From Flavobacteriales bacterium (GTDB lineage: Bacteria; Bacteroidota; Bacteroidia; JACJYZ01), in NCBI GenBank assembly GCA_020435415.1, contig JAGQZQ010000018.1, positions 1 through 42,756 of the forward strand: a stretch of 42,756 bases of DNA. Reading direction: 5' to 3'. The position numbers and the translations under genes are program-made. Positions 1-42,756 of the stretch are shown here, in pieces. The notes beneath the pieces are model-generated. The model saw nothing but the letters and a program-made list of their open reading frames with translations. It did no database searches and was not told where the DNA came from. Numbering within the stretch: position 1 is the first letter of the stretch; each line of letters opens with the position of its first letter.

Positions 1-4
1 TATG

Positions 5-90
5 CTCCACCCCTGAAGTAGAAAAGCCGGGATATGATGTCCCGGCTTTTTCTATATGTACTACTCCGGCTTTTCACTTCAGGGGTGGAG
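5..90 (+). repeat. Near-perfect 25-bp inverted repeat enclosing a smaller hairpin
   Basis: Bases 5-30 are the reverse complement of 66-90 apart from one extra A at position 20 or 21. The left arm also takes part in a second, tighter hairpin (22-50), so the two structures compete. The block lies directly before another stem (92-128) and the GIY-YIG gene, and looks like one structured unit with it. Seen directly; a mobile or regulatory role is inference. Confidence 0.75.
22..53 (+). terminator. Rho-independent terminator-like hairpin
   Basis: An 11-bp perfect stem (22-32 with 40-50) around a 7-nt loop is followed by TTCT/T-rich sequence. It would terminate a plus-strand gene lying to the left of the window. 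The A-rich 5' flank also makes it usable on the minus strand. Confidence 0.6.
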
Positions 91-91
91 T

Positions 92-128
92 CCCGAAGCG
101 AACGACCAAAGGGAGTTCTGCTTCGGGG
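92..128 (+). repeat. Second hairpin, just upstream of the nuclease
   Basis: CCCGAAGC-GAAC at 92-103 can pair with GTTC-T-GCTTCGGG near 115-127, giving an 8+4 bp stem with a single bulged T and a loop of about 11 nt. It follows the 5-90 inverted repeat without a gap and precedes the nuclease start by about 50 nt. The reading frame of the nuclease stays open through it back to position 34. Confidence 0.6.
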
Positions 129-180
129 CAGTTCTTCTTGCTTCTGTTATATTTGTTCAGAGGGCACTAATTTTTTTACC

Positions 181-513
181 ATGCCCTTACCTTATTGCGT
201 CTACATTTTATTTAGCCAGAAAGATCATCTGCTTTACGTGGGTTATACGAGCAACCTTGAAAAACGATTGTTATATCATCACCAGGGAAAAACCAAAAGT
301 ACTGCCAACCGACAACCACTGAGACTCATATTCTGCGAATTTTATCTTTTCAAAAAGGATGCCCTCAAACGGGAATCATATTTCAAAAAGACTGCAGGCA
401 AAAAAGCACTGCAACTCATGCTTGCCTCAACATTCACTCAATTGAACTACAAGGGAAACCCTACCGTGATAAATTTGTTAAAGGAGAACCCTGAAATCGA
501 ACCGAACGAATGA
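181..513 (+). CDS. Small stand-alone GIY-YIG nuclease
   Basis: This 110-residue protein belongs to the single-domain GIY-YIG nuclease family (UPF0213/YhbQ-like). The domain fills the protein: VYIL (7-10) replaces the GIY triplet, YVG lies at 19-21, R29 fits the conserved arginine and E65 in LKRE fits the metal-binding glutamate. The reading frame is open back to 34, but the upstream 49 residues come from hairpin sequence and do not look like protein, so the ATG at 181 is preferred; the GIY-YIG fold starts almost at once after it. Such short proteins are frequent in Bacteroidota and their role is unsettled (repair, mobile element or RNA/DNA structure cleavage). It stands alone between structured repeats. 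Family confidence is high and function low. Confidence 0.85.
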   Translation: MPLPYCVYILFSQKDHLLYVGYTSNLEKRLLYHHQGKTKSTANRQPLRLIFCEFYLFKKDALKRESYFKKTAGKKALQLMLASTFTQLNYKGNPTVINLLKENPEIEPNE

Positions 514-520
514 GTCCATT

Positions 521-832
521 GTATACCGTAATTTCCCAGTCTGCCGTAGCTTGTCGGCGATGCCGTTAGGCGAAGGTTGCACCTTCGTCTTGCTATTTTG
601 TAGCATCCGCTACGGGAACCTGACTGTTCACGATTAGCCGTTACGAGCTGTTCCGGTGAATGCCAATAGCTAACAGCTACTTTTCACCATCTAAGAAACA
701 CGTATCTTGTATGCTGTATGTGGCAAAGGGCATTTACAGTAGCTGCAAGCTACCCGATAGACAGACGAAGGTACAACCTTCGCCTAACTCACAACCGGTC
801 ATATCGGCAAGCCCCAGAGAACGGGGTATACA
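521..832. repeat. ~310-bp inverted-repeat element made of hairpins
   Basis: This fills most of the gene-free stretch 514-893. The two ends are diverged inverted copies: GTATACC at 521 and GGTATAC near 826; a 25-nt arm at 566-590 matches 763-787 inverted with one mismatch; GTAGC-loop-GCTAC hairpins lie at 600-613 and 739-753. Each 25-nt arm is itself a hairpin (GAAGGT-ACCTTC). The central part, about 615-735, has no convincing gene. The layout resembles a MITE or REP-like intergenic unit; mobility is inferred and no target-site duplication was identified. Confidence 0.6.
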
Positions 833-893
833 GCGTGTGTCATACGTCCGGTACCTGCACAATTTTTATCTTTCCGTCAAAGAACACCATCAC

Positions 894-1577
894 TTGAAAA
901 TATTGCTCATAGAAGACGAAGCCAAGGTCTCCGCCCTGCTGAAGAAGGGACTGGAAGAGCAGGGGCATGATGTGAAAGTCGCGTTCGACGGTAACTCCGG
1001 ACTTGCACTTTATCGCCAGTCCGAATGTGACCTCATCATCATGGATATTGTGATGCCTGGTATATCCGGGTTAGAATTATGCCGGAAGATCAGGGAAAGC
1101 GGCAATGACTATACACCCATTCTCATGCTCACAGCACTTGGCACCACAGAAGACATTGTGGAGGGACTCAATACAGGCGCCGATGATTACCTGACCAAAC
1201 CCTTCCGGTTCAAAGAACTGCTTGCAAGAATCAATGCGCTTGGAAGAATGCATAAAAAGGTGAAAGCACCGGAAAAGATACTGACTGCCGGAGACCTGGA
1301 ATTGCATACCGCTTTGAAAGAAGTACGCCGTGCTGGCATCCCGGTTGATCTGACCGCATTGGAATACCGGCTTCTGGAATATCTGATGATCAACAAGAAC
1401 CGGGTCGTATCCAGGATCGATATTCTGGAGAACGTGTGGCACGACAATGTGGATGTGACATCCAACATTGTAGAGGTTTACATCAGCTACCTGAGGAACA
1501 AGATCGATAAGAACCATACACCAAAACTGATCCGTACCATCATCGGTATGGGATATGCTATCAAAGATCAGGGATGA
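894..1577 (+). CDS. OmpR/PhoB-family response regulator
   Basis: This is a 227-residue DNA-binding response regulator. The receiver domain spans about 1-115, with acidic residues E7/D8, phosphoacceptor D51, T80 and K102. A winged-helix output domain follows at about 130-225. The start is a TTG at 894, which gives the usual N-terminus MKILLIEDEAKV and the usual family length; the in-frame extension back to 660 reads through the repeat element and is rejected. Its last bases overlap the kinase start as ATGA, so the two are translated together and form a cognate pair. No Shine-Dalgarno sequence is evident. TATCTTTC (867-874) differs by one base from the Bacteroidota -7 consensus. The signal sensed and target genes cannot be read from the sequence; the adjacent SulP operon is a possible target. 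Confidence 0.9.
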   Translation: MKILLIEDEAKVSALLKKGLEEQGHDVKVAFDGNSGLALYRQSECDLIIMDIVMPGISGLELCRKIRESGNDYTPILMLTALGTTEDIVEGLNTGADDYLTKPFRFKELLARINALGRMHKKVKAPEKILTAGDLELHTALKEVRRAGIPVDLTALEYRLLEYLMINKNRVVSRIDILENVWHDNVDVTSNIVEVYISYLRNKIDKNHTPKLIRTIIGMGYAIKDQG

Positions 1578-2929
1578 AGATCCGACACAAGCTTTCATTA
1601 TTCTTTTCGCTGGCCGGAGCCTCCATCCTCTTGCTGTTTGGCATCGCCGTTTACCTGTTCTCATCGAATCACAGGGAAGAAGCGTTTGACAATAGGATTT
1701 CCCAGCGTGTCAACATCACGGAAAAGATGTTCCTTGAAAGAGACGCTTTTACAAAGGAAGAATTTGAAACGATCAAGGAACAATTCCTGCATACCTTACC
1801 TGAAGAGCACGAGGATGTGATCGCTCTTTCGGAGAACCCTGAAAAACACGACCGCTATTCGCAGGCTTTTATCCACAAAACCGTTCAGGAGAAAATGGTG
1901 GTTTTCCGGAATGGCGATCGCCAGGGGATTTCGAAACTCTTTCATGTGGATGGAACCGACTACATCGTTGTTGTCACCGCCATCGACAAGGAGGGATTGG
2001 AAAAACTCACTTACCTCAAAGGTATCATAGCCATCAGCTTGTTTGTCGGCATCCTCCTCTTTACGCTGCTTAGCATTCCCATATCCGAGAAGATCATACA
2101 ACCGCTATCCTATAAGATCAGGCTGGCCAATATGATCAGTGAAAATAACCTGCATCAGAGGCTCACCGGAATTTCATCCAACGATGAGATCGGAGAGCTT
2201 GCCGTTGCTTTCAACGGCCTGCTGGATCGGATTGAAAGTGCATTTGAAGCCAAGAAGTCCTTCATATCAAACGCCTCCCATGAGATTCGGAATCCGCTCA
2301 CTGCGATTATCAATGAAACGGATATCGCCCTTGAAAAGGAAAGGACTGTGGAGGACTACCGTGAGGCATTGCATTCCATCTCCCAGGAAGCAGAACGCCT
2401 GAACCTGTTAGCCGATAATCTGCTGGAGCTCTCAAAAGTGAACTACTCGCTGACTCCGCTTCGCTTTGAATTTCTTCCCCTCAGGTCATTACTTCATGAG
2501 GTCGTCGCCAAGATCGGGTTTACCAGACCAGAAAGCCAGATTACACTTTCTGACAGCACACCTGAGTTGGAAGCAGGAATCTGGGGGAACCGCAACCTGA
2601 TGTTCACCGCCTTGCTGAACATCATTGACAATGCCTGTAAGTTTTCTTCCAATGCACCGGTCGGTATCGACTTGTTCATGGAAGATAACCAAATCGGGAT
2701 CACCGTGACCGACCAGGGCATAGGGATCCCGGAAGAGGAGATCGCACTTATCACCGAACCATTCTTCCGATCATCAAATGCCCGCACCACCAGTGGATCA
2801 GGCATTGGCATAACCCTGGCTGCCAAGATCATTCAGATACACAGGGGAATGCTCAGAATTGATTCCGTGGTCAGTTCCGGTACCAGCGTAACCATTACGC
2901 TTCCCACCGAAGAACACCTGAAGGCATAG
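1574..2929 (+). CDS. Sensor histidine kinase (HAMP-HisKA-HATPase)
   Basis: This 451-residue inner-membrane kinase is the partner of the preceding regulator (4-nt ATGA overlap). TM1 is about 8-30, the periplasmic domain about 31-147 and TM2 about 148-169, followed by a HAMP linker to about 225. The dimerisation helix carries phospho-acceptor H236 in SNASHEIRNPL. The ATPase domain has N353 (N box), DQGIG at 380-384 and GSGIGI at 408-413. The order and length are those of classical OmpR-linked kinases of the CusS/ArlS type. The roughly 117-residue sensor domain has no cysteine or histidine cluster that would point to a metal. Ligand unknown. Confidence 0.9.
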   Translation: MKIRHKLSLFFSLAGASILLLFGIAVYLFSSNHREEAFDNRISQRVNITEKMFLERDAFTKEEFETIKEQFLHTLPEEHEDVIALSENPEKHDRYSQAFIHKTVQEKMVVFRNGDRQGISKLFHVDGTDYIVVVTAIDKEGLEKLTYLKGIIAISLFVGILLFTLLSIPISEKIIQPLSYKIRLANMISENNLHQRLTGISSNDEIGELAVAFNGLLDRIESAFEAKKSFISNASHEIRNPLTAIINETDIALEKERTVEDYREALHSISQEAERLNLLADNLLELSKVNYSLTPLRFEFLPLRSLLHEVVAKIGFTRPESQITLSDSTPELEAGIWGNRNLMFTALLNIIDNACKFSSNAPVGIDLFMEDNQIGITVTDQGIGIPEEEIALITEPFFRSSNARTTSGSGIGITLAAKIIQIHRGMLRIDSVVSSGTSVTITLPTEEHLKA

Positions 2930-3051
2930 TTGCTTTTGCAGATCGTGATAACCCTGTTTCCATAACCTGATATCACACTAATCCCATTCTAATATCCGCC
3001 TTAAACACCTCTAAGACGGTCTGCTTAGCATTGCCATAAATTAAAAAGACA

Positions 3052-4596
3052 ATGCAAACAGCAAAAGGAATGGGAAGGCCCACGCAACAGGACATCTTCT
3101 CAGGTGTAGTGGTATTTCTTGTGGCACTTCCATTGTGCCTGGGGATTGCACTGGCCAGTGGTGCCCCTTTATTTGCCGGATTGATAGCCGGCATTATCGG
3201 AGGAATTGTGGTGGGTGCAATAAGCAATTCTCAATTGGGTGTGAGCGGTCCCGCTGCAGGACTTGCCGTGATTGTGCTCACGGCCATAGAATCGCTTGGT
3301 GGTTATCAAACTTTTCTGGCGGCCGTGGTGGTGGCCGGACTGATACAACTGGTACTGGGGCTACTCAAGGCCGGGATCATCGGGCATTTCTTTCCGACCT
3401 CCGTCATCAAAGGTATGCTCTCCGGCATCGGAGTGATCATTGTTTTGAAAGAAATCCCTCATGCTGTCGGATACGACAAAGATTATATGGGTGATCTGTC
3501 TTTCGACCAACCGGACAGTGAGAATACTTTCTCGGAATTTTTGGTCATGCTCGACTATATCACCCCCGGCGCCGTGGCGGTAAGTATTGGGGCGCTGTTG
3601 CTCATCATACTTTGGGACCAGGTTCTTGTAAAACGATTCAGTGTACTGAAGATCGCACCCGGTGCGCTGGTGGCAGTAATTGGTGGCATTATATTCACCA
3701 ATGCCGTGAATCCGGACAGCCTGTTTGCCATTACAAAAGAACATTTGGTGAGTGTACCGGTAACAGACGATCCGAAAGCATTCTTCAGCTTCTTTACACT
3801 TCCAAAAATTGCGGATTTCGCTAAGATGGAGGTATGGACCACCGGTATTCTTATGGCGGTGATCGCCAGCCTGGAGACCTTGCTCTCGGTGGAAGCGATT
3901 GATAAGCTTGATCCGAAGAAAAGGGTCACCGGCAAAAACCTGGAACTGCTGGCCCAGGGCACAGGCAATATCGTTTCAGGGCTGATCGGCGGACTTCCCA
4001 TCACACAGGTTATTGTCCGCAGCTCCGCCAACGTTCAATCCGGTGGGGACAGTAAACGCTCCACAATTATCCACGGCTTCCTGCTTCTCATCTGTATCAT
4101 TCTCATCCCTGTTTTGCTGAATATGATTCCGTTGGCTGTCCTTGCAAGTGTGCTGTTCATCGTTGGTTACAAACTGGCCAAACCATCGCTTTTCAAACAG
4201 ATGTATAAAGCCGGATGGGAGCAATTCGTACCGTTTATCGTAACGATTGCCGGGGTGGTATTCACAGACTTGCTGAAGGGGATACTGATGGGTTTGGCCG
4301 TAGCGATATTCATCATCCTGCGGAACAGCTATCGCAACTCTCATTTTCTTCACATGGAAGAAGCGGGCAATGGAGAGAAAAAAATAAAGATGACGCTGGC
4401 CGAAGAAGTAACCTTTCTTAACAAGGGTGCGGTAAGGCATGCGCTGGATAGTTTACCATCCGGATCCAGTCTTTCCATAGACATGAGCAAGTCATTTCGC
4501 ATTGATCCCGACGTGATGGAGATCATAAATGATTTCCGTGAAACGTCCGCAGAACGTGACATTAGTGTAGAGCTCATCTCATCCGCGAAGCCATGA
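3052..4596 (+). CDS. SulP-family anion permease with STAS domain
   Basis: This 514-residue inner-membrane transporter belongs to SulP/SLC26. The N-terminus starts the transport domain immediately (QQDIFSGVVVFLVALPLCLGI) with the conserved GPAAGL stretch (about 65-70). Some 10-12 hydrophobic segments run to about residue 430, and a C-terminal STAS domain (about 440-510) contains the SIDMSKSFRIDPDVMEII region. Known SulP substrates are sulfate, bicarbonate, chloride or dicarboxylates; the sequence alone does not decide. The stop overlaps the next start as ATGA, so the downstream USP-like protein is probably co-translated. An alternative start at 3070 would remove six residues. No consensus promoter stands out in the 122-bp gap upstream. 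Confidence 0.92.
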   Translation: MQTAKGMGRPTQQDIFSGVVVFLVALPLCLGIALASGAPLFAGLIAGIIGGIVVGAISNSQLGVSGPAAGLAVIVLTAIESLGGYQTFLAAVVVAGLIQLVLGLLKAGIIGHFFPTSVIKGMLSGIGVIIVLKEIPHAVGYDKDYMGDLSFDQPDSENTFSEFLVMLDYITPGAVAVSIGALLLIILWDQVLVKRFSVLKIAPGALVAVIGGIIFTNAVNPDSLFAITKEHLVSVPVTDDPKAFFSFFTLPKIADFAKMEVWTTGILMAVIASLETLLSVEAIDKLDPKKRVTGKNLELLAQGTGNIVSGLIGGLPITQVIVRSSANVQSGGDSKRSTIIHGFLLLICIILIPVLLNMIPLAVLASVLFIVGYKLAKPSLFKQMYKAGWEQFVPFIVTIAGVVFTDLLKGILMGLAVAIFIILRNSYRNSHFLHMEEAGNGEKKIKMTLAEEVTFLNKGAVRHALDSLPSGSSLSIDMSKSFRIDPDVMEIINDFRETSAERDISVELISSAKP

Positions 4597-5426
4597 TCAA
4601 CAGAAGAACGAAGATCCTGATCCCTGGTGATTTCGAACGTACATTCTTCACGCCCGCTCAAACATATTATATCAGATCAATTGCCGGGGCATGTCATGCA
4701 CATATCCGGTTAATACATCTGAGTTCTACCCATGACTACTTCCAGGGAGATAATCCCTACGCTTTTCTCAGGTCATATCAGTCCACCCACAGTGCCGTAG
4801 AGCGCAACACACAGCGGCTTTCGGCGCAGCTTAAGAAACAGGGATTGGAAGTGGATTATGTTATCACCGGATACGGGAATCAGATGAAAGAACTGCTTGA
4901 TCAGATCATTCTGTTTTCCCCTGACTTTGTGATACTGCGAAAGAAGCGTGGGTTAGCACCGGATCATCACAAACTGCTCTCAAAGATACCGGTACTCTGT
5001 ATTCCCGAATCACCACCCCAATGTCTGCCATCACGTCTTGCCCTGCTTGAAACCGACACCGAACCGGCAGACATGAAGAAGTTGGATTTTTTTTTCCGGC
5101 TCACCCGCAACCTGACAGGCAGTCTGGTCATCCTGGATCGCAAGCATAAACCGGGCATGCAAATCAATGGTGACCGGGTCATGCACGCAAATAACATCAA
5201 CCGACAATACGGTATCAACATAGAAACTGTGACGCGGTTCAATCATACGGGGCCACGAAAAAATAATGCGAACCACCAAATGGATGAGGCGGACCTTCCG
5301 TTTGTCTTATGGAAGAATAAAAGTACAGTTACCAGATTATTGGGAGATCAAGGCCTCAGGAAGCTTTTGAGAACCACCGAGAAACCTTTCTTCATTTACT
5401 CTCCGGAGACCCGTTCAGGAAAATAA
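4593..5426 (+). CDS. Degenerate universal-stress-like protein coupled to SulP
   Basis: This 277-residue cytoplasmic protein has no signal peptide or membrane segment. The first ~140 residues resemble a UspA fold: TKILIPGDF at the first strand, an alpha/beta pattern, then FVILRKKRG and IPVLCIPES where Usp proteins have strand 4 and 5. The ATP-binding G-2x-G-9x-G(S/T) motif is absent, so nucleotide binding is doubtful. The C-terminal half (about 145-277) may be a second, more eroded copy. It overlaps the SulP gene by 4 nt (ATGA), suggesting a role in controlling the transporter. A run of nine T at 5087-5095 encodes part of three consecutive phenylalanines and is a possible slippage site. Family assignment is moderate. 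Confidence 0.65.
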   Translation: MINRRTKILIPGDFERTFFTPAQTYYIRSIAGACHAHIRLIHLSSTHDYFQGDNPYAFLRSYQSTHSAVERNTQRLSAQLKKQGLEVDYVITGYGNQMKELLDQIILFSPDFVILRKKRGLAPDHHKLLSKIPVLCIPESPPQCLPSRLALLETDTEPADMKKLDFFFRLTRNLTGSLVILDRKHKPGMQINGDRVMHANNINRQYGINIETVTRFNHTGPRKNNANHQMDEADLPFVLWKNKSTVTRLLGDQGLRKLLRTTEKPFFIYSPETRSGK

Positions 5427-5464
5427 CCCCTCCAAAGCATTTACCGGTACTGCATGCTGTAATC

Positions 5465-6943
5465 TTATACCCTGAATCTTAAAAAGCCGAAGCTCATGGA
5501 AAGGGTTGGATTGTTCGGGGAGAAATACGTAAGCACATCTCTTGTAGCGATGCCCATTTCCCAGCCGCCGTTCTCTCCCATCAAGATGCCTATACCTGCC
5601 GGCAGATTGAAACCATAATTACCTCCGACGATCAATCCGGAAGAAAGCCTGAGCCATGGTAGCGCCCGAAAATCCAGTCCGGCTGCAACCAGCGGATTTT
5701 CAATATTACCGGGTTCGGTATTCGCGGGCATGACGGCATCAATACCCACTTCCAGTTTTTCACTGAACATGATGCTGGCACCTGCGCGGATTACCGTGGG
5801 TAACTTTTCTTTTCGTTCCACCACACCATCCCAGTTAAATGTGCCGCTATCGCTCAGAATTTTCGGGGCCTCTGCAAAGATGTTATAGCTTTCAAAACCA
5901 CCGGAATTGGTGTTAATGACAAGCGTGTCATTCATCTGGTAAACGTTGCCATCCCAGGTCATGCTGCCCATATCGGTCATCGCTGCAGATATCTTCACAT
6001 TATCATTAAGGGTGAGTGTCAAACCCAGGTCGATACCCATCCCGGAACCCACCGTATTGGGGAGTCCACCGGATTGTTCAACTGCCGAAGGATTCGCATC
6101 GCCCGCACTTCCGTAGTCGATATCAAGGAAGGGGGTAACCGCTGAGAAGGCGCTGAGTTGGTTGTTTTCCGAGCCAATGTCGATAATGGCAACTCCTGCC
6201 AGGTATTTAAAACCGATCCCACCGAAAAGGGCCAGTTTATCCCCTTCACCTTCATCCTTGGCGACACCGAATAACTTCACTCCGTAAGCGAAATTGAATT
6301 CCCTGACCCATGACATGGTCACCCTGGAGCCATTCATCAATGAAGAGATGAGTTTGGGACTTGCGGAGATCCCTGAAGTTACCGAATCGGGATTAAAATT
6401 AGGGTCATTGGCCATAAGGGTGTCACCGTTGGTCATCACCTTCCAGTCAAAGTACGGGGCATTATAACCTAAGAACAGAATGTCAGAAGTGGTTTCATTG
6501 AAAATCGAATACCACTGGATACGTTCCTTGATGCCAAAGGCAAATCCTCCGATCTTTTTTGTATTCACGCCAATTCCGAAAAGGGTCAGATCGGCATTTA
6601 CGCTTACGCCGGCCTGTGCAAACGATCGGGCAGCATCCACCTGATCCTGATAGGTGAATTCATCCGAATCAATATTTCGGATGCTATTTCTGAGATCCGG
6701 TTTGGTGAGAGCTTCACTGTGGATGGAATGCGCCCATTCAAAAAAACCGAAGGACACATGCTTATCAGGATATTTTGAAGGAAGTCCCAGGTTAGCAGGA
6801 TTGATTCCGATGGTCTGATAATCTGTAACGAAAGAAGTGGAAACACCCGCACGGCCGCTGGCCGAGAATACACTGCGTTCCTGTTGGGCCATGATTGCAG
6901 TTGTGCATCCCATAGCCAGTAATAGGATTCCGTATTTTTTCAT
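5465..6943 (-). CDS. Outer-membrane beta-barrel-like protein (DUF5723-like)
   Basis: This 492-residue protein has a signal peptide (about 1-19, ending MAQ). It is followed by sequence typical of Bacteroidota outer-membrane barrels: alternating aromatic/polar strands, GINPANLGLP near residue 46, many glycines, and a final strand ending SMSFGFLRFRV with a C-terminal aromatic-rich pattern. It resembles the DUF5723 family by its PANLG motif and size; function unknown. It is transcribed alone on the minus strand, convergent with the SulP operon and downstream of the hppD terminator. TATCTTCG about 35 nt upstream is one base off the -7 consensus. A PorV/FadL-like role is possible but not shown. Confidence 0.7.
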   Translation of the reverse strand: MKKYGILLLAMGCTTAIMAQQERSVFSASGRAGVSTSFVTDYQTIGINPANLGLPSKYPDKHVSFGFFEWAHSIHSEALTKPDLRNSIRNIDSDEFTYQDQVDAARSFAQAGVSVNADLTLFGIGVNTKKIGGFAFGIKERIQWYSIFNETTSDILFLGYNAPYFDWKVMTNGDTLMANDPNFNPDSVTSGISASPKLISSLMNGSRVTMSWVREFNFAYGVKLFGVAKDEGEGDKLALFGGIGFKYLAGVAIIDIGSENNQLSAFSAVTPFLDIDYGSAGDANPSAVEQSGGLPNTVGSGMGIDLGLTLTLNDNVKISAAMTDMGSMTWDGNVYQMNDTLVINTNSGGFESYNIFAEAPKILSDSGTFNWDGVVERKEKLPTVIRAGASIMFSEKLEVGIDAVMPANTEPGNIENPLVAAGLDFRALPWLRLSSGLIVGGNYGFNLPAGIGILMGENGGWEMGIATRDVLTYFSPNNPTLSMSFGFLRFRV

Positions 6944-7002
6944 AGATCGTTTGGGATGAATACTGATCGAAGATAAGAAATTCGTGAAGACCCGGGGATG
7001 GT

Positions 7003-7040
7003 AAAAACAAAAATCCCCCCGCCGATGATGGCAGGGGGAT
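7003..7040 (-). terminator. Terminator of the hmgA-hppD operon
   Basis: Read on the minus strand, an ATCCCCCTGCC / GGCGGGGGGAT stem with a 6-nt loop is followed by TTTTTGTTTTTAC. It lies 27 nt after the hppD stop codon and separates that operon from the barrel-protein gene. Confidence 0.85.
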
Positions 7041-7066
7041 AACAGGTGTTTTAATCAGGGGTATGA

Positions 7067-8212
7067 TTAAAGTGTACCGCGATTTGCCTGCTCACGTTCG
7101 ATGGCTTCAAAGAGCGCTTTGAAATTGCCTTTGCCAAAAGACTTCGCTCCCTTACGCTGGATGATCTCATAAAACAGGGTTGGTCTGTCTTCCACAGGTT
7201 TGGTGAAAATCTGCAGGAGATAGCCTTCATCATCACGATCTATAAGAATGCCCAATTCCTTCAGAGGCTGAAGATCTTCGTCGATCTCCCCTACGCGATC
7301 CAACACTTCGTCATAGTAAGTATCAGGAACATGAAGGAATTCCACGCCTCGTTTTTGCAATTCCGTTACCGTAGCGATGATGTTATCCGTAGCAATGGCA
7401 ACATGCTGTACGCCGGGTCCGCCGTAGAATTCCAGATATTCCTCGATCTGTGATTTCTTTTTGCCTTCGGCCGGTTCGTTGATCGGGAATTTGATGCGAC
7501 CGTTGCCATTGCTCATCACCTTACTCATGAGTGCGGTGTAGTCGGTTGAGATATCCTTATCATCAAATGAAACAAGTTGGGTAAAGCCCATCACGTCCGC
7601 ATAGAACTTGGCCCATTTGTTCATTCCATCCAGCTCTACATTACCCACCATGTGGTCGATGAATTTCAAACCGATAGGTGTGGGGTTATAGTCGGATTTC
7701 CATTCACGGAAACCCGGAAGGAAGATGCCGTTGTAGTTTTTACGCTCAACGAAGATGTGAACCGTTTCACCGTATGTGTAAATACCTGCACGCACCACTT
7801 CTCCATTGTCGTCTTTCTCAACCACCGGTTCCATGAAGGATTTTGCACCTCTTTTTGTAGTTTCTTCATATGCACTGCGGGCGTCATCCACCCAAAGAGC
7901 GACTACTTTTACGCCGTCACCATGTTGCCTGATATGCTCGGCAATGGGACCTTCCGGGGTCAGTGGAGTAGTAAGCACGAGGCGAATCTTATCCTGTTTT
8001 AACACATAGGATGTCTTTTCGCGATCGCCGGTTTCCAGGCCTGAATATGCGCAAGACTGAAAGCCGAATGCGGTCTTATAGTAATGCGCCGCCTGCTTGG
8101 CGTTGCCTACATAGAATTCCACATAATCCGTTCCATTGATGGGAAGGAAATCCTGAGCATCATCGAAAATCTTCTCTGTTCCGTACTCCACATTTTTCAA
8201 GTTTGTTGCCAT
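7067..8212 (-). CDS. hppD: 4-hydroxyphenylpyruvate dioxygenase
   Basis: This 381-residue non-haem Fe(II) dioxygenase converts 4-hydroxyphenylpyruvate to homogentisate in tyrosine breakdown. Two vicinal-oxygen-chelate halves are visible. The metal triad is H187 (FIDHMVGNV), H270 (GPGVQHVAIATDNI) and E349 (TLFYEIIQRKG), and the C-terminal GAKSFGKGNFKALFEAIE helix gates the active site in this family. Length and motifs are normal. It follows hmgA by 56 nt on the same strand, so product and next enzyme are encoded together; a strong terminator follows. Fumarylacetoacetase and maleylacetoacetate isomerase are not in the window. Confidence 0.97.
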   Translation of the reverse strand: MATNLKNVEYGTEKIFDDAQDFLPINGTDYVEFYVGNAKQAAHYYKTAFGFQSCAYSGLETGDREKTSYVLKQDKIRLVLTTPLTPEGPIAEHIRQHGDGVKVVALWVDDARSAYEETTKRGAKSFMEPVVEKDDNGEVVRAGIYTYGETVHIFVERKNYNGIFLPGFREWKSDYNPTPIGLKFIDHMVGNVELDGMNKWAKFYADVMGFTQLVSFDDKDISTDYTALMSKVMSNGNGRIKFPINEPAEGKKKSQIEEYLEFYGGPGVQHVAIATDNIIATVTELQKRGVEFLHVPDTYYDEVLDRVGEIDEDLQPLKELGILIDRDDEGYLLQIFTKPVEDRPTLFYEIIQRKGAKSFGKGNFKALFEAIEREQANRGTL

Positions 8213-8268
8213 AACGATACGTATTTAATGAATGTATAGTTCTTTGCTTTGGGAAAAGGGAAATTGGT

Positions 8269-9426
8269 TTATTCCATCCAGGATTTATAGTAGTCTGCAT
8301 CCTGAATGCGCAATGCATCTTCCGTTATCTTCAGGGGTTTGAACGGATCGATCATCACGGCTAGTTCTTCGGTTTCTTTCTGACCTATGCTGCGTTCCAT
8401 GGCACCGGGATGCGGACCATGCGGAATGCCGCCCGGGTGAAGGGTAATATGGCCGGGGCCCACATCGTTTCGGCTCATGAAGTCACCATCCACATAATAC
8501 AGCACCTCGTCCGAATCAATGTTGGAGTGGTTATAAGGCGCTGGAATTGCCTGCGGATGGTAGTCATACAGGCGCGGGCAGAAAGAGCACACCACAAAAT
8601 TGTGCGCCTCGAAAGTTTGATGGATGGGTGGCGGCATATGAATCCGGCCGGTGATGGGTTCGAAATTGTGGATAGAGAATCCATAGGGAAAATTATATCC
8701 GTCCCATCCGACAACATCAAAGGGATGTGTTGCATAGATGTATTCATGCAACATATTTTCCTTTTTGATTTTGATCATGAAGTCTCCCTTCTCATCATGG
8801 GTTTCCAACTCCGAGGGCAGTTTCAGGTCACGTTCACAGAACGGAGAATGTTCCAGCAGCTGTCCGAAATGGTTGCGGTACCGTTTGGGCGTGTACATCG
8901 GACTGAATGATTCAACAATCAGCAAGCGGTTGTCTTCGGTGTCAAAATCGATCTGGTAGATCATTCCACGTGGAACAAGGAGGTAATCGCCGTACTCAAA
9001 GGGAATGTTCCCGAGCAGTGTGCGCAGGGTACCAGACCCTTTATGAATGAATAACAGTTCATCCGCATCCGCATTCTTGTAAAAATAATCCCTGAGTGAT
9101 TTTCTGGGAGCAGCAAGTGCAATGGCGAGATCGTTGTTCACCATCAACACCTTTCTGCTGTCCAGGAAGTCATCCTCGGCTGGAACCTCGAAGCCACGCA
9201 AACGAAGCGCCTTCATATTTTTTTCAATCGCAATTTTAGGTGCTACCGACTTTGACTCGCCCACGGCTTTGACCATGGTAGGGCGATAAACGTGGTAGAG
9301 CAGGGAAGACATCCCTACAAACCCTTCAGTACCGAAAAGTTGTTCATAATAGTAACCGCCTTTTCCATTCTCAAATGTGGTGTGACGTTTCTGTGGTATG
9401 TTTCCAAGGTGATGGTAGATAGGCAT
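8269..9426 (-). CDS. hmgA: Homogentisate 1,2-dioxygenase
   Basis: This 385-residue cupin dioxygenase opens the ring of homogentisate to maleylacetoacetate. The start is set at the ATG at 9426 (MPIYHHLGNIPQKRHTTF) because this matches the family N-terminus; the frame upstream to 9486 covers the promoter. Likely iron ligands lie in YNHSNIDSDEVLYY (H300, E307) and GGIPHGPHPG (H336). The protein is shorter than the ~430-440-residue proteobacterial and animal enzymes and belongs to the shorter form seen in Bacteroidota. It is first gene of the operon, ahead of hppD, and reads from a clear -33/-7 promoter. Confidence 0.93.
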   Translation of the reverse strand: MPIYHHLGNIPQKRHTTFENGKGGYYYEQLFGTEGFVGMSSLLYHVYRPTMVKAVGESKSVAPKIAIEKNMKALRLRGFEVPAEDDFLDSRKVLMVNNDLAIALAAPRKSLRDYFYKNADADELLFIHKGSGTLRTLLGNIPFEYGDYLLVPRGMIYQIDFDTEDNRLLIVESFSPMYTPKRYRNHFGQLLEHSPFCERDLKLPSELETHDEKGDFMIKIKKENMLHEYIYATHPFDVVGWDGYNFPYGFSIHNFEPITGRIHMPPPIHQTFEAHNFVVCSFCPRLYDYHPQAIPAPYNHSNIDSDEVLYYVDGDFMSRNDVGPGHITLHPGGIPHGPHPGAMERSIGQKETEELAVMIDPFKPLKITEDALRIQDADYYKSWME

Positions 9427-9454
9427 AACCGCAATTTTGTTTCGTGGATATCTA

Positions 9455-9486
9455 CAAAAATACGTCGATACCATACAATAAATCAA
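9455..9486 (-). promoter_or_regulatory. hmgA-hppD promoter, Bacteroidota type
   Basis: On the minus strand a -33 TTG (9486-9484) is followed after 21 nt by TATTTTTG (9462-9455), fitting TTG-N19-21-TAnnTTTG. The transcript would start near 9450, leaving a leader of about 24 nt before the hmgA ATG. Confidence 0.7.
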
Positions 9487-9601
9487 TATTTTATATGAAA
9501 TACATAGATCATTTTACATTGCCACTCCAGGTCTTTACTTTATTCTATATAATTAATTAATCTTGGAATATAATTTCGCCTACACCTTCTTCAAATTACC
9601 T

Positions 9602-9609
9602 TACTTTTG
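9602..9609 (+). promoter_or_regulatory. -7 element immediately before hemJ-like gene
   Basis: TACTTTTG matches TAnnTTTG exactly and ends only 3 nt before the ATG at 9613. If used, the mRNA would start at or next to the start codon (leaderless). No good -33 TTG is present at the right distance. Confidence 0.4.
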
Positions 9610-9612
9610 AGC

Positions 9613-10152
9613 ATGACCTGGATTTATCTCAAAGCCATTCATATCATTTTCGTAGTGACCTGGTTCTCGGGTCTCTTCTATATTGTCAGATTGTTCGTCT
9701 ATCACGCCGAGGCTTCCGATCAGGACGAACCGAAGCGTTCCATTTTACAGCAACAATACAAGATCATGGAACGTCGGTTGTGGTATGGTATCACCTGGCC
9801 TTCCATGATTATTACCCTCATTACCGGATCATGGTTGGCTTTAGAGCTTTACCGTGTTTCCGTTCCTTCATGGTTGTGGTTGAAGCTGGCACTGGTTCTT
9901 GGATTGGTATTATATCACCTGCGTTGCCATGCGCTGTTCAAGTCTTACCAGAATGATAAAACAGGTTGGAGCAGCATCCGGCTGCGCATGTGGAATGAAG
10001 TGGCGACCTTGTTCCTTGTTGCCATTGTCTTCATTGTAGTATTAAAGAACATTCTAAGTTTCTGGTGGGGATTGCTGGGAATGGTATTGTTCGGCCTGCT
10101 GTTGTGGCTGGCCATTCGAATCTACAAGAAAAGCAGGGTTAATAAGCCCTGA
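9613..10152 (+). CDS. hemJ: HemJ-like protoporphyrinogen IX oxidase / CopD-fold membrane protein
   Basis: This 179-residue membrane protein has four to five hydrophobic segments. Motifs match HemJ (UPF0093): LKAIHIIFVVTWFSGLFYIVRLFVYH (H10 and the R-LFVYH motif at the N-terminal helix), then MERRLWYGITWPSMIITLITGSWLA. HemJ oxidises protoporphyrinogen IX to protoporphyrin IX in haem synthesis in bacteria lacking HemG/HemY; a generic CopD-family label is the fallback. The ATG at 9613 is preferred to the TTG at 9607, which lies inside the -7 element. It converges on and overlaps the purF-like gene by 14 nt at the 3' end. Confidence 0.8.
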   Translation: MTWIYLKAIHIIFVVTWFSGLFYIVRLFVYHAEASDQDEPKRSILQQQYKIMERRLWYGITWPSMIITLITGSWLALELYRVSVPSWLWLKLALVLGLVLYHLRCHALFKSYQNDKTGWSSIRLRMWNEVATLFLVAIVFIVVLKNILSFWWGLLGMVLFGLLLWLAIRIYKKSRVNKP

Positions 10153-12040
10153 CGTTCTTGCCTTCCACGAAGTTGATAAAGGCCCGGTTGACCACCGCGT
10201 TGCCACCCGGTGTCGGGTAATCGCCTGAGAAGTACCAATCACCCATATGATTTGGAATGGCTTTGTGTAATCCTTCAAGGCCGAGAAAAATAATTTCCAG
10301 ATTTGCCTTCATTCCTTCAGGTGTCAGTAGTGTAGCGATCTTGGCGGAAATTTGTTTGGCGGTGAAGGGTGCGTAAATCTCCTTGACCACATTTTGCAAA
10401 TGCTCTGCAGGAAACCCCTCCTGTCCTTTTGCTTTCTCGTACAGCTGTTCAATCAGGTTTTCCTGATGCGTCTCATGTAAAAGTGCAATGGCTGCGCGGA
10501 ACGCAATGAAGTCACCCAACTTGGCCATATCAATTCCATAGCAATCGGGATAGCGAATCTGCGGGGCGGAAGAGGCAATAATGATCTTCTTTGGTCCCAG
10601 GCGATCCAGTATTTTGATGATACTTTGTTTCAGGGTTGTTCCCCTGACGATGGAATCATCAATGACCACCAGGTTATCGGAGCCTTTTTTGACAACGCCG
10701 TAGGTGGTATCATAGACGTGAGCAACAAGGTCGTCACGCTGGTTATCAGCAGCGATGAACGTTCGCAACTTGATGTCTTTGATGGCTATTTTCTCCGCCC
10801 TGGGCTTAACGGAAAGTATCTTCAGAATTTCCTCTTCCGTTAGTTTTTTATCTGCGTTGGCCAAAGCGGACGCCTTGACCTTATTAAGGTGTTCGTTGAA
10901 CCCTTCGATCATTCCGTGATAGGCCACCTCAGCGGTATTCGGGATAAAGGAGAAGACCGTATTCTCGAGGTCGTAATCCACTGCTTCCAGGATATCGGGA
11001 CATAGGGCAGCGCCGAGTGATTTCCGCTCATGGTATATGTCCTTATCATTTCCTCTTGAGAAATAGATTCTTTCAAAAGAGCAGGATTTTCGTTCAAGGG
11101 GCTGAGAGATTTGTTCTTCGCTGAACGTCCCGTCCTTTTTAATGATGAGTGCATGACCTGGTTTTATCTCCTTGATATTCTCAGGCTGTACATCAAAGGC
11201 AAGTTGTATCGGTGGTCTTTCAGAAGTCACCACCACCATTTCATCGTCTTTATAGTACCATGCCGGTCTGATGCCCCGCGGATCGCGTATGACGAATGAA
11301 TCTCCATGTCCGAGCAATCCGGCGATGACATAACCCCCATCCCACTTTTTGCTGGACTCATGAAGGATATCTTTCAGGTTGATCTCCCTCGCAATTTTCG
11401 GGGATATGTCCGCATTGCTTAAACCCTGGTCTTTAAATTTCCTGAACAACCTCTCATTTTCCACATCCAGAAAATGACCGATCTTTTCAAGCACGGTAAC
11501 GGTATCCGATCGCTCCTTCGGGTGTTGTCCGAGTTCAACCAGGTGGTCAAACAGTTCGTCTACATTGGTCAGATTAAAGTTTCCCGCGATCACCAGATTC
11601 CTGGTCATCCAGTTATTCTGACGAAGGAACGGGTGACAATATTCGATGGAGTTCCTTCCAAAAGTGCCGTATCTCAAATGGCCCAAGAGCAATTCGCCCA
11701 TGAAAGCCACATTGTGTTTGAGCCAGTCAGTGTGCGCCATCAACCTTGGATCTTTTCTCTTGACCACATCAAATTTCTGATTGATCTTGGAGAAGATATC
11801 CTGAATGGGTTGATTGCTGTTGGAGCGATACCGGCTGATATACCTCTTACCCGGAGGCATATCCAGTTTGATTGTGGCTACCCCGGCTCCATCCTGACCC
11901 CTGTTATGCTGTTTTTGCATAAGCAGGTATAGCTTATTCAAGCCATACAGCGGCGTACCGTATTTTTTCTCGTAGTAATCCAGGGGTTTCAGGAGCCTGA
12001 TCAAGGCTATCCCGCATTCGTGTTTGATCTGGTCGCTCAT
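10139..12040 (-). CDS. Long amidophosphoribosyltransferase paralogue (PurF family)
   Basis: This 633-residue protein has the PurF order: an N-terminal Ntn glutamine amidotransferase domain, then a type I phosphoribosyltransferase. C9 in HECGIALI would become the N-terminal nucleophile after removal of a short propeptide. HLRYGTFG and GNFNLTN mark the amidase pocket, and VVIDDSIVRGTT is the PRPP loop. C in KSCSFERIYFSRG and YPDCYGID lies where Fe-S ligands occur in the Bacillus-type enzyme. Ordinary PurF has about 450-510 residues; this one is longer, with inserts in the amidase half and a ~100-residue C-terminal extension. PurF catalyses the first step of purine synthesis; whether this paralogue does so is uncertain. 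A -7 element lies at 12117-12110. Confidence 0.85.
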   Translation of the reverse strand: MSDQIKHECGIALIRLLKPLDYYEKKYGTPLYGLNKLYLLMQKQHNRGQDGAGVATIKLDMPPGKRYISRYRSNSNQPIQDIFSKINQKFDVVKRKDPRLMAHTDWLKHNVAFMGELLLGHLRYGTFGRNSIEYCHPFLRQNNWMTRNLVIAGNFNLTNVDELFDHLVELGQHPKERSDTVTVLEKIGHFLDVENERLFRKFKDQGLSNADISPKIAREINLKDILHESSKKWDGGYVIAGLLGHGDSFVIRDPRGIRPAWYYKDDEMVVVTSERPPIQLAFDVQPENIKEIKPGHALIIKKDGTFSEEQISQPLERKSCSFERIYFSRGNDKDIYHERKSLGAALCPDILEAVDYDLENTVFSFIPNTAEVAYHGMIEGFNEHLNKVKASALANADKKLTEEEILKILSVKPRAEKIAIKDIKLRTFIAADNQRDDLVAHVYDTTYGVVKKGSDNLVVIDDSIVRGTTLKQSIIKILDRLGPKKIIIASSAPQIRYPDCYGIDMAKLGDFIAFRAAIALLHETHQENLIEQLYEKAKGQEGFPAEHLQNVVKEIYAPFTAKQISAKIATLLTPEGMKANLEIIFLGLEGLHKAIPNHMGDWYFSGDYPTPGGNAVVNRAFINFVEGKNVRAY

Positions 12041-12109
12041 CCGCTATCCCCGGAGCCGGACAGGTTATGCAATTTTACACAACTATTATCCCGCTTTTTT
12101 AGGGAATTG

Positions 12110-12117
12110 CAAAGTTA
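12110..12117 (-). promoter_or_regulatory. -7 promoter element of the purF-like gene
   Basis: TAACTTTG on the minus strand matches TAnnTTTG. The expected -33 position holds TTCG at an 18-nt spacing, an imperfect match. The leader to the ATG at 12040 would be about 65 nt. Confidence 0.45.
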
Positions 12118-12199
12118 CGATAATTTCACCTGTTGCGAAGAAATATCGACAGTCAATGTGATAGGTGGAATAAAGTCGTCCTGCCGGGGGTTAAACAAC

Positions 12200-12898
12200 T
12201 TATGAGGTTTCCAGCAGTTTGAATCCCCTCCCGTGCACATTCAGGATTTCCACAGTGGGATCACCTTTCAGATGCTTTCGGAGTTTGGCGATATAAACAT
12301 CCATACTGCGGGAATTGAAATAATTATCATCTTTCCAGATGCGCTGCAATGCATAGTTTCTTTCAAGCACCTGGTTCTTATTCACGCACAACATCCGCAA
12401 CAGGTCGGATTCCTTCGAGGTTAGTTTGATCTGCTTGCCATCCAGCGAAAGCAACTGCTGATCATAATTAAAATGAAACTTCCCCAGGTCAAATTCCTGT
12501 TGTCCCTGATCTTCGGTGACGGTACCTGTTCGTTTGAGTACCGCTTGTATTCTGAGAAGCAGTTCCTCCATACTGAATGGCTTCGTGATATAATCATCAC
12601 CCCCTAACCGAAAGCCTTCAAGGGTATCTTCCTTCATCGACTTGGCTGTTAAAAAGATGATCGGGGTTTGGGTGTCGATCTCCCTGATCTCCTTGGCCAT
12701 GGTGAAACCATCTTTTACGGGCATCATCACATCCAGAATGAGCAGGTCAAAATCTTCCTTGACGAATTGTTCGTAGCCTTCCTTTCCATTACGGCAAAGG
12801 CTTGCTTTAAATCCTTTGGTGTTAAGGTATTCCTGTAGAATATTCCCGAGATTCGGGTCGTCCTCAACCAATAAAAGTTTATGCCTGACAGGTTCCAT
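12200..12898 (-). CDS. OmpR-family response regulator (RprY-like)
   Basis: This 232-residue regulator has a receiver domain (about 5-120; phosphoacceptor D56 in LLILDVMMP, then TAKS and KPFS) and a winged-helix output domain (about 135-230). ATG at 12898 is chosen; a TTG at 12910 overlaps the kinase stop as TTGA and would add four residues, so either may be used. It closely fits the regulator paired with short-HAMP-less kinases common in Bacteroidota (RprY type). It is second in a kinase-regulator operon. Target genes cannot be inferred. Confidence 0.9.
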   Translation of the reverse strand: MEPVRHKLLLVEDDPNLGNILQEYLNTKGFKASLCRNGKEGYEQFVKEDFDLLILDVMMPVKDGFTMAKEIREIDTQTPIIFLTAKSMKEDTLEGFRLGGDDYITKPFSMEELLLRIQAVLKRTGTVTEDQGQQEFDLGKFHFNYDQQLLSLDGKQIKLTSKESDLLRMLCVNKNQVLERNYALQRIWKDDNYFNSRSMDVYIAKLRKHLKGDPTVEILNVHGRGFKLLETS

Positions 12899-12906
12899 AT
12901 GCTTGA

Positions 12907-14502
12907 TCAACTAAAAGGTAAAAAGATTTCGAATGAACTTCCTTTTCCGATCTGACTATCCACAGAAACGTTTCCTCCATGCATTTCTACGATGGTTTTA
13001 ACGTAGCTGAGGCCAAGGCCAAAGCCTTTGACATTATGGATATTTCCGGTCGGAACACGGTATAATTTATCAAATACTTTCTTTTGTGCTTCTTTGCTGA
13101 TGCCTATTCCATTATCCTTTACCGTAATGACCAACCCTTCCGAAGTGTTGCGTGTGAGGATGTGAATCTCAGGCTCATTCTCGGTATATTTAATGGCATT
13201 ATCCAGCAAATTATAGATCACATTGATCACGTGCACCCGATCCACCGACAGCATGTCCCTTCCGGCATCCAGATGGGATACGATTTTTCCCTGTTTGCGT
13301 TCCAGCATCACAGTGGTATTCCGGATCGCTTCTTCAATAAGTGAATGAATACTGGTATCGGATCGTTTTAATTTCAGTTCCCCTTTATCCAAAATGGCCG
13401 TCCGCAAAATATTCTCGGCCAGTACCCCAAGTCGTTTGTTTTCATCATGAATAATGTTCACGTAATGGGCACGGGTCCTTTCACCCGGGTTCATCTGGGG
13501 ATCAGAGAGTGCTTCGCATGCCAGCGAAATCGTGCTGATCGGCGTTTTGAACTCATGCGTCATATTGTTGATGAAGTCATTTTTGATATCAGACAATTTC
13601 TTTTGACGAAAGATGGTGGAGATGGTGTAGTAAAACGAGAAGATCAGCACCAGGATCAGGACCACTGACGTCAGCATGATCATGCGCATATTCTTAAGGA
13701 GATAGTAGCTGCGTTGGGGAAAGTGCAAAATCAGAAACTCGGGTTTACGGAAGAAATCGTTCCGGTTCAGGTTTACTTTAAACCGGGATTTAAGCAATTT
13801 CTCCTGGCTTGCACCATCGTTTACAACCACAAAAGACTTGGAAGGCCTGTCATATACGCCAAGATCAAACGGTGCATCAATTCCTTTATTCTTTAATTCG
13901 GCGGTAACAACGGAATCCAATGTTAAGCCATCCGGAATGAGCGGTTCGTCAGTGGGTGAAACCGCCTGATAGAACTCATCAAAAAGATCACTCATCAGAC
14001 CCTCTTCGCTGAATACTCCTTCCTGAAAGAGCTCCATATTCTGGAACCATTCCCTCCCGATGACAGCAAGGTCATTGATATTATTCAAACGTTTGCCGGA
14101 GAACTGCATATCGGTCCCGAACTCCCGGACCATGGTATCCACACCATCCCCAGACCATTCAATCCGGATATCGGAGGGCGTATGAATAACGAATGAGTCC
14201 GGGTGCTCCTCCATTCGTTTTGAAATCATATCTGCGGAATTTTCCAGGGCCTGCCGGATCGAGTCGAGTTTCAGATGCCATACGCGTCTGTCTGAATGTG
14301 CCAGCTTGGCTTCGAGTCTTTTCGCCATACGTGCTTTATCCAGATTGTTCACAACCTGGTTCATGGCCTCGGTCACGCTTTGTTCAAACCGGTGATTCTT
14401 TACGACAATGGCGCTGTGGATCCAATACATCTGAATACCCACCAAACCAATGAGGGCCATTGTGATCAAGGCAATAATGAGCCGTATGACGTTCTTATTC
14501 AT
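12907..14502 (-). CDS. Sensor histidine kinase (RprX-like)
   Basis: This 531-residue inner-membrane kinase has TM1 at about 8-28 and a long periplasmic region of about 245 residues. TM2 is about 273-292 and there is no obvious HAMP domain. The HisKA helix carries H316 in NNMTHEFKTPIST. The ATPase domain has NVIYNLLDNAIKYT, VKDNGIGI and GFGLGLSYV. ATG at 14502 is chosen over the TTG at 14511 because the membrane helix begins just after it. TATTTTTG (14516-14509, minus) lies 6 nt before the ATG and would give a nearly leaderless transcript. It forms an operon with the downstream regulator. Confidence 0.9.
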   Translation of the reverse strand: MNKNVIRLIIALITMALIGLVGIQMYWIHSAIVVKNHRFEQSVTEAMNQVVNNLDKARMAKRLEAKLAHSDRRVWHLKLDSIRQALENSADMISKRMEEHPDSFVIHTPSDIRIEWSGDGVDTMVREFGTDMQFSGKRLNNINDLAVIGREWFQNMELFQEGVFSEEGLMSDLFDEFYQAVSPTDEPLIPDGLTLDSVVTAELKNKGIDAPFDLGVYDRPSKSFVVVNDGASQEKLLKSRFKVNLNRNDFFRKPEFLILHFPQRSYYLLKNMRMIMLTSVVLILVLIFSFYYTISTIFRQKKLSDIKNDFINNMTHEFKTPISTISLACEALSDPQMNPGERTRAHYVNIIHDENKRLGVLAENILRTAILDKGELKLKRSDTSIHSLIEEAIRNTTVMLERKQGKIVSHLDAGRDMLSVDRVHVINVIYNLLDNAIKYTENEPEIHILTRNTSEGLVITVKDNGIGISKEAQKKVFDKLYRVPTGNIHNVKGFGLGLSYVKTIVEMHGGNVSVDSQIGKGSSFEIFLPFS

Positions 14503-14602
14503 TCCTTGCAAAAATAGCCTTGCCTATTCGCAATTCCCTGTCGCTTAACACTTTTTAACACCGGTTAACGCCTCATTAACAGCATCGGGCGCCATACCAC
14601 AT

Positions 14603-14610
14603 TATCTTTG
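14603..14610 (+). promoter_or_regulatory. -7 element driving a candidate small RNA
   Basis: TATCTTTG is an exact TAnnTTTG match on the plus strand with no plausible plus-strand coding region after it. A terminator lies about 55 nt downstream. No clear -33 TTG is seen. Confidence 0.45.
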
Positions 14611-14615
14611 TTTCA

Positions 14616-14690
14616 ATTCTTTCGAGCAGTAGCGTAGTGCTTGATTCATTGATGCGTAGAAAAGACCCCGCCCCCAAGCGGGGTTTTTTT
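14616..14690 (+). ncRNA. Candidate ~75-nt free-standing small RNA
   Basis: A consensus -7 element (14603-14610) and a strong terminator (14661-14690) bracket about 50 nt that hold no credible ORF, in the divergent-free gap between two minus-strand genes. On the plus strand no other gene needs this terminator. The 5' portion has few internal pairs (TTTCGAGCAGTAGC). It could belong to one of the short Bacteroidota RNA motifs, but I cannot assign a family from sequence alone. Confidence 0.4.
14661..14690. terminator. Bidirectional terminator
   Basis: CCCCGC (14666-14671) pairs with GCGGGG (14678-14683), followed by seven T on the plus strand. On the minus strand it follows the tlpA-like stop directly and is trailed by TCTTTTCT. 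The tlpA-like TAA stop lies inside the T tract. Confidence 0.85.
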
Positions 14691-15195
14691 ATGGTTCGGT
14701 CATCACTTCCTTCACCGCCTCCTCCAACGCTTCAAAGGTCAGTGCACTTTCCATAAACTTCTTTCGCCCGGATTCCGGGTGTATGATCAACGTTGCGGGT
14801 ATTGCCCCCGACCATCCCTCATCTACCTTAGGTATCCACCCGTTGGCATCCGGATCATTGAGATGAATAACGGTTGCCTTTAGTCCTTTTTTTCTGACAA
14901 ATGCGGGTAGTTTCCCGTCAACCTCACTTTTGAAGTCCAGGCTCACCAGAACCACTTTCACTTTGTGACCGGCATAGGTGGTATTCAACTTTTCGAAGGC
15001 TGGCAATTCCTTCACACAAGGAGCACACCAGGTGGCCCAGAAATTCACAACGACCGTGGTATCACCCGCATCTTTCCAGAAGTGTTCCGCGTGTTCAAAA
15101 TTCAAGCTGGGGATATCCGATTGTTGCGTAAAGGCCGCAACTGAAAGGAGGAGCGCCATGGAAAACATGGCCACAAAGGTTTTAAGATTGCTCAT
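14689..15195 (-). CDS. TlpA/ResA-like thioredoxin-fold protein
   Basis: This 168-residue secreted or periplasmic thiol oxidoreductase has a signal peptide (about 1-23) and a thioredoxin domain. The WCAPC active site (C57, C60) lies in VNFWATWCAPCVKELPAFEKL. The cis-proline region is IPATLIIHPESGRK. TlpA/ResA proteins reduce disulfides, for example in cytochrome c maturation. It stands alone, divergent from the lipoprotein gene across a 33-bp gap that contains the self-complementary TAAATTTA (15203-15210). A terminator begins at its stop codon. The substrate is not evident. Confidence 0.88.
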   Translation of the reverse strand: MSNLKTFVAMFSMALLLSVAAFTQQSDIPSLNFEHAEHFWKDAGDTTVVVNFWATWCAPCVKELPAFEKLNTTYAGHKVKVVLVSLDFKSEVDGKLPAFVRKKGLKATVIHLNDPDANGWIPKVDEGWSGAIPATLIIHPESGRKKFMESALTFEALEEAVKEVMTEP

Positions 15196-15228
15196 AATAA
15201 CGTAAATTTAGTGGTTTCAGGAGAACCG

Positions 15229-16014
15229 ATGGGTAAATTGTCTGGGGTCGTATTGTTGTTGTCAGCCACGGTGTTGATGGTATCCTGCAAACGGGATGCC
15301 GTTCCTCCATGTCCTTTGACCGGGGCATTCCAGGGAAAAATCTGCAAAGAGTTTCATTATCAATCGGACACATATGTGGGGATGATCCAATGGGAATGGG
15401 ACCAGGATATGGTTTTGAAAAAGACATTCTATACTGATAAGGAACAACCATACAGCTACAGTCTTTTCCGCGGTGATGCTTCCGGTTATCTGCGAACGGA
15501 ATCCACGTTTCAAGAGTCTTCCCAGGCCAGGATGGTTTTCAGGCAATGGGAAGAAGACAGCCTTCACCGCCTCATCCGGTTCTGGGAACAGAAAGGGGGG
15601 ACATCTCTTTTCAAGGAATTCAATTATGACGCCCAGGGACGGATTGAACGGATTGAATGGGATATCAATGCCGGTGAAACCATGTATTATGATATTTTAC
15701 ACTATGACAGCAATGACAGCCTTTACAAGTGGCTCAGATATGATTCCGGTGATGACACCTTTCTTGGGATATGGAGAAAGAGCTACTTCCCTGACCAGGT
15801 GCGGATAGATTGTTATGATGCCCAGAATATATTTACAGGTTATGAGTTGTTTCGTTATGATGGGGAAAAACTAAAGAATCGATTTGTGTATGACGCTGAT
15901 GGGAAAATTCTCGAAGATGAAGCATTCACCTATTACCCGACCGGCTTATTAGAAAAGATCATATTAAAAAAACAGCGGGAACCGGATCACACCACCGAAT
16001 ACAGTTATTTCTGA
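15229..16014 (+). CDS. Hypothetical lipoprotein with YD-like repeats
   Basis: The 261-residue protein begins MGKLSGVVLLLSATVLMVSC, a lipoprotein signal with C20 as the lipidation site. The ATG at 15229 is preferred to the GTG at 15211 because it puts the charged residue just before the hydrophobic core. The mature part repeats an aromatic 'Y-D-x-x-G-R/K' pattern (FNYDAQGRIER, LHYDSNDSLYKW, FRYDGEKLKNR, FVYDADGKILED), like short YD/WD-type or MORN-like surface repeats. Function unknown. It is divergent from the thioredoxin gene and ends at a strong bidirectional terminator. Confidence 0.75.
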   Translation: MGKLSGVVLLLSATVLMVSCKRDAVPPCPLTGAFQGKICKEFHYQSDTYVGMIQWEWDQDMVLKKTFYTDKEQPYSYSLFRGDASGYLRTESTFQESSQARMVFRQWEEDSLHRLIRFWEQKGGTSLFKEFNYDAQGRIERIEWDINAGETMYYDILHYDSNDSLYKWLRYDSGDDTFLGIWRKSYFPDQVRIDCYDAQNIFTGYELFRYDGEKLKNRFVYDADGKILEDEAFTYYPTGLLEKIILKKQREPDHTTEYSYF

Positions 16015-16020
16015 ATAAAA

Positions 16021-16048
16021 AAAGGCCGGGAGATTCCCGGCCTTTTTT
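16021..16048. terminator. Bidirectional terminator between convergent genes
   Basis: An 11-bp perfect stem AAAGGCCGGGA / TCCCGGCCTTT around a 3-nt loop, with A-rich and T-rich flanks. It serves the lipoprotein gene from the left and the zinc-ribbon gene from the right. Confidence 0.9.
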
Positions 16049-16075
16049 GGCAAACACAGGTATTACCATCATACG

Positions 16076-16222
16076 CTAAGCTTTGCCCAGAATCTTAAAC
16101 ATGCCTGTTCCACATGTGGGACAGGTTCCCTTCAATGCCTTACGTCCGTTCTTCATAACTACCTCCTTGGCATCTTTCATCTCCCGCTTCGCCTTACATT
16201 TTACACAATATCCTTCTGCCAT
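16076..16222 (-). CDS. Small zinc-ribbon protein (DUF5679-like)
   Basis: This 48-residue protein is too short for usual ORF cut-offs. It reads MAEGYCVKCKAKREMKDAKE, then a basic stretch, then GTCPTCGTGMFKILGKA. Four cysteines in two CxxC pairs (C6/C9 and C35/C38) form a zinc ribbon, and the sequence matches the small DUF5679 family. The start at 16222 is fixed by an unusually good Shine-Dalgarno sequence, GGAGGA, 7 nt upstream; an in-frame ATG at 16237 lies before it. Family function is unknown; nucleic-acid or ribosome association would fit its charge. It is an independent gene between two terminators. Confidence 0.85.
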   Translation of the reverse strand: MAEGYCVKCKAKREMKDAKEVVMKNGRKALKGTCPTCGTGMFKILGKA

Positions 16223-16301
16223 GATATGGTCCTCCATTTTTGGTTAGTACTCAGTGGATTGATAACGGATACGTTCATTCCATCGTAAGGTTACCCCGGA
16301 A

Positions 16302-16343
16302 CAAAACAGAACGAGCCTTCCCGGATACCCAGGGAGGCTCGTT
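16302..16343 (-). terminator. Terminator of asd
   Basis: AACGAGCCT (16310-16318) pairs with AGGCTCGTT (16335-16343), extended by CCC/GGG after one bulged base. On the minus strand the stem is followed by CTGTTTTGTTCC. It begins 23 nt after the asd stop. Confidence 0.75.
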
Positions 16344-16365
16344 GCTATTTACAAGTATCTAATTA

Positions 16366-17373
16366 TCAAGCCTCTACTGAAGCATTCACCCAACCCTTTT
16401 TTGTAAGGTACTGGGCGATCTGCACGGCATTCGTAGCAGCACCTTTTCGCAGATTATCAGATACAATCCACATATTGAGTGTGTTAGGCTGTGATTCATC
16501 GCGGCGTAACCGGCCAACAAAGACTTCATCTTTATGCTGTGCATTCAACGGCATAGGATACACTCCGTTTTGAGGATCATCCTGCAAAACCACCCCTTCG
16601 CTGTTTCCAAGAAGCTCACGAACCCGATCCAGGTCAAAATCCTTTTTGAACTCAACATTCACGGATTCAGAATGTCCTCCGATCACCGGAACACGCACAG
16701 CAGTTGCCGTAACCCCAATATTCGGATCCCTGAGAATCTTCCGGGTCTCATTCACAAGTTTCATTTCCTCTTTGGTATACCCGTTCTCCGTAAACACATC
16801 ACATTGTGGCAGGCAATTCCGATCAATGGGGTGTGGATAAGCTTTCTCGCCTTCGACACCGTTCCGCTCGTCTTCCATTTGCCGGGCGGCTTTCACACCG
16901 GTACCGGTAACGGATTGATAAGTGGAAATAACCAGACGCTTGATACCGTATTCCTTATGTAGCGGGGCAAGCGCCACCACCATCTGGATGGTTGAGCAGT
17001 TGGGATTGGCAATAATCTTATCCTTTTGGGTCAACGCATCGGCATTGATCTCCGGAACTACCAGTTTCTTGTCAGGGTCCATACGCCATGCCGATGAATT
17101 ATCGATCACGGTGGTTCCTACCGCCGCAAATTTCGGCGCCCATTCAAGAGAGGTACCACCACCTGCAGAGAACAACGCAATATCCGGCACCATGTCAACA
17201 GCCATCGCCATGTCCACCACCTTATACGGTTTACCCTTGAACATAATTTCCTTACCTACGGATTTTTCGCTGGCAACAGGGATGAGTTCAGTGATAGGTA
17301 AATCGTGCTCGGCCAGCACCTTCAGCATTACCTGGCCCACCATTCCGGTGGCGCCTACGACGGCAACTTTCAT
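16366..17373 (-). CDS. asd: Aspartate-semialdehyde dehydrogenase
   Basis: This 335-residue cytoplasmic enzyme reduces aspartyl phosphate to aspartate semialdehyde with NADPH, the branch point to lysine/diaminopimelate, threonine and methionine. The Rossmann loop GATGMVG is at 7-13, the catalytic cysteine C126 is in NPNCSTIQ, and H233 in GGHSESV is the acid/base residue. Length and motifs are normal. It is a single-gene unit with its own terminator, divergent from the lamin-tail gene; no exact -7 element was found upstream. Confidence 0.97.
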   Translation of the reverse strand: MKVAVVGATGMVGQVMLKVLAEHDLPITELIPVASEKSVGKEIMFKGKPYKVVDMAMAVDMVPDIALFSAGGGTSLEWAPKFAAVGTTVIDNSSAWRMDPDKKLVVPEINADALTQKDKIIANPNCSTIQMVVALAPLHKEYGIKRLVISTYQSVTGTGVKAARQMEDERNGVEGEKAYPHPIDRNCLPQCDVFTENGYTKEEMKLVNETRKILRDPNIGVTATAVRVPVIGGHSESVNVEFKKDFDLDRVRELLGNSEGVVLQDDPQNGVYPMPLNAQHKDEVFVGRLRRDESQPNTLNMWIVSDNLRKGAATNAVQIAQYLTKKGWVNASVEA

Positions 17374-17505
17374 GCTTTCTTGTTTTTAGTTTGGATAATG
17401 TGTTGTTAAAACTTACACCCCTCAAATTTGGGCCTGTAAAAATACTAATTTGCCCCCGATTCTCTTAGCATTGAGGGCTTTTATTATTAAATTTTAGGAA
17501 GACTG

Positions 17506-19293
17506 ATGGTCCGTTTCCTTCGGCTTGCCCTCGCCATTTTACCACTGATTACCCAACACGTCTATTCTCAGACAACCGATCCGTTCAAAGATGGGAACCT
17601 CTCCCACAACCCGCCATGGACAGGAGATACAGCCATGTTCAAAGCGGAAAACGGGGTATTACACCTCCATGGCAAAACGGCTTCAGACTCGGCTGGCATT
17701 CAAACGTTAATGGCCAATTATGACAGCCTGGAATGGTATATCCGATTGTCCCTGGGATTCTCTCCAAGCAACAACAACCAATGGCGTTTTTATCTCGCAT
17801 CAGGTTCCGGGGGACTAAAAAACGGCCCTTCAGTATATACCCAAATCGGAGAAACAGGCAGTGAAGATGCTATCGAACTGCTTTACCGGGATCAAAACCA
17901 GGAGACTTCCTTCTTCAGAGGACTATACCACATCAACAAAAACCGGAATGACCTCTCACTCAAAATACGGTACCATCAGGGGCTATGGGAAATCTTCCTG
18001 GACAGTCTGGGAGCAGATGACCTGTACCTGGAAGGATCGGCATTCTATCCACTGACATTCATGCCGGAATACCTGGGCATATGGTGCCGGTATACGAAAT
18101 CCAACGCCGCGTCTTTTTGGATGTCGGACCTTTACGCCGGTCCATGGCGCATCGATACACAACCACCGGTCCTGGAAAACATCCGCGTGCTTCCACCTTC
18201 AACCCTCCATCTCGATTTCTCTGAACCGGTACAATTCCTTGCTGCAGGTCAAATCGGGAACTACAGTTCAACCAGGGGAATCGGACATCCTTCATCCGCT
18301 TCGCGGAAACAAGACAAAATCAACGAAGTGGTTCTGCAATTTGCCACCCCTTTTGAGGAGGGCATCATTTACGGCCTCGATATTCGCGGCGTCAAAGACC
18401 TCTCCGGATGGCCCGTGGCGCACACCACGCACCTGTTTTCATATTATCATACTTCGCCTCACGAGGTGGTGATCAATGAGGTCCTGTTCAATCCCAAAGG
18501 GGACGGGGTAGACTTCGTAGAGATCGTTAACAGGTGTTCTCACCTGGTTGACTTGTCCGGTCTTTTACTTTGGAATGAAGACGAAAACGGAAATCTTCAA
18601 CATCCTACCCGGTTGACAACAAATCAGGATTGGCTTTTCCCGGGCGAGTATGTCTATTTTACAACCGACAAAGAACGTCTCAAACGTGATCATCCGAATA
18701 TGATCTGGGACCAGGGCGTGCAACTAACAATGCTACCTCCGTACTATAACGACCAGGGAACGGTGGTCCTGACAACGATGGACACCTTCATCATTGATCG
18801 TATGAAATACAATGAGGAAATGCATTTCCCCACGCTGAACAATGTGGAAGGTGTGTCTCTCGAACGCATACGACCTGACGGGCCTTCCGACGATCCATCA
18901 AACTGGCATTCGGCATCCTCTGCATCCGGATATGCCACCCCTGGGTTTATGAATTCCCAATCCGATCCCTCAACAAAGAAAACCGCCATATTGAGCATTC
19001 AACCTCATGTATTCAGCCCGGGAAATGACGGCAAAAACAACACTGCATTGATCCGGTATGAGATGCCTGAACCGGGATGCCTCGGAATAATACGGATTTA
19101 TGATGCGGCCGGCCGGCTGATCCGTTTCCTGTTGTCGGAATCATTACTCGGGAGATCCGGAGCCTTATCCTGGGATGGTACCAATGAAGAGGGAGTACCG
19201 GTTGATGCGGGCATTTACATTGTATGTTTGCAATGGATGCACAACAACGGAATACCTGAAAAAAACAAGGAGTTGGTGATCGTCCGGTTTTAA
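17506..19293 (+). CDS. Secreted protein with lamin-tail domain and FlgD-like C-terminus
   Basis: This 595-residue exported protein has a signal peptide (about 1-21, ending VYSQ). An N-terminal region (about 25-215) looks like a concanavalin-like beta-sandwich. An Ig-like linker (DTQPPVLENIRVLPPSTLHLDFSEPV) precedes a lamin-tail domain at about 315-450 (EVVINEVLFNPKGDGVDFVEI, then the WLFPGEYVYFT stretch). The C-terminal ~90 residues (FSPGNDGKNN, YDAAGRLIR, WDGTNEEGVPVDAGIYI) form a FlgD-like Ig module, which in Bacteroidota often ends extracellular proteins. Lamin-tail proteins are often associated with secreted nucleases or surface proteins; no enzyme domain is visible. AGGAAG lies about 6 nt before the ATG. 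Confidence 0.82.
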   Translation: MVRFLRLALAILPLITQHVYSQTTDPFKDGNLSHNPPWTGDTAMFKAENGVLHLHGKTASDSAGIQTLMANYDSLEWYIRLSLGFSPSNNNQWRFYLASGSGGLKNGPSVYTQIGETGSEDAIELLYRDQNQETSFFRGLYHINKNRNDLSLKIRYHQGLWEIFLDSLGADDLYLEGSAFYPLTFMPEYLGIWCRYTKSNAASFWMSDLYAGPWRIDTQPPVLENIRVLPPSTLHLDFSEPVQFLAAGQIGNYSSTRGIGHPSSASRKQDKINEVVLQFATPFEEGIIYGLDIRGVKDLSGWPVAHTTHLFSYYHTSPHEVVINEVLFNPKGDGVDFVEIVNRCSHLVDLSGLLLWNEDENGNLQHPTRLTTNQDWLFPGEYVYFTTDKERLKRDHPNMIWDQGVQLTMLPPYYNDQGTVVLTTMDTFIIDRMKYNEEMHFPTLNNVEGVSLERIRPDGPSDDPSNWHSASSASGYATPGFMNSQSDPSTKKTAILSIQPHVFSPGNDGKNNTALIRYEMPEPGCLGIIRIYDAAGRLIRFLLSESLLGRSGALSWDGTNEEGVPVDAGIYIVCLQWMHNNGIPEKNKELVIVRF

Positions 19294-19295
19294 AT

Positions 19296-19424
19296 CTATC
19301 CGATGATGAGCATGGTAATGCTGAACAGGAACAGGCAAATGGCCAGTCCGACGGATAACGCCAGGGTATATCTGGCCAGGTGTACGGTAAATGTTTGCGG
19401 GGTGTTTGATTCCTGTTTCTTCAT
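19296..19424 (-). CDS. 42-residue single-span membrane protein
   Basis: This gene is below usual ORF cut-offs. The protein reads MKKQESNTPQTFTVHLARYT, then a hydrophobic helix (about 21-41) ending IIG. The N-terminus is polar and positively charged, so it should sit in the cytoplasm. Its ATG overlaps the stop of the adhesin gene as ATGA (19421-19424), which implies translational coupling, and its stop is 2 nt from the end of the convergent lamin-tail gene. The overlap and the clean TM topology argue for a real gene; no family is recognised. It may belong to the small 'hypothetical TM' proteins that follow secreted cargo. Confidence 0.6.
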   Translation of the reverse strand: MKKQESNTPQTFTVHLARYTLALSVGLAICLFLFSITMLIIG

Positions 19425-22400
19425 CGTGTTATGATCAGCATTTCACTGGCAATGGACTGATTACTGCTTCCAATGACCATATAAAGTCCGGGAGAAAGAC
19501 GTTGATACGGGTCTATGACACTTACCGCTTCTCCATTGGAATTGGTGAGTATGACTTTTGAATAATACTCTTTTCCATTGTTATCCATCACCACAACAAG
19601 CACTTCTTCATTTTCATTGAACTGTGTCAGTCTCACGTTCACTTCATCGTTGCTTGTAGGATTAGGGAACAGTCCCAGCGAAGGCTTGCTCGATGCATTG
19701 GCCTCCGACAAGGGTGCAATATAAACCGCCACCGGTGAAGAATAGGTCACATCACCATTGTAGTCGGTTTGCTTCAGTCGGTAGTAAGACATCCCTGTGT
19801 AGGGCATCTCATCCGTACCGGCATAGTATTGAGTGGTGATGCTGTTTCCGGCACCCTGTTTCCTTAACACTTCCTGATAGATAATTCCATCCAGGGATTT
19901 CTCCACAGTAAAGTAATCGTTGTTTTGTTCGCTGGCTGTGACCCATGTCAGATCCACACCACCTTTTTCAGGTGTTGCATCAAAGGACAACAATTCAATG
20001 GGCAACGGAGAACTCAGTCCACCACCTACGGCCATCGGACCGATGTTGGTCACTGCAGAAGCCGTAACCGTATATGGATTGGAACCACCTGCGGCAGCGG
20101 TAGCACCTTGCTGATCCCAGGCTCCACCAGTGTAAATACTGATGTATGAATTGGCGCGATCAAAGTCACCGGTTTCATCAGCCGCATTCCATTGCGCTGT
20201 GATATCAGCGATCGGAGAACCTGAATTGGTAGACACCTGCCACGTCTTATTGGATACCTGTACACCCACCTGTGTACCTCCACAGGTACCGTCATCATAA
20301 ACGTTGTTACAAACGCGTACATCGAACTGACCGGAAGCACCGGCAGAGTTGTCAATGGTCAGAGGTGTATAGCTTGTGGTACTGGTTCCGACCGGGAATG
20401 TTCTTGAAGCGGTCACCGCAGCGATATTCAGCGTTCCTACACCACTGGTCACAACGTAGGTGGATGCGCTAAAACCGGTGATTGCATTTCCGCTTGTGAC
20501 AGTCAGATCATATGCACCGAGGTCCAGTTTCCCGTTGGAGAAGGCCAAAGAGCCATCCACGCTGATATCTCCGGCGGTGGTCACATCACCGGAAGTATTG
20601 GCAATCGTCAGATTGTAAAAGGGAGAAGAAACCGGTGTGATCAACTGCGCTGCACCGCCATTCAGTGTTACGGTACCACTACCTCCATGGGTAAAGGTAC
20701 CAGCGGTGAGCCTCCAGTTTCCACCCACTTCTATATTGCGTCCAGACGCATTAAGATCGCCATCAAAAAGATTAATTGTACCGTCAACAAACAGATCATC
20801 ACCAAGATTATAGTCATCATTACCGGAGGCACCGGTATTATTTAACTGCAGGGTCCAGAAATGGGATCCGTTACTGGTAATTCCCTGGTCTGCAGTTGTG
20901 CCTGAGAACCAAACAGAACCACCTCCACCATGGGTAAAAGAACCTCCTGTATTGGTCCAGTTTCCTCCAAGTATGATGTTAAAGGCATTGGCATTCAAGT
21001 CTCCATCTGTTATTGTAAGGGTATTATTCACCGTCAACGCATCTGCCATTAGAATATCATCATTTCCCGCTGCTGCCGTATTGTTAATAACGAGGTTATA
21101 AAACGGGGAACCATTACTTGTAATGGTCTGGTCTGCAGCGGTGCCATTAAAAGTAACAGAGTTCGCACCTCCGTGTGTAAATGTGCCTCCGGTATTGTTC
21201 CAATTACCTCCTACCGTAATATTGGCACCATTGGCATTGAGATCACCATCAGAAATCGTTAGATTACTAGTAACGGCTAAAGCATCCGTTAAAATATAGT
21301 CATCAGATCCCCCTGCACCAGTGTTATTCAATGTCAGCGCGTAGAAATCCTCACCCGACGACTTAATGTTCTGATCCGCGGTACCATTCAGAGTAACGGT
21401 ACATGTATTGTTATGGTTGAAGACCCCTCCGTTGTTCGTCCAATTTCCAGCCACGGAAATATTGAAGGTAGATGTTGCAAGGGTAGGACCTGCATTAAGT
21501 GTAAGGTTACGATTAACCGTAATGTTGCCTTGCAGTGTTTTATTGGAAGAACCACCAAAGGTAACATCATAGTAGGTGGTCGATTGTATATTCTGTGCAG
21601 CCGTACCATTCCAGTTGACCAGGTTTCCGGAAGCCGTAGCCGTCAATGTAGCGAGGATGTTTCCGCCGGTATTCAGCGTTCCGGTGGCCGTGTTAACAAA
21701 TGTTCCCGTACCCTTAAGATTGGCTGTGGTATTGAGCGTTCCATTGTTGGTAAGCGTCTTGCTTGCAGCAATATCAATGGGTTTGGTGAATGAAAGGCTG
21801 GCGGTCGCATCAATACTCATATCATACATCACATACATCCCGGCACTCACCGCAAAGGACCCGTTTCCGGAGATTGTTGCACCAGCGGTCTGAAGATATA
21901 CGTAACTATTTGCGTTACCGCCATCATGCGTACCGTCATTGGTATAATCGCCATAAACATCAATCTGGTCGTTGTTATCATGGGAAAGGGTCGCTGTATT
22001 CTCTATCTCCAGATCGCTGCATGAATAATCATTGTTAACGGTTACGGCATCGCCTGCTTTGATGATGACATTGTCACACGCTGTTGGCACAACGGCACCA
22101 TTCCAGGTAGCACCTACGGACCAGTCACCACCTCCGGTACCATTGGATTCTATTGTACCACCGCCTGCAATAACCGTCAGGTCGGCATGGTTGGTTCCAT
22201 CGGCCACATTCCAGGAACCCGTGCTAGTACCGGCATCGAAGGTTACTGTTTTGGGGCCTCCGGCTACTGTAGCCGTCGTTATCTTCATTTGTAAACCAGA
22301 AATGGTGAAGTTGTCATCTTTATTGGCAGTTCCGTCGGTCGTTATGGTTACTGTGACCGTAGATGAAGTTACTCCAATAGCAACGCTGGTAATATCCCGT

Positions 22401-22657
22401 CCATTCTGCTTAGACACACTTGCACCTGTGGTATTGAATTCAAAACCGGCAGGTGCCTGCAGTACATATGTTTTGTTGGTTTGGCTGGCAGCAAAATCAC
22501 CATTGGCATTTTCATCCACGTTGATATCACCCAGATCCTTCCAGGCAGCGCAACCTTCTGTGAAGGTGGCTGCACCCTTTGTGATCGTAGGTTGTGCCCA
22601 TGCACTGGCTGATGCCAATACCCCACATATGATGAGAATATAGAATTTCGGACGCAT
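19421..22657 (-). CDS. Large repetitive T9SS-secreted adhesin-like protein
   Basis: The protein has 1078 residues, with a signal peptide (about 1-22, ending AWAQ). A beta-rich N-terminal region (to about 230) is followed by parallel-beta-type modules and four tandem repeats of about 81 residues carrying GGNW, FTHGG, NGTAADQ and DGDLNA motifs. A linker with an Ig/FN3-like module (LLSFDATPEKGGVDLTWVTA) precedes a type A T9SS sorting domain: LFPNPTSNDEVNVRL and, at the end, GLYMVIG...EMLIITR. ATG at 22657 is preferred over GTG at 22669 because AAGGTGAA lies about 8 nt before it. It is the kind of protein anchored at or released from the surface; ligand unknown. The 42-aa gene follows with an ATGA overlap. 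Confidence 0.9.
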   Translation of the reverse strand: MRPKFYILIICGVLASASAWAQPTITKGAATFTEGCAAWKDLGDINVDENANGDFAASQTNKTYVLQAPAGFEFNTTGASVSKQNGRDITSVAIGVTSSTVTVTITTDGTANKDDNFTISGLQMKITTATVAGGPKTVTFDAGTSTGSWNVADGTNHADLTVIAGGGTIESNGTGGGDWSVGATWNGAVVPTACDNVIIKAGDAVTVNNDYSCSDLEIENTATLSHDNNDQIDVYGDYTNDGTHDGGNANSYVYLQTAGATISGNGSFAVSAGMYVMYDMSIDATASLSFTKPIDIAASKTLTNNGTLNTTANLKGTGTFVNTATGTLNTGGNILATLTATASGNLVNWNGTAAQNIQSTTYYDVTFGGSSNKTLQGNITVNRNLTLNAGPTLATSTFNISVAGNWTNNGGVFNHNNTCTVTLNGTADQNIKSSGEDFYALTLNNTGAGGSDDYILTDALAVTSNLTISDGDLNANGANITVGGNWNNTGGTFTHGGANSVTFNGTAADQTITSNGSPFYNLVINNTAAAGNDDILMADALTVNNTLTITDGDLNANAFNIILGGNWTNTGGSFTHGGGGSVWFSGTTADQGITSNGSHFWTLQLNNTGASGNDDYNLGDDLFVDGTINLFDGDLNASGRNIEVGGNWRLTAGTFTHGGSGTVTLNGGAAQLITPVSSPFYNLTIANTSGDVTTAGDISVDGSLAFSNGKLDLGAYDLTVTSGNAITGFSASTYVVTSGVGTLNIAAVTASRTFPVGTSTTSYTPLTIDNSAGASGQFDVRVCNNVYDDGTCGGTQVGVQVSNKTWQVSTNSGSPIADITAQWNAADETGDFDRANSYISIYTGGAWDQQGATAAAGGSNPYTVTASAVTNIGPMAVGGGLSSPLPIELLSFDATPEKGGVDLTWVTASEQNNDYFTVEKSLDGIIYQEVLRKQGAGNSITTQYYAGTDEMPYTGMSYYRLKQTDYNGDVTYSSPVAVYIAPLSEANASSKPSLGLFPNPTSNDEVNVRLTQFNENEEVLVVVMDNNGKEYYSKVILTNSNGEAVSVIDPYQRLSPGLYMVIGSSNQSIASEMLIITR
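20498..21451 (-). repeat. Four in-frame ~243-bp tandem repeats
   Basis: Units begin at 21451, 21211, 20968 and 20725 on the minus strand, with lengths of 80, 81, 81 and about 76 codons. Each unit starts (A/G)GNW and holds FTHGG (FNHNN in the first) about 10 residues later. The middle two are the most alike. The last is more diverged. The array can expand or shrink by recombination without a frameshift. Confidence 0.85.
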
Positions 22658-22909
22658 AATATTTTTCACCTTCGTATGCTGTGTTATACCGTTGGTTTCA
22701 TAAGTAGTTTCACTTAAATCCGTTAAAAAAGCTCAGGTGTAGCTACCATCCGACAAAGTGATTATTATTGTCTACTAAAAATTCGGATAGATTTGCCTCA
22801 CCATCAGGCTTTCAGGTACTTTAATCCCCACCAAAACGGGCAAAGCCGGGGCCAAAACAACCTCAATAAAATAAATACTTTATAATCAATTACTTATAAA
22901 TTTTAGCCT

Positions 22910-22923
22910 AGGTATTAATACCT
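22910..22923. promoter_or_regulatory. 14-bp perfect palindrome, possible operator
   Basis: AGGTATTAATACCT is fully self-complementary. It lies in the 368-bp gene-free stretch between the divergent adhesin gene (start 22657) and uvrC (start 23026), about 100 nt before uvrC. The rest of that stretch is A+T-rich; a second short inverted repeat, ATTCCC-GAAAT-GGGAAT, lies near 22950-22967, and I see no gene there. Confidence 0.4.
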
Positions 22924-22998
22924 GCTTTTTTGTTATAATCGGGACATGTATTCCCGAAATGGGAATCAATGAGGGTTTTCAACAAACGAGGCTTCACT

Positions 22999-23006
22999 TA
23001 ACTTTG
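22999..23006 (+). promoter_or_regulatory. -7 promoter element of uvrC
   Basis: TAACTTTG matches TAnnTTTG and ends 19 nt before the uvrC ATG at 23026. A TTTT stretch near 22976 is at the -33 distance but lacks the G. Confidence 0.5.
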
Positions 23007-23025
23007 GTTTTTGTTAATTTTACAC

Positions 23026-24831
23026 ATGGGTAAAACCACAGACCAACTCAAACAAAAGATCACCGAACTACCTGCAAATCCGGGGATCTACCAGTTTCTT
23101 GACACGGAAGGGAACATCATATACATCGGAAAAGCCCGAAATCTGAAAAAGCGGGTACAGTCTTACTTTACAAAATCATTCGACAACCGGAAGACAGCAG
23201 TGATGGTTAGCAAGATCACCGACCTGAAATTCATGGTGGTGGAAACAGAGTTCGATGCTTTTTTGCTGGAGAATTCCCTCATTAAGAAATATCAACCCCG
23301 TTATAACATCCAGCTTCGCGACGACAAATCATTCCCGTGGATTTGTATTAAGAATGAACGATTTCCCAGGGTATTCGGTATGCGTAATCCGGTCAGTGAC
23401 GGATCGGAATACCACGGACCCTATGCCAATGTGAAGGTGATGAATACCGTGCTGGACCTGGCATCCAAGCTCTACCCTATCAGAAACTGCAATTTTCATC
23501 TATCCGGGGAAAACATTGCGGCCAAAAAGTTCAGGGTGTGCCTGGAGTATCAGATCGGCAATTGCCTGGGGCCATGCGAAGGGTTTCAAAATGAACAGGA
23601 ATACAACGAAAGCATTAACCAGATCCGCCAGATCCTGAAGGGCAATGTGAGTGAGGTCATTCACCACCTCAAAGCACAGATGCAGGCTTTTTCTGCAAAA
23701 CATGCTTTTGAAAAAGCGGAGCTGATCAAACAAAAACTCCAGCGACTGGAGGCGTTCCAGGCCAAGTCAACTGTCGTTAATCCGCGCATATCGCATGTGG
23801 ATGTCTTCGCCATTCAAACGGATGACAACCACAGCTTCGTAAATTACCTGAGGGTGGTTCAGGGCGCCATAGTACAAACCCATACCATAGAGCTGAAAAA
23901 GCAACTGGATGAATCACCGGAAGAGATGTTGTCCTTCGCCATTACCGACCTGAGAAATCGTCTTAAAAGCAGTGCAAGGGAAGTGATCGTTCCCCTGAAG
24001 ATCGAATCTGACGGCCAGTTTTCCGTGACCGTTCCGGAGCGTGGAGACAGAAAAAAACTGCTGGACCTCGCCGATCGCAATGTTCGTTATTACATGCTTG
24101 AAAAGCACCGGCAAAAAGAAACACGAACATCAAAATCAGACGACCGGGCGGAACGAATACTGACGCGTTTGCAGAAAGACTTACGGATGAAAGAACTGCC
24201 GGTACACATCGAATGCTTTGATAACTCCAACATTCAGGGATCCGATCCGGTCGCTGCCATGGTGGTATTCCGATCAGCCCTGCCCGCCAAGAAAGACTAC
24301 CGTCATTTCAACATCCGCACCGTGGAAGGCCCGGACGACTTCGCATCAATGGAAGAGATCATCACACGCCGATATGGTCGCCTGATCAGAGAACAGCAAC
24401 CATTGCCCCAACTGATCGTTGTGGACGGAGGAAAGGGTCAGTTGAATGCTGCCCTGAAAGCACTCACCCAACTGGGATTGAAAGGCAAGATGGCGGTGAT
24501 TGGTATCGCCAAGAGGCTGGAAGAAATATACTTTCCCGGCGACCCTGTGCCGCTTTACCTGGATAAGAAGTCCGAAAGCCTGCGGCTCATCCAGCACATG
24601 AGAAATGAAGCCCACCGTTTCGGCATCACCCATCACCGCAAAAAGCGGGTAAAAAACTCACTCACTTCCGAACTGGATGCCATTCAGGGCATCGGACCCA
24701 AGACCCGCACCACCCTTCTGAAGTCGTTCAAATCGGTACATCAAATAAAAAAAGCATCGATGGATGAAATCACTGCGGTCATCGGACCCGCAAAAGCCAG
24801 CCTGGTGTTTCGTACCTTGCATCCGGAGTGA
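23026..24831 (+). CDS. uvrC: Excinuclease ABC subunit C
   Basis: This 601-residue nucleotide-excision-repair nuclease makes both incisions with UvrAB. The N-terminal GIY-YIG domain (about 8-95) contains GIYQFLDTEGNIIYIGKARNLKKRV. A UvrB-binding UVR region (about 200-240), the RNase H-like C-terminal endonuclease domain (IECFDNSNIQGSDPVAAMVVF, VVDGGKGQLNAA) and tandem helix-hairpin-helix motifs (IQGIGPKTRTTLLKSF) at the end complete the usual order. ATG at 23026 is chosen since MGKTTDQLKQKI is the usual N-terminus and 23011 is a TTG in the leader. It is preceded by a -7 element. Confidence 0.97.
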   Translation: MGKTTDQLKQKITELPANPGIYQFLDTEGNIIYIGKARNLKKRVQSYFTKSFDNRKTAVMVSKITDLKFMVVETEFDAFLLENSLIKKYQPRYNIQLRDDKSFPWICIKNERFPRVFGMRNPVSDGSEYHGPYANVKVMNTVLDLASKLYPIRNCNFHLSGENIAAKKFRVCLEYQIGNCLGPCEGFQNEQEYNESINQIRQILKGNVSEVIHHLKAQMQAFSAKHAFEKAELIKQKLQRLEAFQAKSTVVNPRISHVDVFAIQTDDNHSFVNYLRVVQGAIVQTHTIELKKQLDESPEEMLSFAITDLRNRLKSSAREVIVPLKIESDGQFSVTVPERGDRKKLLDLADRNVRYYMLEKHRQKETRTSKSDDRAERILTRLQKDLRMKELPVHIECFDNSNIQGSDPVAAMVVFRSALPAKKDYRHFNIRTVEGPDDFASMEEIITRRYGRLIREQQPLPQLIVVDGGKGQLNAALKALTQLGLKGKMAVIGIAKRLEEIYFPGDPVPLYLDKKSESLRLIQHMRNEAHRFGITHHRKKRVKNSLTSELDAIQGIGPKTRTTLLKSFKSVHQIKKASMDEITAVIGPAKASLVFRTLHPE

Positions 24832-24886
24832 TCTGCTTACAATCATTTTTTCCATATATTCAAAAAATAAATTGCCGGAACCCCAT

Positions 24887-27073
24887 ATGTCCAAGACCAT
24901 CAGATTTCTGCTGCCATTGTGCATCGCACTTTCACAGATGGCTTGTGAAACGGGGTCCGAACACCAAACCGCCATGAACCAGGAATTACTCGCACCCCCC
25001 ATTGCAGCTAAAAAAGACTGTGTGCTTACCAGTCACGGTCACCAACGCATTGATCCGTATTTCTGGATGCGACTAACTGATGAACAAAAGACGGCTGCCA
25101 ATCCGGATGAACAAACGCAGGAGGTATTGGAATACCTGAACAATGAAAATGCCTTTACCCGGAGCGTACTCAAACATACCGAATCATTGCAGGACACGCT
25201 CTACGATGAAATGGTGGCACGCCTGAAAAAAGACGACGAGTCGGTTCCCTACCTGCACAACGGCTATTACTATTATGCCCGTTACCGGGAAGGTGGCGAA
25301 TACCCTATCTATTGCCGAAAGAAGGAGAATCTGGAGGCAAAGGAAGAGGTTATGCTGGATGTAAACCAAATGGCCGAAGGTCATGCATATTATGCAGCCG
25401 TAGGGCTGGAAGTGAGTCCGGATAATCGCATCCTGGCTTTCGGTGAGGATACACTCAGTCGCCGCATTTATACCCTAAGGTTTCTGGATCTGACCACCGG
25501 TCAGTGGTTGCCGGATCGGGTAGAAAACACAACAGGTGGGGGTGCCTGGGCGAGCGACAACAAAACCTATTTCTATACCACCAAGAACCCTGTATCACTT
25601 CTGTCGGAAAAAATCTGGAGTCACTTTCTCGGCGAGAAAGAAGATCGCCTCAGATACCATGAGAAGGATCCCTCTTATTACATCGATGTTCGTCAAAGCA
25701 AGTCCGGAGCCTACATCTTCATCGAAGCATCCAGCACCACCACAGACCATCACCTGATTCTTGACGCTTCACATCCTGATGAAGAATTCCGATCATTCAC
25801 GGAGATCAAGGCCGGGTTGAAATATGACATCGAACATGCGGGTGATCGGTTCTTTGTGCTGACCAACCTGGATGCATTGAACTTCCGTGTGATGGAATGT
25901 CCGACCCATAAAACATCAATCGCAAATTGGAAAGAAATTGTAGCACACCGACCAGACGTACTGGTCCAGCATATCGATGTTTTTGAAAACCACCTGGTAT
26001 TAAGCGAGCGTTCACATGCATTGACACATCTGCGCATCATGAACCTCAGTCTGCATGAAGAACATACCATCTCCTTTGACGAGGATGTCTACGTGGTATA
26101 CTCCAATGCGAATTATGAATACCATTCGAAAAATCTGAGATTTACCTATGCGTCTCTGACAACACCGGCCACCGTGTACGACTATGATATGATCACAAAA
26201 GAACGGGTACTTAGAAAACAACAGGAAGTTGTGGGCGGGCATGATCCGGACATGTATGTTTCAAAACGTTTGATGGCAACCGCCGCCGATGGAACATCTA
26301 TCCCGATTTCCCTGGTATACAAAAAAGATACACCGATCGGAAAAGATACACCGTTGTTGCTTTATGCATACGGCTCCTATGGGCATTCAATCGATCCGGG
26401 ATTTTCTCCAGATCGCCTGAGTTTACTGAACAGAGGGTTTGTATATGCCATCGCCCATATCAGGGGTGGACAGGAAATGGGACGCTCCTGGTACGAGAAC
26501 GGAAAGATGTTTCAGAAGAAAAATACTTTTACCGACTTTATCGATTGCGCCAAATATCTGAGCCGTGAAGGCTATACTTCACCAGGCCATTTATATGCCA
26601 TGGGCGGAAGTGCGGGCGGTTTGCTAATGGGAGCCATTGTGAACATGGCCCCTGAAACATTTCACGGTGTGGTAGCCATGGTGCCTTTTGTTGATGTAGT
26701 CTCCACCATGCTGGACGAATCCATCCCCTTAACCACGAATGAATTTGATGAGTGGGGAAACCCTAAGAATAAAGACAGCTATGACTATATGCTTTCCTAT
26801 TCTCCCTACGACAACGTAAAAGCCATGGACTATCCGAACATATTGGTGACAACCGGACTGTTCGACAGCCAGGTGCAATACTGGGAACCCGCAAAGTGGG
26901 TGGCAAAACTCCGGGCAATGAAAACGGATCACAACCTGTTGTTACTTGATACCAACATGGAGAGCGGTCATGGCGGCGCTTCCGGACGATACAAAAGATA
27001 CCATGAGACGGCACTTATTTATGCCTTCTTGCTTGACCTTGAAAAGAATTCCGCACAAAAGGCGGATTCATAA
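24887..27073 (+). CDS. ptrB: S9A prolyl oligopeptidase / oligopeptidase B, exported
   Basis: This 728-residue serine peptidase has an N-terminal hydrophobic signal ending at C20 (SQMAC), so it is probably exported and lipidated, unlike cytoplasmic oligopeptidase B. After a beta-propeller region (about 75-450), the alpha/beta-hydrolase domain carries the catalytic triad S575 (GGSAGG), D660 (GLFDSQVQYWEPAKW) and H695 (ESGHGG). The YGSYG and RGGQEMGRSWYENGK motifs are typical of the OpdB/PtrB branch, which cleaves short peptides after basic residues. ATG at 24887 is chosen because the upstream frame (from 24764) overlaps uvrC. The gap to uvrC is 55 nt, so a shared transcript is likely. Confidence 0.92.
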   Translation: MSKTIRFLLPLCIALSQMACETGSEHQTAMNQELLAPPIAAKKDCVLTSHGHQRIDPYFWMRLTDEQKTAANPDEQTQEVLEYLNNENAFTRSVLKHTESLQDTLYDEMVARLKKDDESVPYLHNGYYYYARYREGGEYPIYCRKKENLEAKEEVMLDVNQMAEGHAYYAAVGLEVSPDNRILAFGEDTLSRRIYTLRFLDLTTGQWLPDRVENTTGGGAWASDNKTYFYTTKNPVSLLSEKIWSHFLGEKEDRLRYHEKDPSYYIDVRQSKSGAYIFIEASSTTTDHHLILDASHPDEEFRSFTEIKAGLKYDIEHAGDRFFVLTNLDALNFRVMECPTHKTSIANWKEIVAHRPDVLVQHIDVFENHLVLSERSHALTHLRIMNLSLHEEHTISFDEDVYVVYSNANYEYHSKNLRFTYASLTTPATVYDYDMITKERVLRKQQEVVGGHDPDMYVSKRLMATAADGTSIPISLVYKKDTPIGKDTPLLLYAYGSYGHSIDPGFSPDRLSLLNRGFVYAIAHIRGGQEMGRSWYENGKMFQKKNTFTDFIDCAKYLSREGYTSPGHLYAMGGSAGGLLMGAIVNMAPETFHGVVAMVPFVDVVSTMLDESIPLTTNEFDEWGNPKNKDSYDYMLSYSPYDNVKAMDYPNILVTTGLFDSQVQYWEPAKWVAKLRAMKTDHNLLLLDTNMESGHGGASGRYKRYHETALIYAFLLDLEKNSAQKADS

Positions 27074-27130
27074 AGGTTTTATTATTGATGTAAATCCATT
27101 AGGTTTGAGAACTCACACAGCAACGTGCCT

Positions 27131-27631
27131 ATGAAACTGATGACGATGACATTGCTGACCCTGACCGTACTTCTGCGTCAGTCGGCTTGCAACCAGGACA
27201 AACCTGGTGAAGAAGTAACGAAAGAAGATCATGCAACCAAAAAGGAACAACTAGACACAAAAGTGATCATGAGCAGGGAAGCACAACTGGGTGCGACAAC
27301 ACTCCGTTGGGAAAAACGGTCCGACCAATCCATCCATTGGAATGAAGAGGCAATGAAGGCAGCTTCCGGGTGGAAGGCGGATTCCGTTCGCGAAAACGGC
27401 ACGGCCCGAAATGCAATGGCAGAATTTCTGGATGCAGATTCGTCATTGATCCTGGGATTAAGTGCCGATGAGATCGAAGCCTTTCTGGGTCCGCAAGAAG
27501 GTCCCGAAGACCGCTTTCAGTACCGTTATGATAAACACTATACCGGCGAAGACCAATACATGGGTTGCTGGCTGGTGATCTTCATGAATGAACAAGGGAA
27601 AGCAAAGGACGTCGCAAGAATGTGTCCGTAA
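27131..27631 (+). CDS. Hypothetical lipoprotein
   Basis: This 166-residue protein has a hydrophobic N-terminus ending at C20 (LLRQSAC), a weak lipobox acceptable for Bacteroidota. A charged linker is followed by a compact domain (about 85-166): GLSADEIEAFLGPQEGPEDRFQYRYDKHYTGE, then a CWLVIFMNEQGKAKDV stretch. That part resembles SmpA/BamE-like small lipoprotein folds in pattern (strand after 'LG.P'), but the match is too weak to name. The ATG at 27131 is preferred over GTG at 27125. It lies 57 nt after the oligopeptidase gene and 90 nt before the porZ-like gene on the same strand. Confidence 0.7.
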   Translation: MKLMTMTLLTLTVLLRQSACNQDKPGEEVTKEDHATKKEQLDTKVIMSREAQLGATTLRWEKRSDQSIHWNEEAMKAASGWKADSVRENGTARNAMAEFLDADSSLILGLSADEIEAFLGPQEGPEDRFQYRYDKHYTGEDQYMGCWLVIFMNEQGKAKDVARMCP

Positions 27632-27676
27632 TACCCGTTGACCGGTCTGCAGATTACAATATTACGGACCGGTTAA
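27624..27676 (+). promoter_or_regulatory. Two mutually exclusive hairpins before the porZ-like gene
   Basis: GTCCGTAATA (27624-27633, including the stop codon of the lipoprotein gene) pairs perfectly with TATTACGGAC (27660-27669). TTGACCGGTC (27638-27647) pairs with GACCGGTTAA (27667-27676). The right arms share GAC, so only one stem can form. There is no T tract, so a simple terminator is unlikely. Confidence 0.55.
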
Positions 27677-27721
27677 AGTTATGAGAGCTATACGCTATTC
27701 CTGTAGATTCATCAACCAACC

Positions 27722-30076
27722 ATGCAGATAGAAAGAAAGAGGTCGCGCTTTACACTCACCGCAGGTTTGTGGCTTGGCTTGCTGTTTCATACGGCAGGTC
27801 AGGAGATCGCCATCGGCCAGTGGCGTGATCACCTGCCTTATCAGAATGTAAAAAGGATTGCACGGGCCGACGATCGCATTTACTGCGCAACCAACTTTGG
27901 CCTCTTCGAATATTCGTTTACTGATCAGTCCATACAACGCCTTTCCAGCGTGAACGGACTTTCCGATTTCGGGGTGAGTACCATTGAATGGAGCGATGAC
28001 TACAACCTCCTGATCATCGCCTACAACAATGCAAACATTGATATCATTGAAAACAATAAGATATATAACATCAGTGATATCAAACGAAAGTCCATCCTGG
28101 GCGACAAGTCCATCAAAAGTGTACTTTTCATCGGACCGTATGCCTACCTGTCCTGTGGCTTTGGGATAGTGGTTCTGGATATCACTAAAAAAGAAGTCAA
28201 GGAAACATACGTGATCGGACCGGGTGGCAGTCAACTCGCGGTAAATGCACTCACCTATGATGGTACCTGGCTATACGCGGCTACGGAAAAAGGGGTATAC
28301 AAGGCAAAAGCCAATGACCCGAACCTGGTGAACTTTGCTGTTTGGAGCAGGTATGAAGACATATCCCAACCTGCCGCCAACTACAACATGATCGCCAGTT
28401 TCAACGGTAAACTTATCGTAAATAAGAACGGTGCTCAATACAACACCGACACCTTGTTGGTCAATGATGGAATGGGATGGACCTACTTTAATCCGGCCGT
28501 TTCCTGGACCAATCATGGTCTTGAAGTCCATGACGGTTTGCTATATCTTACGAACTACTTCAGCGTGGAGTCTTATGACACATCCCTGGTCAGGCAGGAA
28601 CAAATGTTCGGTTGGTCAGGTGATGCTTCTCCTATGCATGCCATACCGGAGAGCCCGGGTCTGGTATGGATCGCGGATAGCAGGAACGGCCTGATACGAT
28701 ATTCCAATCCTTCCCTCTGGCAGATCATTGCACCGAATGGACCGATCAGCAACAATGTTGCAGATATGGATATTCGCGACGATATCCTTTGGGTGGCTTC
28801 AGGGGGTGTCAGCGAATCCTTTGGAAATCTTTGGCGTACGGAGGGCATTTTTAAATTTGACAACCAGAGCTGGGTAAACATCAACAAGGGCAACACCTCC
28901 GGTTTGGATACGCTGTTTGATCCCATCAAGATCATTACAGATCCTGTTGATGCCGGGCACATTTTTGTGGGCTCCTGGGCACGCGGCCTGGCAGAATTCA
29001 GAAATGGCAGCCTCGTTACCTATCACACCGATCAGAACAGTGCATTACAACGGATTGATCTGCCCAACTTCTATTGGATAGGAGTAGGCGGTTTGGATTT
29101 CGATGAGCAGGGGAATCTCTGGATCACCAATACTTCGGTATTAAACCCGCTGGTTGTGAAACGCAACAACGGCACATGGAAATCTTTCTCGCTGTCACCT
29201 TATGTCACCACGAGCCATAACGTCTCTGAAGTGTTGAGCAGTCAAAGCGGACAGCAATGGGTTATTATACCAAGAGGGCCTACAAAAGGCATCGTGGTCT
29301 TTGATAGCAATGGCACTATTGATAATACTTCAGACGATAAAAAGATCATGCTACGTACCGGTGTTGGCAGTGGAAACCTGCCATCAGACGAGGTGCTATC
29401 CATTGCTGAAGACAGGGATGGGGAGATATGGGTCGGCACCAGGGTAGGACCAGTCATTTATTATACCCCCGAATTTGTGATGTCGGGTGGGGATGCCGCA
29501 GACGCACAAAGGGTCCTTGTGGAACGCGACGGCTTTACAGAATACCTGCTGGATGGAACGGCCATCACATCCATCGCCATAGACGGTGCCAACCGCAAAT
29601 GGCTGGGAACCGAACTCAGCGGCGTTTTCCTGTTGTCGGAAGATGGCACGGAAGAGCTGGCTCATTTCACTTCGGATAACAGTCCGCTTATTTCAAATAA
29701 GATCAATAACATCACCATCAACCCCGACAATGGAGAAGTGTTTTTTGCCACGGATCAGGGACTCATTTCATACAAAGCTTCCGCAACAGAGGGGGGTGAA
29801 ACATTCGAAGAAGTACTTGTATACCCCAATCCGGTAAAAGAAAACTATGAAGGTCCGATTGCCATCCGTGGGTTGGTGGAAGATGCCAACGTAAAGATTA
29901 CCACGGCGAGTGGATCCGTGGTTTACGAAACTACCGCGTTGGGTGGACAGGCCATATGGAACGGGCGTAATTTTGATGGTGTTAAGGCAGCCACCGGTAT
30001 CTACCTTGTTTTCTGTACAAATGAAGATGGCAGTGAAACAATGGTGACCAAAATTCTGGTGATCCGGGGAATTTAG
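27722..30076 (+). CDS. porZ: PorZ-like T9SS component with beta-propellers
   Basis: This 784-residue exported protein has a signal peptide (about 1-27) and the family hallmark IGQWRDHLPYQN near 31-42. Two beta-propeller domains follow, built of repeats such as IYCATNFGLFEYS, LYAATEKGVYKA and IWVGTRVGPVIYY. A C-terminal Ig-like sorting domain starts at VYPNPVKENYEG and ends with a TGIYLVF strand and KILVIRG. In Porphyromonas gingivalis, PorZ sits on the surface in the T9SS attachment complex and presents anionic LPS to the sortase PorU. This assignment is by architecture; propeller-only relatives exist. It is 4 nt upstream of recO and likely in the same transcript. Confidence 0.85.
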   Translation: MQIERKRSRFTLTAGLWLGLLFHTAGQEIAIGQWRDHLPYQNVKRIARADDRIYCATNFGLFEYSFTDQSIQRLSSVNGLSDFGVSTIEWSDDYNLLIIAYNNANIDIIENNKIYNISDIKRKSILGDKSIKSVLFIGPYAYLSCGFGIVVLDITKKEVKETYVIGPGGSQLAVNALTYDGTWLYAATEKGVYKAKANDPNLVNFAVWSRYEDISQPAANYNMIASFNGKLIVNKNGAQYNTDTLLVNDGMGWTYFNPAVSWTNHGLEVHDGLLYLTNYFSVESYDTSLVRQEQMFGWSGDASPMHAIPESPGLVWIADSRNGLIRYSNPSLWQIIAPNGPISNNVADMDIRDDILWVASGGVSESFGNLWRTEGIFKFDNQSWVNINKGNTSGLDTLFDPIKIITDPVDAGHIFVGSWARGLAEFRNGSLVTYHTDQNSALQRIDLPNFYWIGVGGLDFDEQGNLWITNTSVLNPLVVKRNNGTWKSFSLSPYVTTSHNVSEVLSSQSGQQWVIIPRGPTKGIVVFDSNGTIDNTSDDKKIMLRTGVGSGNLPSDEVLSIAEDRDGEIWVGTRVGPVIYYTPEFVMSGGDAADAQRVLVERDGFTEYLLDGTAITSIAIDGANRKWLGTELSGVFLLSEDGTEELAHFTSDNSPLISNKINNITINPDNGEVFFATDQGLISYKASATEGGETFEEVLVYPNPVKENYEGPIAIRGLVEDANVKITTASGSVVYETTALGGQAIWNGRNFDGVKAATGIYLVFCTNEDGSETMVTKILVIRGI

Positions 30077-30080
30077 CGCC

Positions 30081-30797
30081 ATGTTGTTGTCCACCCGAGC
30101 ACTTGTCCTGCAAGCCATACGGTACAAAGATCATCAACTCATCATCAAGGTGTTTTCAGAAGCAAGAGGTGCCCTTACCCTCATCACTTCGGCTGGTGGC
30201 AAAAAAGGCAAAACCAACCGACTCGCCTTTCAGCCCCTTGCAGTGGTAGATGTGCAGATAGACTACAAAGAAAAACACGACATGCATCGCATAAAGGATT
30301 TACGCATTCAGGATCCTCATCACAGCATGCATTCACATCCTGCCAAGGTATTTCTGGCCTTATTCATGGCAGAGCTCACACAAAAGAGCACCCGAAACGA
30401 GGGGCAATCACAAACATTATTTGAATATCTGGTGTCCTGTTCAGACAACCTGGAGCAATGCACAACCCCGTCCCCTGATTTTGCTATCCGTTTTATCCTG
30501 GGGCTTGTTGCACAATTGGGGATTCGGCCACATGCACGACTGAGAGAAGAAGACCGGTATTTTAATCTGAATGAAGGAACATTCGACGGTCGATATATCA
30601 ATGATGAGGTTTGCCTGGATATTGCCCATAGTGATATTCTGAATAGAATGCTGACCTCAAAAGATGGGGAGCAGGAAACCATGAAACGTTCGGACCGCCA
30701 ACAACTGGTAAGGGCCATGATCCGTTATCTTCAGATTCATAGTCCGGGTATGGGGCCGGTCAAATCTCTGGATGTGCTTGAAAGTATTCTGACTTAG
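30081..30797 (+). CDS. recO: DNA repair protein RecO
   Basis: This 238-residue recombination mediator helps load RecA onto SSB-covered single strands in the RecFOR pathway. The N-terminal OB fold (about 1-80) begins LLSTRALVLQAIRYKDHQLIIKVFSEARGALTLITSAGGKKGK; a helical C-terminal domain follows. There are few cysteines and no CxxC pair, so no zinc site as in some RecO proteins. It starts 4 nt after the porZ-like stop, so it depends on upstream transcription or coupling. It is convergent with the DUF4837 gene across 24 nt. Confidence 0.9.
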   Translation: MLLSTRALVLQAIRYKDHQLIIKVFSEARGALTLITSAGGKKGKTNRLAFQPLAVVDVQIDYKEKHDMHRIKDLRIQDPHHSMHSHPAKVFLALFMAELTQKSTRNEGQSQTLFEYLVSCSDNLEQCTTPSPDFAIRFILGLVAQLGIRPHARLREEDRYFNLNEGTFDGRYINDEVCLDIAHSDILNRMLTSKDGEQETMKRSDRQQLVRAMIRYLQIHSPGMGPVKSLDVLESILT

Positions 30798-30821
30798 GGT
30801 GCCGTAAAAGCATTCATGAAA

Positions 30822-31853
30822 TTATTCTTCCCCGGCACTTTCCTGAAATGAGAATGACTGAAGAATGGATTCCAGGTTGATGATATAATCCCGCTTTTTG
30901 AACTTGGGTGCATATACGAAACCCATCACCGTAACGAGCCTGTCGCCATCCGGATATAGTCTGGTTTGACAAACAAACGGGCCACCCATGTAATCATTTT
31001 CCAGTTCCCACAAACCCCGCAATTCCGTAGAGTAAAGAGAGTCAGCATGTATGCGTACACCTTCGATGGGATAGTCTTCCACCAGCTTCATGTAAGAGCC
31101 TTCGGCCGGACCAGGAATGTACTTTTGCAACATCTTGTTTAGCGCTGCCCGTGTTGATTCGACAGAAAAATCTGACGTATCTGCATATGGTCTGGTCATG
31201 ATAACAAGTCCGGAAGACGTCTCACGTGTTTCCCTCCTCATCCATATAAAACCAGGGGTATCCACGGCCAGGTAATAATCGAATGGAACTTTCATGAAAA
31301 TGCCGTGTTCACTTTTCAACCAGCGAATCAATTTGCCATTCAGATCCAGACTGTTCACCAACCGTTCACGATCGTTCTTCTGGAAGAAATACCGTAACTC
31401 GTTCGCATGATCCGCCAGCAATGCTGCTGTTTCTTTATCATTGCGTCCCACAACGGATGCCACCACCTGATCCTTGGCCCATACGGATTTCTTAAAATAG
31501 ATACCCGGTTTTTGAGCGGTATCCAACTGCACGACCAGGATATTCAGGGTATTTCGAATGGTACTCTTAAAACTCTCCGGTGGAAGGGTATTCAGGGAAA
31601 ACTCCGGTTCCGGTTGTGGAAGACCTTCCATGGGCCTTTTGAAAATCTCTTTGAGTTGTTCACCGGATGAACCCATAAACAGTTCATTGGAAATCACGGC
31701 GAGTAGCTCGCCCGGCCTGCCCGTATATGGTGGAAGCAGGGCGCCTTCTTCTCTTTGGCAACCCTGGTGAAGGAGAAGTATTACGGCCAGAATTTGAATG
31801 GCCAGGCTGAACCGGTGAAATGCGTACTTACGTATGGTACTAGCCTTTAACAC
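30822..31853 (-). CDS. DUF4837 family lipoprotein
   Basis: This 343-residue protein begins with a GTG and has a lipoprotein signal with C32 (LLLHQGC). The rest matches the Bacteroidota family DUF4837: GRPGELLAVISNELF, a central FVCQTRLYPDGDRLVTVMGFVYAPKFKKRDYIINLE motif and a mixed alpha/beta pattern. Function unknown; being a lipoprotein it should be in the periplasm or on the surface. It overlaps the 3' end of the lytic transglycosylase gene by 14 nt, so the two are tightly linked, and tatA is a third member of the unit. The signal fits the GTG start; no ATG is available nearby. Confidence 0.85.
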   Translation of the reverse strand: MLKASTIRKYAFHRFSLAIQILAVILLLHQGCQREEGALLPPYTGRPGELLAVISNELFMGSSGEQLKEIFKRPMEGLPQPEPEFSLNTLPPESFKSTIRNTLNILVVQLDTAQKPGIYFKKSVWAKDQVVASVVGRNDKETAALLADHANELRYFFQKNDRERLVNSLDLNGKLIRWLKSEHGIFMKVPFDYYLAVDTPGFIWMRRETRETSSGLVIMTRPYADTSDFSVESTRAALNKMLQKYIPGPAEGSYMKLVEDYPIEGVRIHADSLYSTELRGLWELENDYMGGPFVCQTRLYPDGDRLVTVMGFVYAPKFKKRDYIINLESILQSFSFQESAGEE

Positions 31854-33372
31854 TCACTTTTAATTTGGTTCCGGGAGGCGGTTCCTGTGAATCATTCAGA
31901 CCGTTCAACTCCCTCAGATGTGAAACGGAGATCCCGGCATATTTATTTGCAATATCATGAAGGGTATCGCCGGGCTGCACCACGTACATGATGTATTGAC
32001 TTTCTTCGTGAGGTTTTTGTACTTCCTTTTGCTGATCTTCTTCGGATTCTTCCGCTGCCGCCTGATCAACCGTTACAACCGGCACCGCTTCGGTTACCTC
32101 ACGATAAATTACAAGCTTCTGTCCCGGATGGATCATATAGGATTTCAGGTTGTTCCATGCCTGGATCTGGCCTACCGAACAATGATTCTGAGATGCAATG
32201 GCACCCAGATACTCACCGCTGCGAACGGTATGGTAAACCTTCTTTTCTTTGGTCACATACTCAACCAGTGTTCCGTCCGGTAAGCTATCACGTGGATTGG
32301 CATAGGCGTATATGGCCTGCTCATTATTGATAAACGCAGCGATCTTTTCAACCGGCAATGTCAACTTCATGGGTTTCTGATTCACCACCGGAATTTTTCC
32401 CAGGCGATAAACAGGGTTCAGGAATTCAAGATCTTCCAAAGGTATGTGCAGCGTTAGCGCGATCTGCTTAAGTTCTAACGGTTGACGCACCATCACTGTG
32501 TCTATCTCATAAAACATGCGCTTGGGACGTATGGGATAGATGTTGTGATCGGAGGCATAGTTCATAAAATATGCAGCGGCGATAAAAGCAGGCACATAAC
32601 CTCTTGTTTCACTAGGTAGATAGGTTCTGAGTTTCCAGTAGTCCATCTCGCCACCGGACCTTCTGATCGCCCGACTTACGGTTCCAGGTCCACTATTATA
32701 TGCAGCCAGCACAAGCAGCCAGTCGTGGAACATACCATACAGGTGCTCGAAATATTCACAGGCAGCGATGGTAGACAAGTAAGGATCCCTGCGCAGATCC
32801 ATATAGGAATCAACCTTAAGCTGGTACAATTTCCCTGTGCTGTACATGAATTGCCACAAGCCGGTAGCGCCTGCCCTGGAAACCGCATTGGGATTCAGAG
32901 CGGATTCTACAATGGCAAGGTATTTCATCTCCAGAGGGATCTGGTAAGCGTCCATTACCTCTTCGAACATTGGGAAATAAAGTTCACTTAAACCAAGGAT
33001 GCGGGATGACATGTTTCTCTTTCGAACAACATAAAGTTCAATGAACTTATGCACGGCATCGTTGTAGGTAAATTCAATCGGACTGCGTTCATTCATCAAC
33101 GCAATGCGCTGCATATACTCCGCAGGCTCATACCTCGGCACAGAGTCGGAAGCAAATGAACAGGCATTGAGTTCGTTGGTATCTGTGGTAAAATTCGAAC
33201 ACTCGAAATAGTGTTTGAGGATCAGGCTGTCAAGCATGGCAGCCACCGGGTTATCATCATCTACCCAACCCGGTTCTGTGTCGTTGTTTTGTGCGAAGGT
33301 GCTGACTGAAATGCATAGTGCCAGCGTCACCCCCGCCAATATCCGGCGATATGGTTCTTGCAAAATCATCAT
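31840..33372 (-). CDS. mltD: MltD-like lytic transglycosylase with two LysM domains
   Basis: This 510-residue periplasmic enzyme cleaves peptidoglycan glycan strands to 1,6-anhydro ends. The signal peptide is about 1-27. The SLT domain (about 140-260) has the catalytic glutamate E156 (YLAIVESALNPNA) followed by SRAGATGLWQFM and LAAYNSGPGTV. Two LysM repeats near the C-terminus (VYHTVRSGEYLGAIASQN; YVVQPGDTLHDIANKY) bind the wall. The ATG at 33372 is preferred to the TTG at 33381. The domain order is that of MltD. It is 36 nt after tatA, and the DUF4837 gene overlaps its end. Confidence 0.93.
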   Translation of the reverse strand: MMILQEPYRRILAGVTLALCISVSTFAQNNDTEPGWVDDDNPVAAMLDSLILKHYFECSNFTTDTNELNACSFASDSVPRYEPAEYMQRIALMNERSPIEFTYNDAVHKFIELYVVRKRNMSSRILGLSELYFPMFEEVMDAYQIPLEMKYLAIVESALNPNAVSRAGATGLWQFMYSTGKLYQLKVDSYMDLRRDPYLSTIAACEYFEHLYGMFHDWLLVLAAYNSGPGTVSRAIRRSGGEMDYWKLRTYLPSETRGYVPAFIAAAYFMNYASDHNIYPIRPKRMFYEIDTVMVRQPLELKQIALTLHIPLEDLEFLNPVYRLGKIPVVNQKPMKLTLPVEKIAAFINNEQAIYAYANPRDSLPDGTLVEYVTKEKKVYHTVRSGEYLGAIASQNHCSVGQIQAWNNLKSYMIHPGQKLVIYREVTEAVPVVTVDQAAAEESEEDQQKEVQKPHEESQYIMYVVQPGDTLHDIANKYAGISVSHLRELNGLNDSQEPPPGTKLKVSVKG

Positions 33373-33408
33373 GTCTTTCAAATGGAAACGGCTAACAACG
33401 GGCGGGAA

Positions 33409-33606
33409 TTATTTTGAATCTTTCGATTCACCGATCTTTTCCTTGCCATCATCATCCTTGGTAGCCTTTTTAAACTCATTGATCCCTTTACCTACTCCTT
33501 TCATTAGATCGGGTATGCGTTTGGCACCGAACAGGAGGATCACGATAACGAGAATCAGGACAACCTGTTGGGGACCTATCATACCTAGTATATTGGGGGA
33601 GATCAT
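33409..33606 (-). CDS. tatA: TatA-family translocase subunit
   Basis: This 65-residue protein has the TatA architecture: an N-terminal hydrophobic helix (about 13-27), a GAKRIPDLMKGVGKGINEFKKA hinge and amphipathic helix, then a short charged tail. TatA forms the pore of the twin-arginine pathway, exporting folded proteins with TatC, which is not in the window. It heads a minus-strand operon with mltD and DUF4837. An exact TACTTTTG -7 element lies at 33637-33630. Confidence 0.93.
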   Translation of the reverse strand: MISPNILGMIGPQQVVLILVIVILLFGAKRIPDLMKGVGKGINEFKKATKDDDGKEKIGESKDSK

Positions 33607-33629
33607 AACCTTCGGCTTTTGCTGTTTAA

Positions 33630-33637
33630 CAAAAGTA
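33630..33637 (-). promoter_or_regulatory. -7 promoter element of the tatA operon
   Basis: TACTTTTG on the minus strand ends 23 nt before the tatA ATG at 33606. No TTG sits at the usual -33 spacing. Confidence 0.5.
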
Positions 33638-33763
33638 GCAAATGTTTTTCAACCGGGGGTTACGGCTCCGTCCGCAAACAATGTTCATACTATACGGAAA
33701 TCCCGGAAGTTTGTTATGATGATGGTTTGGTGGTGTTTAGATGATTATGGGGGCGGTAGGCAG

Positions 33764-33807
33764 TAGACAATGGTCATTAGCTGCTACCTTCTAATGACCA
33801 TTGTCTA
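33764..33807. repeat. Perfect 17-bp inverted repeat after the efflux operon
   Basis: Bases 33764-33780 are the exact reverse complement of 33791-33807, with a 10-nt loop. A further 6-bp pair, ATTGAC (33807-33812) and GTCAAT (33821-33826), follows. It lies in the 222-bp gap between the RND gene stop (33829) and tatA. There is no T tract, so it would act as a stabilising or processing hairpin, or be a repeat remnant. Apart from this and the tatA promoter I see nothing else in the gap. Confidence 0.75.
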
Positions 33808-33828
33808 TTGACCAATCATTGTCAATTC

Positions 33829-36800
33829 TTACGACCTCTTTAATCTGTATTTCAGCCTTTCCTTCATCAGATACATGACCGGAATGATGACCAGGGTGAG
33901 GAAAGTGGCAAAGGTCAGACCGAAGATCACAGCCCATGACATAGGCCCCCAGAACACCACGTTGTCTCCACCGAAATAGATGTCGGGGTTAAAATCGGAC
34001 AACAGGGTGAAGAAGTTGATGTTCATACCTGTGGCCAACGGGAACAATCCCATAACCGTTGTGATAGCGGTAAGCAATACCGGACGTAAACGTGTTTTTC
34101 CACCTTGTACGACACATTTCACCAATTCATCATACGGCAGGCGATCATCTTCGCCCAGACCAAGTTCCGCCTTTCTGCGCTCACGCAACAGGTTGGTATA
34201 GTCTATCAATACAATGGCATTGTTCACAACCACACCGGCCAGAGAAATGATACCGATCATGGTCATCATGATCACGAATTCCATCCGGAAGATCACCAGT
34301 CCGAGCAACACACCTGTAAGGCTGAATACCACAGAGGCAACAATGAGTACAGGGGTGGTGGCGGAATTGAACTGCGCCACAATGATCAGGAAGATCAGGA
34401 ATACAGCGATGATCAGTGCTGATCCCAGGAAGGCCATTTCCTTGGCCTGTTCTTCCTGCTCACCGGTGAATTTATACTCTACTCCATCAGGAAGTTCGAA
34501 GTCATTCATCGCTTCCTTGATCTGGCCTACCACTTCCGTCGGGTTATAATTCTCCGTTACCGAAGAGAACACCGTTACTACCCTGCGGGAGTTCTTACGT
34601 TTAACAGCGCTATAGGTAGAACTTTTATGAACGCTTGCCACGGCTGAGATGGGTACTTGCTTGATCTTACCTGACGTCTGATCACGAAATGTGATCCGGG
34701 TGTTCATCAGAGCTTCTGCATCATAGCGGTAGCGATCATTAAAACGAATCTGGATGGGATATTCATCCTCACCTTGTTTGAACTGTGACACTTCGCTACC
34801 ATAAAGAGCAGTTCGGATCGTGGACGCGATCTGGCCGGTTGAAAGGGATAAGCGTCTGGCTTTCGCCCGATCAATGTCTACGATCAACTCCGGCTTACCC
34901 AACTCGATATCAAGCTTCAGCTCATCAATACCTGGAATGTTTTTGCTTTCGATAAAGCTTTTGATGCGATCGCCTTCTGTCAGCAGTTGGTCGATATCAT
35001 CCCCGGCAACCTCTATATTAATCGCTGCACCGGCAGGCGGACCAACATTGTCTTTTTCCACCCTGATCTTCACGCCCGGAATTTTGCCTTTTACCGCATT
35101 CCGAATATCTTCCATGACCACACCTGTGTTCACAAAGCTTCCGGTTGACGGGTCAACACGGTATTGGTATTCACGAAAGTTAACGGTGATACGTGCACGA
35201 TGGGGTGTATTGCTCATGGAAGGTCCTTCATTCGGGTCAGTGGTTCCTTCCCCAACGTTGGCAATCACACTTTCCACCAGAAAGTTTCTTTTGTTCTCAC
35301 CTACCTCGAACTTTCTCACCTGATTCATCACGATTTCCTCCACCTCGCGTGTGGCCTTATCGGTTTCCTCTATATCCGTTCCGATCGGCATTTCCAGAAA
35401 TATGTTCACATACTTGGGCATATTCTCAGGAAAGAACAATGTTTTGGGAGGGAATACCCCCAGCAAAACAAAGGACAAGAAGAGCATAACAATGGTTCCA
35501 CCCAGGAATGCAAGTGGTCTGTACCCGGAAAGTGTACGTGTCAGGAACCGCTCATAAAAATTCTCTACGCGCGGCATCACCCCATTCTGAAACTTATGAG
35601 CGCCAGGCACCAGAAGGAAGCCGTTCACCAACGAAATCACCACGCTAAACAGCAATAAGCTACCCATGGTAATCATTTCACCTGCATAAAAAAGGAGTGC
35701 CAATACGAAAGCAATGGCGGAATACCGAAACATGGCTTTTCGGTTTACCTTCTCCTGTTCCACCTTCATCCAGATTGCCGTGAATACCGGATTGATTACA
35801 AGCCCCACAAAGAGGGACGAGCCAAGTACGATAATCAGTGTCAATGGCAGGAATCCCATGAACTCACCCATCATACCCGGCCAGAACATGAGTGGTAAAA
35901 AGGCTGCCAATGTTGTTGCGGTGGATGCAATGATGGCCACGGCCACCTCACCCGCTCCTTCCTTGGCCGCTTGCCGTGCGGACATCCCCTCACTCATCAG
36001 ACGGTAAATGTTCTCCACAACCACGATCCCGTTATCCACCAGCATACCCAGTGCCAGGATGAGCGCAAACAGCACCATCATATTGATGGTAGCACCCATG
36101 GCACCCAGGATCATGAATGACGTGAACATGGAAAGCGGTATCGCGATACCGACGAACAAGGCATTGCGCACTCCCAGAAAGAACAGAAGGACCAATACCA
36201 CCAGAATGACACCTGATATAATCGAGTTCTCAAGGTTATCCACCATACTCCTGGTCATCTGCGACTGGTCATTGGTAAGGGAAACCGTAAGATTATCCGG
36301 TAAAACATTTTCTTCCGCCTCGTCGAGCACTTCCTGGATATGCTCCATGGCGGATATCAGGTTCTGACCTGCACGTTTCACCACATCAAGCATCACCACC
36401 GGTTTCTCGAACTCGCGGGCATAACTTTCCCGTTCCTCGAACTGGAAGCGAACATCTGCGATATCTTTCAGGTAAACAATGTTGCCATGCTCCTGCTTCA
36501 CAATGATATTCTCGATCTCCTCCATACTTTCAAAATCACCGACCGCTCTGACGGTACGGCGAATTCCGCCGACTTTGATATCGCCACCGGCGATGGTGAG
36601 GTTCTCATTGGCAACAGCGCCGGAGATATCATTAAAACTGATCTTCAGTGCCTCCATGCGGTGCATATCCACACTGATCTCTACCTCTTTCTCCTGCAGC
36701 CCACGAATATCTACTTTGGAAATTTCCGGGATATCCTCGATCCGGTCTTCGAGATACTCAGCATATTCCTTTAGCTGATCGGATGAGAAATCTCCGGAGA

Positions 36801-37272
36801 GGTTGATATTCAGGATGGGGAATTCCGAGAAATTCACTTCGAAGATGTTCGGTTCTGCAGGCAGGTCGGTCGGGAAGCTTGGCTCAGCCCTGGCTTTGTC
36901 TACCGCATCCTTCACCTTCCGGAGCGCCTCTGTGGGACTCACACTGAAGTCGAACTCCACCAGAATGGTAGAATAACCCTGGAGTGAAGTAGAGGTGATC
37001 TTATCCACATCGCTGATGGATTTGATCTCTTTTTCCAGTGGCCTGGATATTAATTTCTCCATATCGGCCGGAGAGTTTCCCGGATAGGCAGTACCTACAT
37101 AAATCTGAGGCATTACAATATCAGGGAATGATGCCTTTGGCATGGACCGATACGAAACGATGCCAAGTATCACGATGATAAACATGAGCACCATCACGGT
37201 ACTCCGGTTATTCACGGATAAGGTGGAAAGGAAAAACTCCCTTTTTACACCGGTGTTTTTTTGATCACTCAT
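33829..37272 (-). CDS. RND efflux permease (AcrB/HAE1-like)
   Basis: This is a 1147-residue inner-membrane proton-drug antiporter of the RND superfamily. TM1 is about 25-42, and two large periplasmic loops follow the first and seventh TM. TM4 holds the GMLVDNGIVVVENIYR motif with D413, a proton-relay aspartate. The repeated half has MTMIGIISLAGVVVNNAIVLIDYTNLLRERR. Length exceeds typical AcrB (~1050), with extra residues in the middle. The D-N motif (one D instead of DD) points to the HAE1 or lipid/hydrophobe-type branch rather than metal-type. It is last in tetR-tolC-mfp-rnd, 1 nt after the mfp stop. Substrate not evident. Confidence 0.93.
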   Translation of the reverse strand: MSDQKNTGVKREFFLSTLSVNNRSTVMVLMFIIVILGIVSYRSMPKASFPDIVMPQIYVGTAYPGNSPADMEKLISRPLEKEIKSISDVDKITSTSLQGYSTILVEFDFSVSPTEALRKVKDAVDKARAEPSFPTDLPAEPNIFEVNFSEFPILNINLSGDFSSDQLKEYAEYLEDRIEDIPEISKVDIRGLQEKEVEISVDMHRMEALKISFNDISGAVANENLTIAGGDIKVGGIRRTVRAVGDFESMEEIENIIVKQEHGNIVYLKDIADVRFQFEERESYAREFEKPVVMLDVVKRAGQNLISAMEHIQEVLDEAEENVLPDNLTVSLTNDQSQMTRSMVDNLENSIISGVILVVLVLLFFLGVRNALFVGIAIPLSMFTSFMILGAMGATINMMVLFALILALGMLVDNGIVVVENIYRLMSEGMSARQAAKEGAGEVAVAIIASTATTLAAFLPLMFWPGMMGEFMGFLPLTLIIVLGSSLFVGLVINPVFTAIWMKVEQEKVNRKAMFRYSAIAFVLALLFYAGEMITMGSLLLFSVVISLVNGFLLVPGAHKFQNGVMPRVENFYERFLTRTLSGYRPLAFLGGTIVMLFLSFVLLGVFPPKTLFFPENMPKYVNIFLEMPIGTDIEETDKATREVEEIVMNQVRKFEVGENKRNFLVESVIANVGEGTTDPNEGPSMSNTPHRARITVNFREYQYRVDPSTGSFVNTGVVMEDIRNAVKGKIPGVKIRVEKDNVGPPAGAAINIEVAGDDIDQLLTEGDRIKSFIESKNIPGIDELKLDIELGKPELIVDIDRAKARRLSLSTGQIASTIRTALYGSEVSQFKQGEDEYPIQIRFNDRYRYDAEALMNTRITFRDQTSGKIKQVPISAVASVHKSSTYSAVKRKNSRRVVTVFSSVTENYNPTEVVGQIKEAMNDFELPDGVEYKFTGEQEEQAKEMAFLGSALIIAVFLIFLIIVAQFNSATTPVLIVASVVFSLTGVLLGLVIFRMEFVIMMTMIGIISLAGVVVNNAIVLIDYTNLLRERRKAELGLGEDDRLPYDELVKCVVQGGKTRLRPVLLTAITTVMGLFPLATGMNINFFTLLSDFNPDIYFGGDNVVFWGPMSWAVIFGLTFATFLTLVIIPVMYLMKERLKYRLKRS

Positions 37273-37273
37273 G

Positions 37274-38410
37274 TCAGTTCTTCACTTCAATTTTGTCACC
37301 CTCTTTGATGTTACGTGCGCCTACCACGATCACGTTCTCACCCTTTCGGAGCCCTTGCTTGATGTGTGTCTTATTATCGTATGAAAGGCCGGTTTCAACA
37401 AACTTTTTCACGGCTTGCTTATTCTCAGCTGTATAGATGTAGTCCTTGCCTTGTGCGTCCTGCATGATGCTGGAAGAAGGAACGGTCAGTGCGGTATCCT
37501 GCATAAAATCCCTTACCCTAACCACCGAAAGCATGTTGGGGCGGAGCTCGACATTCGCATTATTTATGGACAGGTAAATGCGGAAAGAGCGGTTATCGGG
37601 GTTGATGTATTTTCCCACAGACCTCACTTCCGCATCGTACCATTGATCGTTCAGCATAGAGAAATTCACCACAGCGGGATTCCCTTTCCTGATATCCTGA
37701 ACATACCGTTCCGAAACATCGGCCACGAGGTAAGGCTTTTCGGTATTAACCACGCGAACAAGCGGAATACCCGGCATCGCCATTTCACCTAATTTGATAA
37801 ATACTTCATCAACCACACCGTTGTAAGGGGCCTTTACGATGGCACTTTGTACCTGTTCCCGTACAGTGTTCATGGTTTTCTCAAGTCCTTCTTTGTTGGC
37901 CTTTGCCTGAAGAAACTGAATTTCCGAACCGATTCCCTGGTCCCAGAGATTCTTTTGTTTGTCAAATACCGTTTGAGCCAGTTTCAATTGTGTCTCCACT
38001 TCTGCGAGGCGGGAATACAGGACGTCGCTATCCAGCGTGATCAGGGTTTGTCCTGCCCTTACAGCATCCCCTTCTTTCACGAGGATCTGCTTCACCTTAC
38101 CAGCCGTTTCAGCCGTGATCTGTACACTCTGATCAGCTTCCACCACGCCTTGCACTTCAAAAAAGTGGGCAAACGAATCGGGTTCCACCATATAGGTTGT
38201 CACCAACGCGGTTTTTACTTTATGAGCGGTATCCAGCTTCACCAGTTCGGATTCGATTTCCGTGAGTCTTGACCCAATCTCTCCGTACACGGTTTTCAGG
38301 CTATCTCTTTCAGATTTGAGCTTACGAATAGCCTCATTGGGTTCTTGTTCCTGGCAACCGAATATAAGGGCGGCAACAGGCAGCCAAAGCAAATGTTTCT
38401 TGTACATCAT
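37274..38410 (-). CDS. RND periplasmic adaptor (membrane fusion lipoprotein)
   Basis: The 378-residue adaptor bridges the permease and the outer-membrane channel. It starts with a lipoprotein signal (C19 in ALIFGC), then a coiled-coil stretch (about 28-60). The lipoyl/barrel-sandwich half follows (VVEADQSVQITAETAGKVKQILVKEGDAVRAGQTLI, APYNGVVDEVFIKLGE), then an alpha-hairpin and beta-barrel. The AcrA/MexA fold order is complete. The ATG overlaps the tolC stop as ATGA and the permease start follows the stop by 1 nt, so all three are translated together. Confidence 0.93.
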   Translation of the reverse strand: MMYKKHLLWLPVAALIFGCQEQEPNEAIRKLKSERDSLKTVYGEIGSRLTEIESELVKLDTAHKVKTALVTTYMVEPDSFAHFFEVQGVVEADQSVQITAETAGKVKQILVKEGDAVRAGQTLITLDSDVLYSRLAEVETQLKLAQTVFDKQKNLWDQGIGSEIQFLQAKANKEGLEKTMNTVREQVQSAIVKAPYNGVVDEVFIKLGEMAMPGIPLVRVVNTEKPYLVADVSERYVQDIRKGNPAVVNFSMLNDQWYDAEVRSVGKYINPDNRSFRIYLSINNANVELRPNMLSVVRVRDFMQDTALTVPSSSIMQDAQGKDYIYTAENKQAVKKFVETGLSYDNKTHIKQGLRKGENVIVVGARNIKEGDKIEVKN

Positions 38411-39744
38411 TGATTCAGGAGTTTTTGAATACGCGCCCTGGCCAGCAGCAATTCAGCCGAAGCGTTGTAATAAGCTATTTTTGTTGTGATCAGTTGATTT
38501 TGTGTCTGGATGAGCTCCGTGCTTGTAGCCAGACCTTCTTTATGGCGGATGGTCATTCTTTCCAGGATCCGTTCAGCAAGCTGGAGATTGTTTTTTGCCG
38601 TTTTGAATGCTGAAAGCGATGCATTCCATGAGGTCAAAGCAGACTGGTATTCCATGTTTGCTTTGTCTTCAAGTAACTTCCGGGTGTTTCCCACCTGCTC
38701 CAGCGCGAACTGGGCCTGTTTGATCCTGGATGCCTGTCCGCGGCTGTCGAAAATTGGTATTTGTATCGTCAGGCCTGCAATGGTCGTCGGATACCAGCTC
38801 CCATTGTTGAAAAAGTTAAACTGGTTGCGATAGGCATTCTGTGAGTGGTTCAGAAAACCGGCCAACGTAGGATAACGTGTAGACTTTTGGCGCTTCACCT
38901 CCAGCAACGATAATGCTTCACCTGATATCGCCAGTTTCACATCTATTTGTGAATTGACATCAAAAGCAGGAAATGCGGATGCTGAAAGGGCCGCTTCAGC
39001 CAATGTTTTCAGTTCATCTTCAAATGTGATCGACTGGTCTTGTGGGTAACCCATTTGCAACTTCAACAAATCGGCAGCAGTTGTTTCAAATGCCTTGGAT
39101 TTGGCTACCGCATCATTCAACTGGGCCTCTTGTAGAACAAGGATATCCACATCCAATCCATCCACGAAACCAGCCTCATGCATGGCTTTGATCTCTTTGA
39201 CCAGCCCGGCGATCTGCTGCTGATTTTCTTCCAGAACTTCCCTGTTACGCTTGGCCATTAACGCCTGGATATAGCTGGTGGTGATCGCATCGCGGATATC
39301 TATATCGGTCTTCTTCTTTTGTTCCTCGGAATAGCGGGCATAGGTCTTGGCAGCTTGCAAGCCTATGAGATACTCACCGCTAAACAGCAACTGACTCACC
39401 GTGATCCCGGCAGACACATTGTTCTTTGTTCCGAACTTCAGCTCCGCAAACTCACCGGGAGGACCTCCGAAAGCTTCGGCCGGTGCAACGGACACAGGCA
39501 GGTCAATAAAATGTTGGTATCCCACCTCACCGCTGATCTGAGGCAGCCCCATTGAGGTCGTCTCCCAGATTTTCTTTTTGGCGATCTGAACATCCAGGTA
39601 AGCATTTTTAACCTGCCGGTTGTTCTCCAATCCATATTGAATGGCTTTCTCCAACGTGAACCCCGTGGATGCATCTTGTGCTGTTAGCGGTGCAGCAAAG
39701 CACAGGAGCAATCCGATGCCCCATATCATGATCCTTTGTTTCAC
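38407..39744 (-). CDS. TolC-family outer-membrane channel
   Basis: This 445-residue outer-membrane efflux protein has a signal peptide (about 1-22, ending LTAQ) and two halves of long helices with strand segments, as in TolC. The ALEQVGNTRKLLEDKANMEYQSALTSW and GLATSTELIQTQNQLITTKIAYYNASAELLLARARIQKLL stretches are typical of OMF proteins. It overlaps tetR upstream and the adaptor gene downstream by 4 nt each (ATGA), making a fixed-ratio operon. Confidence 0.93.
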   Translation of the reverse strand: MKQRIMIWGIGLLLCFAAPLTAQDASTGFTLEKAIQYGLENNRQVKNAYLDVQIAKKKIWETTSMGLPQISGEVGYQHFIDLPVSVAPAEAFGGPPGEFAELKFGTKNNVSAGITVSQLLFSGEYLIGLQAAKTYARYSEEQKKKTDIDIRDAITTSYIQALMAKRNREVLEENQQQIAGLVKEIKAMHEAGFVDGLDVDILVLQEAQLNDAVAKSKAFETTAADLLKLQMGYPQDQSITFEDELKTLAEAALSASAFPAFDVNSQIDVKLAISGEALSLLEVKRQKSTRYPTLAGFLNHSQNAYRNQFNFFNNGSWYPTTIAGLTIQIPIFDSRGQASRIKQAQFALEQVGNTRKLLEDKANMEYQSALTSWNASLSAFKTAKNNLQLAERILERMTIRHKEGLATSTELIQTQNQLITTKIAYYNASAELLLARARIQKLLNQ

Positions 39745-40361
39745 AGCAAATTGGTTTTCATGGTTTCTATTTTCTTTGAGAGATATTTGATTCCTTTTTC
39801 GCTGGCGATGCCCCTGATATGGTATCGCATCAGTTCCAGGTAAACCGTGTTGAACTCATACAGATCCGGCGGAAACACTTCAGGATTGAACATATCCTCC
39901 ATGCGGGTGATGTAAATGCGGGCGATAACTGATACGTTCAGGTTATCCCTGTACAATCCTTCCTTGATACCATTCTCCATGTTCCGCACCATGCATTGAT
40001 AAATGAACTCCAGCTTATGTTGCGTATACAGGGCCCAGGCTTCCGGATAGTATTTATTGAGATCATAGTGAATGGACGGATGAAAATCCGTTAGCTTCTC
40101 GTTGATCACTTTTGTTACCTCAAATAATTCGTCGATGGCATTCAAGCCGGAAGTAAACAGCTCTTCGAACACACATTGGTCCTGTTCCAGGTTTACCGTC
40201 ATGACCTGCTTTACAAGATCGGTCTTGTCGTTCACGAACTTATAAAGGGTCTTCTTTGAAATGGCCAGTTCGCGCGCCACATCGTCCATTGTCACACTCT
40301 TGATGCCACAACGGAAGAACAACGCCATAGACTTCTGCAAAATCATATCCTTCTGGTCCAT
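39741..40361 (-). CDS. TetR-family repressor of the efflux operon
   Basis: This 206-residue regulator has an N-terminal HTH (about 20-45: VTMDDVARELAISKKTLYKFVNDK) and a helical C-terminal ligand domain. It is first gene of the efflux operon and overlaps tolC by 4 nt, and a 28-bp operator-like palindrome overlaps its promoter. TetR proteins repress until a ligand binds; here autoregulation together with the pump genes is likely. The inducer cannot be read. The ATG at 40361 lies 4 nt after the -7 element. Confidence 0.92.
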   Translation of the reverse strand: MDQKDMILQKSMALFFRCGIKSVTMDDVARELAISKKTLYKFVNDKTDLVKQVMTVNLEQDQCVFEELFTSGLNAIDELFEVTKVINEKLTDFHPSIHYDLNKYYPEAWALYTQHKLEFIYQCMVRNMENGIKEGLYRDNLNVSVIARIYITRMEDMFNPEVFPPDLYEFNTVYLELMRYHIRGIASEKGIKYLSKKIETMKTNLL

Positions 40362-40365
40362 GGCG

Positions 40366-40398
40366 CAAAGGTAACATCAAAAAAACATAGGAAACAAA
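40366..40398 (-). promoter_or_regulatory. Promoter of the tetR-efflux operon
   Basis: On the minus strand TTTG (40398-40395) is separated by 21 nt from TACCTTTG (40373-40366), an excellent match to the Bacteroidota -33/-7 consensus. The spacer holds a run of seven A/T pairs (40379-40385). The start point would be at or next to the ATG (40361), so the message is probably leaderless. Confidence 0.75.
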
Positions 40399-40417
40399 TT
40401 TCATGTAAAATGTTTCC
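40390..40417. promoter_or_regulatory. Operator-like palindrome over the tetR promoter
   Basis: A 28-bp imperfect palindrome with GGAAACA and TGTTTCC as 7-bp ends and CATG at its centre matches its own reverse complement at 22 of 28 positions. It covers the -33 element (40395-40398), where bound TetR would block transcription. It also lies about 80-107 nt ahead of asnS. Confidence 0.65.
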
Positions 40418-40496
40418 GTTGTTTTTTTCTTAACAATTTGGTGCATTGTGAATACACGTAAAAAATCGTTTTTTTGCAGGCCCAAAACAGGATATC

Positions 40497-41900
40497 ATGA
40501 CGACACAAAGCCCAGGAAGAAAAAAGATCAAGGAGCTGCTAAGTTCAGCCAAGGTATCTGAAAAAGTATGCATAAAAGGTTGGGTACGAACGAAGCGTGA
40601 AGGGAAATCGGTTAATTTCATTGCGGTTTCCGACGGGTCTACCATGCACCCCATACAGGTGGTTGCGGACCCGGGACGCTTTTCGGAAGCACTATTGAAA
40701 GACATTACTACAGGTGCATGCATTTCCGTTGTGGGAACCTGGGAGGAATCTCAGGGAAAAGGTCAATCGTTTGAGATACAGGCTGAGGACCTGTTTGTAT
40801 ATGGTACCGCAGACCCGGAGACCTATCCATTACAGAAGAAAGGCCATACCCTTGAATTTCTGAGAGAGATCGCCCACCTGCGTCCACGCACAAATACGAT
40901 CGGTGCGGTACTCAGACTAAGGCATGGAATGTCATTCGCCATTCACAAATATTTCAACGACCACGGATTTTATTATCTGCACACACCCATCATCACAGGT
41001 TCTGATGCCGAGGGTGCCGGTGCCATGTTCCGGGTGACCACTATGGACGCGACCAATCCGCCCAAAAATGAGAACGGGGAAGCGGATTTTTCGCAGGACT
41101 TCTTCGGCAAGGAAACACACCTGACTGTCTCCGGACAACTGGAAGGAGAACTGGGTGCATTAGCGCTGAGCGATATTTACACATTCGGTCCTACTTTCCG
41201 GGCGGAAAACTCGAACACAACGCGACACCTCGCAGAGTTTTGGATGATCGAGCCCGAAATGGCCTTTTGTGAGATCGAAGATAACATGAATGTAGCCGAA
41301 GATTTTCTTAAATATTTGGTGAGGTACGGCTTGGAGCATTATATGGATGACCTGGAGTTCCTGAACAATTTATATGACAAGCAACTGATTGAGCGTCTGA
41401 AAATGGTCGCCGATCAACCGTTCGAGCGCATTACCTATACGGAAGCCGTTGATATACTTACCGGATCCGGTAAGAAATTTGAATTCCCTGTTTCCTGGGG
41501 AAGTGACCTGCAATCCGAACACGAGCGCTTTCTGGTTGAACAGCATTTTAAGAAACCCGTGATCGTTACCGGCTACCCTAAAGAGATCAAGGCATTCTAT
41601 ATGAAGATGAATGACGATGGTAAAACCGTGCGGGCCATGGATGTGTTGTTCCCTTCCATCGGCGAGATCATAGGGGGATCTCAGCGAGAAGAAAATCTTG
41701 ACGCTCTTCTGGGCCGTATCCGTACCTTGGGTTTGCCTGAAGATGAACTCTGGTGGTACCTGGATACCCGCCGTTTCGGCACCGCACCTCACAGCGGATT
41801 TGGTCTTGGGTTTGAACGCCTGATGCTTTTCATGACTGGACTCGGAAATATCCGCGACGTGATTCCATTCCCACGCACTCCTAAAAATGCGGAATTTTAA
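40497..41900 (+). CDS. asnS: Asparaginyl-tRNA synthetase
   Basis: This 467-residue class IIb synthetase charges tRNA-Asn. The anticodon-binding OB fold is about 20-110 ([25 protein letters not shown]). The catalytic core has motif 2 around [21 protein letters not shown] and motif 3 [12 protein letters not shown] near the end. ATG at 40497 is the first start and leaves a normal length. It is divergent from the tetR efflux operon; rpoN follows 112 nt downstream. A CGTAAC/GTTACG hairpin (about 41913-41932) lies just after its stop, without a T tract. Confidence 0.97.
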
Positions 41901-42012
41901 TTGCGACGAAACCGTAACCCCCTTTTGTTACGTTAGTAAAAAAGTTACACAACCGATGGTCGAAATGATTACCTTGATGGGCCCGATCCGACGCCATCTT
42001 CATTAAAGGGTT

Positions 42013-42756
42013 ATGTTAAAGCAGTCATTACAGCAAAAGCTACTTCAAAAGCTTTCACCCCAGCAGATACAGCTGATGAAGCTTTTGCAGATTCCGAGTG
42101 CCAATCTGGAGCAACGGATAAAGGAAGAAATTGAACAAAACCCAGCCCTGGAAGAGGGTGCCGCGGAATCGGAAGAAGGAGAAACCAACGAATACGACGA
42201 AGGAGCAGACGGACTGGGCGATGAAGGAATCGATACCGAAAACAACAACGATGACTTTGATATTTCGGACTACCTGTCGGATGATGACATTCCTTCCTAT
42301 AAATTAAGCACACAGAATTCCGGTCCGGATGACGAGAAACGTGACATTCCCATCAGCGGTGGAATGAGCTTTCAGGACCTGCTCATTTCCCAACTGAACA
42401 TGCGCATGGTGGATGACCGGGCTTATGAGATTGCCCTTCACCTTATTGGAAGCATCGATAATGACGGGTATATCCGCAGGCCTTTGAATGCCATCGTTGA
42501 TGATCTTGCCTTCGCACAAAATATTTTCGCTACCGAGGATGAACTGAAGGAAATGCTTGAGGTGCTGCAGGACTTTGATCCACCAGGAGTTGGTGCTCGG
42601 GACCTGCAGGAATGCCTTTATCTTCAGCTCGAACGTAAATCCGGTAGCGAAGATCAGGAGAGAGCTAAAACAATCATCAAAGATCACTTTGAGGAATTCT
42701 CCAAAAAGCACTATTCAAAAATTGCGAGGAAGCTGGGTATTGAAGAAGATGACCTG
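42013..42756 (+). CDS. rpoN: RNA polymerase sigma-54 factor, 5' part (runs off window)
   Basis: The first 248 codons of rpoN are present; the frame is open to the end of the window. Region I is glutamine- and leucine-rich: MLKQSLQQKLLQKLSPQQIQ, with LMKLLQIPSANLEQRIKEEIEQNPALEE after it. An acidic region II (about 48-100) is rich in D/E and is followed by the core-binding domain start (GMSFQDLLISQLNMR, GSIDNDGYIRRPL, FDPPGVGARDLQECLYLQL). Sigma-54 directs promoters of the -24/-12 type with enhancer-binding activators. The lower-case-edge truncation is due only to the window. Start ATG at 42013. Confidence 0.95.
   Translation, partial: MLKQSLQQKLLQKLSPQQIQLMKLLQIPSANLEQRIKEEIEQNPALEEGAAESEEGETNEYDEGADGLGDEGIDTENNNDDFDISDYLSDDDIPSYKLSTQNSGPDDEKRDIPISGGMSFQDLLISQLNMRMVDDRAYEIALHLIGSIDNDGYIRRPLNAIVDDLAFAQNIFATEDELKEMLEVLQDFDPPGVGARDLQECLYLQLERKSGSEDQERAKTIIKDHFEEFSKKHYSKIARKLGIEEDDL

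Follow-up and report, generated by a model that had tools for sequence, protein, structure and literature searches.

Small single-transmembrane (TM) proteins of fewer than 50 residues are represented in bacteria by MgtR and YohP, and lineage-specific hydrophobic (intergenic) microproteins are reported, in the excerpted text of PMC11188072, to be common in enterobacteria. UgtS, in the portion of PMC8896665 at hand, is a narrowly distributed small protein that is encoded upstream of its partner in the two-gene ugtS-ugtL operon and that interacts with the partner product, UgtL. The type IX secretion system (T9SS), as summarized in an excerpt of PMC10202324, picks its cargo in the periplasm via the CTD and has an inner-membrane motor, PorL/PorM. 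The locus described here places a 42-residue single-TM protein, referred to as the miniprotein, directly behind a gene for a T9SS cargo. The window is the whole stretch of DNA that was analysed, 42,756 nucleotides in length.

Organization of the locus

The first gene of the pair, on the minus strand at 19421..22669, encodes a repeat adhesin-like secreted protein of 1082 residues, which is large and repetitive and has a signal-peptide-like hydrophobic N-terminus and a type A T9SS sorting domain. The Por_Secre_tail match (PF18962) that marks it as type A cargo lies at its C-terminal end (19433..19672, minus strand). It exceeds the 27-bit cut-off in the genome search, at 28.8 bits, but falls short of it, at 24.8 bits, when the whole protein is searched; the initial annotation of the gene as a T9SS adhesin is right in kind. 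The genome itself, a 3.48-Mb draft, has a large type A cargo set, with 115 Por_Secre_tail matches, 105 of which are marked over the cut-off. PorZ, a protein of the T9SS attachment complex, is encoded about 5 kb from the adhesin (27722-30076, plus strand; NF052228, 666.6 bits against a cut-off of 260).

The miniprotein ORF occupies 19296..19424 on the minus strand, with an ATG start, 42 codons that translate to MKKQESNTPQTFTVHLARYTLALSVGLAICLFLFSITMLIIG and a TAG stop; its mechanical stop-to-stop frame is 48 codons. The ATG (19424..19422) shares bases with the TGA of the adhesin (19423..19421), forming an ATGA at 19421..19424 with a spacing of -4. The miniprotein is the final ORF 3' of the adhesin and takes up almost all of the 127-nt gap between the adhesin and a convergent gene at 17506..19293 on the plus strand, which encodes a protein with a Lamin Tail Domain and with weak CHU_C/FlgD_ig matches at its C-terminal end. 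The TAG (19298..19296) is 2 nt away from the TAA of this gene. Since the gene that flanks the adhesin at its other end, uvrC (23011), is divergent, the adhesin and the miniprotein form a free-standing two-gene unit.

Several other genes of the window have features of their own. The divergent pair of asd and the Lamin Tail Domain gene (16366-19293) is kept in seven of seven other loci (L096, L097, L098, L099, L197, L198 and L199), where the Lamin Tail Domain proteins are about 29-36% identical; the linkage is an old one. A 633-residue ORF (10139-12040, minus strand) has a partial amidophosphoribosyltransferase match of 129.9 bits against a cut-off of 350 and only weak GATase domains in Pfam. 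TetR, outer-membrane channel, HlyD and RND efflux genes form a compact operon at 33829-40361 (minus strand), with gene ends that overlap or nearly do so. Two plus-strand ORFs, of 267 residues (15211-16014) and 168 residues (27125-27631), have no Pfam or NCBIfam match.

Evidence that the ORF is a gene

The open frame and its overlap with the adhesin are cheap to obtain. When 200,000 first-order Markov sequences, drawn from a composition-matched model trained on the region's own 131 bases, are set behind ATGA, 23.5% of them remain open for 40 codons, and openness and overlap are therefore weak evidence for a gene. This and the lack of any relative that would show conservation are what could be said for a chance or decayed ORF that is not translated. 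The content of the frame says otherwise. Its synonymous-codon score, calculated against 25 window ORFs that were the analyst's pick from the ORF list and that do not include the miniprotein, is 0.183, which is higher than that of 98% of the 40-codon windows from these reference genes and of all 5000 random synonymous versions of the miniprotein. Among the roughly 47,000 open Markov sequences, a hydrophobicity of at least 2.5 is reached in 0.05%, a codon score of at least 0.183 in 0.004%, and both together in none. None of the 186 shadow ORFs of 35-60 residues inside window genes attains either value, and their top codon score is 0.104. Because codon usage and hydrophobicity together lie outside these nulls, the miniprotein ORF is very probably a real gene, and an untranslated ORF is a very improbable reading. 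The proposal that an easily missed small protein is encoded here thus appears to be correct.

Sequence and topology of the miniprotein

The miniprotein has a polar N-terminus followed by a single C-terminal membrane helix. The one strong hydrophobic segment spans approximately residues 19-41 (19302..19370, minus strand), with a best 17-residue Kyte-Doolittle mean of 2.78, and an AlphaFold2 model made from the single sequence, with no alignment, has one helix at residues 9-41 with a mean pLDDT of 81.6. The frame, the overlap and the single hydrophobic segment confirm the 42-residue single-TM ORF that had been noticed starting within the adhesin stop codon. With one hydrophobic helix, fewer than 50 residues and no other domain, the miniprotein has the features of a small single-TM membrane protein.

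The positive-inside rule allows an orientation to be read from the placement of charges. Since the charged residues K2, K3 and R18 precede the hydrophobic stretch and none follows it, the miniprotein is likely to be oriented N-in and anchored by its C-terminus. The marks of a lipoprotein or of a cleaved secretion signal are absent: the lipobox pattern is L-A/S-G/A-C, while the miniprotein reads L-A-I-C, and no mature part comes after its helix. The layout predicted from these features leaves nearly no periplasmic portion.

Expression and coupling

No promoter of the miniprotein's own was found. In scans that test the consensus only, the minus strand has no TANNTTTG box (promoter -7) from 19424 to 21556 and no sigma-70-like site within 19000-19700. 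The Bacteroidota-type promoter pattern is not in excess in the window. The sole nearby promoter-like match is of sigma-70 type and lies on the plus strand at 19406-19435, where one match was found and 1.4 are expected. The only terminator-like site found is likewise on the plus strand. Folding of the minus strand around the miniprotein is barely better than that of shuffled sequences (z -1.34), and neither strand clearly beats its shuffles.

A small hydrophobic toxin of a type I-like pair, silenced by antisense RNA, would also be short with a single TM helix, and, with only 2 nt between the stop of the convergent gene and that of the miniprotein, readthrough of the former would yield RNA antisense to the latter. 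The promoter-like match on the plus strand, no more frequent than expected, argues against this reading, as do the searches of Pfam and NCBIfam, in which no similarity to a toxin family was found. To our knowledge, type I toxins are not usually found as a cistron behind a large adhesin, and a toxin is extremely improbable here.

The two genes lie on the same strand with an NTGA overlap of -4, the arrangement of translationally coupled genes. According to the excerpts of PMC12548453 and PMC10666635, the 4-nt overlap is the commonest coupled spacing; the former gives two models of coupling, in one of which the same ribosome reinitiates. Because of this spacing and because no promoter of its own was found, the miniprotein is probably made behind the adhesin. 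The suggestion that it is made in step with a secreted cargo stands in so far as the placement fits coupling (PMC12548453, in excerpt), but the link to the T9SS is unsupported beyond position. In the excerpted data of PMC10666635, pairs spaced -8 to +10 encode heteromeric complexes 8.1-fold (H. volcanii) and 4.5-fold (E. coli) more often than wider pairs, and complexes account for 45% and 30% of these close pairs, respectively. A stable complex of adhesin and miniprotein is nevertheless unlikely, since the adhesin is exported while the miniprotein would remain in the inner membrane.

Distribution of the miniprotein

Searches of genomes of the class at E<=0.1 gave matches in 16 of 394 non-self genomes, the best of them at 0.0024 and interrupted by an in-frame stop; a reversed-sequence control matched 15 of 395 (best 0.0043). 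At E<=0.02, one of 394 non-self genomes of the phylum has a match, which also carries an in-frame stop. Since the matches in the class are about as frequent as those of the reversed control, the miniprotein was not found in these searches to co-occur with the T9SS across Bacteroidota. It has no Pfam match over the cut-off, no NCBIfam match and only weak, unconvincing PHROGs matches; nothing was found in PDB sequences, plasmids or phages, and its own genome has no second copy. The term orphan means here that a homologue is undetected, a 42-residue single-helix protein being near the detection edge of such searches.

The scan of genome contigs with the neighbouring Lamin Tail Domain protein (17506-19293) found no close relative. 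In the scan with a four-sequence alignment of this protein, the best of the 80 loci kept is 34% identical, and the region 3' of the neighbour gene is occupied by other genes in L197, L198, L199, L096 and L098; the tblastn set at these neighbour loci also included L100 and L101. Judged from these comparisons, the miniprotein is most likely a lineage-restricted small protein.

A real small gene that was born or landed behind the adhesin, and that uses the adhesin transcript for its expression while having an unrelated function, would also be an orphan in every search and would be paired with cargo nowhere else, as is the case. The lineage-specific microproteins reported from enterobacteria (PMC11188072, in excerpt) lend such an origin some plausibility. 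Its codon usage, however, is fully adapted, above 98% of real gene windows, unlike that of a very young gene, and the reading is possible but rather unlikely.

Miniproteins and T9SS cargo genes

If miniproteins of this kind accompany cargo genes, they should be found behind other members of the type A set. The 3' ends of 114 of the 115 type A matches were inspected, first 112 (110 in loci and two in the window) and then two more; the one left out (C115:9-110) extends past the end of its contig. Among the 114, a single match has a small TM ORF with gene-like codon usage 3' of it, namely the adhesin at 19421..22669. Among the first 112, six others are followed by an ORF of 25-120 residues with a hydrophobicity above 1.9, but these start at +3 to +97 and their codon scores are at most 0.045. 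The other ORFs with codon scores of at least 0.08 behind the 114 matches all have a hydrophobicity of at most 1.81, with no comparable helix. A general rule of cargo gene plus miniprotein is rejected, as there is no second case among the 114.

Loci with homologues of the adhesin in other genomes give the same picture: none of the 29 has a coupled TM ORF, defined by a start no more than 20 nt from the stop codon. In L283, L292, L294, L302 and L309, the TM ORFs that occur close to the homologue begin between 32 and 149 nt behind it and are uncoupled, the nearest being those of L309 (GTG start, 37 residues, +32) and L292 (ATG start, 31 residues, +48). A lookalike in L286, a 41-residue TM ORF 97 nt 3' of the adhesin homologue, was assigned to a separate unit because a GC-rich hairpin with a T-run intervenes and because its own stop overlaps the start of the gene after it (TAATG). 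This second gene is a 145-residue ORF with a strong hydrophobic segment, so that the two form a miniprotein-first pair (L286:739-1301, genome G108), which presumably resembles the DUF4236 type.

The control set consists of 81 loci, made up of the window together with 80 named contigs that have the neighbour gene at their centre, in which 1057 of 1078 mechanically called genes were assessed, 21 being dropped because their downstream sequence is missing. A TM ORF of 25-60 residues that starts at -11 to +5 follows one of 23 CTD genes, which is the adhesin, and none of 1034 others. With wider limits of -20 to +150, such an ORF lies behind one of the 23 CTD genes and 20 of the 1034 others. From the counts at -11 to +5, a tightly coupled TM miniprotein is rare overall and is no habit of cargo genes. 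With one case in 114 in its own genome and none in 29 homologue loci, the miniprotein is no general part of the T9SS, and the expectation that TM miniproteins would follow other T9SS cargo genes was not borne out.

In a narrower, cargo-specific form of the export role suggested initially, the miniprotein would be a dedicated partner that aids this one adhesin in Sec insertion or in release from the inner membrane before the T9SS takes over. The restriction of the ATGA overlap to this cargo gene and the size and repetitiveness of the adhesin favour it. The same surveys of cargo matches and homologous loci tell against it, as does the near absence of a periplasmic part in a protein whose supposed client is selected in the periplasm (PMC10202324, in excerpt), and a dedicated partner is improbable. 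More specific still, and quite improbable, is a miniprotein that sets when, or how much of, one large adhesin passes from Sec to the T9SS, being delivered by reinitiation with each translation of the adhesin. As judged by titles and the openings of abstracts, the matches listed from the type IX secretion and small-protein literature include no cargo-coupled miniproteins or cargo-specific T9SS regulators of such a kind.

Proposed function

A role in cargo export, as initially suggested, is left unsupported, as there is no pairing elsewhere and almost no periplasmic part. Given that the selection of cargo takes place in the periplasm, an export factor would fit the miniprotein less well than an unrelated passenger or a protein that modulates a resident of the membrane. 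The reading that we favour, with moderate confidence, is that of a genuine lineage-restricted microprotein which is the second cistron behind a type A cargo gene, is made by reinitiation, and acts as a modulator in the inner membrane outside the general T9SS. A ribosome that finishes the adhesin at ATGA would restart on the same bases, and, judging from the overlap, the 42-residue protein would be produced in some proportion to adhesin synthesis. It would go into the inner membrane as a single helix, the short and charged N-terminal part lying on the inside, and there, by analogy with characterized small membrane proteins, it would most likely bind a resident membrane protein within the bilayer. 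Should there be a link to the adhesin, the miniprotein would gauge or modulate the load on the envelope during adhesin production. Any such function is suggested by position alone.

The miniprotein adds one well-supported orphan case to the unannotated bacterial microproteins, and codon usage and hydrophobicity can flag such a gene even when it has no relatives. A true cargo partner would imply that single T9SS adhesins may bring their own inner-membrane helper, but the evidence points otherwise.

Comparison with known systems

The likeness to PorL/PorM (PMC10202324, in excerpt) is one of concept only, an inner-membrane helix near a secretion cargo. The miniprotein has neither the size nor the domain of PorL/PorM, has no acidic TM residue like theirs, and is not conserved with the T9SS. 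UgtS, as far as the excerpt of PMC8896665 describes it, is likewise a small protein of narrow distribution in a two-gene operon. The order of the genes is different, however, since ugtS is the upstream gene and the miniprotein ORF lies downstream of the adhesin, and, whereas UgtS interacts with its operon partner, the product of the miniprotein's partner gene is exported. In form, the miniprotein resembles small proteins such as MgtR (PMC11188072) and YohP. Even though it differs from them in having no detected similarity to any family or solved structure and in being coupled to a T9SS cargo gene, the miniprotein is like them in its length, its one helix and its lack of a catalytic domain, and, as with them, its likely action would be through another membrane protein.
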